Of a stretch of 55,838 nucleotides of DNA, positions 1-55,838 are shown piece by piece. Both the position numbers and the translations under genes were made by a program. Every line of letters starts with the position of its first letter. Position 1 is the first letter of the stretch. Source of the stretch: a virus. Below the pieces are notes generated by a model. That model was not told the origin of the DNA. It made no database searches and was given only the letters and a program-made list of their open reading frames with translations. Location of the stretch: IMG/VR virus record IMGVR_UViG_3300030329_002466, positions 1 through 55,838 of that record, one strand, 5' to 3'.

Positions 1-483
1 GGGGCGATTGAGCAAGATTTAAGAATGGCTTGTATACCAGATAGTATACATTTTATAGGATTTGTATTTACTGGAGGTCCAAAAGGTACAAAAACTCAAG
101 TTTATAGAGATTATGTGTCATATATTCAAAAAGGACAGGTAAAAGTACCAAATTTTAAGAAATTACCCGAAAATGAGTCGAAATTAGTGAGAAAATGGCT
201 AAGAGAGCATACAGATTTAGAATATGTTATGGATATAGCCAATAAAACAGAGAAAATATCTGCTCCAGATACAAAACATGATGATTATTGTGATAGTTCA
301 GTTATGGGCATACACGCAGCACTTTCTATGCTTCCAGCAGAGGGTTCATTCGCTTCTGTTAGTGTAGAAAACAAAAAAAGCTATAAAAACAGCACTTTAG
401 GGAAGGCTAGTGGAAATATGGGAGTATTTACATCCAAAACACGTAATAAACCCTTCTCTAAGCGCCGTATAAGGTGGTTATAG
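1..483 (+). CDS. terL: Terminase large subunit, C-terminal nuclease part (5' truncated)
   Basis: The reading frame is open from base 1 (first in-frame codons GGG GCG ATT), so this is the 3' end of a longer gene cut by the window edge. The visible part is about 160 residues. It carries HDDYCDSS near its end, matching the acidic D-D...D motif of the RNase H-fold nuclease of phage terminases that cuts concatemeric DNA during packaging. The ATPase half is outside the window. Its place directly before portal, protease and capsid genes is the classical HK97-type packaging order. The identification rests on the acidic motif and this synteny. Confidence 0.8.
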   Translation, partial: GAIEQDLRMACIPDSIHFIGFVFTGGPKGTKTQVYRDYVSYIQKGQVKVPNFKKLPENESKLVRKWLREHTDLEYVMDIANKTEKISAPDTKHDDYCDSSVMGIHAALSMLPAEGSFASVSVENKKSYKNSTLGKASGNMGVFTSKTRNKPFSKRRIRWL

Positions 484-490
484 GGAAAAC

Positions 491-499
491 CTTTATATA
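491..499 (+). promoter_or_regulatory. Archaeal-type TATA box before the portal gene
   Basis: CTTTATATA preceded by GGGAAAAC, about 30 bases before the portal ATG at 529. It matches the box found before most other operons in the window. The short distance suggests a very short or absent leader. Confidence 0.7.
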
Positions 500-528
500 G
501 TAACAGTAGATATATATTTGTGAATTAA

Positions 529-1788
529 ATGGCTCTCCGCGATTATTGGCCTTTTAGTAGGCGCTCGTTCGCTACCGTTGGTAGCAATCCGTCATATGCG
601 AAAGACGAACCTCGCAGTTACGGTGAAGGTGTTATAAGAAGACTACGTTTACAGCAAGGAAGGTTCGGAAATGACTATGAAAGGCACATAGGTGATGGTA
701 AAGCATATATGGATGTTTACCTTAGTGACCCTTTAGTTAGAACATTAATAGACTTACCATGTCTTTATGCAAGTAAGGATGGTTGGGATATAGTTACAGA
801 TGATGAAAATTTAAGAGATTCTATAACTGAAATGTTTAATGAAATAAATATAGACCAACTTATTTATGGTTGGTTACGTAATGCTAGAATATTCGGTACG
901 AGCTATTTAGAGTGGACGGGTGACAACCTAGTTCTACGCTCTTCACAAAATATGTATATACAGAGGGATGAAAATGGACAAATTAAGTACTATTACCAAA
1001 AAGTTGGCTCCCCAGATGAAGATATACGATTTGAAGAAGACGAAATGGTACACTTACTTAACAACACGTTCGATGATTACGCTTATGGTCTTTCTGACAT
1101 CCACCCAATTCTTTATTTGGTTGACCTTAAAGATTATGCAGAACGAGATGTCGGCACTGCTCTCAATAAATACGCTGTTAGTAGGTTTGATATTAGCGCT
1201 GGACTCCCCGATATGCCTTATGGTCCTGATAAAATTAACGAAATTGTGGACGCATTCAATTCCTTGGAACCCGGCGAAGACATTATTCATGGTAACGATA
1301 TTGTTGTCAAGGAACTTCAAGGTACCCAAAGAGCATTCGAATATGGTAAATATATGGATGATATTACAAAAAAGATTCATATGGCACTTAAAGTACCGAT
1401 AACCATGTGGGAAAAGCCAGAACAAGCTCGACCTATTTTCGAACCTTATGTTAAATATTTACAAGCGTCCGTGGAAGCTGCACTCAATTCGCAGTTACTT
1501 CCGCAACTTGGGGACGCACAATTTAAGTTCCGCCAAATCAATGTTGATGACGCTTTTGTTAAAGCAAAGACAGATATGGTTTACCTCGCTGAAGGTGTGC
1601 TTTCACCTGAAGAGGTAAGAATGGAACGTGGTATGAATCCTGCAGGAGTACAAGAACTACAGGACACTGCTGAAAACGTTAATGTTTCTGGTGGTAAAGA
1701 CCAAGATAAGAAAGAAGAAAGCAAGAGAACCGAGAACAGAGGTAATCAACCAGCGGCAAATGCCACAGGAGATAGAAAGAATGAGTGA
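529..1788 (+). CDS. Portal protein
   Basis: This 419-residue protein is expected to form the ring at the capsid vertex through which DNA enters. Length, position between terminase and prohead protease, and general composition fit phage portal proteins: a mixed alpha/beta core, a long helical stretch around residues 200-340 and a polar, charged C-terminal tail of about 40 residues. The start at 529 follows a TATA box at 491-499 and has no clear Shine-Dalgarno site, consistent with a near-leaderless transcript. Its last 8 bases overlap the start of the protease gene, which suggests translational coupling. The call is by synteny and overall character, as no unique catalytic motif exists for portals. 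Confidence 0.8.
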   Translation: MALRDYWPFSRRSFATVGSNPSYAKDEPRSYGEGVIRRLRLQQGRFGNDYERHIGDGKAYMDVYLSDPLVRTLIDLPCLYASKDGWDIVTDDENLRDSITEMFNEINIDQLIYGWLRNARIFGTSYLEWTGDNLVLRSSQNMYIQRDENGQIKYYYQKVGSPDEDIRFEEDEMVHLLNNTFDDYAYGLSDIHPILYLVDLKDYAERDVGTALNKYAVSRFDISAGLPDMPYGPDKINEIVDAFNSLEPGEDIIHGNDIVVKELQGTQRAFEYGKYMDDITKKIHMALKVPITMWEKPEQARPIFEPYVKYLQASVEAALNSQLLPQLGDAQFKFRQINVDDAFVKAKTDMVYLAEGVLSPEEVRMERGMNPAGVQELQDTAENVNVSGGKDQDKKEESKRTENRGNQPAANATGDRKNE

Positions 1789-3001
1789 GTACGAAAAGTG
1801 CAAGTTAGAGACAGCCCAAACTCTTAAAAAGAGAGGGTTTGAAAATTATGAGTCTATGGCAGCAGGAATGTGTAAACTATGGGCTGATGATAATGGTGTA
1901 GAGCGAAATTTCGCTAGAGATAGAGCAAATGAGGAACAAACAAGAAGTTTTGCTGTAGGAGTTGGAGAGCTTACCACAGTTGAAGATTTTGTAGAATTCC
2001 CTGTTACAGCTATAACATCAGGGCTACATGATGCTGACGGAGACCAAAAGGTTTATATAGAACCGTCCATTATACATAATAGTGTAGGAAATTTTAACGA
2101 ATTACCTATATATTATACGCACCAGCGTACACCAGAGGATTTAATTGGTAAAGCAGTAAGTCCCGAGGTAATTGAAACGGACGATGGTAAGACAGCTATT
2201 AAAATGTTGGCTAAAATCGACAAAAATGCAAATGAAAGAGCACGTGAGGTGCTAAATAAGGTTGATGACGGCGATATTACGCATGTCAGCATTGACTGGG
2301 CCTCAAATGACGTTGATGTCATGGGAGAACCATTCGCTACTGATATACGACCCGCCGAAATAAGTTTTATTGATAATGAAATTGCGACTCCAGTCTGTGA
2401 GTCTTGCACTATTGATGGTCAATGTGACGACCACGAAGGAAGTGAAGAAGAAACTTGCTGCGATGATTGCAAGGAAGGAAAGGAATGTGAAGACTCAAAC
2501 GAGGATTTAAATATGACTGAAGAAACAGTAAATAAGTCAGAAGCCGAGTCAATAGTCGAGCGAGAGTTCGCCTCAGTTAAGAATGAACTTGCAGAGATGA
2601 AAACATCTTTCGAAGAAGTAAATTCAAAATACTCTGAAGCATTAGACACAATCGCTACTTTCGAAAAGGAAGCTGAAGAACGCGCAGTTGCAGAAGCAAA
2701 AGCACGTAAAGGAGCATTCATTTCAAAGATTGTATCTAAAGAGTTAGTTCTCAACTCAATCGACGAAGAAGCAAAGGAAGCACGGGAAAAAGAACTATCA
2801 GCTTGGGAAGAAACCAAACTAGATGGTTTTGCAGCTGCATTGGAAGCAATTCCAGAGCCAGAAGCAACCGAGCGAACTTTTGGAAAAGGCAAGGCCCACG
2901 ATGACGAAGAAAGCCCAGTAGAGGCTGAAGAAACAAGCCGTTTATTCGCAATGGATAACGGAAACATGGTGCTCAATAAAGATGCACTAAGGAGAAACTA
3001 A
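1781..3001 (+). CDS. HK97-type prohead protease fused to a scaffold-like coiled-coil tail
   Basis: The 406-residue protein has an N-terminal S78-like protease domain (about residues 45-205). The likely catalytic histidine is in YYTHQR and the serine in THVSIDW, followed by an AEISFI strand typical of the family. Residues about 206-240 form a Cys-rich acidic linker with two CxxCx5C units. Residues 245-406 are charged and largely helical, as expected of a capsid scaffold (delta domain) removed on maturation. The ATG at 1781 was chosen over upstream in-frame starts because AGGAG lies about 9 bases before it and because it overlaps the portal stop. The Cys linker is unusual for this family. Confidence 0.8.
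   Translation: MSEYEKCKLETAQTLKKRGFENYESMAAGMCKLWADDNGVERNFARDRANEEQTRSFAVGVGELTTVEDFVEFPVTAITSGLHDADGDQKVYIEPSIIHNSVGNFNELPIYYTHQRTPEDLIGKAVSPEVIETDDGKTAIKMLAKIDKNANERAREVLNKVDDGDITHVSIDWASNDVDVMGEPFATDIRPAEISFIDNEIATPVCESCTIDGQCDDHEGSEEETCCDDCKEGKECEDSNEDLNMTEETVNKSEAESIVEREFASVKNELAEMKTSFEEVNSKYSEALDTIATFEKEAEERAVAEAKARKGAFISKIVSKELVLNSIDEEAKEAREKELSAWEETKLDGFAAALEAIPEPEATERTFGKGKAHDDEESPVEAEETSRLFAMDNGNMVLNKDALRRN
2513..3001 (+). CDS. Possible nested scaffold protein from an internal start
   Basis: An in-frame ATG at 2513 follows GAGG at 2501-2504 with 8 bases spacing. It would yield a 162-residue scaffold-only product beginning MTEETVNKSE, exactly at the boundary between the Cys linker and the coiled-coil region. 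Nested scaffold genes of this kind are known in lambda (Nu3 within C). This is inference from the start-site context only. Confidence 0.35.
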   Translation: MTEETVNKSEAESIVEREFASVKNELAEMKTSFEEVNSKYSEALDTIATFEKEAEERAVAEAKARKGAFISKIVSKELVLNSIDEEAKEAREKELSAWEETKLDGFAAALEAIPEPEATERTFGKGKAHDDEESPVEAEETSRLFAMDNGNMVLNKDALRRN

Positions 3002-3003
3002 AT

Positions 3004-3447
3004 ATGGCAACAGAAATTTTAGTAAATGATGGTGGTGCACCAGCTAGGATTATGAATCTTGGTGTTGGAAACGCAGCTATTGATGCAGGTACATTCGTTG
3101 ATATCGCCAGTACCGGTAAAATTGTCGCAGCAGGAACTGGATATGCAGATGCAGAACAAGGTTCTACCGGACAAACCGTGGCTTTAGGTGTTTTATTAAC
3201 AGATGCAGCCGCTAACGCAGCAACTTCTATCATAACAGGAAAAGGTGTAATCTGTAACGTAATAGCTGGAGAAGCTTTATCAACTATTGGTACAGAAGTT
3301 ACTATTAATGAAGCTGGTCTTGTTGAAGCAACAGATGACGCAGATAATCACCGAGCAGTAGGTATAACCCTAGCAGCAAGTGTAACCACAGCAACAAAAT
3401 CTGATGGTAGCGCAATACCTCACATGGTAAAGGTACTTTTAGTATAA
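3004..3447 (+). CDS. Small capsid decoration/cement-like protein
   Basis: A 147-residue Ala/Gly/Thr-rich protein of short beta strands, lacking Cys apart from one residue, lying directly between protease-scaffold and major capsid protein. This is where many tailed phages encode head decoration (gpD-like or DUF2190-like) proteins that stabilise the shell. The pattern of alternating GxVxxxxAG turns resembles those cement proteins. The start is 3 bases after the protease stop and follows AAGGAG. Function is inferred from position and composition. Confidence 0.6.
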   Translation: MATEILVNDGGAPARIMNLGVGNAAIDAGTFVDIASTGKIVAAGTGYADAEQGSTGQTVALGVLLTDAAANAATSIITGKGVICNVIAGEALSTIGTEVTINEAGLVEATDDADNHRAVGITLAASVTTATKSDGSAIPHMVKVLLV

Positions 3448-3460
3448 GGAGAAATAAAAT

Positions 3461-4558
3461 ATGGTAACAGCAAACACAGGTATTCTCACATCTGCTAATG
3501 CAGGAGACGGCACGACAAGCACTATTGCAAATCGTGTACTCGTTGATTTCAAAGATGCATTACAAGATTACAGGACAACATCAATGGATGTATTGTCTAT
3601 GTTCGCAGAGAATATGGAAACAGACACAGGTGGGGACATTGATTTGACTATCGCAAAACCAAGCATGTCTATGGAAGAGATAGATGAAGGTACCACACCA
3701 GCATATCAACACACCTCTCTACGTAACGAGCGTATCAACGTTAAAGAATGGGGTCTAGCAGTCGCGGTAACCCGCAGAATGATTGAAGATTCAAGATTTA
3801 ATGAAGTTGAATTAGCTTTGAACGAAGCAAAGAGAGCAGTTGAGAGACACGTAACGAAACACGCTATGTATGCATTAATGGGAGTAGGAAACGCTACACT
3901 AAGAACAGGTGTATCTAATACTACTATTACTACTGGTGTAGAAACAGCAGTAACATCTTTCGCTAACAATCCGCACGGTGCTTTCTACGGAAAAACACCA
4001 GAAGATGGTTCAAGATTGGTTGAGTACGGAGACAACACAGCAGCAGAGTTAGGAGCTTTAGCTTGGGCTAGTGGAAGCAATACTGGTTCACACTATCAAC
4101 CAAGTGGAGGTTCACAGACCGCTCCCGGTCAAATAGCTCTTTCTGATGTTACAGGCGCTATAGAATTCATGTCACTTAAAGGTGCAAACCCAGATACTAT
4201 TTTAGTATCACCTTCGCACTACAAGTCTTTACTTGATTTGGCAGACTTCACAACTGCTTTAACCACTGGTACAACTATTGGTGAGTTTGGTGGTTCAGAT
4301 GCTCAACACTTACAGAGTGCAGCACAGAACGGCGTGATTGGTAATCTTTTCGGTCTTAGAGTCGTATCTAATGCTTGGGTTCCAACCGATAGATACGGTA
4401 TTTTCGATACAAACATAAAACCAATGGCTTATGTTCAAAGACGTGGTTTAACTGTAGAAGAAGCTACCCCCGGATTCGGAATCGTCGGTTCATACTTATC
4501 TATGAGATATGGTATGAAAATCGTACGTCCTGAAGCTGGAATGATTATTTACGATTAA
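3461..4558 (+). CDS. Major capsid protein, HK97 fold
   Basis: This 365-residue protein should form the icosahedral shell. It shows the HK97-type layout: an N-terminal arm, a spine-helix region rich in E and R around residues 110-150 (AVTRRMIEDSRFNEVELALN), a central P/A-domain stretch containing DTILVSPSHYKSLLDL, and a C-terminal strand ending GMKIVRPEAGMIIYD. Those last two elements are common to archaeal and phage HK97 capsid proteins. AAGGAG lies 8 bases before the ATG, so it should be highly translated, and a strong hairpin follows at 4591-4614. No separate N-terminal delta domain is seen, consistent with a scaffold carried by the upstream protease gene. Confidence 0.85.
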   Translation: MVTANTGILTSANAGDGTTSTIANRVLVDFKDALQDYRTTSMDVLSMFAENMETDTGGDIDLTIAKPSMSMEEIDEGTTPAYQHTSLRNERINVKEWGLAVAVTRRMIEDSRFNEVELALNEAKRAVERHVTKHAMYALMGVGNATLRTGVSNTTITTGVETAVTSFANNPHGAFYGKTPEDGSRLVEYGDNTAAELGALAWASGSNTGSHYQPSGGSQTAPGQIALSDVTGAIEFMSLKGANPDTILVSPSHYKSLLDLADFTTALTTGTTIGEFGGSDAQHLQSAAQNGVIGNLFGLRVVSNAWVPTDRYGIFDTNIKPMAYVQRRGLTVEEATPGFGIVGSYLSMRYGMKIVRPEAGMIIYD

Positions 4559-4590
4559 AGTTAAATAATCAAAATCATACGCAAGGTTAT

Positions 4591-4614
4591 GGGGAAGAGC
4601 CTTAAGTCTTCCCC
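4591..4614 (+). terminator. Hairpin after the major capsid gene
   Basis: A perfect 8-bp stem GGGGAAGA/TCTTCCCC with an 8-base loop, 33 bases after the capsid stop and followed by AAAATATG. It could attenuate transcription or protect the capsid mRNA 3' end. No long U-tract follows, so it is not a classical factor-independent terminator. A weaker stem GTCG...CGAC lies just downstream (about 4622-4646). Confidence 0.5.
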
Positions 4615-4670
4615 AAAATATGTCGATTCATTCCGAAAGGATGCGACGTTAAAAAGTAAAAAGGTAAAAA

Positions 4671-5120
4671 ATGGCATTAAAAGATAATCGCGGAGGACGC
4701 GAATTTGATAAGTTTGTAGCTGATGGTTCAGGTAATACTTCGTTGAGAGTTACAACTACAACTGCAGTAACAACATCAGCTAGCGCAGCAACTGTTACGG
4801 TCGCAGCTACTAGTGGAACCGGTACAGAAATTCTTGGAGCTACAGATGTTGAAGGAAAATCCCGTATGGGTATACAATTTTTCAATGTTACAGCAAGTGG
4901 AGATTATACATTTAAAGTTTGGGGTAGTTTAGTATCAAGTCCGGGTTCAGTAGGTGGAGCTAACTGGACTCAAATTGGAGATGATATTGCAGTTGCAGCA
5001 TCAACACCCAATGCTTATAAGGCAATATCCACAACCCCTATTAAATCTGTAGGAGTTACTTGTTATAAGACTGGTGGTGCTGGAACTCAAACAGCTACAG
5101 TATATTTAATGGCAGACTAA
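4671..5120 (+). CDS. Small virion structural protein, function unknown
   Basis: 149 residues, rich in Thr, Ala, Gly and Val, with a beta-sandwich-like alternation (for example SGDYTFKVWGSL) and no catalytic motif. It lies between the capsid gene and the LamG block, so a capsid-surface or adaptor role, perhaps linking the LamG proteins to the shell, is plausible. The 113-base gap before it contains the capsid hairpin, suggesting it is expressed at a different level from the capsid protein. Confidence 0.5.
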   Translation: MALKDNRGGREFDKFVADGSGNTSLRVTTTTAVTTSASAATVTVAATSGTGTEILGATDVEGKSRMGIQFFNVTASGDYTFKVWGSLVSSPGSVGGANWTQIGDDIAVAASTPNAYKAISTTPIKSVGVTCYKTGGAGTQTATVYLMAD

Positions 5121-5199
5121 GGAGTAAGTTCTTGGAATTTATTTACAGTCCAGCCAGTCGCCCCCCAATGAGTGTAAGCTTTTGTGAGGAGGTGGCATA

Positions 5200-8100
5200 A
5201 TGGCTGTAGTAACGTGGGATGGCTCAAGTTCTACTGATTGGAATACTGCGGCTAACTGGGATACAAATGCAGTACCGACATCATCAGATGATGTAATTAT
5301 ACCAGATACATCAAGTATAAACAACTGTGAATTATCAGCAACTGGCGGTAATCCTAAAAATGTTCATTCTTTAAAATTAGAAGCAAACGGGACTTTAGTT
5401 GGTAATGACATTGCAATAAGAGTATATGGTGAAGGTGATGGTTCAAGTGGAACTACTAACGGTTATGCAGTAGATTTAGATGGTATTGTGTCAGGCCTTT
5501 TACATCTAACAATACAGACAGATGACACTACTAATTTAGATATTATACCTTCATCTGGAAATGTACACGATTTAACTATTAATTTAGGTGATGCGGCTAG
5601 AATTGCAAAAATACAAACAGGCGGGCCAACACTTACTGGAGACCTTACAATAACGTCAGGTCAACTAAGCACAGAAAACAATGCACTTACAGTAACAGGA
5701 AGCACAACAATAGGGCCGAACAGTGGTGCAGCAGACCAAGCAACATTAACTTGTAATGCTTCAACTTGTAGTTTTGGTGCAGCCGTAACGTCAGGTTATG
5801 CTTTAGATGTAAAACGGGGTGGAACATTTAATGGAGGAAGTGGAACTCATACCAGTGGGGCTGTTAAAGTTACAACAGATTCTAATGCTGATGCTAAATT
5901 AGATTTTACAAGTGGAACGCACGTTATTAGCTCAGAATACACAAGTGAAGATAGATTTTTTGAACTTACAACAGGAACGGTTACACATAGTAATGGAACT
6001 ATTTTACTTAATGCAGCAGTAACGTCAGCTATACAATGGACTACAACTACTGGAGATAATGGCCCGTATAATCTTACTTTAAGTCACGCTTCTAACACTA
6101 CAAAACCAAGAAATGCATTAACGATATTAAATAATCTGACAATAACATCAGGAACATTTAATACACAATATGATGGTTCTGATAAAGACCTTACAGTAAC
6201 AGGACATTGTAGTGTTGGCACTGCTGGTACATTAACATGTAATACTTCTACTTGTCAATTTGGTAGTCTGCAAGTAACTAATAGTGGTTCCGCTACGATG
6301 AATTTTTCATCAGGTACAACAACTATAGATTGTTCAACAGCGGGTGATGGTACTTGGGCTACCCAATTTGGAAGTTCTGCTACTATAAATTTTAATAATG
6401 GAATAATCAAGTTTGCTAAAACAGATAGTGGGACAAGATATCTTAATTTTTCACAAACTCATCCTCTGAATAATGTAATAGTAGACACAAATTATGATAT
6501 ACCTTTCGCAGGACAATTTAATACAACTGGGTATTTAGATATACAAGATGGCACATTAAAATCATATGGTGGTTCATCAGATATGGCTATAAGTGGAGAC
6601 CTTACAGTAGGAAATGGTACTGATGCAGCTAGACTAGAGTACACAAGTGACGCAAATGGATTCCACAATCAATCTTTTGGTAGTGTAACAGTGAATGCTA
6701 ATGGAACGTTTGATGCAAGTAATCGAATTACTACTATTAATGGCGGCTTTCACAATAATGGTACTTTTAATGATAATGGTGGTAAAATAGAAATGGGCGG
6801 AACTGGTTCAGTAGTTAATGAGCTCGTTCCGAATTTGAATATTAATAATGAAGCTGTTTATGGTAATTTTAATGCCACAACATCTTCACTGACATCTGCT
6901 GCAGGTGGTTTTGATAATATATGGCAATATGATGGAGGATGTTTTGCAGCTTGGGTTTATCCTAAAGGAGTAGGAGAAGGAAGTTATGGCCGATTGTTTC
7001 AAAAGGGAGCTAATTACTGCCATATTGGTTCTTTATCAGGTGGTTTTGTAAATATTAGTTTTGGCATAGACCATAGCACAACTGCTGGTGCTTGGACTAC
7101 AACAAATAACGTTCTTCCTGTTGATAGTTGGTCACACGTTGCTATTGTATACGATTCTGATTCAACAAGTAACAACCCTGTAATATATGTAAACGGAGTT
7201 AGCGTTGCTGTAACAGAAGGCACAACACCTGCTGGAAGTTATAATAGTGATGCTTCAAGCGATTTGTATATTGGCAATAAATCAGATGGCTCAAAAACTT
7301 GGGATGGTTACCTAATGGATATTAAAATTTACAAGAATGTAGCAATTACAGCAACCAATGTAGCAAAGATGGCATCTAAGATTAATGTAGATAAAGATGC
7401 TCCAGATATGGCAGACTCTACAAAATTATTTGGATGGTATAAATTTACATCTGATGCAACTACAGATTCAAGCGGTAACAACCATACACTTACAGCATCT
7501 AATATGGGCAGTGTAGTTTACGATGCATTCACTTCAACTTTACTACCAACTATGACAGAGGTTGACTCATTAGAAGTTAGCTCTGGTGTATTAGATTTAG
7601 ATAATAGAAATTATGTCGATTTCGATGGTAGTGCAGATTATATTACTATTGCTGATGCGGCATCTTTAGACCCTACTGATGGATATTTGACTCTATCGGC
7701 TTGGATATATCCAGATAATATTTCAGCAGGAGCAAGAGGTATAATAGCTAAAAGAGCAGCTACCGAACAGACAGGTGCATATCACTTTGGACAAAACGGT
7801 GATGAACTTAATTTTAGGATTTATGCCAGCGATGGCGCATCAACTACTGTAACAACTACTAGTTCTCCACTTGTAGCAAGTCAATGGCAACACATAGTTG
7901 TAACAATGGACGATGTAGCTGATGATGTTTATTTTTATGTTGACGGTGTTCAGGTTGGAAGTGACACTTCTACTATAACTGTTGCCTTTACAGATTCCTC
8001 TCATCCTTTACTAATAGGTTGGTCAGGTCAAGGAAGTGAATACTTTAATGGTCGTATTAGAGATGTACGATTTTACGATTATAACTTAAGTGCTGAGCAA

Positions 8101-8304
8101 GTTAAAAGTTTATACTTAGGTAGATATTTACCTACACCTTTACACTGGTGGAAGATAAATGAAGGCACAGGTGCAACAGCAACTATAGAAGATTATGGCA
8201 CAGGAACTGATGCCGATGGAACTGGTGTTAGCTTAACTTGGGCAGGAACTGACAATTTCAAAGTAAACGGAAGTGCTCGAATAGGCACTAACGGGAGCAT
8301 ATAA
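5200..8304 (+). CDS. Giant LamG-domain adhesin-like virion protein 1
   Basis: 1034 residues. The N-terminus (WDGSSSTDWNTAANW) resembles the opening of beta-helical adhesin repeats, followed by about 500 residues of short TLT/GTFN-type strands. Two LamG/concanavalin-like domains follow (about 560-735 and 800-980), each with the hallmarks xDGxxDYI, AWIYP, WQHIVVTMD, YVDGVQVG and IRDVRFYDYNLSAEQ. LamG domains bind glycans or proteins, so a receptor-binding or surface-decorating fibre is the likely role. AGGAGG lies 8 bases before the ATG. The stop TAA shares a base with the ATG of the next gene, indicating coupling. Confidence 0.75.
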   Translation: MAVVTWDGSSSTDWNTAANWDTNAVPTSSDDVIIPDTSSINNCELSATGGNPKNVHSLKLEANGTLVGNDIAIRVYGEGDGSSGTTNGYAVDLDGIVSGLLHLTIQTDDTTNLDIIPSSGNVHDLTINLGDAARIAKIQTGGPTLTGDLTITSGQLSTENNALTVTGSTTIGPNSGAADQATLTCNASTCSFGAAVTSGYALDVKRGGTFNGGSGTHTSGAVKVTTDSNADAKLDFTSGTHVISSEYTSEDRFFELTTGTVTHSNGTILLNAAVTSAIQWTTTTGDNGPYNLTLSHASNTTKPRNALTILNNLTITSGTFNTQYDGSDKDLTVTGHCSVGTAGTLTCNTSTCQFGSLQVTNSGSATMNFSSGTTTIDCSTAGDGTWATQFGSSATINFNNGIIKFAKTDSGTRYLNFSQTHPLNNVIVDTNYDIPFAGQFNTTGYLDIQDGTLKSYGGSSDMAISGDLTVGNGTDAARLEYTSDANGFHNQSFGSVTVNANGTFDASNRITTINGGFHNNGTFNDNGGKIEMGGTGSVVNELVPNLNINNEAVYGNFNATTSSLTSAAGGFDNIWQYDGGCFAAWVYPKGVGEGSYGRLFQKGANYCHIGSLSGGFVNISFGIDHSTTAGAWTTTNNVLPVDSWSHVAIVYDSDSTSNNPVIYVNGVSVAVTEGTTPAGSYNSDASSDLYIGNKSDGSKTWDGYLMDIKIYKNVAITATNVAKMASKINVDKDAPDMADSTKLFGWYKFTSDATTDSSGNNHTLTASNMGSVVYDAFTSTLLPTMTEVDSLEVSSGVLDLDNRNYVDFDGSADYITIADAASLDPTDGYLTLSAWIYPDNISAGARGIIAKRAATEQTGAYHFGQNGDELNFRIYASDGASTTVTTTSSPLVASQWQHIVVTMDDVADDVYFYVDGVQVGSDTSTITVAFTDSSHPLLIGWSGQGSEYFNGRIRDVRFYDYNLSAEQVKSLYLGRYLPTPLHWWKINEGTGATATIEDYGTGTDADGTGVSLTWAGTDNFKVNGSARIGTNGSI

Positions 8305-11300
8305 TGGCAACAATAGAATTTAACGGCACTGGCGGACTTATGGAAGGAGACTTCGGTACGAATAATATTAATGTGAATCTTGACGCTGCTTTAGAATTAG
8401 ACGGAAGTGCAGATTATCTTAAAAATTCAACAGCAGATTTTAGAACGGATGATACTGCTGGATTTATTACCGCTTGGGTTAGGTCTGACGATTGGAATCG
8501 AGGAACTCAACAACATTGGTTTTCAGCTACAGATGAAGCAACTGGTAATTATTATATAAGGACATTTTTCAATACAGATGGTAAACTATACATTAAATGT
8601 ATGGATAGTTCTGTTGTTTATGATTTAAAAAGCACAAATGCAGTAACAGATGATGGTAATTGGCATCACATTGCAGTAGGAAGCACTGGAACTGCAATTA
8701 AAATGTATATTGACGGTATTGAAGAAACTGTAGTTGTAGCAAGTGGAAGTAACAACGGTGATTGGTTTGGAGATATGACAGACAGTAAATTAGACCACGT
8801 TGTTGTTGGAGCATTGCACGATAACGCAGGAGTAAGGTCGATGTTTGATGGATATATTGCAGACGTAAGATATTACTCAGACACACTTACAGATGCAGAA
8901 GTTTTAAAATTGTCAAGTAAAATTAATGCAACCACTTCAGACATAGATAATTTACAACATTGGTGGAAATTAAACAGCACTACAATAGATTCTTCTAATT
9001 TAGGAGAAGATTTTGGAGATGCTACAGATTTAGATTTAACACCGACAAGTATTGTTGCATCTAATATTCATACTGACGAATACTATGTAGATGTTCAGGA
9101 CAACAGCACAACGACAGATGGGACGTTTACAGTAACACAAGGAAGGGTAGAGTGTAAGGCTTTGACATCTGGATTGTTTGATGGCACCGATGATTTTGTA
9201 AATCCCGGCAATGCGTTACAATCTCAGTTAAGAACTTCGCATACTTTCGCTGCTTGGATTAAATTAGATGACGGCGACCCTGCTGCAAATAACACTATTT
9301 TTGGGGCGTTTAACGGCGGTAATGATAGAATTTTGTTTTATATTGGAACAGATGCTAAATTGACATATTTGTATCAAGCAGATGGAACTAGTAAATATGC
9401 ACAAGCCGCATCTGCTAGCTTTGTTGATGGTGCAAATCCGTGGCATCACGTTGTTGCTACAATGTCTTACACAGATAGTTCAAATGCAGTAATGAAACTT
9501 TATCTTGATGGTGTTGAGCTTGCTTTAGGTAGTTCAAATAACGGTTTGTTTAGTGGCAATATGGGTGATTACACGTCAAGCACTGCAGTGCATTTAGGAG
9601 CTGAAAACAACAATGGAAGTAATAATTGGGAATTTGATGGTAATGCTCGTGATTTTAGATTTTATGATTATGCTTTAAGTGCAGACCAAGTAGCTTCATA
9701 CTATTCAAATACGTTTCCAGTAACGCCATTACATCGGTGGAAAATGGATGAGGGTTCTGATAATCTTTATGTTGATGGTTTTCCAGATGGCGACACAGGA
9801 ACTGGTGCAGACAATTTTGATTCAGGAACCGCAGGTTCAGCACATGGTTATAATCAAAACGGAGCTACTTACACAAACGGCACTCTTGAGCTTGACGGTA
9901 AACTTACAATAGGTAGTTCTGGAGATTCTTCTGTTAAAGCTACTGTATCTGCACCACGAGGTATTTTACATTTAAAACACGATTTACAAAGTTTTGGAAC
10001 ATTAATACATAACAATGGCACATTCAAGTTAGATAATCATTCTTCGATGCACACATATAATGCATTAGGAGGAGGTAATCAAAGGGAACTTACTTTTTAC
10101 AATGTTACAATGGAAGGAACACATGGAGACGGTTACAGAATATCTGCGCCTATAACTATAGAAAAAGATTGGATAATTAATAACACACGAACTTCAGTAT
10201 CTAATAATGCTGGAGGAGGTCATAACTCTGGAGTAGTAGTTACTATTGGTAAAAGCACAGCGACAACGGTTGCTGAAGGAGGAAGTATAACTATAAATTC
10301 TGGAAAGGAATTAGAAACATACACCTATGCAAATACTCACAGCTGTACTTATCAAGGAGCTTCAACAATATTTCCAGCTGTATTTACAAACAATGGAACC
10401 TTTGAAGAAACATTAGGGTCTTTGTTAGAAACAACTCCCGAAGTTAAATTTGGTAATATGAAATTTGCTACGAACTTTGCTACAAGACCTGAAGATGGTC
10501 AAGCTGGCGGCGGTTCTAAAATTACACTTATTGGAGATTGTGAGTTTGAAGCTTTTACTTTAACAGTAGGAGATGACACTTTAGATATAAATGGACAGAG
10601 GTGCCAAATCAATGGAGATATGACTTGTGCTACTAGTAGTTCTTTAGACTGGGAGGATTCTTTAGTAATTATTAAAGGACACGTTGATTTAAACGGTGTA
10701 ATAACTACAGCAAATTCAGGAACTCAAATAATTCACGATACCGCTTCTGAGAAAAATTGGCGTTCACTATATGCAGATGCAGGAGTGTTTATGTCAAATG
10801 GTTCACAAACTACTTTGACTGGTTATGGTTGGACAAGCTCAGGAAATGAAGTAACGACAATAATACCTGCTGCTACAATTAACACAAACAATGTAAACAT
10901 TAATACTACAAATATGACAATACCTACGGGAGGAACTTTTCAAGGGCAAGCTCAGACACTTACCTGTGCAGGAGATTTTACTACCAGTGGTGGTTTGCTT
11001 GGCGCAAGTTGTTTAGATATAAATGCGTCAACTTCTTCACAAGAACATTATTCAACTGTAAGTGCAGTGGCAGTAGGAACTAATGCAGCTTGGACTATAG
11101 AAGGTTGGATAAAACGGGATAATGGGTCTACAGGTAATAGTGTGTTTGTTGAACTTAGAGTAGACGGTTCTAATGCTAATAGAGTTTTTGTTAATGTTGA
11201 TACCGATGATATACAATTTTTAGTTTGGAGCAATGGAGGTAGTGGAGGTGAAATAGCTACAGTTGGAGCAGGATTAAATGATGGCAAATGGCATCACATT

Positions 11301-13046
11301 GCTTGTACTTACGACAGCACTACAGCACAAGTTTTCATAGATGGTAAATTGTCTGCACAAGGTGACATAAATAAAACAATGGACAACACAGATGACCGAA
11401 TTATTAATGTTGGAGCAAACGTAGGAACTTATGATAATGAATTTTTAGGAGCTATGGATGACATTAGAATATGGGATGATGTAAGAACTCCAACAGAAAT
11501 TAGAAGCAATATGTTTAATGAAGTATCTACAGGTGATGGTTTAGTTCAATATTGGAAATTTAACGAAGGCACAGGAGATACTGCTAATGCTACCGTTGGT
11601 ACTAGTTTGAATGCGAGAGTGGGTGGCAATTCAGCATCTTCACAGAGTGCAAGTCTATGGGCAGGAGCAGGAACATTTACTCGTGCGGATGACTCATCAG
11701 TTCCATCAACTTTAAAAATGACTGGAGCTGGAAAATCACTTAATTATTTATCAGGAGAAGAACTAGGTCATTTACTTATTGATAATTCTAGCGGTACAGT
11801 TACAGCCAGTGTATTAACTGGTACAAATAATCTTACTGTTTCATCTTTAACGATAAACGACAGCAGTGCGTCATTTACTGCACCGTCAGGTACACTTACA
11901 ATTGATAACAAGGTTGGCGACTATGCATATGATAACGATGGAGCATTCGTTCATAGTAGCGGAACAATGTCTATAACTACATCAGGAACTTCCCGTATAG
12001 ACTCAAATGGTACATCGGGAAATATTAATAATTTAATTTATAACAGTTCAGGCAATACGCTCGAAACACATACTGCTACGACTCTTGATGGAAACCTTAC
12101 AATAACAGCGGGAACTATTGATACATTAAGCAGTGATAATCTTGCACTTACTGTAGCAGGAGAGTTATATATGGGTGGTGGAACATTAAATTGTAATGCT
12201 TCAGATGTAATTGTAAGAAACATTTACGGACACGCTGGAACTTTGTCAGCACCGTCAAATTCAAGTACAAATGGTTTAGAAATTACAGGAAAACAACCGG
12301 GTGGAGGCTTAAATAACAGTAATTATTCTATATATTTTGTTGGTACTACATTAACAAATAATGATGGTCTTATAGTTTTATCAGCCGATGAGAACACTTT
12401 CATAAGAATGCCACAAACTTTAGCTAATTTTAAAATAAGAAATGACGGCAGTTCAACAACTAGAGTTCACGAATTTACAATGAATTTTGCTTGTGACCAT
12501 AATTTAACTTTAGAAAATGGTTCGTTTCAATCATATGGGGCAACTCAAACTTTAACAATAGGTGATGATGTTTTACTTACAAAAGGAACACTTGGTAGAA
12601 CTTCAAATACCGCAGATTATTCATTCCAAAGTCTTACATTAGCAGCTAACGGAATATTTATAGCACCAAGCGGAACTACTACTCTGACTGGTGAAGCAGC
12701 AGGATATGTATTAGATAACGGTGGAACATTTACACACAATAATGGAACCGTAAAAATTACTTGTGCAACACAAACATCCGCTCGAGGATTGAGTGGAACT
12801 AGCGGTCTTTACAATTTAACTTATGCAGGCTCTGGAACTAATGAGGATTTAGTTTTAGGTGCTAATACAGACTTTTATGGTCAATTTATTATTGATAGTG
12901 CTAATTCAGCAGTTCAAGCCCAAGGGCATACGTTTAATTATTATGGTCCTGTAATTATCAAACAAGGTAAATGGGAAATAGGAAGCACTACTCAAAATTG
13001 TTATAGTGGAGTTAGAAATATAGGAGGGTCAGTAGACATAACATAG
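8304..13046 (+). CDS. Giant LamG-domain adhesin-like virion protein 2
   Basis: 1580 residues with three LamG domains (about 30-208, 289-470 and 903-1085) separated by long beta-helix-like regions rich in N, G, T and S. The N-terminus (FNGTGGLMEGDFGTNNINVN) is clearly homologous to that of the next gene, probably a shared attachment module. Each LamG copy has the WHHI/V core and a closing DVRxY...LTDAE segment. The stretch VQDNSTTTDG before the second LamG recurs in the next protein at near-identical DNA level. No signal peptide is present, consistent with a virion component rather than a secreted protein. Confidence 0.75.
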   Translation: MATIEFNGTGGLMEGDFGTNNINVNLDAALELDGSADYLKNSTADFRTDDTAGFITAWVRSDDWNRGTQQHWFSATDEATGNYYIRTFFNTDGKLYIKCMDSSVVYDLKSTNAVTDDGNWHHIAVGSTGTAIKMYIDGIEETVVVASGSNNGDWFGDMTDSKLDHVVVGALHDNAGVRSMFDGYIADVRYYSDTLTDAEVLKLSSKINATTSDIDNLQHWWKLNSTTIDSSNLGEDFGDATDLDLTPTSIVASNIHTDEYYVDVQDNSTTTDGTFTVTQGRVECKALTSGLFDGTDDFVNPGNALQSQLRTSHTFAAWIKLDDGDPAANNTIFGAFNGGNDRILFYIGTDAKLTYLYQADGTSKYAQAASASFVDGANPWHHVVATMSYTDSSNAVMKLYLDGVELALGSSNNGLFSGNMGDYTSSTAVHLGAENNNGSNNWEFDGNARDFRFYDYALSADQVASYYSNTFPVTPLHRWKMDEGSDNLYVDGFPDGDTGTGADNFDSGTAGSAHGYNQNGATYTNGTLELDGKLTIGSSGDSSVKATVSAPRGILHLKHDLQSFGTLIHNNGTFKLDNHSSMHTYNALGGGNQRELTFYNVTMEGTHGDGYRISAPITIEKDWIINNTRTSVSNNAGGGHNSGVVVTIGKSTATTVAEGGSITINSGKELETYTYANTHSCTYQGASTIFPAVFTNNGTFEETLGSLLETTPEVKFGNMKFATNFATRPEDGQAGGGSKITLIGDCEFEAFTLTVGDDTLDINGQRCQINGDMTCATSSSLDWEDSLVIIKGHVDLNGVITTANSGTQIIHDTASEKNWRSLYADAGVFMSNGSQTTLTGYGWTSSGNEVTTIIPAATINTNNVNINTTNMTIPTGGTFQGQAQTLTCAGDFTTSGGLLGASCLDINASTSSQEHYSTVSAVAVGTNAAWTIEGWIKRDNGSTGNSVFVELRVDGSNANRVFVNVDTDDIQFLVWSNGGSGGEIATVGAGLNDGKWHHIACTYDSTTAQVFIDGKLSAQGDINKTMDNTDDRIINVGANVGTYDNEFLGAMDDIRIWDDVRTPTEIRSNMFNEVSTGDGLVQYWKFNEGTGDTANATVGTSLNARVGGNSASSQSASLWAGAGTFTRADDSSVPSTLKMTGAGKSLNYLSGEELGHLLIDNSSGTVTASVLTGTNNLTVSSLTINDSSASFTAPSGTLTIDNKVGDYAYDNDGAFVHSSGTMSITTSGTSRIDSNGTSGNINNLIYNSSGNTLETHTATTLDGNLTITAGTIDTLSSDNLALTVAGELYMGGGTLNCNASDVIVRNIYGHAGTLSAPSNSSTNGLEITGKQPGGGLNNSNYSIYFVGTTLTNNDGLIVLSADENTFIRMPQTLANFKIRNDGSSTTRVHEFTMNFACDHNLTLENGSFQSYGATQTLTIGDDVLLTKGTLGRTSNTADYSFQSLTLAANGIFIAPSGTTTLTGEAAGYVLDNGGTFTHNNGTVKITCATQTSARGLSGTSGLYNLTYAGSGTNEDLVLGANTDFYGQFIIDSANSAVQAQGHTFNYYGPVIIKQGKWEIGSTTQNCYSGVRNIGGSVDIT
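9091..9121 (+). repeat. 31-bp exact repeat shared by LamG genes 2 and 3
   Basis: The 31 bases starting ATGTTCAGGACAACAGCACA are identical at 13753-13783 in the next gene. Both copies encode the VQDNSTTTDG linker before the second LamG domain, and similarity continues for about 30 bases downstream with a few differences. Confidence 0.85.
10971..11015 (+). repeat. 45-bp near-exact repeat shared by LamG genes 2 and 3
   Basis: The segment encoding GDFTTSGGLLGASCL recurs at 15495-15539 with a single T/C difference. It precedes the third LamG domain in both genes, which points to recent duplication or recombination between them. Confidence 0.85.
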
Positions 13047-16000
13047 ATGGCAGGAATCGAATTAAAAGGCACGGGCGGAATAATAGAAGGAAATCTTGGA
13101 GCAGCAAACGTTAATGTAAATCTTGACAGTTCTTTACAGTTTGATGGTTCTGATGATAAAATAGATGTTGGCGATGTTACTGTATTAGATGGCGATGGCT
13201 CAATCACAGTTGCAGCTTGGGTAAATTTTGATTCAGATAGTAGTGATGACCAACGGTTTGTATGGAAAACTGATGCTTTTGGTTTAGGTTATTTTAGTGG
13301 CCAACTTAGAGGTTACATTTATTACAGTGGAGGGGATTCTAATGCACAAGCTTCACACACAGTTAAAGGAGAAGGTTGGAAGCACGTTGCTATGACTTAC
13401 GATGGAACTACATTAAGGTTATACATAAATGGAAATGAAGCTGCTACAACTTCAATATCGTCAAAAACAATTAGTAACACTTCTAACAATTTAAGATTAG
13501 GAGGCACAGGCACTAGTTCTGAACATTTAAAAGGCAAACTTGCAGATGTGAGACTTTACAGTTCTACACTTACAGATGCAGAAATTAAAACACTTGCTTC
13601 TAAAATAAATATTGCTAATGAATCTGTACAATCTACTAGCACGTTAGTTGGCTGGTGGAAATTAAATAACAACAGTATTACAGATAGTTCTACTAATTCT
13701 AACAATGGCACAGCTACAGGGACAACACAAGTTTACGATGCCTTTAGTGTAAATGTTCAGGACAACAGCACAACGACAGATGGAAACTTTACAGTAACAC
13801 AAGGAAAGGTAGAGGGTTTGGCTTTGTCATGTTTGACATTAGATGGTACTGGAGATAACGTAGGATGTGGAACAAGCAGTAATATTATATCAGATTTTGA
13901 CGGTGGTGATTTTACTGTATCGGCTTGGTTTAATCCCGATAGCACAACTAAAATGTGTATATTTTCGTGTGGTGATGATGACAATGACCATCTCCAAGTG
14001 TTAAGTAAAGATAATGATATATTTTATTCGCACGAAATTGATGGCACATTAGTTAGAGAGCAATTTGCTACAGGTGCTTTAGTCACAACAGATAAATGGC
14101 ATCACATAACAGTTACTAAAACAGGTTCAACTTTTAAATTTTATTTGAATGGAGTACAGTTAACGGGAGCAACATCTCAAAGTTCAACAGCAGGACAGCA
14201 CGGAGGCAATTTTGAAATTGGAGATAATTTTAATGACGATTTCTTTGATGGGACTATTCGAGATGTTAGAGTTTATGATGGCGTTACTTTATCTGAAGAA
14301 CAAGTAGCTTCACTATATTCTAACACTTTTGTTGTAACTCCAACACATATGTGGAAGATGGATGAAGGCACTGGCCAAAACCCAAATGATACTGGAACTG
14401 GTACTACAAGAAATGGAACTGGCACTGGTAACGCAGATTTAATTAGTGGTAACGGCACTCTTGACCTTGACGGAACACTTACGGTAGACGCTACTGGATT
14501 TTTGTCAGCACCAAGAGGTGATTTAGAGTTAGCAGCAACTACATCCTTCGCACAATCATCTGCGTCAGATACTAATGATACGTTTATTCATAATAATGGC
14601 AGAGTAGTTTTAACTAATTCAGGAACAGTAACATATAATTTTAGTAGCGATAACGCAGGTTCAGACAATCCGTTATATGACCTTCAAAATCAAGCAAGTG
14701 GTCAAGTAAGATTTGGAAATGGTTTTATTATAGAAAATAGTCATTCTCGTTCAGGTGGTAATAATTATAATTATTTAACTGGAGGAAGGCAATACAATTA
14801 TGGAACTACAAGCAGTCCCGCAGCTATAACTGCTCAACTTCGAGTTGCATTATCTGGTGGTGATAATATAGCCCATATATATGGTGTGAGTTCACTTCAT
14901 CCTGTTACGATGGATAATTGGGATGACCTTCCTATGACTTATGATGTATCTCTTAAAAATATAAATGTTACAACTGATGTTACAACTAATGTTATTCCTT
15001 CAGGTAGAAAAGTTATATTAGATGGAGATTGTGAGTTCGATGCCTTTACAGTAGAGGCTGGAGGCACTTTAGATTTGAATGGACAGAGGGCTGAAGCATC
15101 AGGTAATTTAAGAATAGAGTCTGGAGGAGCTATGAAATCTACAGGAGGAGGTCTAATTGTAGGGGCTGCTGATGTAAAGATTTTAGGTTCTGCGGAAGGT
15201 ATGCACGATGGTGATGTAAATATGATTGTAAGTGGAGGCACTCACGATTGGAGAAATGGTGCAGCAGATGGAGCAGCACCTTGGTGTAGAACAGTCCTTG
15301 TTAATGGTAATGTAACTCACCAAGACCAATTAGGTCCAAGTTCAGGAAGTTCAATTTATAATCCAGAAAGCGTTATTGTAGGAAACGGAAAATTAACTCA
15401 ATCAGGTGGTCACGCATACTTAAAAGATTTAACAATAGCCACAGGAGGAGATTTGGAAATGACTCACGGTAGTAGCAAGACGATAGACTTGTATGGAGAT
15501 TTTACTACCAGTGGTGGTCTGCTTGGCGCAAGTTGTTTAAAGTTTGATGGAAGTAATGATACAGTTACTATTCCAATAAGTGCTTCTCAAAATGACCACA
15601 TCAAAGGAGCTTTTGCTGACGGCATATTTACAGTAGAAGGTTGGATAAAAATGGAATCTGATTTTGCTGGTGGAAATTGGGTTATGAAAAATCAAGAGTT
15701 TGCAGTTGACATAGCAAGAGATAGTGCAACTCAGTGGGCTTTGGCAGATGGAGGTTCTTGGAATTTTGGTGCTAATCCTTTTACAATGCCTAATTTAGAA
15801 GACGGTAAATGGCATCATTTAGCATTTTGCAGAAGATATACAGGTTCACAGGCTTATTATGATATTTATGTAGATGGTAAATTAGAGACGGTCCATACGA
15901 TGCCAGCAGATAGTGCAACGTGGACAGCAAATGATGATGATTTGTATATAGGCTCGTATAACGGAAGTAGTAGTTTTCTTGGTGAAGGTGCTGACGACAC

Positions 16001-17744
16001 TTTTGTAGAAAATATCCGTATATGGGGAACAACGAGAACGGCAGCTCAGATAAGAGCAGATATGTTTAATTCAACACCAACGTCAAGTGCATCTGATTGC
16101 ATAGCTAATTTTACATTTAATGAGGGAACTGGAACTGCAATAACGGCATCCGACCCTAACAATGCATCAAGCAACGAAACCGCAGGAACTTGGAATGGAA
16201 GTTGGGCAGGAGCAGGAACATTCACTTATAGCACTTCTACGCTTGTCATGGCTAAAGCTGGAACTCAGACTATTTCTTGTTTACATTCTGAGGATATTTA
16301 CAATCTTACAATTAATGATGGCTCTACAACTCAATTATTTACACCAAACCTTACTTCAGGAATATTAGATATATTTGGAAACTTAACAGTTCATGGAATA
16401 TTTAATAATCATTCAAGTTCATCGTCTGGTAGAACTCGAATGAAAGCAGCTAAGAAAATATATGTTCCTCAAGCGTTAGAATTTAATGGTTCTAATCAAT
16501 ATATTAATTTAGGAAACGAACTTGATTATGAAGATAACATTACAGTTAGTGGTTGGATGAGAAGACACAATGATGTCCCTACTGAAATTGTTATGTTCCA
16601 TAATGGAGGTGGAGAAGTAGATGCTTCTTTAATTCAAACAAGAAGTACATCTGGAATAAGAGCAGCTCATAATTATCAAGGGACTTATTACCTTATAGAT
16701 TATACAACTGGTAGTCCAATAAAAGCACATGAATGGAATCATGTAGCTATAGTATTTGATAAAGACGGAAGTAGCAATGCAGATAAATTTAAATTATATA
16801 TTAACGGAACTAGCGTAGGAAGTGTTACTACAGGAAGTGCAGGTCGAGATGCAGATAGTGCAAGAATAGGAACTTATGCTTACAATTTAGAAAAATATTG
16901 GAATGGAGAGTTAGCAGATATTAGGGTATATAATGCATCATTATCAGCATCAGAAATTACAACATTAGCAACTCAAATAGTTCCTAATCAAGCACGAACT
17001 GCAAATCTTGTAGGACATTGGAAATTAGACGAAACTTCAGGAACTACTGCAACAGATAGTGGAACAGGAGGAAACAACGGCACTCATGTTAATACTCCGA
17101 CTCACGTTGGTAATAGGACAACTGCATTAGCAAATATGGCTCAAATGGTTTTTGATTTTAATGGAAATATACATATACCTGAATTAACTACACCTAAATT
17201 AATTTTAGAAACAAATTCAAATTCAGGCATAATTGCAACAGGAGACCTTACAATTAACGCAGAAATAGAAGTAAACGCTACAACATCCTTCACTGGTAAT
17301 GGTAATACAATAGATGTAGATATTTTAGATGTAAATGGTGGAACTTTAGATATGAGAGATTCTGATTTTACTATACAAAGCGGTGGTGCTGTTGCTTGGC
17401 ATGATACAAGCTCTACAATATTATCAGGAAATACAACACTTACAGGATATTCCAAAGCTAATAAAGCAGATACTTATGTTCCATCAGCAGGTAATTATGA
17501 AATAGTTGGAAATGTTAAATGGTTAAAATTAGACGCAGGAGCTACAGATGATTATGACCTTACAGTAATTGGTTCTGTAATAGATTGTGAAATACCTCAA
17601 GATGCGGTAAAAGCTAATATAAGACAATTTCATCACGCCTTAGACACTCAACAGTTATTGGATGCAGATGAAGAAGGAGATGATGATGTGAAATTACCAA
17701 AACCATCACTTGATAATGCACATGAATTACAATTAGGAGGCTAG
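13047..17744 (+). CDS. Giant LamG-domain adhesin-like virion protein 3
   Basis: 1565 residues, starting one base after the preceding stop. Four LamG domains are visible (about 30-190, 263-428, 831-1010 and 1144-1310), with cores such as WHHITVTKTG, WKHVAMTYDG and WNHVAIVFDK. It is a paralogue of the preceding protein: same N-terminal module, same domain order in the first half, and shared DNA segments. The C-terminal 250 residues change from Thr/Gly-rich beta repeats to a more acidic, helical end (DADEEGDDDVKLPKPSLDNA), possibly a separate anchoring or assembly piece. The likely role is glycan recognition at the virion surface. Confidence 0.75.
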   Translation: MAGIELKGTGGIIEGNLGAANVNVNLDSSLQFDGSDDKIDVGDVTVLDGDGSITVAAWVNFDSDSSDDQRFVWKTDAFGLGYFSGQLRGYIYYSGGDSNAQASHTVKGEGWKHVAMTYDGTTLRLYINGNEAATTSISSKTISNTSNNLRLGGTGTSSEHLKGKLADVRLYSSTLTDAEIKTLASKINIANESVQSTSTLVGWWKLNNNSITDSSTNSNNGTATGTTQVYDAFSVNVQDNSTTTDGNFTVTQGKVEGLALSCLTLDGTGDNVGCGTSSNIISDFDGGDFTVSAWFNPDSTTKMCIFSCGDDDNDHLQVLSKDNDIFYSHEIDGTLVREQFATGALVTTDKWHHITVTKTGSTFKFYLNGVQLTGATSQSSTAGQHGGNFEIGDNFNDDFFDGTIRDVRVYDGVTLSEEQVASLYSNTFVVTPTHMWKMDEGTGQNPNDTGTGTTRNGTGTGNADLISGNGTLDLDGTLTVDATGFLSAPRGDLELAATTSFAQSSASDTNDTFIHNNGRVVLTNSGTVTYNFSSDNAGSDNPLYDLQNQASGQVRFGNGFIIENSHSRSGGNNYNYLTGGRQYNYGTTSSPAAITAQLRVALSGGDNIAHIYGVSSLHPVTMDNWDDLPMTYDVSLKNINVTTDVTTNVIPSGRKVILDGDCEFDAFTVEAGGTLDLNGQRAEASGNLRIESGGAMKSTGGGLIVGAADVKILGSAEGMHDGDVNMIVSGGTHDWRNGAADGAAPWCRTVLVNGNVTHQDQLGPSSGSSIYNPESVIVGNGKLTQSGGHAYLKDLTIATGGDLEMTHGSSKTIDLYGDFTTSGGLLGASCLKFDGSNDTVTIPISASQNDHIKGAFADGIFTVEGWIKMESDFAGGNWVMKNQEFAVDIARDSATQWALADGGSWNFGANPFTMPNLEDGKWHHLAFCRRYTGSQAYYDIYVDGKLETVHTMPADSATWTANDDDLYIGSYNGSSSFLGEGADDTFVENIRIWGTTRTAAQIRADMFNSTPTSSASDCIANFTFNEGTGTAITASDPNNASSNETAGTWNGSWAGAGTFTYSTSTLVMAKAGTQTISCLHSEDIYNLTINDGSTTQLFTPNLTSGILDIFGNLTVHGIFNNHSSSSSGRTRMKAAKKIYVPQALEFNGSNQYINLGNELDYEDNITVSGWMRRHNDVPTEIVMFHNGGGEVDASLIQTRSTSGIRAAHNYQGTYYLIDYTTGSPIKAHEWNHVAIVFDKDGSSNADKFKLYINGTSVGSVTTGSAGRDADSARIGTYAYNLEKYWNGELADIRVYNASLSASEITTLATQIVPNQARTANLVGHWKLDETSGTTATDSGTGGNNGTHVNTPTHVGNRTTALANMAQMVFDFNGNIHIPELTTPKLILETNSNSGIIATGDLTINAEIEVNATTSFTGNGNTIDVDILDVNGGTLDMRDSDFTIQSGGAVAWHDTSSTILSGNTTLTGYSKANKADTYVPSAGNYEIVGNVKWLKLDAGATDDYDLTVIGSVIDCEIPQDAVKANIRQFHHALDTQQLLDADEEGDDDVKLPKPSLDNAHELQLGG

Positions 17745-17748
17745 AAAG

Positions 17749-17759
17749 CTTTAAATAGC
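17749..17759 (+). promoter_or_regulatory. Archaeal-type TATA box after the LamG block
   Basis: GCTTTAAATAG preceded by GAAA, about 25 bases before the ATG at 17779, so the transcript should be nearly leaderless. It restarts transcription for the connector and tail genes. Confidence 0.75.
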
Positions 17760-17778
17760 ACACTATACTAAGTTAAAT

Positions 17779-17988
17779 ATGGACGACTGGGAAAGAGAAG
17801 AACTATTAATTCGAATGGACGAAAGGATTAAAACTATCTATAATAGGATGGATAAGTTTGAAACTCTTTTCACAAACCATTTATCACACCACGAAATGTG
17901 GGAAAATGACATAAAAGCATCGCTACAACGTTGGTTAGCTGTTATAGTTACAGCGGCTGGTGGAGCAGGTGCAATGGGGATGATGTAA
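17779..17988 (+). CDS. Small coiled-coil protein with C-terminal membrane segment, XhlA/holin-like
   Basis: 69 residues: an N-terminal charged amphipathic helix (about 1-45) followed by one hydrophobic, Gly/Ala-rich segment (LAVIVTAAGGAGAMGMM). This architecture matches the XhlA family of small phage membrane proteins linked to cell lysis, so a holin or membrane-associated role is possible. It has its own TATA box and opens a new transcription unit. The fold resemblance is architectural only, and a structural role is equally open. Confidence 0.45.
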   Translation: MDDWEREELLIRMDERIKTIYNRMDKFETLFTNHLSHHEMWENDIKASLQRWLAVIVTAAGGAGAMGMM

Positions 17989-17989
17989 A

Positions 17990-18448
17990 ATGACAACATT
18001 AACGACAGCAACAAGAAGGACTCGCGTTAGATTATTAGCAGGTGTCGAAGCGGAAGAGATGAGCAATGACGATTTAGATGTTTTCATTACAATGGCAGAG
18101 GAATGGTTTAATGAACAGACTGGTCTTACCTTTGCTTTGAATACAGCAGATGCTTATAACAATGCCACTATATATTATGCTTGTTATTTAGTTTCTGTCG
18201 CTCAAAATGGTCTTGGAGTAGAATCTATGAGACTTGGTGACTTCTTTATTGAGTATGATACCGATAAAGGATATACTGAATTTGAAACAAAAGCTAGACA
18301 AGAAATAATGGCTAAGTTAGGATTAAGTATAAAAAGAAGCACTTACAATGCTGATTCTTCACTTGGTGACGTAGACTGGAAAAAGAATATAGATGGTAGT
18401 GACAGTACGCTCACTATGAAAACAAACCCTGCTAACACAAGGAATTAA
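17990..18448 (+). CDS. Head-tail connector-like protein
   Basis: 152 residues, mostly helical at the N-terminus (TRVRLLAGVEAEEMSNDDLD, then a WFNEQTG...AYNNATIYYACYLVS helix pair). This pattern is typical of gp6/gp15-like adaptor proteins that bind under the portal. It is followed by genes of the size expected for head closure and tail completion. It begins one base after the preceding stop. The call depends on predicted helical layout and gene order. Confidence 0.5.
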   Translation: MTTLTTATRRTRVRLLAGVEAEEMSNDDLDVFITMAEEWFNEQTGLTFALNTADAYNNATIYYACYLVSVAQNGLGVESMRLGDFFIEYDTDKGYTEFETKARQEIMAKLGLSIKRSTYNADSSLGDVDWKKNIDGSDSTLTMKTNPANTRN

Positions 18449-18450
18449 TT

Positions 18451-19377
18451 ATGGTTAAGATGGGTTCGATAAATATGGCAAAAGCCATACGTCGCATTGG
18501 ACATAGGAGCGGACAAGCTCGAAAAATGACTTTCTATCGTGACGCTATTGAATCCAAAGATGATTATGGAGTTGAAATTGACACAATTGCGGCAGGAAAT
18601 GAGGGTTTAACAATACCAAATATAGACGCTTTTATATCACCTATAACAACTTCTTCAGACGCTTTAACTCGTGCTGGACATACAGTAATGGGTAAAGCAA
18701 GTCTTTATATACCCTCTCTTTCAACTATAAAAAATAACATTTTAGGAATTAGTGATTCTGGAGTACATAATGCTAGACTTTCTTCTTTTAATGAATTAGA
18801 AAGTAAAGACATTCTTTATGATATGGAAAAAATAATTTTTTCTCAAGATTCAGCTAGTTCTGATGCTACTAATAGTGAAACTTACACTTTGACTGCTAAC
18901 ACTTCCTGTTTTGAAGGAGATAGGTTACAATTTAAAGTTACAGATGATGGTGGAACTAATAGAGTCACCACTGTAGTTCTTAATGCTAGCGGTGGTAAAA
19001 CATTAACATGGACATTTGATTCTAATACTAATTTTGACAATGCAAAATATCATATTATTGACTTACCATTGAGTGGAGTCTCTGCTAGTGATAAAGCATA
19101 CTATATATATGTGCCATCTAGCGGGGCGACTGGAATTCGTACAGCTACGGCAACTATAGGTAGTTCATTTGATATTACAGATATAGACGGTGAAACGAAT
19201 ACATTAACTAATGTTGTTATCACTTCTAATAGCACTGGAATGACTACAAAAGACTTACGTATATATAAAGCGGGTGAATGGCGCATTGATGAAATAAAAG
19301 AATATCGCGATGAATTTATGGAACTCCAATGTAGTAAAATACGAGGAGAGCGAGGTAGTCGCAGGAAGGCATACTAA
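18451..19377 (+). CDS. Head-closure-like protein with a beta-rich insertion
   Basis: 308 residues. The basic N-terminus (MAKAIRRIGHRSGQARKMTF) and the C-terminal GEWRIDEIKEYRDEFMELQ strand-helix pair would suit a neck/head-closure protein. Between them (about 145-260) lies a Thr/Ser/Asn-rich beta region that looks like an inserted Ig- or lectin-like domain. Internal starts at 18460 and 18475 are also possible. It overlaps the next gene by one base (TAATG). Function is inferred from position. Confidence 0.4.
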   Translation: MVKMGSINMAKAIRRIGHRSGQARKMTFYRDAIESKDDYGVEIDTIAAGNEGLTIPNIDAFISPITTSSDALTRAGHTVMGKASLYIPSLSTIKNNILGISDSGVHNARLSSFNELESKDILYDMEKIIFSQDSASSDATNSETYTLTANTSCFEGDRLQFKVTDDGGTNRVTTVVLNASGGKTLTWTFDSNTNFDNAKYHIIDLPLSGVSASDKAYYIYVPSSGATGIRTATATIGSSFDITDIDGETNTLTNVVITSNSTGMTTKDLRIYKAGEWRIDEIKEYRDEFMELQCSKIRGERGSRRKAY

Positions 19378-19952
19378 TGGCAGACAATAACAGGGACTAT
19401 TTAAATGTAATAGAAAGGAAAATAATAGATGAATTAAGAATATTTTTCAATACTGTGAATAGCAGTGCAAACGATGGAAAAGTCCATGTATCAGGACAGT
19501 TTCCAGAGACGGAAGAATTAAGCTTTCCTTCAGTTATAGTGCAACAAATTGGTAGTGGCTTTGAAGAACAATTTATTGGTGAAAAGGTAACATTCGGCGG
19601 TAATAAATATAGTGGAGAAATATATGGCATTGGTTTCCTTATACATATCTTTATAGATAAAGAAGCACAGCTAGACGTAGGCACTACTCCACAAGGCTCA
19701 TCTAAGTATAGGCAAAGGAGGTTGCTTAATTGGATGATGCTTAATATAGCCAATGTGCTTAATGATATAGATTGGGCTACAGAAGTTACATCTCAGCCTG
19801 CTGGGTTGAGCTATAATCCTAATTATGACGCTAGTGTAGATGTACAAGAGAGACATTTACAAGCTTGGAGAGATGTAGGTTATTCTACTTCTATGCAGTG
19901 GTGGGGAGCCAGTGCACAGTTTATGTTAACATTTTTGAATTACAGGAGTTAA
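19377..19952 (+). CDS. Tail completion/terminator-like protein
   Basis: 191 residues. The segment ELRIFFNTVNSSANDGKVHV, followed by FPSVIVQQIGSGFEEQ and then GIGFLIHIFIDKE, resembles the alpha/beta layout of tail terminator (gpU-like) proteins, and the gene sits exactly between neck and tail-tube genes. There are no catalytic motifs. The gene shares its first base with the preceding stop codon. Confidence 0.45.
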   Translation: MADNNRDYLNVIERKIIDELRIFFNTVNSSANDGKVHVSGQFPETEELSFPSVIVQQIGSGFEEQFIGEKVTFGGNKYSGEIYGIGFLIHIFIDKEAQLDVGTTPQGSSKYRQRRLLNWMMLNIANVLNDIDWATEVTSQPAGLSYNPNYDASVDVQERHLQAWRDVGYSTSMQWWGASAQFMLTFLNYRS

Positions 19953-19953
19953 T

Positions 19954-21915
19954 GTGGCTCAGAAACGTAACAACATGGTTTATGGTATAAATTATGGTTT
20001 CAGAGCATTATTAGATTGGCAAGCTGGAAAGCCCAAAAGACGAAGAAATATAAATGATTTACTTTTAAAAACTTTCCCTCCTGAAAAAAAACCTATAGAA
20101 AAACAAGGACAGACTTCTCGAAGAATACCCGGTAAGCGTGGTATGTTTTTTGATGTTTCAAATATTAAAAGACCACCAATGCAAAAAAATGAAGATAAAG
20201 AAAAAGCTTTAGCAGGAAATGTTGGACAGTGGGTGTATTTACTTGCTGAAAAAATGAAGACAGAATCTTTACAAGCTGTGTTAGATTCTATGGAAGATTC
20301 TAGAAAAAGGTGGGAAATAGAAGACGAAGAAATGAAACAATTAGAAGCTATAGCATTTGACCCTGTTGTAACTTTTGGAAGTACAGATTTAAAAACAGGT
20401 TATAAAAAACAAGTTGAGAATAGTCCTATGTTTCAACAAATGTTTACTGGTTTAGGTACTGGTAGTAATTGGATGCAATCTTATGTAGCTAATGTTGCTT
20501 CTAGAGGTCCTACTGAAATAAAAAAAATGAGTAAATTAGTTGAAAAACATTTAGTTTCATTCCGTGGGTCAGTACTTGGTAAAGAAACATTTGCTAAAGG
20601 TCCAGAAATTGATATAAATGATGTAGGACAAACAATTCAAGAAAAGATTATAACTGGTCGTAAAAGTGACAAAACAGGCGGATTTATAGCTACATCTCCT
20701 GATGCTATAAATTGGGGACCTGATTTTGAATCCAAAAGAAAAGATTATAGTAAACCTATTGATTTGGAATTTACAGAAGAAATTCAAGTCCCTAGAGGTC
20801 CTACGTTTAAACGTATGGATGTTACTTCTTCATTTTTCTTAGACCCACAAACAGGGGCAACTACAGGTCATCACGGAACAGGTAAAGGCTATAGATTCGA
20901 TATGGCTTGGACTACTAAACATGAAGCTGAAGAAGGAATAGAAAGAATGCAAAGTAACCAATTAACTACATATAATAATATAATGAAACTTATTATAGAT
21001 TGGGCTAAAAGGACTGGTAGGGCAGGTGCAGGTAAAACTCCTAATCTTCAACAATTGAGAGATTATTTACCCACTAAAAGTAGGATTGATGGTTGGGTTA
21101 AACAAAATTTAATACCTAATTTAGGAGACCCTGCTTTAGATGGTATACGAGCAGAAATAGGTAATATGACTAAAGGAGATTTAGTAGATACCTTTATTTG
21201 GGTAATGCACCACATGGGTAATATGTTACCCGGACAAGCAGAAAATTATGCTAATACTATGTCAATTGTTATAAATGGGCAGCATGCCACTTTAATATTA
21301 GTTTATGAAATTGATGATAAGGGTATGTATCAAAAAGTTCACGCGAATATATTTGAAGAAGAAACACCTTTACAATGGTTAGTTAGTAAAGCACACGAGT
21401 TGGGCGTTGAAGGAACTTTTGAGGAAATATTACAAGAAGCTAATGCAAGTTTAGCAGCAGAAGGTTTACAAGGTGTTAAATCTTATGGTGTTTTAAGTCA
21501 AGTGGCTGAAGCATTTCTTAACTCAGTACACCCAAGAATTTCTATGACTAAATTAATGGAACCTAAGTTTAGTGCAGTTTTAGAAAATGTTGTTAATAAA
21601 GTTTTTGAGAATATACATAAATCTCTCCATGAATCTATGGTTAAAGGTTTAAGAGAGCAAACACTTACCTTTTCTAAATGGGCAGCAAATCCTTCTAATT
21701 TAGGAGATATACCTGAATGGTATGAATGGGCCGCTTCTACTATTTTAACAGATAATTCAGATGCACCAGATATGAAAGGTGACCCTTTCTGGTTTTTATG
21801 GGCTGCTCCTTATGTTTCTGGAGGATTTAGAGGAGTTGGTGGTGGTATACAAACAACTGGAGACCATCCAAGAATGGCTAAACTTACAGATAAAGGTAGC
21901 ATCACTATAGGTTAA
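19954..21915 (+). CDS. Large virion-module protein, function unknown
   Basis: 653 residues from a GTG start preceded by AGGAG (19944-19948). An ATG at 19975 is an alternative. The N-terminus is very basic (KPKRRRNINDL; RRIPGKRG), the middle is helical, and the C-terminus has amphipathic helices and a Trp-rich end (WYEWAASTIL; DPFWFLWAAPYVSGG). I recognise no family. The position between tail terminator and tail tube is normally empty in HK97-type gene order, so this may be a lineage-specific neck, injected or morphogenesis protein. Confidence 0.4.
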   Translation: MAQKRNNMVYGINYGFRALLDWQAGKPKRRRNINDLLLKTFPPEKKPIEKQGQTSRRIPGKRGMFFDVSNIKRPPMQKNEDKEKALAGNVGQWVYLLAEKMKTESLQAVLDSMEDSRKRWEIEDEEMKQLEAIAFDPVVTFGSTDLKTGYKKQVENSPMFQQMFTGLGTGSNWMQSYVANVASRGPTEIKKMSKLVEKHLVSFRGSVLGKETFAKGPEIDINDVGQTIQEKIITGRKSDKTGGFIATSPDAINWGPDFESKRKDYSKPIDLEFTEEIQVPRGPTFKRMDVTSSFFLDPQTGATTGHHGTGKGYRFDMAWTTKHEAEEGIERMQSNQLTTYNNIMKLIIDWAKRTGRAGAGKTPNLQQLRDYLPTKSRIDGWVKQNLIPNLGDPALDGIRAEIGNMTKGDLVDTFIWVMHHMGNMLPGQAENYANTMSIVINGQHATLILVYEIDDKGMYQKVHANIFEEETPLQWLVSKAHELGVEGTFEEILQEANASLAAEGLQGVKSYGVLSQVAEAFLNSVHPRISMTKLMEPKFSAVLENVVNKVFENIHKSLHESMVKGLREQTLTFSKWAANPSNLGDIPEWYEWAASTILTDNSDAPDMKGDPFWFLWAAPYVSGGFRGVGGGIQTTGDHPRMAKLTDKGSITIG

Positions 21916-21923
21916 GGCATAAC

Positions 21924-21933
21924 CTTTATATAC
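21924..21933 (+). promoter_or_regulatory. Archaeal-type TATA box before the tail-tube genes
   Basis: CTTTATATAC about 75 bases before the ATG at 22005. Unlike most promoters here it leaves a leader of about 45-50 bases, which contains AGGAG directly before the start, so this transcript should be led by a ribosome binding site. Confidence 0.7.
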
Positions 21934-22004
21934 TACCCCATACTATATATAATCTGAATGTAATGTAACTCTTATCTGAGAGAGAAGATTAGGAGAAAAT
22001 AACA

Positions 22005-23024
22005 ATGGCATATTTTGTAGGAAGAGATGTCGATATTGCGATAACGACAGAACACCCAACACAAGGAGTAATGGTCCGTGAACCGGACTCAGCAACAGGA
22101 GCGTTGCAAGACAAGCATATAGCTATAGCAGTAGATTTTGCTCATGGTTCAACAGTATACGACTACGCTAATTCAACAGATTACGATTTTCTGTTTGCTG
22201 GTCCTAGAGCTTTAAGTACTGCAGCAGGATGTGACGCTAACGCAGCTTTTGAAGAATTGAATGGTGACGGTTCCACTTTAATAAATGGACAAGATTGGAA
22301 CATTAATCCAAACAACATTACTGGTTTAGAACTATCCCTTGGTGTTCAAGACGAAGATGTGGCTTTTATCGGCCAACGTAATATCTTAAAGGCAGAAATT
22401 AAGAAAGATAACAGCGTGACATTAACACGTAAGAAGTCAGACAAAGTCTGGGACGGTATTTATAATGATGCTCGTTTCGGAATTAAAGAAAGCAATACAG
22501 TTGCAGCACCAACAGCAGATGAACCCCTACCGGGATTATTTACAGGACTAAGCGCACCTGATTTTGTAACATGTGGTTACAGAGTCATTATAAGGTTTGC
22601 TGCAAAAACCCCTGTTGATTCAGGTTCTACTGTAGACGATGGAGGAGGTAATTTTGGTGCATCAGACACAACTCTTACATGCGGCGCTAATAGCATTGAC
22701 AACAATGATTATATTCAAATAGAAGAAGAAATATTAAAGGTTACTGGAGGTGGCGGAACTACAACATTAACTGTAGCTAGAGGACAATTAGGAACACAAG
22801 ACGTAACTCATTCTAACGGTATTAAGATTTATGACCTTGGACCCGGTGGTGAAGGTGAAGTTTTAGTTTTAAGAAACTGTTATGTAACTGAACACACAGT
22901 AACTCTTTCAGCAGATGGCAGCCAAGAAGAGTCTTTAACTCTTCAAAGTTATACTGACCCTAAAATTTACGATGGAATAGAAAATGGTTTGTGGGATGAC
23001 GCCACAACTTCAGCGGAGCTCTGA
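22005..23024 (+). CDS. Tail tube protein paralogue A, with inserted domain
   Basis: 339 residues, starting MAYFVGRDVDIAITTEHPT, almost the same as the next gene. Shared motifs include DLSVG/LSLGVQDEDVAFIGQRN and SVTLTRKKSDK. Relative to its paralogue it has an extra domain (about 205-278) containing IEEEILKVTG and LTVARGQLGTQDVTHSNG, a small beta module often seen in phage tail proteins. The region after the insert ends in a tube-like EESLTLQSYTDP strand. Expected role: stacked hexameric rings of the tail tube, perhaps decorated by the insert. A leader with AGGAG implies strong expression. Confidence 0.6.
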   Translation: MAYFVGRDVDIAITTEHPTQGVMVREPDSATGALQDKHIAIAVDFAHGSTVYDYANSTDYDFLFAGPRALSTAAGCDANAAFEELNGDGSTLINGQDWNINPNNITGLELSLGVQDEDVAFIGQRNILKAEIKKDNSVTLTRKKSDKVWDGIYNDARFGIKESNTVAAPTADEPLPGLFTGLSAPDFVTCGYRVIIRFAAKTPVDSGSTVDDGGGNFGASDTTLTCGANSIDNNDYIQIEEEILKVTGGGGTTTLTVARGQLGTQDVTHSNGIKIYDLGPGGEGEVLVLRNCYVTEHTVTLSADGSQEESLTLQSYTDPKIYDGIENGLWDDATTSAEL

Positions 23025-23029
23025 ATAAT

Positions 23030-23800
23030 ATGGCATATTTTGTAGGAAAAGATGTAGACGTTTGGATTACTACCGAACATTATAATGATTGCGTAGGAGT
23101 GGTTGATAACGAGATACAAGTAGTTTCATCTCAAGCAACACTAACCGCAGCAAGAGCAGCAAAACCATCAACAGCAATATTGTCAGGAGCATTAGGTAAC
23201 GCTGGTTCCCCTGCTAATAGAATTACTGATATCACAGGTTGTGATTTAAGTGTAGGTGCAGTTGATGAAGATTTAACTTTCTTTGGACTACGTAATGTAG
23301 GTAAAATAGAAGTTAAGAAAGAAACTAGTATTACTATAACTAGGAAGAAATCGGACAATAAGAACATGGTTCTTTTCCAAGGTTCGACAACAGCTTCTGC
23401 AACACATTCTAACACAGGTGGAGGACACAGTGGTAGATGGGGACTTATAAATAAGACTGGTGGAGGCGCCACTGTTGTAGCAGATGGTTCTGTTGACCCT
23501 AAAAGTACCCTAGATGACACAAGTACTCAATCTTATGGTTATAGAGTGTTTTTAGAATTGAAAGGAACTTCCGATGATACTGGTACAGTTTTGATTATTC
23601 CTAACTGTACAATGATGGAATATTCTGGAAGCGTTTCTAACGAAACAGCTAACGAAGAAACTTTCACCTTTACTTCAATGGTTAAACCAATATTAATGAA
23701 TGACACGAAAGTCGAAGTCTCTGGTGTAGATTATTTCGGTCATACAGGCGCAGGCACAGTCGCTCCTGCTGTAACAAAAACAGCAGCAGCAGATATGTGA
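23030..23800 (+). CDS. Tail tube protein paralogue B
   Basis: 256 residues, starting MAYFVGKDVDVWITTEHYN. It shares the DLSVGAVDEDLTFFGLRNVG and ITITRKKSDN blocks and a closing TANEETFTFTSM strand with its neighbour but lacks the inserted domain. It lies 5 bases after it. It may be the main tube subunit with the longer paralogue as a decorated or minor form, or the reverse. The call as tail tube comes from its place before chaperone and tape measure genes. Confidence 0.6.
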   Translation: MAYFVGKDVDVWITTEHYNDCVGVVDNEIQVVSSQATLTAARAAKPSTAILSGALGNAGSPANRITDITGCDLSVGAVDEDLTFFGLRNVGKIEVKKETSITITRKKSDNKNMVLFQGSTTASATHSNTGGGHSGRWGLINKTGGGATVVADGSVDPKSTLDDTSTQSYGYRVFLELKGTSDDTGTVLIIPNCTMMEYSGSVSNETANEETFTFTSMVKPILMNDTKVEVSGVDYFGHTGAGTVAPAVTKTAAADM

Positions 23801-23808
23801 GGTGAATA

Positions 23809-23964
23809 ATGGAATACGATGAATTAAAGAAAGAACTTGAGGACCTAGGATATAATGCGAAATCAATAGAAACTAGATTAGCTAATTGGTTAGAAGCAAA
23901 TCCAGATAAGGCTCCTAAAGCTAAAGCTAAGAAAACAGCTAAGAAAGAAGAAAAGAAAGAGTAA
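23809..23964 (+). CDS. Small Lys/Ala-tailed protein
   Basis: 51 residues: an N-terminal helix pair (YDELKKELEDLGYNAKSIET) resembling a short SAP/LEM-like helix-turn-helix, followed by a Lys/Ala-rich tail of about 20 residues. GAGGTG precedes the ATG by 6 bases and the gene follows the tail-tube gene closely. The tail could bind nucleic acid or act as a flexible linker. Too short to assign a family. Confidence 0.6.
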   Translation: MEYDELKKELEDLGYNAKSIETRLANWLEANPDKAPKAKAKKTAKKEEKKE

Positions 23965-24008
23965 TCTTTCTAAAGAAATAGGGAGGGTGAAATTCCCTCC
24001 CAATATGA

Positions 24009-24392
24009 ATGGAGAAATATATGACAGAAAATGTATGGAGTATAGAAGAATTAGTTGCACTCACAGATGAAGTGCAAAAAAAAGAAACGGAATACAACGG
24101 TAAGAAACTTGTTTTTCAATACTGTGAATTGACAGAAGGAGAAGAACCAAAATTTAGTTTCCCCGGTGCAGGAGCTTCAGAAGAAGAACAAAATGAGGCA
24201 TATAAACAAATAGGCGAAGCTAGGATTTTAGCTATGATAGAAAAAGCTAATAAAAAGAATCCTGACGGAGCAACTGTTTCCGAAGAGAATTGGAGTAAAT
24301 TACCATCCACGGTAAGGTGGGGTATATCTAATTCTGTTTTAGGAAGTGGTGATGGTGCCTCTTTTCGTGGAGTGGATGAAGACAGCGCCTGA
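24009..24392 (+). CDS. Tail assembly chaperone, gpG-like
   Basis: 127 residues, acidic and helical, located between tail tube and tape measure with a second overlapping frame downstream, the hallmark of the lambda G/GT arrangement. Its product would bind the tape measure protein during tail assembly. The ATG at 24009 is preceded by GAATGGA, and a second ATG at 24021 is possible. The last 50 bases overlap the open part of the +1 frame. Confidence 0.65.
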   Translation: MEKYMTENVWSIEELVALTDEVQKKETEYNGKKLVFQYCELTEGEEPKFSFPGAGASEEEQNEAYKQIGEARILAMIEKANKKNPDGATVSEENWSKLPSTVRWGISNSVLGSGDGASFRGVDEDSA

Positions 24393-24675
24393 AGCTGTAT
24401 ATTTATACATACCGTTAATGAAAGAACTCGGTCTAAGTTGGACTGAGATAAAAAATAGCACCAAAAAAGAACTTGAAGGTTTATTATTTGGTCTTTCTCA
24501 GTACAATACTTTACACCAGTTTGATGGATATGACGAAAAAGACATTAATCAATTGTCTAAAGAAAAGCCCCAAATAAGGTCAGATTATTACAATTACATG
24601 AATGTAAAACGAGAATATGACGACAGAATGGGAAAAACAAAAAAACAACAATCACTTGAAGAAATAATAAGTTAA
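24346..24675 (+). CDS. Tail assembly chaperone extension, gpT-like, probably made by frameshift
   Basis: 109 residues in the +1 frame relative to the preceding gene. The first codons (GTG GTG ATG) have no good ribosome binding site, and a TAG at 24340-24342 closes the frame just upstream, so only about 50 bases overlap. The body (EWMKTAPEAVYLYIPLMKEL...) is helical and basic-acidic mixed, like T-domains that recruit tail tube protein. It lies 2 bases before the tape measure. I infer expression mainly as a fusion with the upstream protein through a +1 shift. Confidence 0.6.
   Translation: MVMVPLFVEWMKTAPEAVYLYIPLMKELGLSWTEIKNSTKKELEGLLFGLSQYNTLHQFDGYDEKDINQLSKEKPQIRSDYYNYMNVKREYDDRMGKTKKQQSLEEIIS
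24360..24366 (+). promoter_or_regulatory. Candidate +1 frameshift site TCT TTT C
   Basis: In the upstream frame the codons are TCT TTT CGT. A tRNA-Phe on TTT could slip forward one base onto TTC, which is also a Phe codon, and continue into the downstream frame (GTG GAG TGG). The site lies in the middle of the only window where both frames are open. Confidence 0.4.
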
Positions 24676-24676
24676 T

Positions 24677-27571
24677 ATGGCAGGAGACTCATTACTCAGT
24701 ATAAAAGGTAAGGTTAGCTGGCTCGCAGGAGACCACAGTAACGTTATTAATTCTACAAAGAGAATGATGAGTGGAATGAATCAAGCCATAACTGGGGAAA
24801 TGAGAAGTGGCCAACGAGCTCGAGAAGGCGTTATTCAAAGTGGTTTAAATAAAATAGAAAAAGAAGAACAAGCTTCAGCAAAAAGACTTTTAAAGAATAA
24901 ACAAGCTGATGCTCAAAGGTTATCTGAGGTTAGAGTTAACCAAAGAAAACCTCCTAAAGTTACAAGTCGTTCTTCTGACGAAGTTAAAAAGCGTGCAAAT
25001 GATATTAAACAGTTGGTAAAAGCTGGTGAAGAAGCTCATGCTAAATTAAAACAAATACAAGAACGAGCTGGTTCTAAAGTTTCTAAAGCTAAAGCTTGGT
25101 CTGCGACTGAATTTGCTGGCATGGAAGCTGGTGAAAGAGCTGGTACTATAGGTAGAATGAAACAAGCTACCGCAGAATTAACAGAAGAAATAGGCCAATT
25201 AGAAGAAGCGAAGAGTAAATTAGATTATCATAAAGACCGTAGAGAATATATAGCAGTTACTAGAGCAATTGAAGATAAAAATAGAGCGATAGAAGAAAGT
25301 AAAGATGCAACTGGCGAGGCAATAAAGTTAGATAAACAATGGTCTCGTTACGAATTTGAACATAGAGAAGAACTTAAGAAAACTTCTGAAGCTAAAAGAA
25401 AACTATATAGGCTAGATAAAGAAATATACAGAACTACTATCCAAATGGAAAATGATTTAAGAAATGCTTCTAGAGAAGTAGCTGAAGAAATAGGAAGAGT
25501 TCGTCAAGAAGCTGGCGAAGGTTTAAGAAATGCTTTTATGTTTGCTACAGTAGCTATTACAGCATTTTGGTATAAATTACAACCACTTACTGAAACTTTT
25601 AAGGAATTTGAAGCTGAACTTGTTAACGCTCAATCTATTTGGCAAAACAGCCAAGAAGATTTAAATGAATTATCAGACCAAGTCGTTCAATTTGGTCAAA
25701 AATTTGGTATAGAAATGGGTAAGGCCACAGAAGGTCTCTACCAGTATGCATCCGCAGGTGTAGAAGCCGCAGAAGCGATGCAAATGTTAAATCACACTTT
25801 AACTCTATCTATGGCTGTTCAAGGTGACCATAATACTTTGGCTAAACTAACCACCCAGACAATTATGGGTTTCGGTATGGAGTTTAATCAAGCAGCAGAA
25901 GTAACAGATAAGTTTGCTCATGCTATTAACATGTCTTTGATAGAATGGGATGACTTAGCAAGCTCTATTAAGTTTGCTTTACCTTTCTTTACATCTACAG
26001 GGCAAAGTCTAGACCAATTACTGGGAGCTCTATCTGTATTGACCAATAGAGCCCTAGAGGCAGGTATAGCTGGTAGGGGTCTACGTCAAGCCCTAGCGGA
26101 GTTTACACAACACGCTGAAGATAATGCTGCTGCATTTAGAAAAATGGGAGTAGAAATATTAGACACTGAAGGTAATATGCATCAGCTTACAGATATTGCT
26201 GCTCAATTCCAAGAAGCTATGGGTGATGGAGTTAAAGATATGGACATCATGATGGCATTAATGGAAGATTTAAACATTCGTGGTGCTACTGCTTTCGTTC
26301 ACTTGGTTCAGAATGCTGATGAATTCCAAGAGCAGGTTGACGACCTTCAAAATGCATCCGGTGCTGCAGCTAAAATGGCAGAAATTCAGCAGAAATCTTT
26401 AGCTAACCAAATTCAGTTAGTTAAGAACGCGTTAGAAGCTCCGTTTTTAATGTCTGATAAAGTAGGAGAAGCAGCCGGATATACAAATGAATTTGCTTTA
26501 CAATTACATAGTATGACTAAAGCTTTTGAATCTTTAATTGTCGTTGAAGAAAATGGAACAAAAAAACTGACAGAATTTGGTCAGTTTATAAAAGATTTCG
26601 TTATACTTGCTATGCGGGAATTACATGTATTAATAGTAAATGTTAGAGACGCATTATTAAGTTTTGGTAATCAGTCTGAAAGTGCGGCATCTTTACTTCA
26701 TATGTTTACAATTCCTTTAAATGCAGTTGTTAAGTTATTTGGTGCTATAGGTCCCGGACTTATGCAAGTAATAATAATGTATAAACTTTTGAATAAGGTT
26801 TTACCAATAAGTATAGTTAATACAATGAAAATGATAATGGCAGAAAAGAAACAATTATTATCTAAAAGAGCAACACTTATGGCGCAACTTATGGAAATAA
26901 AAGGAATAGGTAAAATAAGAGCGGCTAAGATAGTAGAAGAAATGGGTTATAATAATGTCACAAAGGCTGTGTGGGGTCAAGTTGTAGCTCAAGCAGCTTT
27001 ACAAGTTGGTTTGTTTGCTATAATAGGAGCAGTTAAGAAATGGGGAATGGACAGTCACGAGGCAGCATTTGGTGTAGGAGCTTTAGCTGGTATGTTTACT
27101 TATTTAGCTTATGCCATGACAGCAGCCGTTATAGCTGGTACAAATGCTCTAAACCCGGGTAATTGGGCTACTTTTGGTTCTTTAGGTGTAGCCAGTACAA
27201 TAGCTGGTGTAGCTGCTGTTTCAGGAGCTATGGGTGTGGCTACTCGTTCTATGATGAAAACAGATGATATTATAGGAGAACCACCAAGTTATACCGCTGA
27301 TGAATTTGCTACAGGAGGAAGAGTTATGGCTATGAGGTCTTACGCAACAGGAGGGAGAGCTACTGGAGGTATAGGTGGTACACATTTCCCTGTTATGGTA
27401 GAATCGGGAGAATCTATTATATCTAAAACACAAAACATGGCAAATGGCGGGGTAGGTGGAGTTACAATACAAATCCACGGAGATGTTTATGATGGTGAAA
27501 ACTTCGCTGATAAAGTAGGCCAAGCTTTACCAAACGCACTTAGAAACGCACAAGATAGAGGTACATTTTAA
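24677..27571 (+). CDS. Tail tape measure protein
   Basis: 964 residues. Residues 1-290 are a long charged coiled coil. About 308-600 is a TP901-type tape measure core (FEAELVNAQSIWQNS, then QFGQKFGIEMGKATEGLYQY and GLRQALAEFTQHAEDN). About 740-757 has a helix-hairpin-helix-like motif (IKGIGKIRAAKIVEEMG), and hydrophobic segments follow (about 770-850) that could enter the host membrane. The Gly-rich C-terminus ends GGVGGVTIQIHGDVYDGENF, typical of tape measure ends. It determines tail length and probably aids DNA delivery. Its last base is shared with the next start. Confidence 0.85.
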   Translation: MAGDSLLSIKGKVSWLAGDHSNVINSTKRMMSGMNQAITGEMRSGQRAREGVIQSGLNKIEKEEQASAKRLLKNKQADAQRLSEVRVNQRKPPKVTSRSSDEVKKRANDIKQLVKAGEEAHAKLKQIQERAGSKVSKAKAWSATEFAGMEAGERAGTIGRMKQATAELTEEIGQLEEAKSKLDYHKDRREYIAVTRAIEDKNRAIEESKDATGEAIKLDKQWSRYEFEHREELKKTSEAKRKLYRLDKEIYRTTIQMENDLRNASREVAEEIGRVRQEAGEGLRNAFMFATVAITAFWYKLQPLTETFKEFEAELVNAQSIWQNSQEDLNELSDQVVQFGQKFGIEMGKATEGLYQYASAGVEAAEAMQMLNHTLTLSMAVQGDHNTLAKLTTQTIMGFGMEFNQAAEVTDKFAHAINMSLIEWDDLASSIKFALPFFTSTGQSLDQLLGALSVLTNRALEAGIAGRGLRQALAEFTQHAEDNAAAFRKMGVEILDTEGNMHQLTDIAAQFQEAMGDGVKDMDIMMALMEDLNIRGATAFVHLVQNADEFQEQVDDLQNASGAAAKMAEIQQKSLANQIQLVKNALEAPFLMSDKVGEAAGYTNEFALQLHSMTKAFESLIVVEENGTKKLTEFGQFIKDFVILAMRELHVLIVNVRDALLSFGNQSESAASLLHMFTIPLNAVVKLFGAIGPGLMQVIIMYKLLNKVLPISIVNTMKMIMAEKKQLLSKRATLMAQLMEIKGIGKIRAAKIVEEMGYNNVTKAVWGQVVAQAALQVGLFAIIGAVKKWGMDSHEAAFGVGALAGMFTYLAYAMTAAVIAGTNALNPGNWATFGSLGVASTIAGVAAVSGAMGVATRSMMKTDDIIGEPPSYTADEFATGGRVMAMRSYATGGRATGGIGGTHFPVMVESGESIISKTQNMANGGVGGVTIQIHGDVYDGENFADKVGQALPNALRNAQDRGTF

Positions 27572-30500
27572 TGGCAATATTTAAGAGAGAATTGAAAATT
27601 ACGACTGAAGAACAGGGCGATGAAATCAAACACGCAGCATTAAGTCCATTGTTAGGAGACTATTTCGATGGTGAAATAAATGTTTTACCTGCAGTAGAAA
27701 ATAATATATATGGTGAAATAGGACCACAAGAGATACCATTAGGTAATAGCGTAGCTAATAGTTTTTATTTATTAGAAACTCCTGTTAAACGTCCTCCAAT
27801 ATTTGGTGAAGCAAAATTAGTTGGAATGGATTTACATGTTAAACATAGTAATATTAATTATAAACAAGAAAATAATTTAGCAGATATAGAAGTTTATAAA
27901 TTTGATAAAGAAATACCTTCTTTAGGTGTATTTCCAAAATTATCATCGGATGGTTCTAAAGTAATAGTTGGTTCAACAGGTCCTAGTACCAGTAAAATGG
28001 TGGAGAAATTTGATGGCCAGACTGGTTGGGGTGGAATTGAAAATTTGAATACCACTTCTAAATCTTCTAGCTCGAGACGTTCGGATGATGATTTATATAT
28101 AACTTTGGAAGATGCTTGGTATATACAAGAGAATGAATCTTCAGGAGTTCCTGATGGTAATCAACATGCAGATGGTTTAAGTAGTAAATCATCATTTAGG
28201 AAACAATATTGCCATTGGGATGATAATATAGGAGCTTATATTATGCCATTAGAGAAGACTGGTTATATAAGAAAAGATATGTTGTCACCGAAAAATGGTA
28301 TGAGATGGAGTAAAGATTTTGCTATTAGTCGAGCGTATTATGATTATGAATTTGCTGTGGCAGAAGATAGAGAAAAGGATTTTAAACGACCTGTTGTAAA
28401 ACATACAGGAGATTGGAGAACTACACTTACTAAAGAAACAGAATTTGCAGACGCTCCAGTTATTACAACCGAACATACTATGCTTAGTGATGTTAGACAC
28501 ACACCTAATGTCTTAGGAACTGTAAAGGAAGACGGTCAAGATGTTAATGTTCTATTTGGAGAATCTACACCTGTATTTTCAACAGAAGGAGAACCACCTT
28601 CTGGACAAGCTTGTGTAATGAGAAATAGATGGACCAGTAGGTTAGATAAAGAGCATAAATTTTCCTTTGGAGAAACAAGTATACCATATCAATCTCAAAT
28701 GATTCAAATGCGTTTACCTTATCCATTACACATAGCAAGACAAATAGATACTGACCAAGCTCTTGATTCAATGTGTGTTTCTATAAAATTCTCTATATTA
28801 GCTTTAACTAAATATCATAGAAGTAATGTCAATCAGGGTTTAAAAGCAGATGGTTCAGCCTCTGCTGTTACCGGATGGGAATTCGGTGCTTGGGAGGATA
28901 AGTGGCCTAATGTAGGCAATTACGGACACGAATGTCAGGAAGGTCATAATCTATTACGTTCTATTATAATGATGACTTCTACAAGTCCTCCTGCTCAAGA
29001 CGAATGTTTCGCTCAATATATTTATCGTTTAAATAAAACTGGCGTATCCCCGGGTAATCCAAATCATATAGCTGACCAATATAATACAACAGCTAATTGT
29101 AAACAGTATTATAATGGTATAGGTTTTGTAAGATGGGGTCAAGGCGCTTCAGACGATACTGAAGAAGGTGAAATTAAAATAATTAATTCTGGTAAAACTC
29201 TAACAGGTAATGATTCTCAATATTGGCAATCAAACTGCGTTACACCAGTTAGTACTAAGGGAAAGAATTTTGGACCTTATACTAATCCACCATTTATTAA
29301 GAAAGCCACAACAGGTAATGGTGGAGAATTCGTTCTAAATACTGCAACAATACCAGCAAATGATGCAACCGTACCTTTAAGTTCACCTACTGATAAAGTT
29401 AGAATTGGTTCATATATACTTAACGATGCTGACGGAGGGGGGAATCAAATAAGATTTGTTCCACACACCGAACAACATGGTAGCGGAAGTCGCTCTTCAA
29501 CAAAAATTTACTTTGATAGAACTGTTTCAATTGTTGGTAACTCAACTTATGACTCTAATGGTGGAAAATTTATGGTTAAGTTTGTAGAAGGTGATATGAA
29601 TGGATATATAGCTAAAATTGCAAGTTCTACCGCAGAGAGCGGCACAGGTAGCGGCGACGACGCAGCATATATAACTCTTGATGATAGTGTTTATCAAACA
29701 ATAAATCAAAGTGATGAATTTATTATAATTAATGGTAAATGGCCTAAAACATCTGTATCAGGTAAAGATTATATGAGAGAGAAGCCATGTTATGTAGAAA
29801 GTATAAATACAGGTTTAGATGGTAATGCTGTTGAATCTTTTGAAATGTCTTCGTCCACAGGAACAGGGCCCGATTCTGCCGAAAGAGTTGGTGGCAGTGA
29901 TAAAATAGTATTTAATCGTGGCTACCCTTATCCAGACGCTATAGAAAGTGTAGTTGGTCCCGGCAATAAAAAACTGATGAAAACTGAAGAATGGTATACA
30001 CTTAAAATGTTCTTCAATGATAGGAGTGAACGCCATGACGGTACATCAGTCACAGAAGGTGGATATATTCGATATGTTTTGTTAGACTCTAATAATAAAG
30101 TAGTTTGGACTAGAAGACAACAACATCAAGGTATAGCACAAACAGAAGAAGCTGTAGGTGGAGACCAAAATACTAATAATGGGTACGCTTTTCCATCTTA
30201 TTTAACTTTATGGGTTAATAATGTAGCAGTAAATGGTGCAACTGGTGAAGGTTCAAATAAAGAATGTGTGGAATCTAAAGGTCCAACACAACAGGGAAAA
30301 TCACATGCTTTATGGAAGACTGATTCTGATATGGACACAGAAGTTACATTAGCAGTAAGTTCTATTTCATGTGAAGGTTATGAACCAGACACTAAAAATG
30401 CATCTTTAATAGGTAGTACAACAAGGGAAGAAATAAAAATATCAGAAAGCACAGATGCACCACTTATTGATACTGTCACTGGACAAAGTGTTGGTACTGG

Positions 30501-33228
30501 AGATGATGTAGCTAAAGGTTGGTTCCCTCCAGCAGGTTCTTTAGCCGTACATAATACAGATTATTCAGATGTTGCTTCTTTGAATTTACCCGAAGCTATA
30601 GGTGAAGGTATGCCAACCTATTTAGACGATGCAACTACTCCTAAAATAGCTCCTACATATTTAAGTTTTGGTTTAACTGATATACTTAGAAATGATATAG
30701 AATCTGGCATTATGAAGGAAGATTTACATTTCTATATGGGTAATTACACTGTTGGAAATGGTACGCAAAATGATATTACTGATGATACAAAAAGAATTCG
30801 AATAAGAGATTATGGCACTGACGGTTACGAAGGATTAAATGGTGTGGATAATAATACTTCCGATGTTATAGCTTTTGTTTCTACTGACACAGACGCCGTA
30901 GCTATGGGACAATGGTTTATAAAAAGAGATACTAATTTAAGCGCTGACCCACATATTAATAATTTGTGTGTATTTGGAGGTGCTGAAACAGGTCAAAAGT
31001 TAAGTGTCGATGGTTTTACGAAAAAGGGTTTCTGGACTTTAAAGAGTGGAGTGCAAACTATGGACACTGTTCTTAATTCTGCTACTTGGACTAAACGTGA
31101 AAATCCAGCATTTTCTACTAAAATAGTTAAAGTAGATGATGCTAGTAACGGTAGAATAACTGTTAGTAATCCACGGGTATTAGAAGCTTGGGAAGATGAA
31201 GAATATATAATATATAGGGCAGGTTTACCTTGGAGTGTAACCGCAGCTAGAGATACAGGAGTAAAAATACAAGCGCAAAATCCAGCTAATTTAAGTGAAA
31301 ATATACAATTAAAAACTGGAACCTTCAATAAACAATTTCTTAATAGGGCTAGCGAAAGGTGGTTACATGATTTATATATATCTCCATATAGATATTGGAT
31401 TATTTTAGAAATATATAATCAGGCTGAGAATGGCGATGCTATATTACCAACTAAATCATATGATTATTGTACCGTACATGGAGGTACAGCTAGAAATAGT
31501 ATACCACCCACTTCTGCTAAACTAGGCGTTACTTACAATGAAACTCTTTACTCTGACACTACTGTAAATAGTAATAGATGGCATGTTACAAAAGGTTCTA
31601 TGGGAGGTTTAATACATGATGCTACTGATTATGGTTATGGCTCAAAAGCTCAAGGAGATTCAGATAAGTTTTCATCAGATTCTGAAACTGGTAGTGGTTA
31701 TATAAATAAATATACTCCAGCTAAAGGTTGGAATACTATAAATTTAAATCCTTATATAGAACAGGAAACTAGATTATCTAGAAAGGGAGAAAAAATAAAT
31801 TTAGCTTTAGTAGCTTCTCAAGAAAGTAAAGGTAGTTCTACAGTTTTAGGTTTAAAATATTACGACACTGGCCTTGGAGAAGATGTAGATGGTAATCTTA
31901 TAGATAAAACTAAAGGTCGTAATGAACCTTATTTTACATTTTATTATGAAGATGAGTTACCAACGATTGATAATTTTAGAGTGCAACCAGATGAAGCTAA
32001 CCCATTTTTACCTAGATTTAAATGGGAAAGTGGTGATGATGATTTGTGGTATGGGTTTATTATGATAGATAATAAAGAAATAAAACATCAATATGAGAAT
32101 GCTGTAGCCCACATACCTCTTAATGAATCGACAGATGAACTTACACATTTAAGCTCTCAAAGGTATGGAACCTCTGGAAAAAATATATCAGGTCCGACAT
32201 TACTTCCTTATAGATTATATAAATATGATGGTAGTACAGATTCTGAATCTAAACCTTCCAGATATGCTTACGCTAAAAATACTAATGCTGGCGCAGATAT
32301 AACTTCAATAGGAACTTATGGGTGGACTGGTCAACAAACTGAAGAAGGTTTAGCGGGACCAGCTTTAAACTGTACTGGCAATTCTACAGACCAAGGAATA
32401 TCAACCAGTAGATTTATAGAATTTTATGCAGCAGGTTCAAAAAGTGGAGGTGGTTTACATCCAACGAGTAGGAGCACTGCTAAAGGTATGGCCCGACAAG
32501 GTGGTTATTATCAACCTAATGATAATTTTAGTATATCTCTTATATTTTCTTGTGATGATATATCGGCACAAAGAACATTATTGTCTAAATATAATGAATA
32601 TGAAATATATATAGGAACGGACGGTTTAGTATATGCTAAACTTTGGCCCGCTTCTGGTACCACAGTTCTTTTAACAAGTTCTTCTATAATACAAACAGGA
32701 GAAACTCCTTATAATGTTATAGTAACATTTGCAGAAGGTTTATCCACAGGTAATGCTAAATTGTATATTAATGGTAAATTAGAAGACCAAACTGGTAAAA
32801 AGACAACGGCAGGTTCAGAAAATAATTGGAAAAATGGACAAAAATTAGCCAGAACATTCGCTACAATAAGCGCTAATGGATTGGATGATAATTCAAATAC
32901 AACAGGAACCTCTTTAACTATAGGTTGTCAGGGAGTGGCGGCTGGCGCTGGTCCGGCAGTTGGAACAAACCCTCATTCTGGTACTTTAGAAGAAATAGTA
33001 CTATATGACACTGTTATTTATCCAGTAGTTCCTACCACAGGAGAAATGTTAGGTTTAACACCATTTAAAGAATTAACTTCTAACAGTGATATCGCCACAG
33101 GACAAACTGTAGGAGCAAAATTATTTGTGAAAGATTATCATAATATTAGAGGAACTTCTGTTTCAGAAGTAGCTTCCTCAAGTTTAATATCAATTAAGAA
33201 GGGAGGTCTGGGTCTTTACACCAGTTAA
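27571..33228 (+). CDS. Giant distal-tail/fibre protein with C-terminal LamG domain
   Basis: 1885 residues, the largest protein in the window, directly after the tape measure. Most of it is Tyr/Asn/Asp-rich beta structure without recognisable enzyme motifs. Around 1640-1810 lies a LamG-like domain (NFSISLIFSCDD; YNVIVTFAEG; KLYINGKLEDQTG; TLEEIVLYDT). The position suggests a distal tail, tail-tip or central fibre protein that contacts the host. Low local GC and frequent ATA codons match its neighbours. It overlaps the tape measure stop by one base. Confidence 0.6.
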   Translation: MAIFKRELKITTEEQGDEIKHAALSPLLGDYFDGEINVLPAVENNIYGEIGPQEIPLGNSVANSFYLLETPVKRPPIFGEAKLVGMDLHVKHSNINYKQENNLADIEVYKFDKEIPSLGVFPKLSSDGSKVIVGSTGPSTSKMVEKFDGQTGWGGIENLNTTSKSSSSRRSDDDLYITLEDAWYIQENESSGVPDGNQHADGLSSKSSFRKQYCHWDDNIGAYIMPLEKTGYIRKDMLSPKNGMRWSKDFAISRAYYDYEFAVAEDREKDFKRPVVKHTGDWRTTLTKETEFADAPVITTEHTMLSDVRHTPNVLGTVKEDGQDVNVLFGESTPVFSTEGEPPSGQACVMRNRWTSRLDKEHKFSFGETSIPYQSQMIQMRLPYPLHIARQIDTDQALDSMCVSIKFSILALTKYHRSNVNQGLKADGSASAVTGWEFGAWEDKWPNVGNYGHECQEGHNLLRSIIMMTSTSPPAQDECFAQYIYRLNKTGVSPGNPNHIADQYNTTANCKQYYNGIGFVRWGQGASDDTEEGEIKIINSGKTLTGNDSQYWQSNCVTPVSTKGKNFGPYTNPPFIKKATTGNGGEFVLNTATIPANDATVPLSSPTDKVRIGSYILNDADGGGNQIRFVPHTEQHGSGSRSSTKIYFDRTVSIVGNSTYDSNGGKFMVKFVEGDMNGYIAKIASSTAESGTGSGDDAAYITLDDSVYQTINQSDEFIIINGKWPKTSVSGKDYMREKPCYVESINTGLDGNAVESFEMSSSTGTGPDSAERVGGSDKIVFNRGYPYPDAIESVVGPGNKKLMKTEEWYTLKMFFNDRSERHDGTSVTEGGYIRYVLLDSNNKVVWTRRQQHQGIAQTEEAVGGDQNTNNGYAFPSYLTLWVNNVAVNGATGEGSNKECVESKGPTQQGKSHALWKTDSDMDTEVTLAVSSISCEGYEPDTKNASLIGSTTREEIKISESTDAPLIDTVTGQSVGTGDDVAKGWFPPAGSLAVHNTDYSDVASLNLPEAIGEGMPTYLDDATTPKIAPTYLSFGLTDILRNDIESGIMKEDLHFYMGNYTVGNGTQNDITDDTKRIRIRDYGTDGYEGLNGVDNNTSDVIAFVSTDTDAVAMGQWFIKRDTNLSADPHINNLCVFGGAETGQKLSVDGFTKKGFWTLKSGVQTMDTVLNSATWTKRENPAFSTKIVKVDDASNGRITVSNPRVLEAWEDEEYIIYRAGLPWSVTAARDTGVKIQAQNPANLSENIQLKTGTFNKQFLNRASERWLHDLYISPYRYWIILEIYNQAENGDAILPTKSYDYCTVHGGTARNSIPPTSAKLGVTYNETLYSDTTVNSNRWHVTKGSMGGLIHDATDYGYGSKAQGDSDKFSSDSETGSGYINKYTPAKGWNTINLNPYIEQETRLSRKGEKINLALVASQESKGSSTVLGLKYYDTGLGEDVDGNLIDKTKGRNEPYFTFYYEDELPTIDNFRVQPDEANPFLPRFKWESGDDDLWYGFIMIDNKEIKHQYENAVAHIPLNESTDELTHLSSQRYGTSGKNISGPTLLPYRLYKYDGSTDSESKPSRYAYAKNTNAGADITSIGTYGWTGQQTEEGLAGPALNCTGNSTDQGISTSRFIEFYAAGSKSGGGLHPTSRSTAKGMARQGGYYQPNDNFSISLIFSCDDISAQRTLLSKYNEYEIYIGTDGLVYAKLWPASGTTVLLTSSSIIQTGETPYNVIVTFAEGLSTGNAKLYINGKLEDQTGKKTTAGSENNWKNGQKLARTFATISANGLDDNSNTTGTSLTIGCQGVAAGAGPAVGTNPHSGTLEEIVLYDTVIYPVVPTTGEMLGLTPFKELTSNSDIATGQTVGAKLFVKDYHNIRGTSVSEVASSSLISIKKGGLGLYTS

Positions 33229-33230
33229 TT

Positions 33231-36200
33231 ATGGCAATATATACACCAACAGATTTTGTTATATCAGTTTATGAAACAAAAACCTTAGCAGAACAAGGAG
33301 ATGAAACAAATGCATTATATGTATTTAGAAATGTAGGAGATGGAGCTTCGGATTCCTCTAACCCCGCAGTATCTAATGGGTCTCAATTTATAGCAGGCAC
33401 TGCAGATGGAAACACCGTAAATAAACTTATAGATAGTGCAGCAGGTTTTAGTGATAGATTATTAGGTAAAACTGCTAGAAATTTAACAGATAATACAGAA
33501 GCTGTAATCACTAGTGTTGATAGCGCAACTCAATTAGGTTTTGCTTCTGATGTATTCCCTGATGGTAATGAAATATATCATATAGAAAAACCCGGTTTCT
33601 ATTTTACTTTTACTAAATATTATTATCGTATACAAGCTAATGATATAGTTAAAGGATTTATAATTGATTGGGATGATGGTGAAGATAATTCCCCAGAAAA
33701 AGCTAATAGACAAACTATTATGTTAGATGAACCTAATAGTTGGGTGGTTGTAGAGCACACTTATACAAAACATGGTAAGTTTTATCCAATGATTCGTACT
33801 ATAAGTGTTGACGGTTTTTATTCGAAATGGTATGTATCTCACGATGCTAAGAATAGTTTAAGTTCTATTGAAGAACAATATAGTAATCTTTCTGCAGGAC
33901 AAAATGATTGGTCTAATATTTCTTTAGATGTTCAACATTCTGTAAGTACTTCATCTAAACCCCGTATTCCAGAATTTGTTCCAGCTAATGTACCTCCTAT
34001 TGCTAACTTACAAGTTGACCGAAAGAGTGTCTTTTCTGGAATAGATAATTCTAAAATAAGTGGTAATGCTATAGGTTATATTCATAGTCCTCGAAATGTT
34101 TCGAATTTTACAGACGCTTTAGAAGTTATATATAAAACTACTACTGGTAGAATACTTAAAGAAACTATAGATGGTATAAACAATACCCAATTTCCTTCTG
34201 ACACGTCAACAAATGGTTATTTATCAGAGGTATTGAGTGTTAAAATAATAAAAATGAAGGAAGGTACTTCTACAAGTACAGATTTATTAGGACCTGACCA
34301 ACGTATATACATATTATATCATACTTCTTCACCTTCTGTTACTTCAGATGAAGTAATAACTATGGTTTCTTTAGGAAATCCTATTCAAACCCTCGATAGA
34401 CCGGGCTTTTCTGTTTTAGCAGACGGGTCTATGTCACAAACAAAATGTTCTAACGTTAGTATTTCTAAATATATATTTGATACTGGTAAGTTACAAACTT
34501 CTACCGACACTGGCGAATGGTTTGTAAAAAGTGACCCTGATGAAATTTCTGATGTTATAATAGGTAACGGTACTTCAGACTCAGAATTTGCACAAACTAA
34601 TGACAAAAAGAGAATACATTATTCATTTAAACCTAATACATCTGGAGGTCACGTTATTGATAGTGATAATAAAAGATTTTATAATGAAGAACGTCTGATT
34701 AGATTACAAGTTAAAGATTCTTCTGAAGATACCTTTGCGGATACATCTACTCTTTATTACGATGCGGATAGTGTACAAGATACTAGTTTAGATGTTGGTA
34801 ACCAAACTGGTATGGGTAATTTACGAGGTTGGAAATATAAATGGACTTCTGGTACAGCATTGGCAGCAGATATGACTGGTATAATAGTTGCTTATGGTTC
34901 CTCTAGTCTATATAGTCAAATTTATTACAATTTCTGGGGAGTAACACATTTAAAAATTGGTAGTGAATATATGAGATTTTGGGGTCTTAGTAGGAGGAGG
35001 CATTCATCTACTGGCGCTTGGTATTATATATTAGCGGTTAGACGTGGAGTAGGTGGCACAACTGCAGCTTCTCATGCAGCAGGTACACAGATAAATAAAA
35101 TATCTAGAAGATGGAGAACGCCTGATACTACCAAATATTCTTTTATAGAACATTTCCAATATAGTATGTATGCAGACGAAGTTAACAGACCAGAAAATTT
35201 AAGAAGTCGAGGTTTATTATTAAAGGCTCATTCAGCTAGCGCATCAGGAGCTAATACACTTGGAGATGAGGTTTGGGCTCTTAAGAGTTCGGAAAATAAC
35301 CAGAATTATTTTGCAGAAGAAGGTGCAGCTGATGGTAATGACGGATTATTATTTGGTGGTATAAAAAAGTCAGCTGATTATTCAACTATAAATGCCACTC
35401 AATTAACTCATGGTGGTACAAATGGACATAGGAAACGCCCTTCTAATTGGCTGCTATGTTGTAAAACAGATAAATTTAATAAATTATTTTTTAGAATGAC
35501 TAATGAATATGTTACAATAGACACTGAGAAATTTTCTAATGATATATGGCCAGATAAAACTGACGCTAATATAATTTTATATTACACTGCACTAGAAGAC
35601 GAAACAGGTAGTACTTATATATGGAAACCTTTACCTTTTGTTGATGGTACTTCTAGTAATAATCAAGAAGGTCAATCTTTAAGAAAATCTGGTAGTATAA
35701 CCTTTAATATGCCTAACGATTGGGTTAAAGTTAAATCTTCTGATATAACAAGTTGGGCAGGTGATACAGGTAATCCAGTGCCTGAACAAGAAGCTGGTAG
35801 TGTTGGAACAGAAGAAGAGTCTCCTGCTAATTATTGGCAAGATGACATGTATGGTCTTTTAATAGGTATAGCTGTCAATGGAGAATTAACAGATTGGCAA
35901 GATAAGGTAAATTGTAATTATATGTTACCTTATAATAATTCACATTCAAGTGTAATCACTATTAAAGACCCTCATCATAAATCTTTAAATGATATAACAA
36001 TAGCTCAAAGTATTTCATGGAATAGACAGTCCAGATTAATGAATATAACAGATAGGTTAGGAAGAAATGAAATTCGTAAAATAGGAGCCGAAGGAGGTAA
36101 AATAACATTTGGAGGTGTAGAATTGGGAGGAGACAGTTATACAACCACTAAAGCAGCTATTATGCGTTATCAAGAAGAATCTGTACCAGTTTATTTAGAT

Positions 36201-36410
36201 GTAGAAAGGACAAATGGGGATTTTATAAGATTTTATGGCGTTATAGCTAGTTTAAGTGAGGACGTACCTGCCGGTAAAGCTACACCTAAATGGGGAGTTA
36301 GCATGCAAGTAGAATATATAGCTCAATTTACATCTAGTGGTTCTTGGATTAATAATGGATTGATTTCCCTTGGTGGTGAGGTTATAGATGAGCCAAAATA
36401 CTTATTGTAA
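33231..36410 (+). CDS. Large tail-tip protein with a PKD-like domain
   Basis: 1059 residues. Residues about 132-197 match a PKD/Ig-like fold (FIIDWDDGEDN, then VEHTYTKHGKFYPMIRT). About 557-622 contains the EYMRFWGLSRRR and RGVGGTTAASHAAGTQI elements also seen as the insert in the longer tail-tube paralogue. The C-terminal 130 residues (GRNEIRKIGAEGGKITFGGV...) look like a baseplate/distal-tail beta domain. Start lies 2 bases after the preceding stop. A structural tail-tip or fibre role is likely, and the PKD domain would mediate protein or glycan contacts. Confidence 0.55.
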   Translation: MAIYTPTDFVISVYETKTLAEQGDETNALYVFRNVGDGASDSSNPAVSNGSQFIAGTADGNTVNKLIDSAAGFSDRLLGKTARNLTDNTEAVITSVDSATQLGFASDVFPDGNEIYHIEKPGFYFTFTKYYYRIQANDIVKGFIIDWDDGEDNSPEKANRQTIMLDEPNSWVVVEHTYTKHGKFYPMIRTISVDGFYSKWYVSHDAKNSLSSIEEQYSNLSAGQNDWSNISLDVQHSVSTSSKPRIPEFVPANVPPIANLQVDRKSVFSGIDNSKISGNAIGYIHSPRNVSNFTDALEVIYKTTTGRILKETIDGINNTQFPSDTSTNGYLSEVLSVKIIKMKEGTSTSTDLLGPDQRIYILYHTSSPSVTSDEVITMVSLGNPIQTLDRPGFSVLADGSMSQTKCSNVSISKYIFDTGKLQTSTDTGEWFVKSDPDEISDVIIGNGTSDSEFAQTNDKKRIHYSFKPNTSGGHVIDSDNKRFYNEERLIRLQVKDSSEDTFADTSTLYYDADSVQDTSLDVGNQTGMGNLRGWKYKWTSGTALAADMTGIIVAYGSSSLYSQIYYNFWGVTHLKIGSEYMRFWGLSRRRHSSTGAWYYILAVRRGVGGTTAASHAAGTQINKISRRWRTPDTTKYSFIEHFQYSMYADEVNRPENLRSRGLLLKAHSASASGANTLGDEVWALKSSENNQNYFAEEGAADGNDGLLFGGIKKSADYSTINATQLTHGGTNGHRKRPSNWLLCCKTDKFNKLFFRMTNEYVTIDTEKFSNDIWPDKTDANIILYYTALEDETGSTYIWKPLPFVDGTSSNNQEGQSLRKSGSITFNMPNDWVKVKSSDITSWAGDTGNPVPEQEAGSVGTEEESPANYWQDDMYGLLIGIAVNGELTDWQDKVNCNYMLPYNNSHSSVITIKDPHHKSLNDITIAQSISWNRQSRLMNITDRLGRNEIRKIGAEGGKITFGGVELGGDSYTTTKAAIMRYQEESVPVYLDVERTNGDFIRFYGVIASLSEDVPAGKATPKWGVSMQVEYIAQFTSSGSWINNGLISLGGEVIDEPKYLL

Positions 36411-37428
36411 TCCTAAAATTTTTATTGATGATGAAGAAATAAAAACAGTATCTAGTATTTCATATAGTACTAGTGTAGGTACTATGAGCTCTTTAAGTGT
36501 AACTTTTTCTAATACAAATTTAGAAAATAAAGATTTTTTTAATAAAAGTATAGAATTTTTCCTTAATGATGGTTCTGAAGATAGTTCTCCTATGTTTAGA
36601 GGGTTGGTAAAAAGTTCTACACTTGCTACAGAAAGTATTAGTGTTAGAGCAGTAGACATTAGAACTCTTATTTCTGGTAATGATTCTTTTAAAGTTGTTA
36701 TAGATGATACAAAAAATTATGATGGACAAACTATTATGCAATTTTTAATAGACGTTATAGACAATGAAATGGAAAATAAACCTTCTTGGTTTTCAACACA
36801 CGCTACAAATGATATGGATAAACCAGTTTTTATGACTGGTGAGAGAGGAGTTATATCTCCTTATGACAAAGTTAAAGAGTTACTTTCTAAAAAATTAGAT
36901 TCAGATGATTTAACTGATGTAGGTGAATATTTCTTTGATGTATTTCACGATGGTGAAAAAAGTAGTATTATAGTGAAAAAAACTAGAAAAGCGGATATAA
37001 ATAATTACGATTATAGTTTAACTTATTATTCAGGTATAATTGAAGATAATATTACTAATAGACCTTCTCCTAGTTATGCTATAGGTGAGTCAGAGGATGG
37101 TTCTAGAGTTAGATTAGATTATGGTAATGCCCCTCAAGGTAGTTACGGAACTACAATAACTGGTAATTTTTCTAGTAGAGGTGAAGCAAGAGAGAAAATG
37201 TTACCCTTTTTATTATCTAAACAAGATTCCGAAAAGGAAATATCTTTAAAAATTAGTTCACATTATTATGCTGAGTTAGGAAATATTATTAATATAGATG
37301 TGCCAAATGAAAATTTAGCAGGACAATATAGAATAACCTCGAAGAATATATCTTTTAATAATGATTCGGTAGACTGTCGTTTATCGTTAAATAAGAAACC
37401 AGCTACAATAAAAGATTATTTAACTTAA
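36388..37428 (+). CDS. Baseplate hub-like protein
   Basis: 346 residues, overlapping the previous gene by 23 bases. The N-terminal strand-rich part (PKIFIDDEEIKTVSSISYST) and the sequence MFRGLVKSSTLATESISVRAVD, followed by a helical DGQTIMQFLIDVIDNE segment and a C-terminal beta barrel (YYAELGNIINIDVPNENLAG QYRITSK), fit the gpD/gp27-like hub fold of contractile and siphovirus tails. It is the last plus-strand gene. No lysozyme or peptidase motif is visible. Confidence 0.5.
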   Translation: MSQNTYCNPKIFIDDEEIKTVSSISYSTSVGTMSSLSVTFSNTNLENKDFFNKSIEFFLNDGSEDSSPMFRGLVKSSTLATESISVRAVDIRTLISGNDSFKVVIDDTKNYDGQTIMQFLIDVIDNEMENKPSWFSTHATNDMDKPVFMTGERGVISPYDKVKELLSKKLDSDDLTDVGEYFFDVFHDGEKSSIIVKKTRKADINNYDYSLTYYSGIIEDNITNRPSPSYAIGESEDGSRVRLDYGNAPQGSYGTTITGNFSSRGEAREKMLPFLLSKQDSEKEISLKISSHYYAELGNIINIDVPNENLAGQYRITSKNISFNNDSVDCRLSLNKKPATIKDYLT

Positions 37429-37914
37429 TTATACACTAGCTACTAAAATTTCTACATCTATATTTTCAGAAAGAGGGTCTACTAGAAGACTTTCTAAATC
37501 GTTTAAAGACGTTACTATACCAGCAGCGTCATCATCTAATGATATACCGTCGTGAACAGTTCCTAATATAAAACTCTCACCTGCTTTAACTAGAACAGTT
37601 GTAGAAGCGTTTGCCGTAGCATTTTCAGCTAACGCTACTTGTAAAGAAAGATTCATAGGATTAGTATCGTCTAAATTTGTTACTCTTATATATCTTACAT
37701 TTTCCAAATCTATAGCGCCGTCAGCTGTGTGTGTATCAGTTCTAAAAGTAGCAATAGTACAATCACTATCGTCCACACATCTTACTATTCTTTTGTAAAC
37801 TTCCTTTATACTTGCGAAGGTTACAGTGTTTGTAGCACCTTGGTCTGTTCCATTTAAACTAATAGATTCCGTTACTGTTACAGTTAATGTAGCAGGCGTT
37901 ACCGTAGTTGCCAT
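37429..37914 (-). CDS. Beta-rich virion-like protein, function unknown
   Basis: 161 residues of Thr/Val/Asp-rich beta strands (TPATLTVTVTESISLNGTDQ, LENVRYIRVTNLDDTNPMNL, KAGESFIL). It looks like a small decoration or fibre-tip domain rather than an enzyme. It has its own TATA box (37936-37946) and an AAGGAG site before the ATG. Its stop abuts the stop of the last plus-strand gene with no intervening base. It resembles the 119-residue protein at 40168-40527 in style, so both may be virion proteins outside the main module. Confidence 0.55.
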   Translation of the reverse strand: MATTVTPATLTVTVTESISLNGTDQGATNTVTFASIKEVYKRIVRCVDDSDCTIATFRTDTHTADGAIDLENVRYIRVTNLDDTNPMNLSLQVALAENATANASTTVLVKAGESFILGTVHDGISLDDDAAGIVTSLNDLESLLVDPLSENIDVEILVASV

Positions 37915-37935
37915 ATTTATTTATAACTCCTTGTA

Positions 37936-37946
37936 GTATTTAAAGC
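37936..37946 (-). promoter_or_regulatory. Archaeal-type TATA box for the 37914 gene
   Basis: On the minus strand GGAAAGCTTTAAATAC, about 25-30 bases before the ATG at 37914, lying in the short gap after the preceding gene. Confidence 0.75.
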
Positions 37947-37951
37947 TTTCC

Positions 37952-38173
37952 CTATCTAGTCCAAGATTTACTTCTAATAGCACTATTTCCACTACCAGTT
38001 CTAGGAACCATACTCCCTGTATCTGCTTCACCGGGATTAATGGTGCGTAAAACTATAGAACCAGCTTCTGCGTTAGCATTCATATTCGCACTATCATTAG
38101 TTCCATCGCTACGTATACCAGCTGTTCTTCCCATTTTTCGAGCTTGACCAGTTATATCATTTTCAGATGTCAC
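37952..38173 (-). CDS. Small Ser/Asn/Gly-rich protein, coupled to ribonucleotide reductase
   Basis: 73 residues if it starts at the GTG at 38173, which overlaps the reductase stop and follows GGTGAT. A longer in-frame version from 38230 would run deep into the reductase, and an ATG at 38131 would give 59 residues. The sequence (GRTAGIRSDGTNDSANMNAN ...) is low-complexity with several Arg-Thr-Gly units and no Cys. No family is recognised, and it may be a disordered virion or regulatory peptide. Confidence 0.4.
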   Translation of the reverse strand: MTSENDITGQARKMGRTAGIRSDGTNDSANMNANAEAGSIVLRTINPGEADTGSMVPRTGSGNSAIRSKSWTR

Positions 38174-40028
38174 ACTTATCACCAGTGCAAGCGTATTCCT
38201 TAGAACCGCCAGTTTCGTCCTGTAGTTCATAATCGGAAAGCTTGCTATAGTTAATTACGGGGAGGTCCTTTATAAGCCTTTTGTAAGTTCTAGCGTCAAT
38301 TTCTTCATAAGGAGCTAGTTCATAATGACCACCATCGTAAGGTAAAAATGAGACACCATTTATAATATCCCAATTCTTATATACCCAATTACCTACTTCA
38401 AACCACTCATCTTCCCTAACATACACAGTCATACTAGCGTTATGTTCACACCAATTATGTTGAAGGTTTTTATAATGTCTTAATTGTTCTAAAGCAGTTA
38501 CATCTTTACGAGTAATACAACCATCAGGTGATTTAACTGGAAATTCTAAAACCCAAGTAGAAGCGTCTTCTTTTGTTTGTCCTACTTCAGGAGTTGCTTT
38601 TATTCCACTATCTTTCATTAATCGAAATAATGGGTCACGGGAAGATATCCTATAACGACGGATATAGTATTGAGAGTATCTCGGATGTACTCCAGACGCA
38701 GAGTCAACAAGTTGTGAAACTGTACCACTAGGCTTCACACAGGTAGTCGCAACTGGCACATTTATATCTAAGACTTTAGCAGCCTTTCGAGAAATGCGCA
38801 AAACACGGCTTCTAAGGGCCTTTAAAGCGTCCGATGTCAATACCGAAGGGTTATCCATTTGACCTGTTAAACTAACGCCTAAAAGCCGTTCTACGTCACA
38901 ATTCTTTTTCCATGAATCCCTGAGATAGGGAAAATAGGTAAAAGTGCTTTGTATGACACCAAGCCATGTGGCAGTCTCAACTTTGTCTAAGAGCGAATCT
39001 AAGTCATCGTCTTCTCTCACCACTACTTCCGAAAGGTTACAGAATTCCATATCCCGCAACATTATTTCTCCACAGGGGTTTGTACCCTGTATTAGAGGAG
39101 CGTAACGTCTTGATGGAGCTTTGCTTTGTGCAGCATTTAGATTAAATATACCTCTTTCACCAGTGCCTGATAGAGCTAAGGAGCCCCATTCTCTTAAAAA
39201 TTCAGCAGCGGAAGGCTTTTCCCTGTATATAGCGCTGTTATTTGCCATAGCGCGTTTAATAGGGAAAGGCCAAACCTTTGCATGTCGCATGTCATCGTCA
39301 TCAAGGTCACTCAAAGAGATTTGTGAGCTGCGACGTACTCCACCCACTACTACGATTTCAGCAATCTGATTACAAATATCGTGAGCTTCTAACGTTGTGA
39401 GCTTTCGACCTTGGGCGTTGTGCATGGTTTCACGAATGAAATCATGTAACTTTATTAAGGGTGCAGGGCCTGATGCTCTACCACCCATTGTTCTGAGGCG
39501 AGCCCCCTCTGGTCTTATTATTGAATAATCAAAATATATATTTTGCCCATCATATAGGTTCTGCATGAGCATTTTTACAGAGTCCGCCCACCCCGCTTTA
39601 GAGTCAAATATAGGTATTTTTTCTAAAGCCTGTCCTGATTTAATAACTGGTATAATAGGTAATTGTTCTACCTCTTCTTTCTCTACTGAGAAACCAAAAC
39701 CAGTTCCACACATGAGTATATATAGACATTCTGCGAAAGCCTCTACAGAGTTAATTTTTGCAAATGCACAATTATAAATACAAGTGTTATCAAATTGAGC
39801 TGCTGGACCTGCTGCCCATAAAAATCTCATAGAAGGCATGACTGAAAATTCTGTCATATACTTTCTAATTTTACTTATTGTTTTCTCTGGAATATCTGGT
39901 CTTTTTGAAATTAAAAAAGTTATTAATCTTTCTATAGTTTCTGGCCAGTCTTCCCTTCTATTTTCCTCTTCCATCCATCTGGAATAGGTTCTTTTATATA
40001 TGAATTCTGCTACTTCGTTCTTAAACAT
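38163..40028 (-). CDS. nrdJ: Adenosylcobalamin-dependent (class II) ribonucleotide reductase
   Basis: 621 residues. It reduces ribonucleotides to deoxyribonucleotides using a B12-derived radical, feeding viral DNA synthesis. Visible hallmarks are NTCIYNCAF near residue 80, the active-site NPCGEI (Cys about 318, Glu about 320), GGVRRSSQISLSD, CVKPSGTVSQL and a C-terminal redox pair CTGDKC. The single-chain form with these motifs resembles the monomeric triphosphate reductase type but is shorter than the roughly 740 residues usual there. A TATA box at 40070-40078 and AAAGGA precede the ATG. No thioredoxin or oxygen-dependent small subunit is seen nearby, consistent with class II. Confidence 0.88.
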   Translation of the reverse strand: MFKNEVAEFIYKRTYSRWMEEENRREDWPETIERLITFLISKRPDIPEKTISKIRKYMTEFSVMPSMRFLWAAGPAAQFDNTCIYNCAFAKINSVEAFAECLYILMCGTGFGFSVEKEEVEQLPIIPVIKSGQALEKIPIFDSKAGWADSVKMLMQNLYDGQNIYFDYSIIRPEGARLRTMGGRASGPAPLIKLHDFIRETMHNAQGRKLTTLEAHDICNQIAEIVVVGGVRRSSQISLSDLDDDDMRHAKVWPFPIKRAMANNSAIYREKPSAAEFLREWGSLALSGTGERGIFNLNAAQSKAPSRRYAPLIQGTNPCGEIMLRDMEFCNLSEVVVREDDDLDSLLDKVETATWLGVIQSTFTYFPYLRDSWKKNCDVERLLGVSLTGQMDNPSVLTSDALKALRSRVLRISRKAAKVLDINVPVATTCVKPSGTVSQLVDSASGVHPRYSQYYIRRYRISSRDPLFRLMKDSGIKATPEVGQTKEDASTWVLEFPVKSPDGCITRKDVTALEQLRHYKNLQHNWCEHNASMTVYVREDEWFEVGNWVYKNWDIINGVSFLPYDGGHYELAPYEEIDARTYKRLIKDLPVINYSKLSDYELQDETGGSKEYACTGDKCDI

Positions 40029-40069
40029 TTTATCATTCCTTTGCGGTTCATTATTATAGTTTTTGAGAC

Positions 40070-40078
40070 TATAAAAGG
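40070..40078 (-). promoter_or_regulatory. TATA box for the ribonucleotide reductase gene
   Basis: On the minus strand CTTTTATAG preceded by AAACC, about 42 bases before the ATG at 40028. It is the most divergent member of the promoter set. Confidence 0.55.
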
Positions 40079-40084
40079 GTTTGC

Positions 40085-40168
40085 TTACTTGTAATTAGTT
40101 AAAGTTCTTTTAACACAACCACAAGGTTTTTTACAGTTGCATTTAGCTGATTGAGTTGTTGTAACCAT
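40085..40168 (-). CDS. Cys-rich 27-residue microprotein
   Basis: Encodes a 27-residue peptide whose core is KCNCKKPCGC, giving four cysteines as CxC...CxC. Its ATG shares one base with the stop of the upstream gene (TAATG), which supports real translation. The arrangement could hold one zinc or other soft metal ion, like a minimal metallothionein or zinc knuckle. No family is assigned. Confidence 0.55.
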   Translation of the reverse strand: MVTTTQSAKCNCKKPCGCVKRTLTNYK

Positions 40169-40527
40169 TATACTACAGTTCCAACCGAATATGCTACTGC
40201 AGTTATATGGGGGAATACATCACTTTCAACACTTACAGTTATAAATGTTTTACTTTCATCCACCATTCTTGTTATAATATTATCTAAAGTTTCACTACAA
40301 GCTTCTGCTCCGCCTTCAACAGTTATAGTAATTTTATCATCACTGACAGCAGATGCAGTTGAACCTGAAACAGGGACAGGTACACTAACAGTGCCTGTAG
40401 GATTCGTAGCATTTCTAACATATACATCTATATTAGTTGCACTTGTTACATATAAAGCTGTTACATCTTCTATACGATATGCATGTTGGTCAGTATCGCT
40501 ATCTACGAATTTAATAAATCTTACCAT
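40168..40527 (-). CDS. Small beta-rich protein, possibly virion-associated
   Basis: 119 residues with regular strands (YVTSATNIDVYVRNATNP; KITITVEGGAEAC; TFITVSVESDVFP). There are no catalytic motifs. It starts one base into the stop of the HNH gene and ends sharing a base with the Cys-rich microprotein, so these genes are translationally linked. The style resembles the protein at 37429-37914, and a capsid or tail decoration role is possible but unproven. Confidence 0.5.
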   Translation of the reverse strand: MVRFIKFVDSDTDQHAYRIEDVTALYVTSATNIDVYVRNATNPTGTVSVPVPVSGSTASAVSDDKITITVEGGAEACSETLDNIITRMVDESKTFITVSVESDVFPHITAVAYSVGTVV

Positions 40528-40922
40528 TATTTCTTTTTCCTAGTGTATTTACGTTTAGTAGTTTTACGTTTAGCTGGTGCTTTGCGTTTTTTGTTATTAC
40601 GTTTTCTAGCTGCTGCAGCTTTACGTCCTTTCTCAGGGTGTAATTTATTATGTTGTGCTGGTGTAACCTTCTTTAGATTACTTTTTCTAGCAGTTCTAGC
40701 GTTGTGTACTCCGGGTTTACCTTTTCCACCTTTACCACCACTCTTGTGGTGTACTACTTCACCTTTTCCTGCATTAGCTTTTCTTCTATAATAGTGAGCG
40801 GATTTACCACCTTTCCATGCACCATTCTGTTTACCAGTACGGGCCATTGGGGATTTTTTATTCCATCTCTTTTTTCTATTTGCGCTTGTATCTTTGAACT
40901 TTTTTCGTGCCACGTTTGGCAC
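40527..40922 (-). CDS. HNH endonuclease-like protein with very basic tail
   Basis: 131 residues. The middle contains GAWKGGKS, then VVHHKSGG (His58-His59), SNLKKVTPAQHNKLH (Asn82, His91, His95): the order WKGG...HH...N...H..LH is that of phage HNH nucleases. Both ends are extremely rich in Lys and Arg, and the last 35 residues are almost all K, R and A, like a histone H1 tail. It may nick or cut DNA at packaging or help condense it. An internal ATG (residue 26) could give a shorter form. It follows the acidic-tailed gene by 14 bases. Confidence 0.65.
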   Translation of the reverse strand: MPNVARKKFKDTSANRKKRWNKKSPMARTGKQNGAWKGGKSAHYYRRKANAGKGEVVHHKSGGKGGKGKPGVHNARTARKSNLKKVTPAQHNKLHPEKGRKAAAARKRNNKKRKAPAKRKTTKRKYTRKKK

Positions 40923-40936
40923 CCCCTTTTTTAGCT

Positions 40937-41302
40937 TTACTCTTCACTTTCTTCGGGAGCTTCTTGTTCTTCGGTGTCTTCTTCGACCACTTCTTCGCCA
41001 TTTTCGGCTTCTTCTTGTACAGATACTTCCTCTGGGCTTGACTCTTGAACGGCATTTTCTTGCTCTCTTGTTCTTATAAATTCATTCCATTGGTCCATCG
41101 CTTCTGTTTCATTTAAATATTCAGATAGATAATTTTGAAGTTGATTCAAATGCGCTTGCAATGATTCATAGTTTCTAGTCCTTTGTATAAGATAATTGAA
41201 TGTATCCAATGTACCTTCCGGACCTGCTATTGCTTCATTTTCATCTACCCATTGCTCTAACGTTTCAATACGTTTTTTCAGTCTTGTTAAATTTGCTGAC
41301 AT
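40937..41302 (-). CDS. Coiled-coil protein with acidic tail
   Basis: 121 residues. Residues 1-85 form a heptad-rich helix (LTRLKKRIETLEQWVDENEA; LQAHLNQLQNYLSEYL). Residues about 86-121 are nearly all Glu with a few Ser, Val and Asp. First gene of an operon led by a TATA box at 41323-41333. The acidic tail is complementary to the basic HNH protein encoded next, suggesting the two may pair, for instance as chaperone or inhibitor and client. That pairing is inference. Confidence 0.55.
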   Translation of the reverse strand: MSANLTRLKKRIETLEQWVDENEAIAGPEGTLDTFNYLIQRTRNYESLQAHLNQLQNYLSEYLNETEAMDQWNEFIRTREQENAVQESSPEEVSVQEEAENGEEVVEEDTEEQEAPEESEE

Positions 41303-41322
41303 ATTTATATACCTCTTTATTG

Positions 41323-41333
41323 CTATTTAAAGC
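41323..41333 (-). promoter_or_regulatory. Archaeal-type TATA box for the 41302 operon
   Basis: On the minus strand GGAAAAGCTTTAAATAG, about 25 bases before the ATG at 41302. Confidence 0.75.
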
Positions 41334-41339
41334 TTTTCC

Positions 41340-42413
41340 TTATTTACAGGTTTCATCCGTACAAATACCCATATCTTTCAAACGGGCACGTCCGTATCTT
41401 TTCACTTCTTTCATTTGCATCAGTCGTATTTGCTTACCTGCACGAGTTGGGTCATCTTCATACCACCCATAATCTCCTGCTGGTTCTTTGTAAATACTAC
41501 GAAATACAAAAGATATATCGGAGTCTCTCCAACCTGCATTGAGTAACTCCATAGCAATCACATTATTTTCTTCGTGACTGCTGTGACCTTCATCTATTTT
41601 TCGCTCTATTAGTTCCATTACACATTTTCTTGGAGGTTTAATGTATTGTCCTCTTCTAATATAACTACTTTCGTGAGTGTCTTTTTTTCTAATTTCACTC
41701 AATAAATATTCTACACTATTACTAACTGTGTGTGGAATATCATGTAAATCACACACGAAATCTAAAAAATCTCGTAATGCTCTTTTACTTTTACTTGTTT
41801 CTATTTCTTCTACGTTAGGAAGCTTAGAAGCCTCCATAATTTCATCCATGCTAAGACTAAGTATTTCCTTAGATGGAAACTGACGACAGTAATATCCATT
41901 TCTTTCTCCTGTTAATTTAGATACATAAGCAGTATTAGGATAACGCCTCATACATGAAACAGTGTTTTTAATACATACTTCATCTAAAGTTTTTAACTTA
42001 AATTTATTTTTTATGTGTGTGAGATATTCTCGTATAGCTTGTCTTTTTAGACTATTAGGTAGTTCTAATGGACACCAAAAATCTATATTCATTTGAAAAC
42101 CTCTACCACCTGTAAAATAAATACGTGGTTCTATATTATTAGGTTTACAGTATTTTCTATAAAACTTTCTTACATCTCTTAAACAATTTTCTATCTTTTT
42201 ATTATCATCAAAATCAAACCATATGGTATTCAGAACTGCACTTGTGTAATCTGTTTTACCCCCTTTTTCATATAAATCATCAAAGGTATATACACTTACA
42301 TAACAGTTTTTCTTTCCATCATACTGTTTCTTTTGTTCCTCAGCTTCTTCTACACTAAAACATCTAGCTATTCTTGCTGGTATTCCGAATTCTCTGTAAT
42401 ACATTTTTTCCAT
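41340..42413 (-). CDS. Archaeo-eukaryotic primase, PriS-like domain fused to PriL-like C-terminus
   Basis: 357 residues. The PriS-type catalytic site is visible as IWFDFDD (metal-binding Asp pair, about residue 64) and TGGRGFQ (about 103), followed by MRRYPNTAYVSK, which could supply the third motif. From about residue 260 the sequence (CVMELIERKIDEGHSSHEEN...LLNAGW; final GICTDETC) resembles the iron-sulfur C-terminal domain of PriL, with three of the usual cysteines visible. A single-chain primase of this type would synthesise primers for the viral PolB. It overlaps the HAD gene by 46 bases, and GAGGA precedes the ATG. Confidence 0.75.
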   Translation of the reverse strand: MEKMYYREFGIPARIARCFSVEEAEEQKKQYDGKKNCYVSVYTFDDLYEKGGKTDYTSAVLNTIWFDFDDNKKIENCLRDVRKFYRKYCKPNNIEPRIYFTGGRGFQMNIDFWCPLELPNSLKRQAIREYLTHIKNKFKLKTLDEVCIKNTVSCMRRYPNTAYVSKLTGERNGYYCRQFPSKEILSLSMDEIMEASKLPNVEEIETSKSKRALRDFLDFVCDLHDIPHTVSNSVEYLLSEIRKKDTHESSYIRRGQYIKPPRKCVMELIERKIDEGHSSHEENNVIAMELLNAGWRDSDISFVFRSIYKEPAGDYGWYEDDPTRAGKQIRLMQMKEVKRYGRARLKDMGICTDETCK

Positions 42414-42757
42414 TCCTCAAATAATTCTGCAATTATACTTACATTCTCATCATAATTATAATATTTTGCATTAGCTGGTGTTTCATTAACAAAAACTGGA
42501 TAGTCTGGTCTGTCGAATATTAATCTATCATAAGGTATTTCGTTTAATTCTAACCAAGTTTCAGTAGCCAATTTAACAGCTAAATCATTTGGTCTATTAC
42601 ACCATATAACTATGAGATGATTATTTCCTTTTAACCAATGCATAAATTGTGATACATTAGCTATAGGTTTACAACTTTTTATATAATCAACTATACCAAA
42701 CTGTATACCTTTGGCTGGGGTGCATATAACTCCATCTAAATCAAAAACAAAATGCAT
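42368..42757 (-). CDS. HAD-family phosphatase
   Basis: 129 residues. Motif I is FDLDGVIC at the N-terminus, motif II-like is LIVIWCNRP (about residue 50), and a lysine lies in TPANAKYYN. Together with IPYDRLIFDRPDYPVFV, this is the layout of small HAD type III phosphatases encoded by many viruses. The substrate is unknown: nucleotides, sugar phosphates or DNA 3'-phosphates are candidates, the last suggested by its coupling to primase. It starts within the stop of the preceding gene (TAATG). Confidence 0.7.
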   Translation of the reverse strand: MHFVFDLDGVICTPAKGIQFGIVDYIKSCKPIANVSQFMHWLKGNNHLIVIWCNRPNDLAVKLATETWLELNEIPYDRLIFDRPDYPVFVNETPANAKYYNYDENVSIIAELFEEWKKCITENSEYQQE

Positions 42758-42963
42758 TATTCTGCAGCAGCCTTAATAGCAATAATATCTTTTTTATTTA
42801 CTATGACAGTTCCTTTCTCTCCAGTTAAATAGACGAAGTTCTCATCGTCTTGTGTTATCTTTCCTCTTCCAACTTTCGTTTTATCTTCTTCTTTCCATAC
42901 TACCTTACAGTCACCTAAATCTTGCAAAGGTGGCGTTAGGGATTTCGCTTCTTTCTCTTCCAT
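42757..42963 (-). CDS. Small beta-barrel-like protein, function unknown
   Basis: 68 residues. After a charged N-terminus, the region CKVVWKEEDKTKVGRGKITQ...FVYLTGEKGTVIVNKKDIIAIK has the strand spacing of a small Sm- or SH3-like barrel. It is the first gene of the primase operon, 45-55 bases after a consensus TATA box. A nucleic-acid-binding role would suit the context, but no specific family is recognised. Confidence 0.5.
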   Translation of the reverse strand: MEEKEAKSLTPPLQDLGDCKVVWKEEDKTKVGRGKITQDDENFVYLTGEKGTVIVNKKDIIAIKAAAE

Positions 42964-43007
42964 ATGTATTCACCGACCATAAGGTCATATATTTATAATG
43001 AACAGTA

Positions 43008-43018
43008 CTATATAAAGC
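43008..43018 (-). promoter_or_regulatory. Archaeal-type TATA box for the primase operon
   Basis: On the minus strand GATAGCTTTATATAG, about 45 bases before the ATG at 42963, in the gap after the DNA polymerase stop. An inverted repeat ATGACCTTATGGTC lies between box and start, possibly a regulatory site. Confidence 0.7.
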
Positions 43019-43026
43019 TATCGTCG

Positions 43027-45246
43027 TTAAATAAACTCCATCAAACTCTTTTGTTTACTGTCTATTAAGGTCAAAGGTGGGTTTTTCTTACACCAATCGT
43101 CTAATTGAAATTTTTTCAGTAACTTAGTAATTACATCCCAATGATACTTCACATCAAGGTCTACTTTACTACTAACCAACTGTTCTATTTTATATCCATT
43201 CTTTGTTTTGTAATAGGAGAATGTTGTACCAATTTCAGGATTCATACCTATTTCTTCTCCTTGAGTAATCATTTGAACTATAAGGTCATTTTCAGATTTA
43301 TAGTCTTCTTTATTTCTATTCATACTTCTTCGTTGTAAGAAGTCTTCTAACTCATAATCATCCATAGAATATAAATTCTCTATAAATGTTGTATTAATTT
43401 TATTATCTAAACGAGCTTCTATAAGTTTGTCTAATGTTTTTATATAGAATTTAGAACGTGAACGACTTTTGAAAGTGCTACCATGTTTAGTTAAACTTCC
43501 ATCTTCATTTCTAAGAACGTAATTACCTATTTGTAACCAAAATCCTTCTTTGAATACGTCTTTATCCATTCTAATCCATTCGTCATTAGAATCAGGGAAT
43601 TTATTTTTTAATAATAATCTTAATCTATTTGTTAACCAGTCTACATCTATATCGCAATTTGTATTTATACCATCTGTGTGTACATATACAACACTATCTT
43701 CACCATACTTATTTCTTATTAATTCTACACCAGATAGTAATAACCATCTAGCTACAGCGGTTATAGTTATACCTACTCCCATATCTCCATAAGAAATATA
43801 AGGATTTGTATTTGCACCATAGAATGTATTTACCATTATCTTTAATGCGTTACTTTTACTATTAGCTTCTTTAGTTTTTAGTTTTTTCCAAGGCTTTCTC
43901 ATTTCCATGAACTGCTCAGAAATTTTATATAATACGCTTTTATCGCTGAAATCTAGTTTAACTAATACTCTTTTATTTATTTTATTATCTGGTATATACG
44001 CTATATCATCTTTAAATTCTATTTCATCCTTGTAATCTTCATAACCTACTATTTCACTCTTATCTGGTCCTAAGTTTAAAGCCATAGCAATAGAAGGATA
44101 GAAACCAGAAAAATCAGCTTTATAATTATCTTTATGGAATCCCGGACTATATAACTCTATATGCGCTGCTTGAAAATTACCCCTATCTGATTTAAATATC
44201 TCAGGATGTCTTTCTTTATTAAAATCTAATGTGAGTATATCTTGTTCAAATAATCCTCTTCCTTGAAGTATTTTAGTAATGAAACTAGCTGGGGCATTTA
44301 CATATGTTTCCAATGGAACGCCTAAAATTTCAGCTGTATATTCTATCTGAGGGAAGTAATGTTCGTATAGATGCTTTGTACAATCTACATCAGACAATAC
44401 ATACTCTTCTATTTCTTCTATAGAGTAGTCTAATAAATCTTTTCCATCGAAAGAGAGTTCTACTGGTGTTAAACCAAAAGCTTTCGAAACGCTTTTCAAT
44501 CCGCGGGGTAACCCGGATAAAGAATAATCAAGTCTAGCCCACCTGAGTAAATCAATATGCACTCTACCTCCTGCTTTCATTTTAAGGTCGTGTTGATTCT
44601 TAGGTGGTTCCCAACCATACTCAGTACCATCTCTATTTAGTAATTTCTTATAGTTTTCTAATCCATGGTATCTTGCTCTATGTAATATCTGCGGAATATC
44701 ATACCCTACATGATTCCAACCATATATAATATCTGGGTCATACTCTTTTATATATTCTGCAAATTTAATTATAACATTTTTATCGTCTTCTCCATCCCAT
44801 AATAGGACGTCCCTCTCTCCTGTTGAGGTGACAATTCCGATTGCCACCACTGGGTACTTTTCCCCGAACGGAAAACTACCATCAGGGCTATGCGTTTCAA
44901 TATCAAACCCTAAGCATTTTAATGGGGCTTCATTAGGGAAGTCTAAAAAGAACTCAGGATGCTCAATACAGAGTCTCTCAAGTAGATGCTCCCTACCACC
45001 TTCGAATAAAGCATTAGGAGCTATGATATCTCTATTAGGCACATAGGGGACCTTAGTTAAGCTCTGTGGCTCTGTATAGCCTAATACTCTCTTAGTAGAG
45101 CCCTCGGGGTGCGATACGTAGTAATAAGGTTGATACGGAACAGTTGCAGCCTGTTTATGACCGTTACGATACATAAGGCACTGGAGTTCGCCTGTCTTCA
45201 TATTGCGTGTGTTAGGGGATAGTATCCCGATTAATGGTACTTTCAA
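43027..45246 (-). CDS. polB: DNA polymerase, family B
   Basis: 739 residues with 3'-5' exonuclease and polymerase halves. Exo I is FDIETH (about 114), Exo II is WNHVGYDIP and Exo III is YVLSDVDC. Polymerase motif A is DFSGFYPS (about 375), motif B is KIMVNTFYGA (about 469) and motif C is YVHTDGIN (about 522). Motif C is HTDG instead of the usual DTDS: the second, essential Asp is kept but the first is His. The start codon is TTG, immediately after the stop of a zinc-ribbon gene whose end provides GGAGA. It is the last gene of the operon that also holds helicase-like, prenyl synthase and MazG genes. No separate clamp or clamp loader is seen in the window. Confidence 0.92.
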   Translation of the reverse strand: MKVPLIGILSPNTRNMKTGELQCLMYRNGHKQAATVPYQPYYYVSHPEGSTKRVLGYTEPQSLTKVPYVPNRDIIAPNALFEGGREHLLERLCIEHPEFFLDFPNEAPLKCLGFDIETHSPDGSFPFGEKYPVVAIGIVTSTGERDVLLWDGEDDKNVIIKFAEYIKEYDPDIIYGWNHVGYDIPQILHRARYHGLENYKKLLNRDGTEYGWEPPKNQHDLKMKAGGRVHIDLLRWARLDYSLSGLPRGLKSVSKAFGLTPVELSFDGKDLLDYSIEEIEEYVLSDVDCTKHLYEHYFPQIEYTAEILGVPLETYVNAPASFITKILQGRGLFEQDILTLDFNKERHPEIFKSDRGNFQAAHIELYSPGFHKDNYKADFSGFYPSIAMALNLGPDKSEIVGYEDYKDEIEFKDDIAYIPDNKINKRVLVKLDFSDKSVLYKISEQFMEMRKPWKKLKTKEANSKSNALKIMVNTFYGANTNPYISYGDMGVGITITAVARWLLLSGVELIRNKYGEDSVVYVHTDGINTNCDIDVDWLTNRLRLLLKNKFPDSNDEWIRMDKDVFKEGFWLQIGNYVLRNEDGSLTKHGSTFKSRSRSKFYIKTLDKLIEARLDNKINTTFIENLYSMDDYELEDFLQRRSMNRNKEDYKSENDLIVQMITQGEEIGMNPEIGTTFSYYKTKNGYKIEQLVSSKVDLDVKYHWDVITKLLKKFQLDDWCKKNPPLTLIDSKQKSLMEFI

Positions 45247-45354
45247 TTATTCTCCTAGATTTCTTTGGTATTCCATTTCTCTACATTCGAAACAAACGTC
45301 GTCATCAAAGTTTGTATTATGTTGTCCACATTTAGTACACTTTCTAAATTTCAT
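45247..45354 (-). CDS. Zinc-ribbon microprotein before DNA polymerase
   Basis: 35 residues with CTKCGQ...CFEC, a complete two-knuckle CxxC/CxxC zinc ribbon. The ATG overlaps the MazG stop (ATGA), and its TAA directly precedes the TTG start of the polymerase, so it is locked between them by translational coupling. It may bind DNA, polymerase or another replication protein, but this is inferred from position only. Confidence 0.7.
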   Translation of the reverse strand: MKFRKCTKCGQHNTNFDDDVCFECREMEYQRNLGE

Positions 45355-45710
45355 CTCTTGTCTCCAGAACCCTTCAATACATCTCGAGCTTTTCTGTCTG
45401 CGAGTTTTTGAAAGTTTCTGTGGAGCACTTCCTGATGAGTTAAATCATAGTGGTCCATTAACCTTGCGAGATACCAACATACATCACCTAACTCATCAAG
45501 TTTGTCAGTAACCTTCTTTCCATCTCCACGTATTTCTTTTTTAAATTTACCAAGTAGTTCACCTACTTCACTAGCCAATCCGAGCATTAAATACTCTTCT
45601 TCTTTTTCTTCAGGGTAGACCGCAGTTGTTTTGGTCCAGTCCTGATATGTTGCCCAATCCATTTCTCTTTGTTCCTGTGTTAATTTTGCATAATGTTCTA
45701 ATTCTGTCAT
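45351..45710 (-). CDS. MazG-like nucleotide pyrophosphohydrolase
   Basis: 119 residues with the MazG metal-binding pattern ExxE (Glu48, Glu51 in ASEVGEL) and ExxD (Glu73, Asp76 in DELGDVCWYLA). Such enzymes hydrolyse NTPs or dNTPs to monophosphates and are common in viruses, where they may clean the nucleotide pool or lower alarmone levels. The start overlaps the prenyl-synthase stop (ATGA). The length is typical of single-domain viral forms. Confidence 0.82.
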   Translation of the reverse strand: MTELEHYAKLTQEQREMDWATYQDWTKTTAVYPEEKEEEYLMLGLASEVGELLGKFKKEIRGDGKKVTDKLDELGDVCWYLARLMDHYDLTHQEVLHRNFQKLADRKARDVLKGSGDKR

Positions 45711-46300
45711 TTTTCACCTAATATTTCTTCTGCTATTTTGTTATACATTTTGTTTGCCATTAATATAGGTTGTCTTAATTTAGGGTCTATATAATGTAAA
45801 CCTTCCATACCTTTCTTAAGTTCTTCTCTAAACATATTAGCATATAGAGTATGGTTATCTGTTATATAATGGTATCCCTTTGCTACATCTTCTTTATAAT
45901 CTCTCACAAAGTTAATTATTTGGTATGCCCTACCTAAAGACCTAGCGTATTGGTCTGCTTGAGAAGGACAACCAAGTATACGAGCCATCATTAAACCTAC
46001 TGATTCAGAAGACCCTTTACAATATTCTAACATAGATTGTACTGTATGCTCTTTTTGAACTAAATCAGTAAACATAGATTGATGAAAGTCTTGAAGCCAT
46101 TCTCCCTTGAATTCATATTTATCACTTACTTCGTGAAAATTTTCTATTACCTTTCTCCATTCCTTAGTGTTAAATAAATCTCCACCTTCAACCATTTCGT
46201 CTATTACTCTCAGGTAAGAGTAAAGTTTATATATATCTTCCTGTATATTTTCAGGCCATTCCTTTACGCACTCAATAAATGTAGTGCTATATTTTTTCAT
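45707..46300 (-). CDS. Squalene/phytoene synthase family protein (head-to-head prenyl synthase)
   Basis: 197 residues. Family features appear in order: LYSYLRVIDEMVE (first acidic motif, Asp34...Glu38, normally DxxxD), a middle Asp79 in FTDLVQ, LEYCKGSSESVGLMMARILG (the usual Y-C...VG helix), and GRAYQIINFVRDYKEDV (second motif DxxxD at 134-138). These residues bind the magnesium-diphosphates of two prenyl substrates, so the core looks catalytically intact. The protein is shorter than the usual 270-350 residues, ending soon after motif two. Squalene, phytoene or a related C30/C40 product is possible. I chose the ATG at 46300 because it overlaps the preceding stop (TAATG) and follows GGAAG. 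46312 and 46324 are alternatives. Its TGA overlaps the MazG start. Confidence 0.8.
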   Translation of the reverse strand: MKKYSTTFIECVKEWPENIQEDIYKLYSYLRVIDEMVEGGDLFNTKEWRKVIENFHEVSDKYEFKGEWLQDFHQSMFTDLVQKEHTVQSMLEYCKGSSESVGLMMARILGCPSQADQYARSLGRAYQIINFVRDYKEDVAKGYHYITDNHTLYANMFREELKKGMEGLHYIDPKLRQPILMANKMYNKIAEEILGEK

Positions 46301-46419
46301 TATTTCTTCCATTCCAATCTCCATAATACATATTCAGTCATAATAAATGTCCAAAACATTCCAAATATAATTATATCTAAATGGTTAGGACTATTATATT
46401 CAGTTAACCAATTTATCAT
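46300..46419 (-). CDS. Small single-pass membrane protein
   Basis: 39 residues with one hydrophobic segment (LDIIIFGMFWTFIM) flanked by a short N-terminal region and a basic end. It overlaps the upstream gene by an ATGA and shares its stop with the prenyl-synthase start. Linked translation with a prenyl synthase suggests it might anchor that enzyme at the membrane where its substrates lie. That is speculative. Confidence 0.5.
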   Translation of the reverse strand: MINWLTEYNSPNHLDIIIFGMFWTFIMTEYVLWRLEWKK

Positions 46420-46589
46420 AATTTTATATCTCTATATTCGTCTGCAGATAAAAAACCTGACAGTGTTCCTCTTCCTGCTATATTTCTTCTCATATATCTA
46501 ATAAAGTCTATTGTTACTTCTAATCCTTTATCTTCTAATTCTTCATTTATAAACTGCAAATGATTTATTAAATCTTCTATTACTATCAT
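46416..46589 (-). CDS. Small protein, function unknown
   Basis: 57 residues, helical N-terminus (VIEDLINHLQFINEELEDKG) and a polar end (RGTLSGFLSADEYRDIK). Both ends are joined to neighbours by ATGA overlaps, which is the main support for it. No family is recognised. Confidence 0.5.
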   Translation of the reverse strand: MIVIEDLINHLQFINEELEDKGLEVTIDFIRYMRRNIAGRGTLSGFLSADEYRDIKL

Positions 46590-46864
46590 CCTGCTGGTCC
46601 TTTATTATATTGTGGCATATCATCGAACATACCTTGGTCTGCTGCTATCTGTATTAATAATATAGCATCTTCTATAGCTGACGAACAAGCAAGATGAAAC
46701 ATTTCTTCTGAATTTGGTTCAGCACCAAGTATTTCACTCTTATGTTCCATAGCCATTTGCTGATGAAACATACTAGAATGTTCTAATAAGGAAAGCCACT
46801 TGCCTCTTTCTTCTTCTGTATTATCTGCTGTCAATTTTTTTGATTTTTTCGATATCTTTTTCAT
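46586..46864 (-). CDS. Small helical protein, function unknown
   Basis: 92 residues with a Lys-rich start and a helical core (WLSLLEHSSMFHQQMAMEHK; ACSSAIEDAILLIQIAADQG). It overlaps the end of the ATPase gene by 44 bases and the next gene by an ATGA. Its place between helicase and polymerase suggests an accessory replication role, not provable from sequence. Confidence 0.5.
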   Translation of the reverse strand: MKKISKKSKKLTADNTEEERGKWLSLLEHSSMFHQQMAMEHKSEILGAEPNSEEMFHLACSSAIEDAILLIQIAADQGMFDDMPQYNKGPAG

Positions 46865-48299
46865 TGTAGTCTCCTGTTGCTAATAATAAAAACTTTGTCA
46901 TATCTCCATCCCAAAGCTTCTCGTCGTCTTTACTTTTAAAAGGAGGTGTAACGTCTTTATCTATAGTTTCTATATCTATCGCTGTCTTTGCTCCTTTACC
47001 CAGTTTAATGTTGTCCCCACTAAACGGGTCAACAATCTCGAAACTGCCACAAAAGCGCCCAGTGTATTCGCTACTGATTTCAGGCCACTTTTCTCGTACA
47101 AACTCTTCTGTTTTTTCAATTAACTCACTCCATTGTATCTTTTTTGAAGGGTCACTAATTAAAGGACTCTTAAAATATTTAGTCTTACCTTTCTCAGTTT
47201 CATCCATTTCTAAGAAACCAGTCATCACTAATGCGGAAAGGACTGGTCTTAATTTAGTGAAAGGTAATCCTGCTCTTTTTGCTTCTTTCTTTATTTCTGC
47301 TTCTGTTAATTTAACAACGTCAGCAGACATCCCAAATTTGTCTAATGATGTATCTGGGAATAACTGTAATATATCTGTACCATGACTAGGCATATGAAGA
47401 CATTCGGAGATAAAAGTGTCTAAATATATGCGTAGCGCCAACCAATTATGTTTAGGTGTAACTAAACCATAAGTCACACCATCCCGTTCTACCCGTAATA
47501 TTTCATCGTCATAGAACCTAGCCACAGCGTTTATTAGTTTTAATAAGTATTGAACCTTAGAACGTGATACTGGAAATATAGATGGTATTGCTTCCATTAG
47601 GAAAGGCGCACAGGGATTGCGTAGTTGCATAGCGCGTTCATCGTCCCTGCGTCCTATTGCGTCTAACATATGCTGTTTCAAACCACTGATTTCATCATCA
47701 CTCATAGTGAGTAACTCTTTCTTAGGAAGAGCAACATGCATCAACTTATGTTTAATAACGCTTTCTGTTTGTTTAGCAGTAGGATTAGTGTGCCCAATCA
47801 TACATCTGCGTTCCAATTCAGCGTCAAAATACGCTGAACCTTTATCATTTTCCACTGCTACACACATAAAGACAAATTTTGGATGTAACGTCTGTTCCAC
47901 CGTTTCACCAATAGTGACATCCGTTCTTTTCCTGAACGCTGGACGGCCATCACCCCATGTCTTTATAACTTCCATTACACCTTCTGGTAATTTCTGAGCT
48001 TCAGGTATCGCTACAAAGCGCGCCCTGTTTATCTTCTCAGCTTCATACCATACGGCCGTTTCGGAAAGGTGTTCTATTGTGTGGTAATATTCAGTCGGTA
48101 GTAGATTGAAGACGGCATCCATTATCACTGTCTTTCCAGTTCCACTATACGCTTTAATTACCATATTGTTATCCTCTAATAAGTAAGCTAAAGCAGAAGT
48201 AACTGCTAATTTATCTTCACCTATTATAGGATTAAGTTCACCTTTCTTATTACGTACATTATGAAAGTATCGTACTAAGTCATGTAATTCGTATTTCAT
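46821..48299 (-). CDS. AAA+ ATPase, probable replicative helicase, MCM-like
   Basis: 492 residues. Walker A is AYSGTGKT (about 50-57). The Walker B position reads RFVAIPEAQ (about 93-101), with Pro-Glu where Asp-Glu is usual. FVFMCVAVEND could supply sensor 1, and the AELERRCMIGHTN segment corresponds to the arginine-finger region (compare LLSRFDL of MCM). The C-terminal part contains winged-helix-like segments (LTEAEIKKEAKRAGLPFTKL). Given PolB and primase nearby and no other helicase, it is the best candidate for the replicative helicase. The N-terminal MCM domain is absent, so it is a minimal, divergent form. Its start overlaps the upstream small gene. Confidence 0.65.
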   Translation of the reverse strand: MKYELHDLVRYFHNVRNKKGELNPIIGEDKLAVTSALAYLLEDNNMVIKAYSGTGKTVIMDAVFNLLPTEYYHTIEHLSETAVWYEAEKINRARFVAIPEAQKLPEGVMEVIKTWGDGRPAFRKRTDVTIGETVEQTLHPKFVFMCVAVENDKGSAYFDAELERRCMIGHTNPTAKQTESVIKHKLMHVALPKKELLTMSDDEISGLKQHMLDAIGRRDDERAMQLRNPCAPFLMEAIPSIFPVSRSKVQYLLKLINAVARFYDDEILRVERDGVTYGLVTPKHNWLALRIYLDTFISECLHMPSHGTDILQLFPDTSLDKFGMSADVVKLTEAEIKKEAKRAGLPFTKLRPVLSALVMTGFLEMDETEKGKTKYFKSPLISDPSKKIQWSELIEKTEEFVREKWPEISSEYTGRFCGSFEIVDPFSGDNIKLGKGAKTAIDIETIDKDVTPPFKSKDDEKLWDGDMTKFLLLATGDYNEKDIEKIKKIDSR

Positions 48300-48475
48300 T
48301 CTTTCTCATTTAAATATTTAGACACTAATTTTATACTATCTCTCAATGATTCATTATCGGTATTTTCAGCTACTTCAAAATCTAAATCCGCTAACATCAT
48401 TTTAGCTACCTTTGGTGTCATATAATTTAATATAATACTCATTATATGTATTGCTTCAAGTCTTGTTGTTACCAT
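48296..48475 (-). CDS. Small helical protein leading the replication operon
   Basis: 59 residues from the ATG at 48475 (helical, TRLEAIHIMSIILNYM and SLRDSIKLVSKYLNEK). An in-frame TTG at 48493 would extend it, but the TATA box at 48496-48506 places the expected transcription start at about 48475, so a leaderless ATG is the better choice. It ends in an ATGA overlap with the ATPase gene. Function unknown. Confidence 0.6.
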   Translation of the reverse strand: MVTTRLEAIHIMSIILNYMTPKVAKMMLADLDFEVAENTDNESLRDSIKLVSKYLNEKE

Positions 48476-48479
48476 ATAC

Positions 48480-49247
48480 CTATAACCCCGCAACTCTATT
48501 TAAAGCTACCTGTAAGTAATTATCTGACTGGTCAATAGTAATAATCCCTCTACCAAGTCTCAATGCTGATGCAGCTGTGCTACCTGTTCCACAGAACGGG
48601 TCAAGCACTACATCGCCTTCATTACTAGAAGCTTTGATTAATATATCTAATAACTCTTCAGGTATTTGATTCATTGATGAAATACCGTCAGGAGTTCTAA
48701 ACTTCTGCTTCTCAGGATGAGTATGTTGCACTACATTAATGTCTGTAAACCAATCATAACTTGGCCTTCCGGCTCTACCATGCTTTTTAATTGCTTCCTG
48801 AACGTGCTTCTGCTTTAATGAGCTTTCAGGATAAGGGATTAGTATATCTTCCCCATTAAATGTATAGTCTTTCTTATTCTTGGTAAAGTATAAAACACCT
48901 CGTTGAGCTTGAACATAATTATTCAATGTATGTCCATAGTTCATCTTATAAGGCCACGTTAACCATCTTCGGAAATGCCCATGTTCCATACATGGTTCCC
49001 AATAATAGTTAGCCAATGTCTCCTGATAGGCTATTACATATAGACTACCAGTTGGTTTTAACACTCTAAAACACTCTTCAATCCATTCTGCGACCCAAGT
49101 GTCATAGTCTTTTCTGCGGTCGTCGATACCACCAGCATACTTCCACCCTATATTATAAGGTGGGTCAGTGACAATCAGGTCTATACTTTCACTTTCGATA
49201 GTTTTAATTCTATCTGTTACTTCTCCACATAGGAATTCTCTTTTCAT
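48480..49247 (-). CDS. DNA methyltransferase (N4-cytosine or N6-adenine type)
   Basis: 255 residues with TDPPYN at 28-32 (catalytic motif IV) before DPFCGTGST at about 216-224 (the AdoMet-binding motif I). This order marks the beta class of amino-methyltransferases. The full-length enzyme looks intact. The target sequence cannot be read from motifs. No restriction partner is adjacent, so it is probably an orphan viral enzyme protecting the genome. It starts in an ATGA overlap with the upstream gene. Confidence 0.88.
   Translation of the reverse strand: MKREFLCGEVTDRIKTIESESIDLIVTDPPYNIGWKYAGGIDDRRKDYDTWVAEWIEECFRVLKPTGSLYVIAYQETLANYYWEPCMEHGHFRRWLTWPYKMNYGHTLNNYVQAQRGVLYFTKNKKDYTFNGEDILIPYPESSLKQKHVQEAIKKHGRAGRPSYDWFTDINVVQHTHPEKQKFRTPDGISSMNQIPEELLDILIKASSNEGDVVLDPFCGTGSTAASALRLGRGIITIDQSDNYLQVALNRVAGL
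48496..48506 (-). promoter_or_regulatory. Archaeal-type TATA box for the replication operon
   Basis: On the minus strand GGTAGCTTTAAATAG, inside the 3' end of the methyltransferase gene and about 25 bases before the ATG at 48475. It would drive the ATPase, prenyl synthase, MazG, zinc-ribbon and polymerase genes. Confidence 0.75.
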
Positions 49248-49915
49248 TCTACACTCTCCACTGCCTTTCTCAAATCTAAAACGCCATTCTCACATAGTTT
49301 AATAGCGTATTTTCTAATATCATTTTCATCTACCCTCGGAAAGTCGTTTTTGATTTTCAAAAACAAGTCTATCATATTCATAGGCTCACCATCCAATGGA
49401 CGTAAAGCAGATACTATTTCTTGGGGCATGAGGTATTTCCCTTCTGTAAATAATGATGGTCTTTCTCTTTCACTTTTGAACACTGGTTCATCTGTGGCTT
49501 CAAGAGAATATCCATTAACTGATTCTCCAGCTACAATTTCTATCTTACCCCGATTAACTTTAAAAAGTATATCACAGGGGTTCTTACCTTCATCCAGAAT
49601 TTGTCTAAACAATGTCTGAAATACAGTATGAGTAGACAGAGTTGTGCTGAGATAGTGTATCTCAGACCCAACACTGGGATAAATCCCATAAGTGTATTCT
49701 TTAATCTGAGGAACATTTTTTTCACAGTGGAAACACCTCTTCCCTTCGTCTATCCAACATTTTACACGTCTGCTATCTTTTTCATACCAATGCATTACCT
49801 TATATAAAGGATTAATGTATGCGAATTGGGTCAAAGCCGTCATAGAATCTGCTAACCAGACTCTCTTACTTTGTTTCGATTTTATCCAATCCGAATACCC
49901 CGCAGTCATGCTCAT
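49244..49915 (-). CDS. Zinc-binding protein with winged-helix C-terminus, function unknown
   Basis: 223 residues. A putative zinc site CWIDEGKRCFHC lies near residues 52-64. The middle (TYGIYPSVGSEIHYLSTTLS; CDILFKVNRGKIEIVAGE) has the strand pattern of a beta-barrel, and the last 50 residues (LFLKIKNDFPRVDENDIRKY AIKLCENGVLDL) look like a winged helix. This combination would suit a single-stranded-DNA-binding protein such as a divergent RPA, and no other such protein is obvious here. That role is inference. ATGA overlaps on both sides. Confidence 0.5.
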   Translation of the reverse strand: MSMTAGYSDWIKSKQSKRVWLADSMTALTQFAYINPLYKVMHWYEKDSRRVKCWIDEGKRCFHCEKNVPQIKEYTYGIYPSVGSEIHYLSTTLSTHTVFQTLFRQILDEGKNPCDILFKVNRGKIEIVAGESVNGYSLEATDEPVFKSERERPSLFTEGKYLMPQEIVSALRPLDGEPMNMIDLFLKIKNDFPRVDENDIRKYAIKLCENGVLDLRKAVESVE

Positions 49916-50277
49916 TTGATATTTATACTTACACCCTTATCTGCTACTGCCTTTTTCAATTTAACATCTAAAACGCCGTTCTTATATGTAGCTTTAGAGG
50001 AGTCTGCATCAACCTTACAAGGCAATCTTTTAGTTGAGTTGTGTTTTCTCTCATCTTGTTCTGCCTTAATGGTGATGTGGTTTTCGTTTACCTTTAACTC
50101 TAGATTCTTCTTATCGAATCCGGGTAAGTCAATAGTAACGAAGACTTCATCCTCGCTTTGCTCTATAGTTCCGGGCCATTTAGATTGTGAAAAGGGCTTG
50201 GTTATACTCTTATGTGGGACTTGTGCCTCAATAAGGTCTAACCATGCATCAAGGAGATTATCTATATCTCTTATCAT
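49912..50277 (-). CDS. hsp20: Small heat shock protein, Hsp20/alpha-crystallin family
   Basis: 121 residues. The alpha-crystallin domain spans about 35-121: EDEVFVTIDLPGFDKKNLEL, then ENHITIKAEQDER, and the signature ATYKNGVLDVKLKK (A-x-x-x-NGVL). It lacks the long N-terminal arm and C-terminal I-x-I extension of many family members, though SINIK at the end may stand in for it. Such proteins hold unfolded proteins, in a virus perhaps capsid or tail proteins during assembly. It lies in the operon of methyltransferase and putative DNA-binding protein. Confidence 0.9.
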   Translation of the reverse strand: MIRDIDNLLDAWLDLIEAQVPHKSITKPFSQSKWPGTIEQSEDEVFVTIDLPGFDKKNLELKVNENHITIKAEQDERKHNSTKRLPCKVDADSSKATYKNGVLDVKLKKAVADKGVSINIK

Positions 50278-50287
50278 ATTTCACCTC

Positions 50288-50500
50288 TTAGTCGTTCTGT
50301 GTTCCTGAACCGACGGGTATTCGCTTGTGCAATCGGAAGTAAGGCTTGTTATCGTCACCTTCTTTCCAGTAAGCGTTGCGGAATAGGATATAATGTTCTC
50401 CTGATTCACTCTTTCCAGAGTAATACACATCGCCTTTCTTGCTCTTGTTACGGAATAGTCCGCCAATCAGTACTAATTCAGTTTTTTCATTTTCTGCCAT
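50288..50500 (-). CDS. Small basic protein, function unknown
   Basis: 70 residues. Strand-rich layout (ELVLIGGLFRNKSKKGDVYYSG; EHYILFRNAYWKEGDDNKPY) with aromatic and basic residues that could bind nucleic acid, somewhat like small phage DUF736-type proteins. It leads an operon whose TATA box is at 50536-50546. An AAGAGG site precedes the ATG. Confidence 0.55.
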   Translation of the reverse strand: MAENEKTELVLIGGLFRNKSKKGDVYYSGKSESGEHYILFRNAYWKEGDDNKPYFRLHKRIPVGSGTQND

Positions 50501-50535
50501 TTTTAGTTACCTCTTTCTTTACCATAGTTTATGGT

Positions 50536-50546
50536 CTATTTAAAGC
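50536..50546 (-). promoter_or_regulatory. Archaeal-type TATA box overlapping a stop codon
   Basis: On the minus strand GCAAAAGCTTTAAATAG. The final TAG is also the stop codon of the upstream gene, which ends KSFK. It drives the operon starting at 50500. Confidence 0.75.
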
Positions 50547-50829
50547 TTTTGCTTCCTTTTATCTTTACTAGTTTACCAGTTTTAGGATTCATAGTCCATC
50601 CATGTTCCTTAACTTTATCTAGTAAAGCATCTTTGTATAAAGACTCTTCTTCTTTCTTAGCGACGAACGCTTCTAAAGATGGGTCTCTCAACTCTAATAA
50701 ACAGTTCCCACACACAATCTTACTATTTTTAAAAACTGCTTGGGAATGTTGTATTGATGCTTCTGAATTATAAATCACATCTCTACAAAAGACACATCTA
50801 CCTAATTCTGCACCATTATTCTCTTTCAT
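50536..50829 (-). CDS. Zinc-finger protein
   Basis: 97 residues with CVFC (12-15) and CGNC (40-43), forming one probable four-Cys zinc site, then a charged helix and a basic C-terminus (GKLVKIKGSKSFK). The first knuckle resembles treble-clef fingers. It overlaps the preceding gene by 14 bases. Its stop codon lies in the next operon's TATA box. Confidence 0.6.
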   Translation of the reverse strand: MKENNGAELGRCVFCRDVIYNSEASIQHSQAVFKNSKIVCGNCLLELRDPSLEAFVAKKEEESLYKDALLDKVKEHGWTMNPKTGKLVKIKGSKSFK

Positions 50830-50956
50830 GTAAATTACTAATCTCCGTTACGAAATGTTTCCCACATGGTTCACATTCCCATTTATGTGTTCCACCACCA
50901 TAATAAACTTTGTCGAGTGGATGTCCACATATAGGACAATTATCAGTATAACTCAT
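50816..50956 (-). CDS. Zinc-ribbon microprotein
   Basis: 46 residues with CPICGH and CEPCGK: a textbook two-knuckle zinc ribbon. The ATG at 50956 overlaps the stop of the preceding membrane microprotein (ATGA), so I prefer it to upstream in-frame starts at 50980 and 51013. Confidence 0.65.
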   Translation of the reverse strand: MSYTDNCPICGHPLDKVYYGGGTHKWECEPCGKHFVTEISNLHERE

Positions 50957-51075
50957 GCCCAAATGAACATCCACATCCATATCATCATAAAAAATGATAA
51001 TAACATATACCACATAGCTTCATTCATAGAGGTGGGATAATTCCATAACCATTTTATAGTTTCTGTTCTTTTCAT
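50953..51075 (-). CDS. Small membrane protein
   Basis: 40 residues; the second half (MWYMLLSFFMMIWMWMFIW) is one strongly hydrophobic, Met/Trp-rich membrane segment. ATGA overlaps join it to both neighbours. Function unknown. Confidence 0.55.
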   Translation of the reverse strand: MKRTETIKWLWNYPTSMNEAMWYMLLSFFMMIWMWMFIWA

Positions 51076-51179
51076 AAAATCCATACACCAACAATCATAC
51101 CTATACAATATCCAAATATCATACCTGATATATAGTCTACTACTCTTTGCTTTCTATCTTCAGTCCAGAATTTACTCAT
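51072..51179 (-). CDS. Small membrane protein
   Basis: 35 residues: a charged start (MSKFWTEDRKQR) and a hydrophobic, Gly-rich segment (ISGMIFGYCIGMIVGVWIL) able to span a membrane once. It overlaps the upstream zinc-ribbon gene and is joined by an ATGA to the next one. Confidence 0.55.
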   Translation of the reverse strand: MSKFWTEDRKQRVVDYISGMIFGYCIGMIVGVWIL

Positions 51180-51258
51180 TTCCACCACAATGTGGGCAGT
51201 TAAAATTATGTGATTTTTTCATACCAACATAATCTCTACCACACCTCACACATCTCAT
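51172..51258 (-). CDS. Zinc-ribbon microprotein, 28 residues
   Basis: 28 residues with CVRCGR and CPHCGG, a minimal zinc ribbon with almost nothing outside the metal site. ATGA overlap with the upstream microprotein supports translation. Confidence 0.6.
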   Translation of the reverse strand: MRCVRCGRDYVGMKKSHNFNCPHCGGNE

Positions 51259-51371
51259 ATTAACAGCCTCTGATAACATACGTGACAATATGCATTACCA
51301 GCAGTGTCCCTATATCTTACATAATTCAGAGCTAATCTGCATTTACAAGTATTACAAGCTGTGAATTCCAT
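51255..51371 (-). CDS. Zinc-ribbon microprotein, 38 residues
   Basis: 38 residues with CNTCKC and CHVC knuckles, likely one zinc site with an extra Cys. It begins one base after the preceding stop and ends in an ATGA overlap. Confidence 0.6.
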   Translation of the reverse strand: MEFTACNTCKCRLALNYVRYRDTAGNAYCHVCYQRLLI

Positions 51372-51372
51372 T

Positions 51373-51657
51373 TTATCCGTGCATGTGTGCTGAAGGTTTC
51401 TTTCGTCCACCTTCATCGTGTAAAATCCTAGCTTTTAAAACTTCTTCACCGTATAAGTTGTGAAGTTTCTCTATCATGTGGTCGAAGAACTTAGTTACAT
51501 CGCTACCATCCGGCACTACTTCAATTTCACATACGCCTAATCTTAATCTATGAACTGCTGATAATTCAGCTTGAGCTGCATCCATTTTAGCTTGTAAAAC
51601 ATCATGCACTAAGTCTGCTATCAACTTCTCGTCATTTTCAGAAGATGAATCTGTCAT
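51373..51657 (-). CDS. Helical protein, function unknown
   Basis: 94 residues, acidic N-terminus, long helix (KLIADLVHDVLQAKMDAAQA...), a short beta part (CEIEVVPDG) and a His/Lys-rich end. No family is recognised. It overlaps the coiled-coil gene upstream by 20 bases. Confidence 0.5.
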   Translation of the reverse strand: MTDSSSENDEKLIADLVHDVLQAKMDAAQAELSAVHRLRLGVCEIEVVPDGSDVTKFFDHMIEKLHNLYGEEVLKARILHDEGGRKKPSAHMHG

Positions 51658-51868
51658 CTATAACCTCTAGTTTAATTAATATTTTTCTCAAATTTTTCAC
51701 CATTCCGGTTGTTTCGCCAATCATATTTTCTAAATCGTTTAACTCTTCTTTAAGAACTTTCATCTCAGCTAATATATCTTCCATATTCTGAACGAAAGGC
51801 CACCAATCACTTGCTAGGTCTGCGTTTCTTTTTCTTATTTGTTCTCGTAAATCTTCTTGGTTTTCCAT
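51638..51868 (-). CDS. Coiled-coil protein
   Basis: 76 residues with heptads throughout the second half (MEDILAEMKVLKEELNDLEN; VKNLRKILIKLEVI). Possibly an oligomerisation or adaptor protein. It overlaps genes on both sides. Confidence 0.5.
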   Translation of the reverse strand: MENQEDLREQIRKRNADLASDWWPFVQNMEDILAEMKVLKEELNDLENMIGETTGMVKNLRKILIKLEVIDDRFIF

Positions 51869-52091
51869 ATTTATCTTTTCCTAATCTTCTCATTAAGCTT
51901 TGACTTTTCATAGGATTACAATGAACAGTAGTCCCTCTATCATTAAAAGGACGAATATAACCCATATAATAATCTCGACAGTTCTCTTTAGTTGGTTCTA
52001 AACCTCGACAGATTACTTTTTGCATTATAGTCTGTCTAGATTTAGGACTTTCCTTATTCCAAATGATATCGAAGTCGTTCCACTTACTCAT
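51807..52091 (-). CDS. Basic protein, function unknown
   Basis: 94 residues with three cysteines and one histidine spread through the middle (VICRGLE, ENCRDYY, VHCNP) and a Lys/Arg-rich C-terminus that probably binds nucleic acid. ATGA overlap with the upstream gene, 62-base overlap with the downstream one. Confidence 0.5.
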   Translation of the reverse strand: MSKWNDFDIIWNKESPKSRQTIMQKVICRGLEPTKENCRDYYMGYIRPFNDRGTTVHCNPMKSQSLMRRLGKDKYGKPRRFTRTNKKKKRRPSK

Positions 52092-52417
52092 ACTATCATT
52101 CTGTCAATACGATAGGAACGTGGGTGGTCATTTTTATATTGACTTTGGTATTGTTTAAGGTTATATCTATTCTCATAACCTCTTACCAAAATATCTCCAC
52201 TACCACTAACATATAGTTCTTCAGGTAAAATCATTCTAGGACTATCTTCTTGACTGTCATGTTTCCATGATGAAAAGTCAAAAGGAGTTCTCTTTTCTGC
52301 TTTGTATCTGAAAACTACTTGCTTGTGTTTTCCTGTCTTATTGTAGTGATTAATAGCCTCTACAATAGTCTTTAACATTCCGTTAATTTTTCTTGGTTCG
52401 CTTTTCATTTTTTTCAC
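52088..52417 (-). CDS. WYL-like small protein
   Basis: 109 residues. The second half (ELYVSGSGDILVRGYENRYN, then SYRIDRM) has the layout of WYL domains, in which a strand-turn-strand ends in an FRxDRI-like motif that can sense nucleic acid or nucleotides. The first half begins with a helix (NGMLKTIVEAINHYNKT), and KHKQVVFRYKAEKRT fits the opening strand. No DNA-binding helix-turn-helix is attached. First gene of its operon, with a TATA box at 52447-52458. Confidence 0.5.
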   Translation of the reverse strand: MKKMKSEPRKINGMLKTIVEAINHYNKTGKHKQVVFRYKAEKRTPFDFSSWKHDSQEDSPRMILPEELYVSGSGDILVRGYENRYNLKQYQSQYKNDHPRSYRIDRMIV

Positions 52418-52425
52418 CTCTTGGT

Positions 52426-52539
52426 CTAAATTACCATTACTTTCGAGGTATATAAAGCTTTCGCTATGTATATCGTCGTTTGTAATGCGTAAATCTTAAT
52501 TTGGTCTTTATATGATACTTCTAAAGGTATTATATCCAT
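52426..52539 (-). CDS. Possible 37-residue protein overlapping a promoter
   Basis: MDIIPLEVSYKDQIKIYALQ and onward, beginning one base after the stop of the upstream zinc-ribbon gene but reading straight through the TATA box at 52447-52458. The coupling argues for a gene, the promoter overlap against. No family is recognised. Confidence 0.3.
   Translation of the reverse strand: MDIIPLEVSYKDQIKIYALQTTIYIAKALYTSKVMVI
52447..52458 (-). promoter_or_regulatory. Archaeal-type TATA box for the 52417 operon
   Basis: On the minus strand GCGAAAGCTTTATATACC, about 35 bases before the ATG at 52417. Confidence 0.75.
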
Positions 52540-52540
52540 A

Positions 52541-52636
52541 TTATTCTTCCTTTAAAGGACTACAATGAACACATCTCTTTTTACCATCGTATGTCCATAC
52601 GAAAGCATTTTTTAAACATCTTGGGCATTCTGTCAT
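52541..52636 (-). CDS. Zinc-ribbon microprotein, 31 residues
   Basis: 31 residues: CPRC and CVHC knuckles separated by an aromatic hairpin (AFVWTYDGKKR). It starts 2 bases after the stop of the preceding zinc-ribbon/membrane gene. Confidence 0.6.
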   Translation of the reverse strand: MTECPRCLKNAFVWTYDGKKRCVHCSPLKEE

Positions 52637-52638
52637 AT

Positions 52639-52902
52639 TTATTTAAACCACAAATAGTATGCGATTACTCCTAAACATAAGATATTACCAATACTATAAA
52701 ATATTATTTCCCTCAGCGTAAAATCGCTCCGGCCCTGTTTCTTCGTGGGGCGTTTGGTGATAGGAACCTGTGCTTTGAAATGAGGTAAGGTTGTCCAACA
52801 ATCATCGCATAGGTATGCTTTAAGATGTGGAGCTTCACTTGTATAATGTGTTTTACATCTATTACAATTGTGCCACAATACTTTATAATAAGTAGGTTTC
52901 AT
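52639..52902 (-). CDS. Zinc-ribbon protein with C-terminal membrane anchor
   Basis: 87 residues. CNRC (13-16) and CDDC (32-35) form a zinc ribbon, a basic linker follows (TKRPTKKQGR), and the C-terminus (IIFYSIGNILCLGVIAYYLW) is a membrane segment. A cytoplasmic zinc ribbon tethered to the membrane could place a viral complex there. ATGA overlap with the upstream gene. Confidence 0.6.
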   Translation of the reverse strand: MKPTYYKVLWHNCNRCKTHYTSEAPHLKAYLCDDCWTTLPHFKAQVPITKRPTKKQGRSDFTLREIIFYSIGNILCLGVIAYYLWFK

Positions 52903-53030
52903 CTTCTCTTTATTTTAACTTTTTTAATTGGTTTGATAACTCTATTAAAATCTATAAATCTACCACCCTTTTCTGAACTTGGTGGTAATTCATATCCTTC
53001 ATAAGGTATCTTCGCTGCTTTTTTCTTCAT
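52899..53030 (-). CDS. Small basic protein
   Basis: 43 residues, Lys-rich at both ends (MKKKAAKIPYEGYELPP... KKVKIKRR). ATGA overlaps at both ends support it. Possibly nucleic-acid binding. Confidence 0.5.
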   Translation of the reverse strand: MKKKAAKIPYEGYELPPSSEKGGRFIDFNRVIKPIKKVKIKRR

Positions 53031-53539
53031 ATTAAATCGTTAAATAACTTCGTTAAATTCCATCTAACTGGCTTTGCCAGTCTATCAAGCTCAGTGCAAT
53101 TTTCTTCAAACCAACTCCACGGCACTGATTTTCTTTTCTTTCCATATTCATTATAAAGATATTTGGCTTGACTTGGCATCAATGCGAAACATCTCTTATT
53201 TCGTGGCTCTTCACGTCTAACTAATATCATTCCAACTCCTCCATGTCTCTCAATTCTCTCTCCAGCTTGGATTTGATGTAAAGGAATACTACGAGTGGAG
53301 CCATAGTAAAGAGGGAAAGCAGTAAGATTTCTGGTTGTTTTGCATTCCATAAGATAAGGCTTACCACGATACACAGCCATAAAATCGCCCGGCTGTTTCT
53401 CGGCAATAGCTTGTTTAACAAAACGGCTAACATCATTTGTATCTTGTATCCTAAACCAAAAACATTTCATACGTTTATCTTGTAGGCTTCTTCTAACCTC
53501 AGCTTCAAAATTCTTGCCTGTCGATTTCATTTTATCCAT
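53027..53539 (-). CDS. PD-(D/E)XK nuclease, RecU/Holliday-junction-resolvase-like
   Basis: 170 residues. The catalytic pattern is Glu12/Glu14 (NFEAEVRR), Asp52 (QPGDFMAVY) and Glu65-x-Lys67 (LMECKTT), followed by a HQIQAGERIERHGGVGMILV segment that corresponds to the conserved HQ...GG...F/L region of RecU. It should cleave branched DNA during replication or before packaging. The start at 53539 follows a TATA box at 53589-53598; an ATG at residue 4 is an alternative. Confidence 0.75.
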   Translation of the reverse strand: MDKMKSTGKNFEAEVRRSLQDKRMKCFWFRIQDTNDVSRFVKQAIAEKQPGDFMAVYRGKPYLMECKTTRNLTAFPLYYGSTRSIPLHQIQAGERIERHGGVGMILVRREEPRNKRCFALMPSQAKYLYNEYGKKRKSVPWSWFEENCTELDRLAKPVRWNLTKLFNDLI

Positions 53540-53588
53540 TCACCCCACATTGTTGCTCAATGTAGATAGTATAGTATATACATTGGCT

Positions 53589-53598
53589 CTATATAAAG
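53589..53598 (-). promoter_or_regulatory. Archaeal-type TATA box for the resolvase operon
   Basis: On the minus strand GCAAATCTTTATATAG, about 55 bases before the ATG at 53539. A second TATA-like stretch (TATATACTATAC) lies between box and start. Confidence 0.65.
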
Positions 53599-53612
53599 AT
53601 TTGCATTGTATA

Positions 53613-53927
53613 TCATAGATTAATTAAATAAATAAGGGATATTAGTAGAGCCACAGACCACATTACAGCACCTATAAGCATCCGTTCTTGCCAATCGAGA
53701 ATTCCTAAACCAAATTCTATCCTTTCTAATTCTAACTGTGGTCTTACTCTTCTCTCAGCCCAATCTGTTATATTACCTCTAAAATCATTTGCTGGTATGT
53801 ATTCATCAATTATTTTGTCTACTCTATCGTGCCATTCGGGAGCTGTATCTCCTTCATACACTTCACTTTCCATTTCAGCTAATTTTTCTCTGTGTAAAAT
53901 ATCTTCTAATGTTTCTATATCTGTCAT
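53613..53927 (-). CDS. Tail-anchored membrane protein, function unknown
   Basis: 104 residues: an acidic, helical cytoplasmic part and a single C-terminal membrane segment (MLIGAVMWSVALLISLIYLINL, last 22 residues). No motif identifies a function. ATGA overlap with the upstream zinc-ribbon gene suggests co-production. Confidence 0.55.
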   Translation of the reverse strand: MTDIETLEDILHREKLAEMESEVYEGDTAPEWHDRVDKIIDEYIPANDFRGNITDWAERRVRPQLELERIEFGLGILDWQERMLIGAVMWSVALLISLIYLINL

Positions 53928-54127
53928 TTACTTCCTCTACGTTTTGACCTCGGATTTTTTCTTACTCTATGTCCATGAAAACAAAAAATTATATCCTTGG
54001 TGTGTAAGGTTTGACATTTAGGACACCAATTCCATCTCTCATACCCACCAACTGACTGTGGTGGACCTGAATGATAGGATGGAAGTTCAGCTTCACTCTT
54101 TGTGTCTCTCTTTGCGGTCGATTCCAT
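53924..54127 (-). CDS. Cys/His zinc-binding protein with basic tail
   Basis: 67 residues. WCPKCQTLH and FCFHGH form a Cys/His zinc site, and the end (RVRKNPRSKRRGSK) is strongly basic. First gene of an operon with a TATA box at 54150-54160, so the transcript is almost leaderless. Likely nucleic-acid binding. Confidence 0.6.
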   Translation of the reverse strand: MESTAKRDTKSEAELPSYHSGPPQSVGGYERWNWCPKCQTLHTKDIIFCFHGHRVRKNPRSKRRGSK

Positions 54128-54130
54128 GAG

Positions 54131-54277
54131 TTATTCATACGTGACCTCAGTATTTAAAGTTTTCGGTCTTTCGTATCCGAAACACCACCAACTATGTCCA
54201 TCGTAATTCGGGGTATGTTCTATCTCAACCCAACGACATATACGTGTCTGGTTGTTTAAATCGTCTTTGGGGAACAT
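54131..54277 (-). CDS. Possible 48-residue protein overlapping a promoter
   Basis: Sequence includes NNQTRICRWVEIEHTPNYDG and WWCFGYERP. It overlaps the upstream zinc-ribbon gene by 22 bases and reads through the TATA box at 54150-54160. Trp/Cys-rich composition is unlike random sequence, but evidence is modest. Confidence 0.4.
   Translation of the reverse strand: MFPKDDLNNQTRICRWVEIEHTPNYDGHSWWCFGYERPKTLNTEVTYE
54150..54160 (-). promoter_or_regulatory. Archaeal-type TATA box for the 54127 operon
   Basis: On the minus strand CCGAAAACTTTAAATAC, about 25-30 bases before the ATG at 54127. Confidence 0.7.
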
Positions 54278-54372
54278 TGTTGACAATAACCTCCGTATAA
54301 ATCAAATTCGGCTGGCGATATTCTTCTCGCACAACCTAAACATATTTTGTCGTGAAATTTATATGTTCTCAT
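54256..54372 (-). CDS. Zinc-ribbon microprotein, 38 residues
   Basis: 38 residues with CLGC and CQQC knuckles. The ATG overlaps the stop of the larger zinc-finger gene upstream (ATGA). It has the same size and style as the microproteins at 51172-51371. Confidence 0.6.
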   Translation of the reverse strand: MRTYKFHDKICLGCARRISPAEFDLYGGYCQQCSPKTI

Positions 54373-54965
54373 TTTTTCTTACTCCAAAAATTAGTTCCAT
54401 CTTTTCTCAATCTAACTGTGTATGTCCAACCATCATTACCTTTCATCCTTGTTCCAACATCGAAACAACATGCTGATACTAATGGTGACTTTCTAGATAC
54501 AACTTCACCCTTTCTTCTTGATGATGAGTTCTTCCACACTTTTGTTGTATGTCTTTTCCAATAAGGAACGCCCTTACTTTCCTGATAGTCATTCATCCTG
54601 TATTTCAGTATTCTGTCTAAGTTCCTTTTTATAGTGTGGTCTAGATACCACATACCATCGACACTTCTATCCTTTAAATAGGGCCACCTATCAAAGACTT
54701 CTTCATCAAACTCAAATCTATCTAGCCTCTCGCCCATATATCTCTCATCATGCCATTCAGCTAACTCTTTTCTAATATCATAGAGTTGCCTTGTTTCATT
54801 ACACATTTTACATTCCTCTTCATCGGGAGGCATTCCATCTCGCTTACAACTTTTACATTTCAATCTCGCAGTTTCTTCTTCCATTATTTTATCTCCTAAT
54901 AAATCTTTTAGACCATGATGTGATGGTCTTTTATGGTAGTCATCCATTACTCCATATTTCCTCAT
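54369..54965 (-). CDS. Zinc-finger protein, function unknown
   Basis: 198 residues. CKSCKRDG and CKMC (about 37-55) form a zinc knuckle pair. The middle is acidic and helical (EFDEEVFDRWPYLKDRSVDG) and the C-terminal third is basic (WKRHTTKVWKNSSSRRKGEV). A second ATG at 54947 is possible. It is the first gene after the long non-coding region. A weak TATA-like AGTTTAAAAC lies upstream on this strand at about 55022-55031. No family is recognised. Confidence 0.5.
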   Translation of the reverse strand: MRKYGVMDDYHKRPSHHGLKDLLGDKIMEEETARLKCKSCKRDGMPPDEEECKMCNETRQLYDIRKELAEWHDERYMGERLDRFEFDEEVFDRWPYLKDRSVDGMWYLDHTIKRNLDRILKYRMNDYQESKGVPYWKRHTTKVWKNSSSRRKGEVVSRKSPLVSACCFDVGTRMKGNDGWTYTVRLRKDGTNFWSKKK

Positions 54966-55006
54966 TTGGTGGGCCGATAGCAGTTAAGAATAAAGGAGGA
55001 TAAAAC

Positions 55007-55030
55007 ATGAGTCAAAAACAAAAGTTTTAA
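55007..55030 (+). other. Seven-codon reading frame with a strong Shine-Dalgarno site
   Basis: ATG to TAA encoding MSQKQKF, preceded by AAAGGAGGA at 54992-55000. The SD match is as good as any in the window yet leads to a minute peptide opening the structured region. Could be a leader peptide or chance. Confidence 0.25.
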
Positions 55031-55277
55031 ACTACTACCGACCTTTCACCGTGAGGGCTGATAAGAGAGAGTGTATATGAATCTTTACCACGTTAGTAAA
55101 TCTTGGGTTCCTACTGTGCTTCTCACGAACTAAAATCGGTCCAGCTTTACGGAAGGGTAATTTACAATCACGTGTTGTCCTCGGCGGTATCTAGTGACCT
55201 TGTTTATCGCTCACGATGAGCTTACTCCTTGTCCTTGATACCCAAAAAGGCATGAATCATGCTTGACTTAAAGGTAG

Positions 55278-55370
55278 ACGCATTATGATTAGCTAATCTC
55301 CTAAAATTGGTTCAGCGTATATGTCCCTGCCACTAAAGGCGTCGGGATTCAGTCCATCCGCATAATGCGT
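55278..55370. repeat. 10-bp inverted repeat enclosing a folded domain
   Basis: ACGCATTATG at 55278-55287 pairs perfectly with CATAATGCGT at 55361-55370. Between them lie a 12-base palindrome GATTAGCTAATC (55287-55298) and a stem TCCC/GGGA plus GCC/GGC around 55324-55347. Confidence 0.75.
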
Positions 55371-55377
55371 TCAGGTG

Positions 55378-55386
55378 TTTATATAC
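55378..55386 (+). promoter_or_regulatory. Plus-strand TATA box inside the non-coding region
   Basis: TTTATATAC within GGTGTTTATATACGG, the same core as the other promoters. It would start a transcript at about 55405-55410 running right over the hairpins and antisense to the genes at 55537-55826. The upstream AAAG part of the consensus is missing. Confidence 0.4.
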
Positions 55387-55387
55387 G

Positions 55388-55409
55388 GAGTAGCACCACA
55401 TCGCTACTC
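55388..55409. repeat. 7-bp perfect hairpin
   Basis: GAGTAGC (55388-55394) and GCTACTC (55403-55409) around an 8-base loop, immediately after the plus-strand TATA box. Confidence 0.75.
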
Positions 55410-55429
55410 ATTCATCTGCTTTCGACGTT

Positions 55430-55493
55430 ATCAGATTCTCTAATCTCCCCGAGTTTTCCAGAGTCTCTAAACTCACGTTCGGGTTTATCTGAT
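55430..55493. repeat. Nested long hairpin
   Basis: ATCAGAT (55430-55436) pairs with ATCTGAT (55487-55493). Inside, CCCGA/TCGGG (55448-55452 with 55479-55483), GAGTTT/AAACTC (55451-55456 with 55469-55474) and AGAG/CTCT form further helices, so most of the 64 bases can fold into one extended stem. Confidence 0.7.
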
Positions 55494-55536
55494 TATCTAT
55501 CGAACTTCTCAGTCTGATTCAACACTCAAAGTCTTA

Positions 55537-55713
55537 TCAACCTTTAATGTCACCTTCCTCCTCACCATAGTGAGGGTCAAATAATCCATTTTCGATTACA
55601 TTCTCAAGCCATTTGTCTTGATATCTCAATGGTAATTGCATATGTATTATATCTGCTATAATCCATATACAATCTCTCAAAGCTTCTATTTCTTTATCTT
55701 TCTTTTCTTCCAT
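55537..55713 (-). CDS. Small acidic protein, function unknown
   Basis: 58 residues, MEEKKDKEIEALRDCIWIIA then ADIIHMQLPLRYQDKWLENV and an acidic end. Its start lies 28 bases inside the end of the preceding gene and follows GGAGAAAGA. Helical, no family recognised. Confidence 0.5.
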   Translation of the reverse strand: MEEKKDKEIEALRDCIWIIADIIHMQLPLRYQDKWLENVIENGLFDPHYGEEEGDIKG

Positions 55714-55826
55714 TCTTTCTCCGTTAATTTATATTTCGATATAACTGTTAATATTTCATCGGCTGTCCAATTCCTGTCACCATATTCTTTTAGACAGCCT
55801 TTACTGATTCGTTCGAGTCTACTCAT
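55686..55826 (-). CDS. Small helical protein, function unknown
   Basis: 46 residues: MSRLERISKGCLKEYGDRNW, TADEILTVISKYKLTEKEWK and a short Lys-rich end. The predicted helix-turn-helix-like spacing (TADEILTVISKYKLT) hints at DNA binding but is weak. Anything upstream is outside the window. Confidence 0.45.
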   Translation of the reverse strand: MSRLERISKGCLKEYGDRNWTADEILTVISKYKLTEKEWKKRKIKK

Positions 55827-55838
55827 CTGCGGGGCTTA

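Follow-up and report, generated by a model that had tools for sequence, protein, structure and literature searches.

We examined a 55,838-nt window of viral DNA (the whole stretch analyzed, positions 1 to 55,838 of record IMGVR_UViG_3300030329_002466) whose gene content is that of a tailed virus. Portal, major head protein and tape measure genes lie on its plus strand, and RNR, primase-like, PolB, AAA+, methylase and HSP20 genes on its minus strand. Between the AAA+ ATPase (46821-48299, minus strand; phrog_12057, 7e-34) and the family B DNA polymerase (PolB; 43027-45246, minus strand; Pfam and PHROGs), the same strand encodes a 201-aa SQS_PSY-family protein at 45707-46312, assigned from its Pfam match, a start conserved in relatives, and its AlphaFold2 fold with Foldseek comparison. 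Conservation among the relatives sets the homologous start at the ATG at 46312 (MKEIMEEYSTTF..., MEEIMKKY...), and further in-frame ATGs occur at 46324 and 46300. The initial annotation had the protein start at 46300, with 197 aa; that ATG is internal, and relatives begin at the position of 46312.

The SQS_PSY gene is tightly packed against its minus-strand neighbors. Its stop and the start of a MazG-like nucleotide pyrophosphohydrolase (45351-45710, minus strand; Pfam MazG 2.6e-5, phrog_229 4.5e-24) have the ATGA at 45707-45710 in common, and its start is overlapped by a 39-aa membrane microprotein recognized from its sequence (46300-46419, minus strand); both overlaps had been proposed before and are real. 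In the synteny table, the minus strand continues with a 57-aa conserved small protein (MIVIEDLI..., 46416-46589), which lies near the SQS gene in several relatives, and a 92-aa conserved small protein of the same cassette (46586-46864). The overlapping genes are presumably co-transcribed. A motif search of the relatives found the membrane microprotein beside the SQS_PSY gene only in the window and in L003. In two records (L013:7989-8675 and L015:7989-8675), the SQS open reading frame is extended, without a change of frame, by a Cys-rich tail, WICNCE(Y/H)GHQNCKCDGKTG, which in other relatives lies within, or as separate, small ORFs beside the SQS gene.

The host is likely an archaeon, judging by gene sequences, because the AAA+, portal, HSP20 and primase genes all lean archaeal. 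Haloarchaeal tailed viruses supply all of the phage-collection matches to the AAA+ ATPase (53 of 53, tblastn), and haloarchaeal viruses account for 8 of the 11 weak matches to the portal. The top-scoring HSP20 model is archaeal, with a score under that model's cut-off, and the putative archaeo-eukaryotic-type primase (41340-42413, minus strand) weakly matches archaeal PriS 1zt2 (E 0.038). The monomeric B12-dependent RNR (38163-40028) has its best phage-collection matches in Rhizobium and Roseobacter phages (~49%), in contrast to the archaeal look of other window genes. Two adjoining small proteins at 40527-41055 are very Lys/Arg-rich and possibly DNA-condensing. No host link was found via tRNA. 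A search for spacer-like DNA between 232 methanogen-class genomes and window positions 36000-55838 returned five weak matches of 33-43 nt, three of them at a single spot within the DNA methylase gene, and these were not taken as CRISPR spacers.

Family membership, fold and active site

The protein matches Pfam SQS_PSY (PF00494) with E=3e-28 (99.7 bits versus a cut-off of 26), and the same match is found in all 21 aligned viral relatives; the best stretch covers profile positions 2-172 of 263, short of the full-length domain with its C-terminal helices. A PDB search with a profile built from 21 viral copies hits CrtM-like (2e-13) and phytoene synthase (4e-12) entries. An AlphaFold2 model built on the 21-copy viral alignment (pLDDT 88.4, pTM 0.86) is predicted to adopt the all-alpha isoprenoid-synthase fold, with CrtM-like, CrtM and HpnC structures as best Foldseek matches (TM 0.80-0.84) and YisP (TM 0.77) and CqsB4/LvqB4 (TM 0.58-0.66) lower. 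Among BFVD viral protein structures, there was no match at E below 0.001. A chance ORF or a wrong family is ruled out by the Pfam match, the AlphaFold2 fold and Foldseek.

Because profile, fold and tree all put the viral protein in the SQS_PSY family, it is a shortened member of that family. The squalene/phytoene-synthase membership proposed in the initial annotation is thus upheld by profile, predicted structure and phylogeny together; the profile search does not lead to an unrelated helical family, and the all-alpha prenyl synthase fold is present (pLDDT 88, TM up to 0.84). Viral copies have ~200-225 aa versus ~280-317 aa in cellular enzymes, and the window protein is ~85 residues shorter. 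In alignment to CrtM, the viral proteins have internal deletions and are without the segment after motif 2 and the C-terminal part. No NCBIfam equivalog cut-off is reached (CrtB 37 versus 480 bits, HpnD 56 versus 279, HpnC 46 versus 250 and squal_synth 23 versus 287), and HpnD is the top-scoring model (2.4e-15). This ranking does not discriminate, because HpnD is also the best model for methanogen crtB-cluster genes, which lie beside a phytoene-desaturase-like gene; these genes likewise score under the CrtB cut-off (70-89 versus 480).

The motifs recognized earlier are present on the minus strand and invariant in the family bar small changes. They comprise the first acidic motif, RVIDEMVE (46187-46210), whose R35, D38 and E42 correspond in the CrtM alignment to R45, D48 and D52; FTDL (46061-46072), whose Asp (D83) is invariant in cellular relatives as well; the YCKGSSESVG helix (45995-46024), whose Y97 aligns with CrtM Y129; and the second acidic motif QIINFVRDYKED (45887-45922), which includes RDYKED and is invariant among all 22 viral and all 37 cellular sequences compared. 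In the second motif, Q131, N134, R137, D138 and D142 are the equivalents of CrtM Q165, N168, R171, D172 and D176. The earlier description was right that the first motif is acidic, but that motif is DxxxE rather than DxxxD. The description also passed over the Tyr in place of Arg beyond motif 2, the internally deleted segments and the absent C-terminus.

In CrtM numbering, R45, D48, Y129, Q165, N168, R171, D172, D176, Y183 and Y248 are identical in all 22 viral copies. D52 is replaced by Glu in the main viral clade and remains Asp in basal viral copies, and the Mg2+-ligand positions are acidic or Asn in every viral copy. The Arg of the GRxY motif (CrtM R181), present in all 37 cellular sequences, has given way to Tyr or Phe in all 22 viral copies (Y147 in the window, 45872-45874, minus strand), and three basal viral copies already carry Tyr in its place. 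Relative to CrtM, the main viral clade also has Tyr/Phe for H18, Thr for K20 and no R265 region; where CrtM has F26, main-clade copies carry Met, Val or Leu and the basal ones Thr. The squalene synthase of Trypanosoma has its S2 diphosphate in contact with a Ser-Arg-Ser stretch and its S1 diphosphate next to the Asp motif; the squalene synthase Arg that matches CrtM K20 contacts the S2 diphosphate (PMC4006925), and CrtM R265 contacts diphosphate in models (PMC13304436). By alignment, the S1/Mg2+ side of the viral enzyme appears intact and its S2 side altered. The K20 and R265 changes are not in themselves a sign of lost function, because methanogen carotenoid-cluster enzymes show them too (Thr at the K20 position in 7 of 15, and Lys instead of Arg at 265).

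Distribution and ancestry of the viral gene

Scans of IMG/VR found the SQS_PSY gene in the window and at least 25 related viral contigs, 26 records in all. A pattern scan of 2.9 million viral contigs, using viral and cellular sequences, yielded 22 relatives with identities of 46-69%. Because all 22 are of the same lineage by identity and neighborhood, the scan met no other phytoene synthase of its motif type among these contigs. Among close pairs of viral copies, Nei-Gojobori dN/dS is mostly 0.02-0.13; the gene is under strong purifying selection, which rules out a decaying gene. Host contamination or a chimera is also ruled out, as the gene stands among virus genes in the 26 records and in several arrangements. 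PADLOC returned no match, leaving a defence-gene reading unsupported. Two unannotated Staphylococcus phage entries in INPHARED (OR849911 and OR844999) contain a CrtM-like gene, probably from bacterial DNA in the deposit.

The viral gene occurs in at least three different arrangements, at varied positions in the early region and alongside two quite different PolBs. In the three closest relatives (PolB 76-78% and AAA+ 82-86% identity), the AAA+-PolB interval contains a single 151-aa ORF in place of the small-protein/SQS/MazG cassette (L129:1186-1641, L130:957-1412 and L131:9549-10004); from its sequence, this ORF looks like a GIY-YIG nuclease. Because the closest relatives hold this ORF instead and the gene's position varies, the SQS_PSY gene is part of an accessory cassette that is mobile but selected. 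Its embedding in a replication operon, as initially described, is true of the window but is not the rule. The contig that carries L131 and L136 (IMGVR_UViG_3300037195_000659, 31 kb) has two AAA+-PolB cassettes of different divergence and opposite orientation, either a co-assembly error or a real duplication. In two other records (L004:4833-9418 and L005:4269-8211), PolB is separated from the next conserved gene by a cassette that, judging by sequence, encodes putative 2OG-Fe(II) oxygenases (prolyl-hydroxylase-like) and glycosyltransferase-like proteins.

Trees of 60 and 51 sequences unite the viral copies in a single clade (100/100). This clade is sister to phytoene synthases from methanogen genomes (97/95, rising to 99/96 with basal viral copies added), a placement that holds for sampling outside Thermoplasmatota (including Poseidoniales) and Thermoproteota and may change with them; the comparison with archaeal sequences envisaged at the outset thus joins the viral clade to methanogen crtB. 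The nearest cellular relatives were established by profile search and trees, and an exact-pattern genome scan with the viral-only alignment found none. The methanogen sister genes are flanked by a phytoene-desaturase-like gene on one side and a UbiA-like gene on the other (crtI-crtB-ubiA clusters), and McrA is present in 11 of the 11 tested genomes that carry them. Such clusters in McrA-bearing genomes were seen at L114, L115, L118, L119 and L121. The three basal viral copies, 46-48% identical to the copy in the window, are intermediate sequences: they retain the motif-1 Asp, have Thr where CrtM has F26 and extend further at the C-terminus. They plausibly mark steps by which an archaeal phytoene synthase became the short viral protein. 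A long stem branch (~2 changes per column) leads to the viral clade, as expected if function changed.

Proposed reaction and its alternatives

Archaeal membranes are built on an isoprenoid backbone, and GGPP, on which archaea mainly run, is the precursor of archaeal ether lipids. Across the 26 viral records, of which some are partial, we found no match to CrtI (Amino_oxidase), GGPP synthase (polyprenyl_synt) or UbiA. A virus-borne carotenoid pathway therefore finds no support from these three families. Because these partners were not found, the viral enzyme must use host substrates, and then either feed host enzymes or end the path itself. This suggests that viruses carrying the gene tap the host's isoprenoid (lipid, pigment) supply.

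The viral protein is very probably catalytically competent in some way. We put at about even odds (roughly 0.5) that tailed archaeal viruses have captured an archaeal phytoene synthase, which acts alone on host GGPP to produce phytoene. In this reaction, Mg2+ held by the two acidic motifs would ionize the first prenyl diphosphate in the S1 site, and the prenyl cation would combine with a second prenyl diphosphate to form a cyclopropyl intermediate. The intermediate would then yield a C40 hydrocarbon, most likely with two GGPP as substrates and phytoene as product. Because no other isoprenoid gene was found in the virus, the enzyme would act at a host branch point, diverting GGPP, the ether-lipid precursor, into C40 hydrocarbons; these could be made into carotenoid or retinal by the host's enzymes, or be left in the membrane.

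The family and fold matches, the retained S1/Mg2+ residues, the low dN/dS and the methanogen crtB sister group support a phytoene synthase. The loss of the GRxY Arg, Thr at K20, the missing counterpart of R265 and the absence of ~85 residues weigh against it. In CrtM, F26 limits the enzyme to C15 substrates, and its replacement by Ala, Ser or Leu opens CrtM to GGPP and a C40 product (PMC13304436). By analogy, the non-Phe residues at this position in the viral copies would favor a C40 over a C30 product.

The same pattern of a retained S1 side and changed S2-side positions in the main clade (K20, the GRxY Arg and the R265 region) could instead reflect a possible but less likely role as a repurposed prenyl transferase or phosphatase, in which S1 ionizes a prenyl diphosphate and the altered S2 side takes a small aromatic, a nucleotide, a protein or water. 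The long viral stem branch, the presence of CqsB4, LvqB4 and YisP among the Foldseek matches, and the nucleotide-metabolism neighbors MazG and RNR are consistent with such a change. However, CqsB4/LvqB4 match much worse than CrtM (TM 0.58-0.66 versus 0.80-0.84), Y248, R171 and Y129 are kept, and methanogen carotenoid-cluster enzymes also have Thr at 20 and a non-Arg residue at 265. More tentatively still, the captured phytoene synthase may have become a new type of SQS/PSY-fold enzyme, a prenyl transferase of ~200 residues with S1 kept and S2 rebuilt that attaches or hydrolyzes host GGPP for a virus-specific purpose; if true, an archaeal membrane-lipid precursor could, for example, be drained, or a non-isoprenoid target prenylated.

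A C30 synthase, altering membrane lipids by making squalene, dehydrosqualene or presqualene diphosphate from FPP, is improbable: HpnD is the best-scoring NCBIfam model and CrtM and HpnC are the best folds, but HpnD ranks equally best for the methanogen genes beside a phytoene-desaturase-like gene, the F26 position is not Phe, and archaea use mainly GGPP. A non-catalytic SQS-fold scaffold or lipid-binding factor, which the shortening and the lost basic residues might hint at, is very unlikely given the acidic or Asn residues at the Mg2+-ligand positions of every viral copy and the strong purifying selection.

Comparison with known systems

A captured phytoene synthase would have its closest counterpart in the CrtB of methanogen crtI-crtB-ubiA clusters, which shares with the viral copies the GS(A/S)E-(V/I)(V/I)G...LG(R/K)A-Q--NF(I/V)RD core and all S1/Mg2+ residues. 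The methanogen enzymes have ~280-317 aa and are clustered with pathway genes, whereas the viral copies have ~200-225 aa, are solitary, and are without the post-motif-2 segment and the GRxY Arg. CrtM and HpnC are the best structural matches (TM 0.80-0.84); unlike them, the viral protein has no counterparts of H18, K20 and R265, and Met, Val, Leu or Thr replaces the size-limiting F26. The carbazole prenyltransferases CqsB4/LvqB4 and YisP also have the SQS fold, are by their database names neither phytoene nor squalene synthases, and offer a model for a changed acceptor; their fold similarity to the viral protein (TM 0.58-0.66 and 0.77, respectively) is lower than that of CrtM.

In the literature searched, with incomplete coverage of Poseidoniales-virus papers, we found no description of SQS/PSY in prokaryotic viruses, and neither PHROGs nor BFVD yielded one. 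With a minimal copy of the enzyme conserved on its own throughout a viral lineage, it becomes testable whether archaeal viruses rewire GGPP flow, with pigment, retinal, membrane hydrocarbons or a new prenylation as possible ends. The viral protein is also the smallest SQS/PSY-family protein among those compared here, and lends itself to working out which elements of the fold are required for catalysis.

Phytoene synthase is known in two groups of giant viruses of protists, together with a whole retinal pathway (PMC6792449). Like the window virus, the ChoanoViruses and cPacV-1605 encode the synthase, to which they add phytoene dehydrogenase, lycopene cyclase, a beta-carotene-cleaving enzyme and rhodopsin (PMC6792449). 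The window virus is, in contrast, a tailed virus with a solitary short enzyme. The family and fold are known; the setting, the reduced size and the lineage-specific active-site change are new here.
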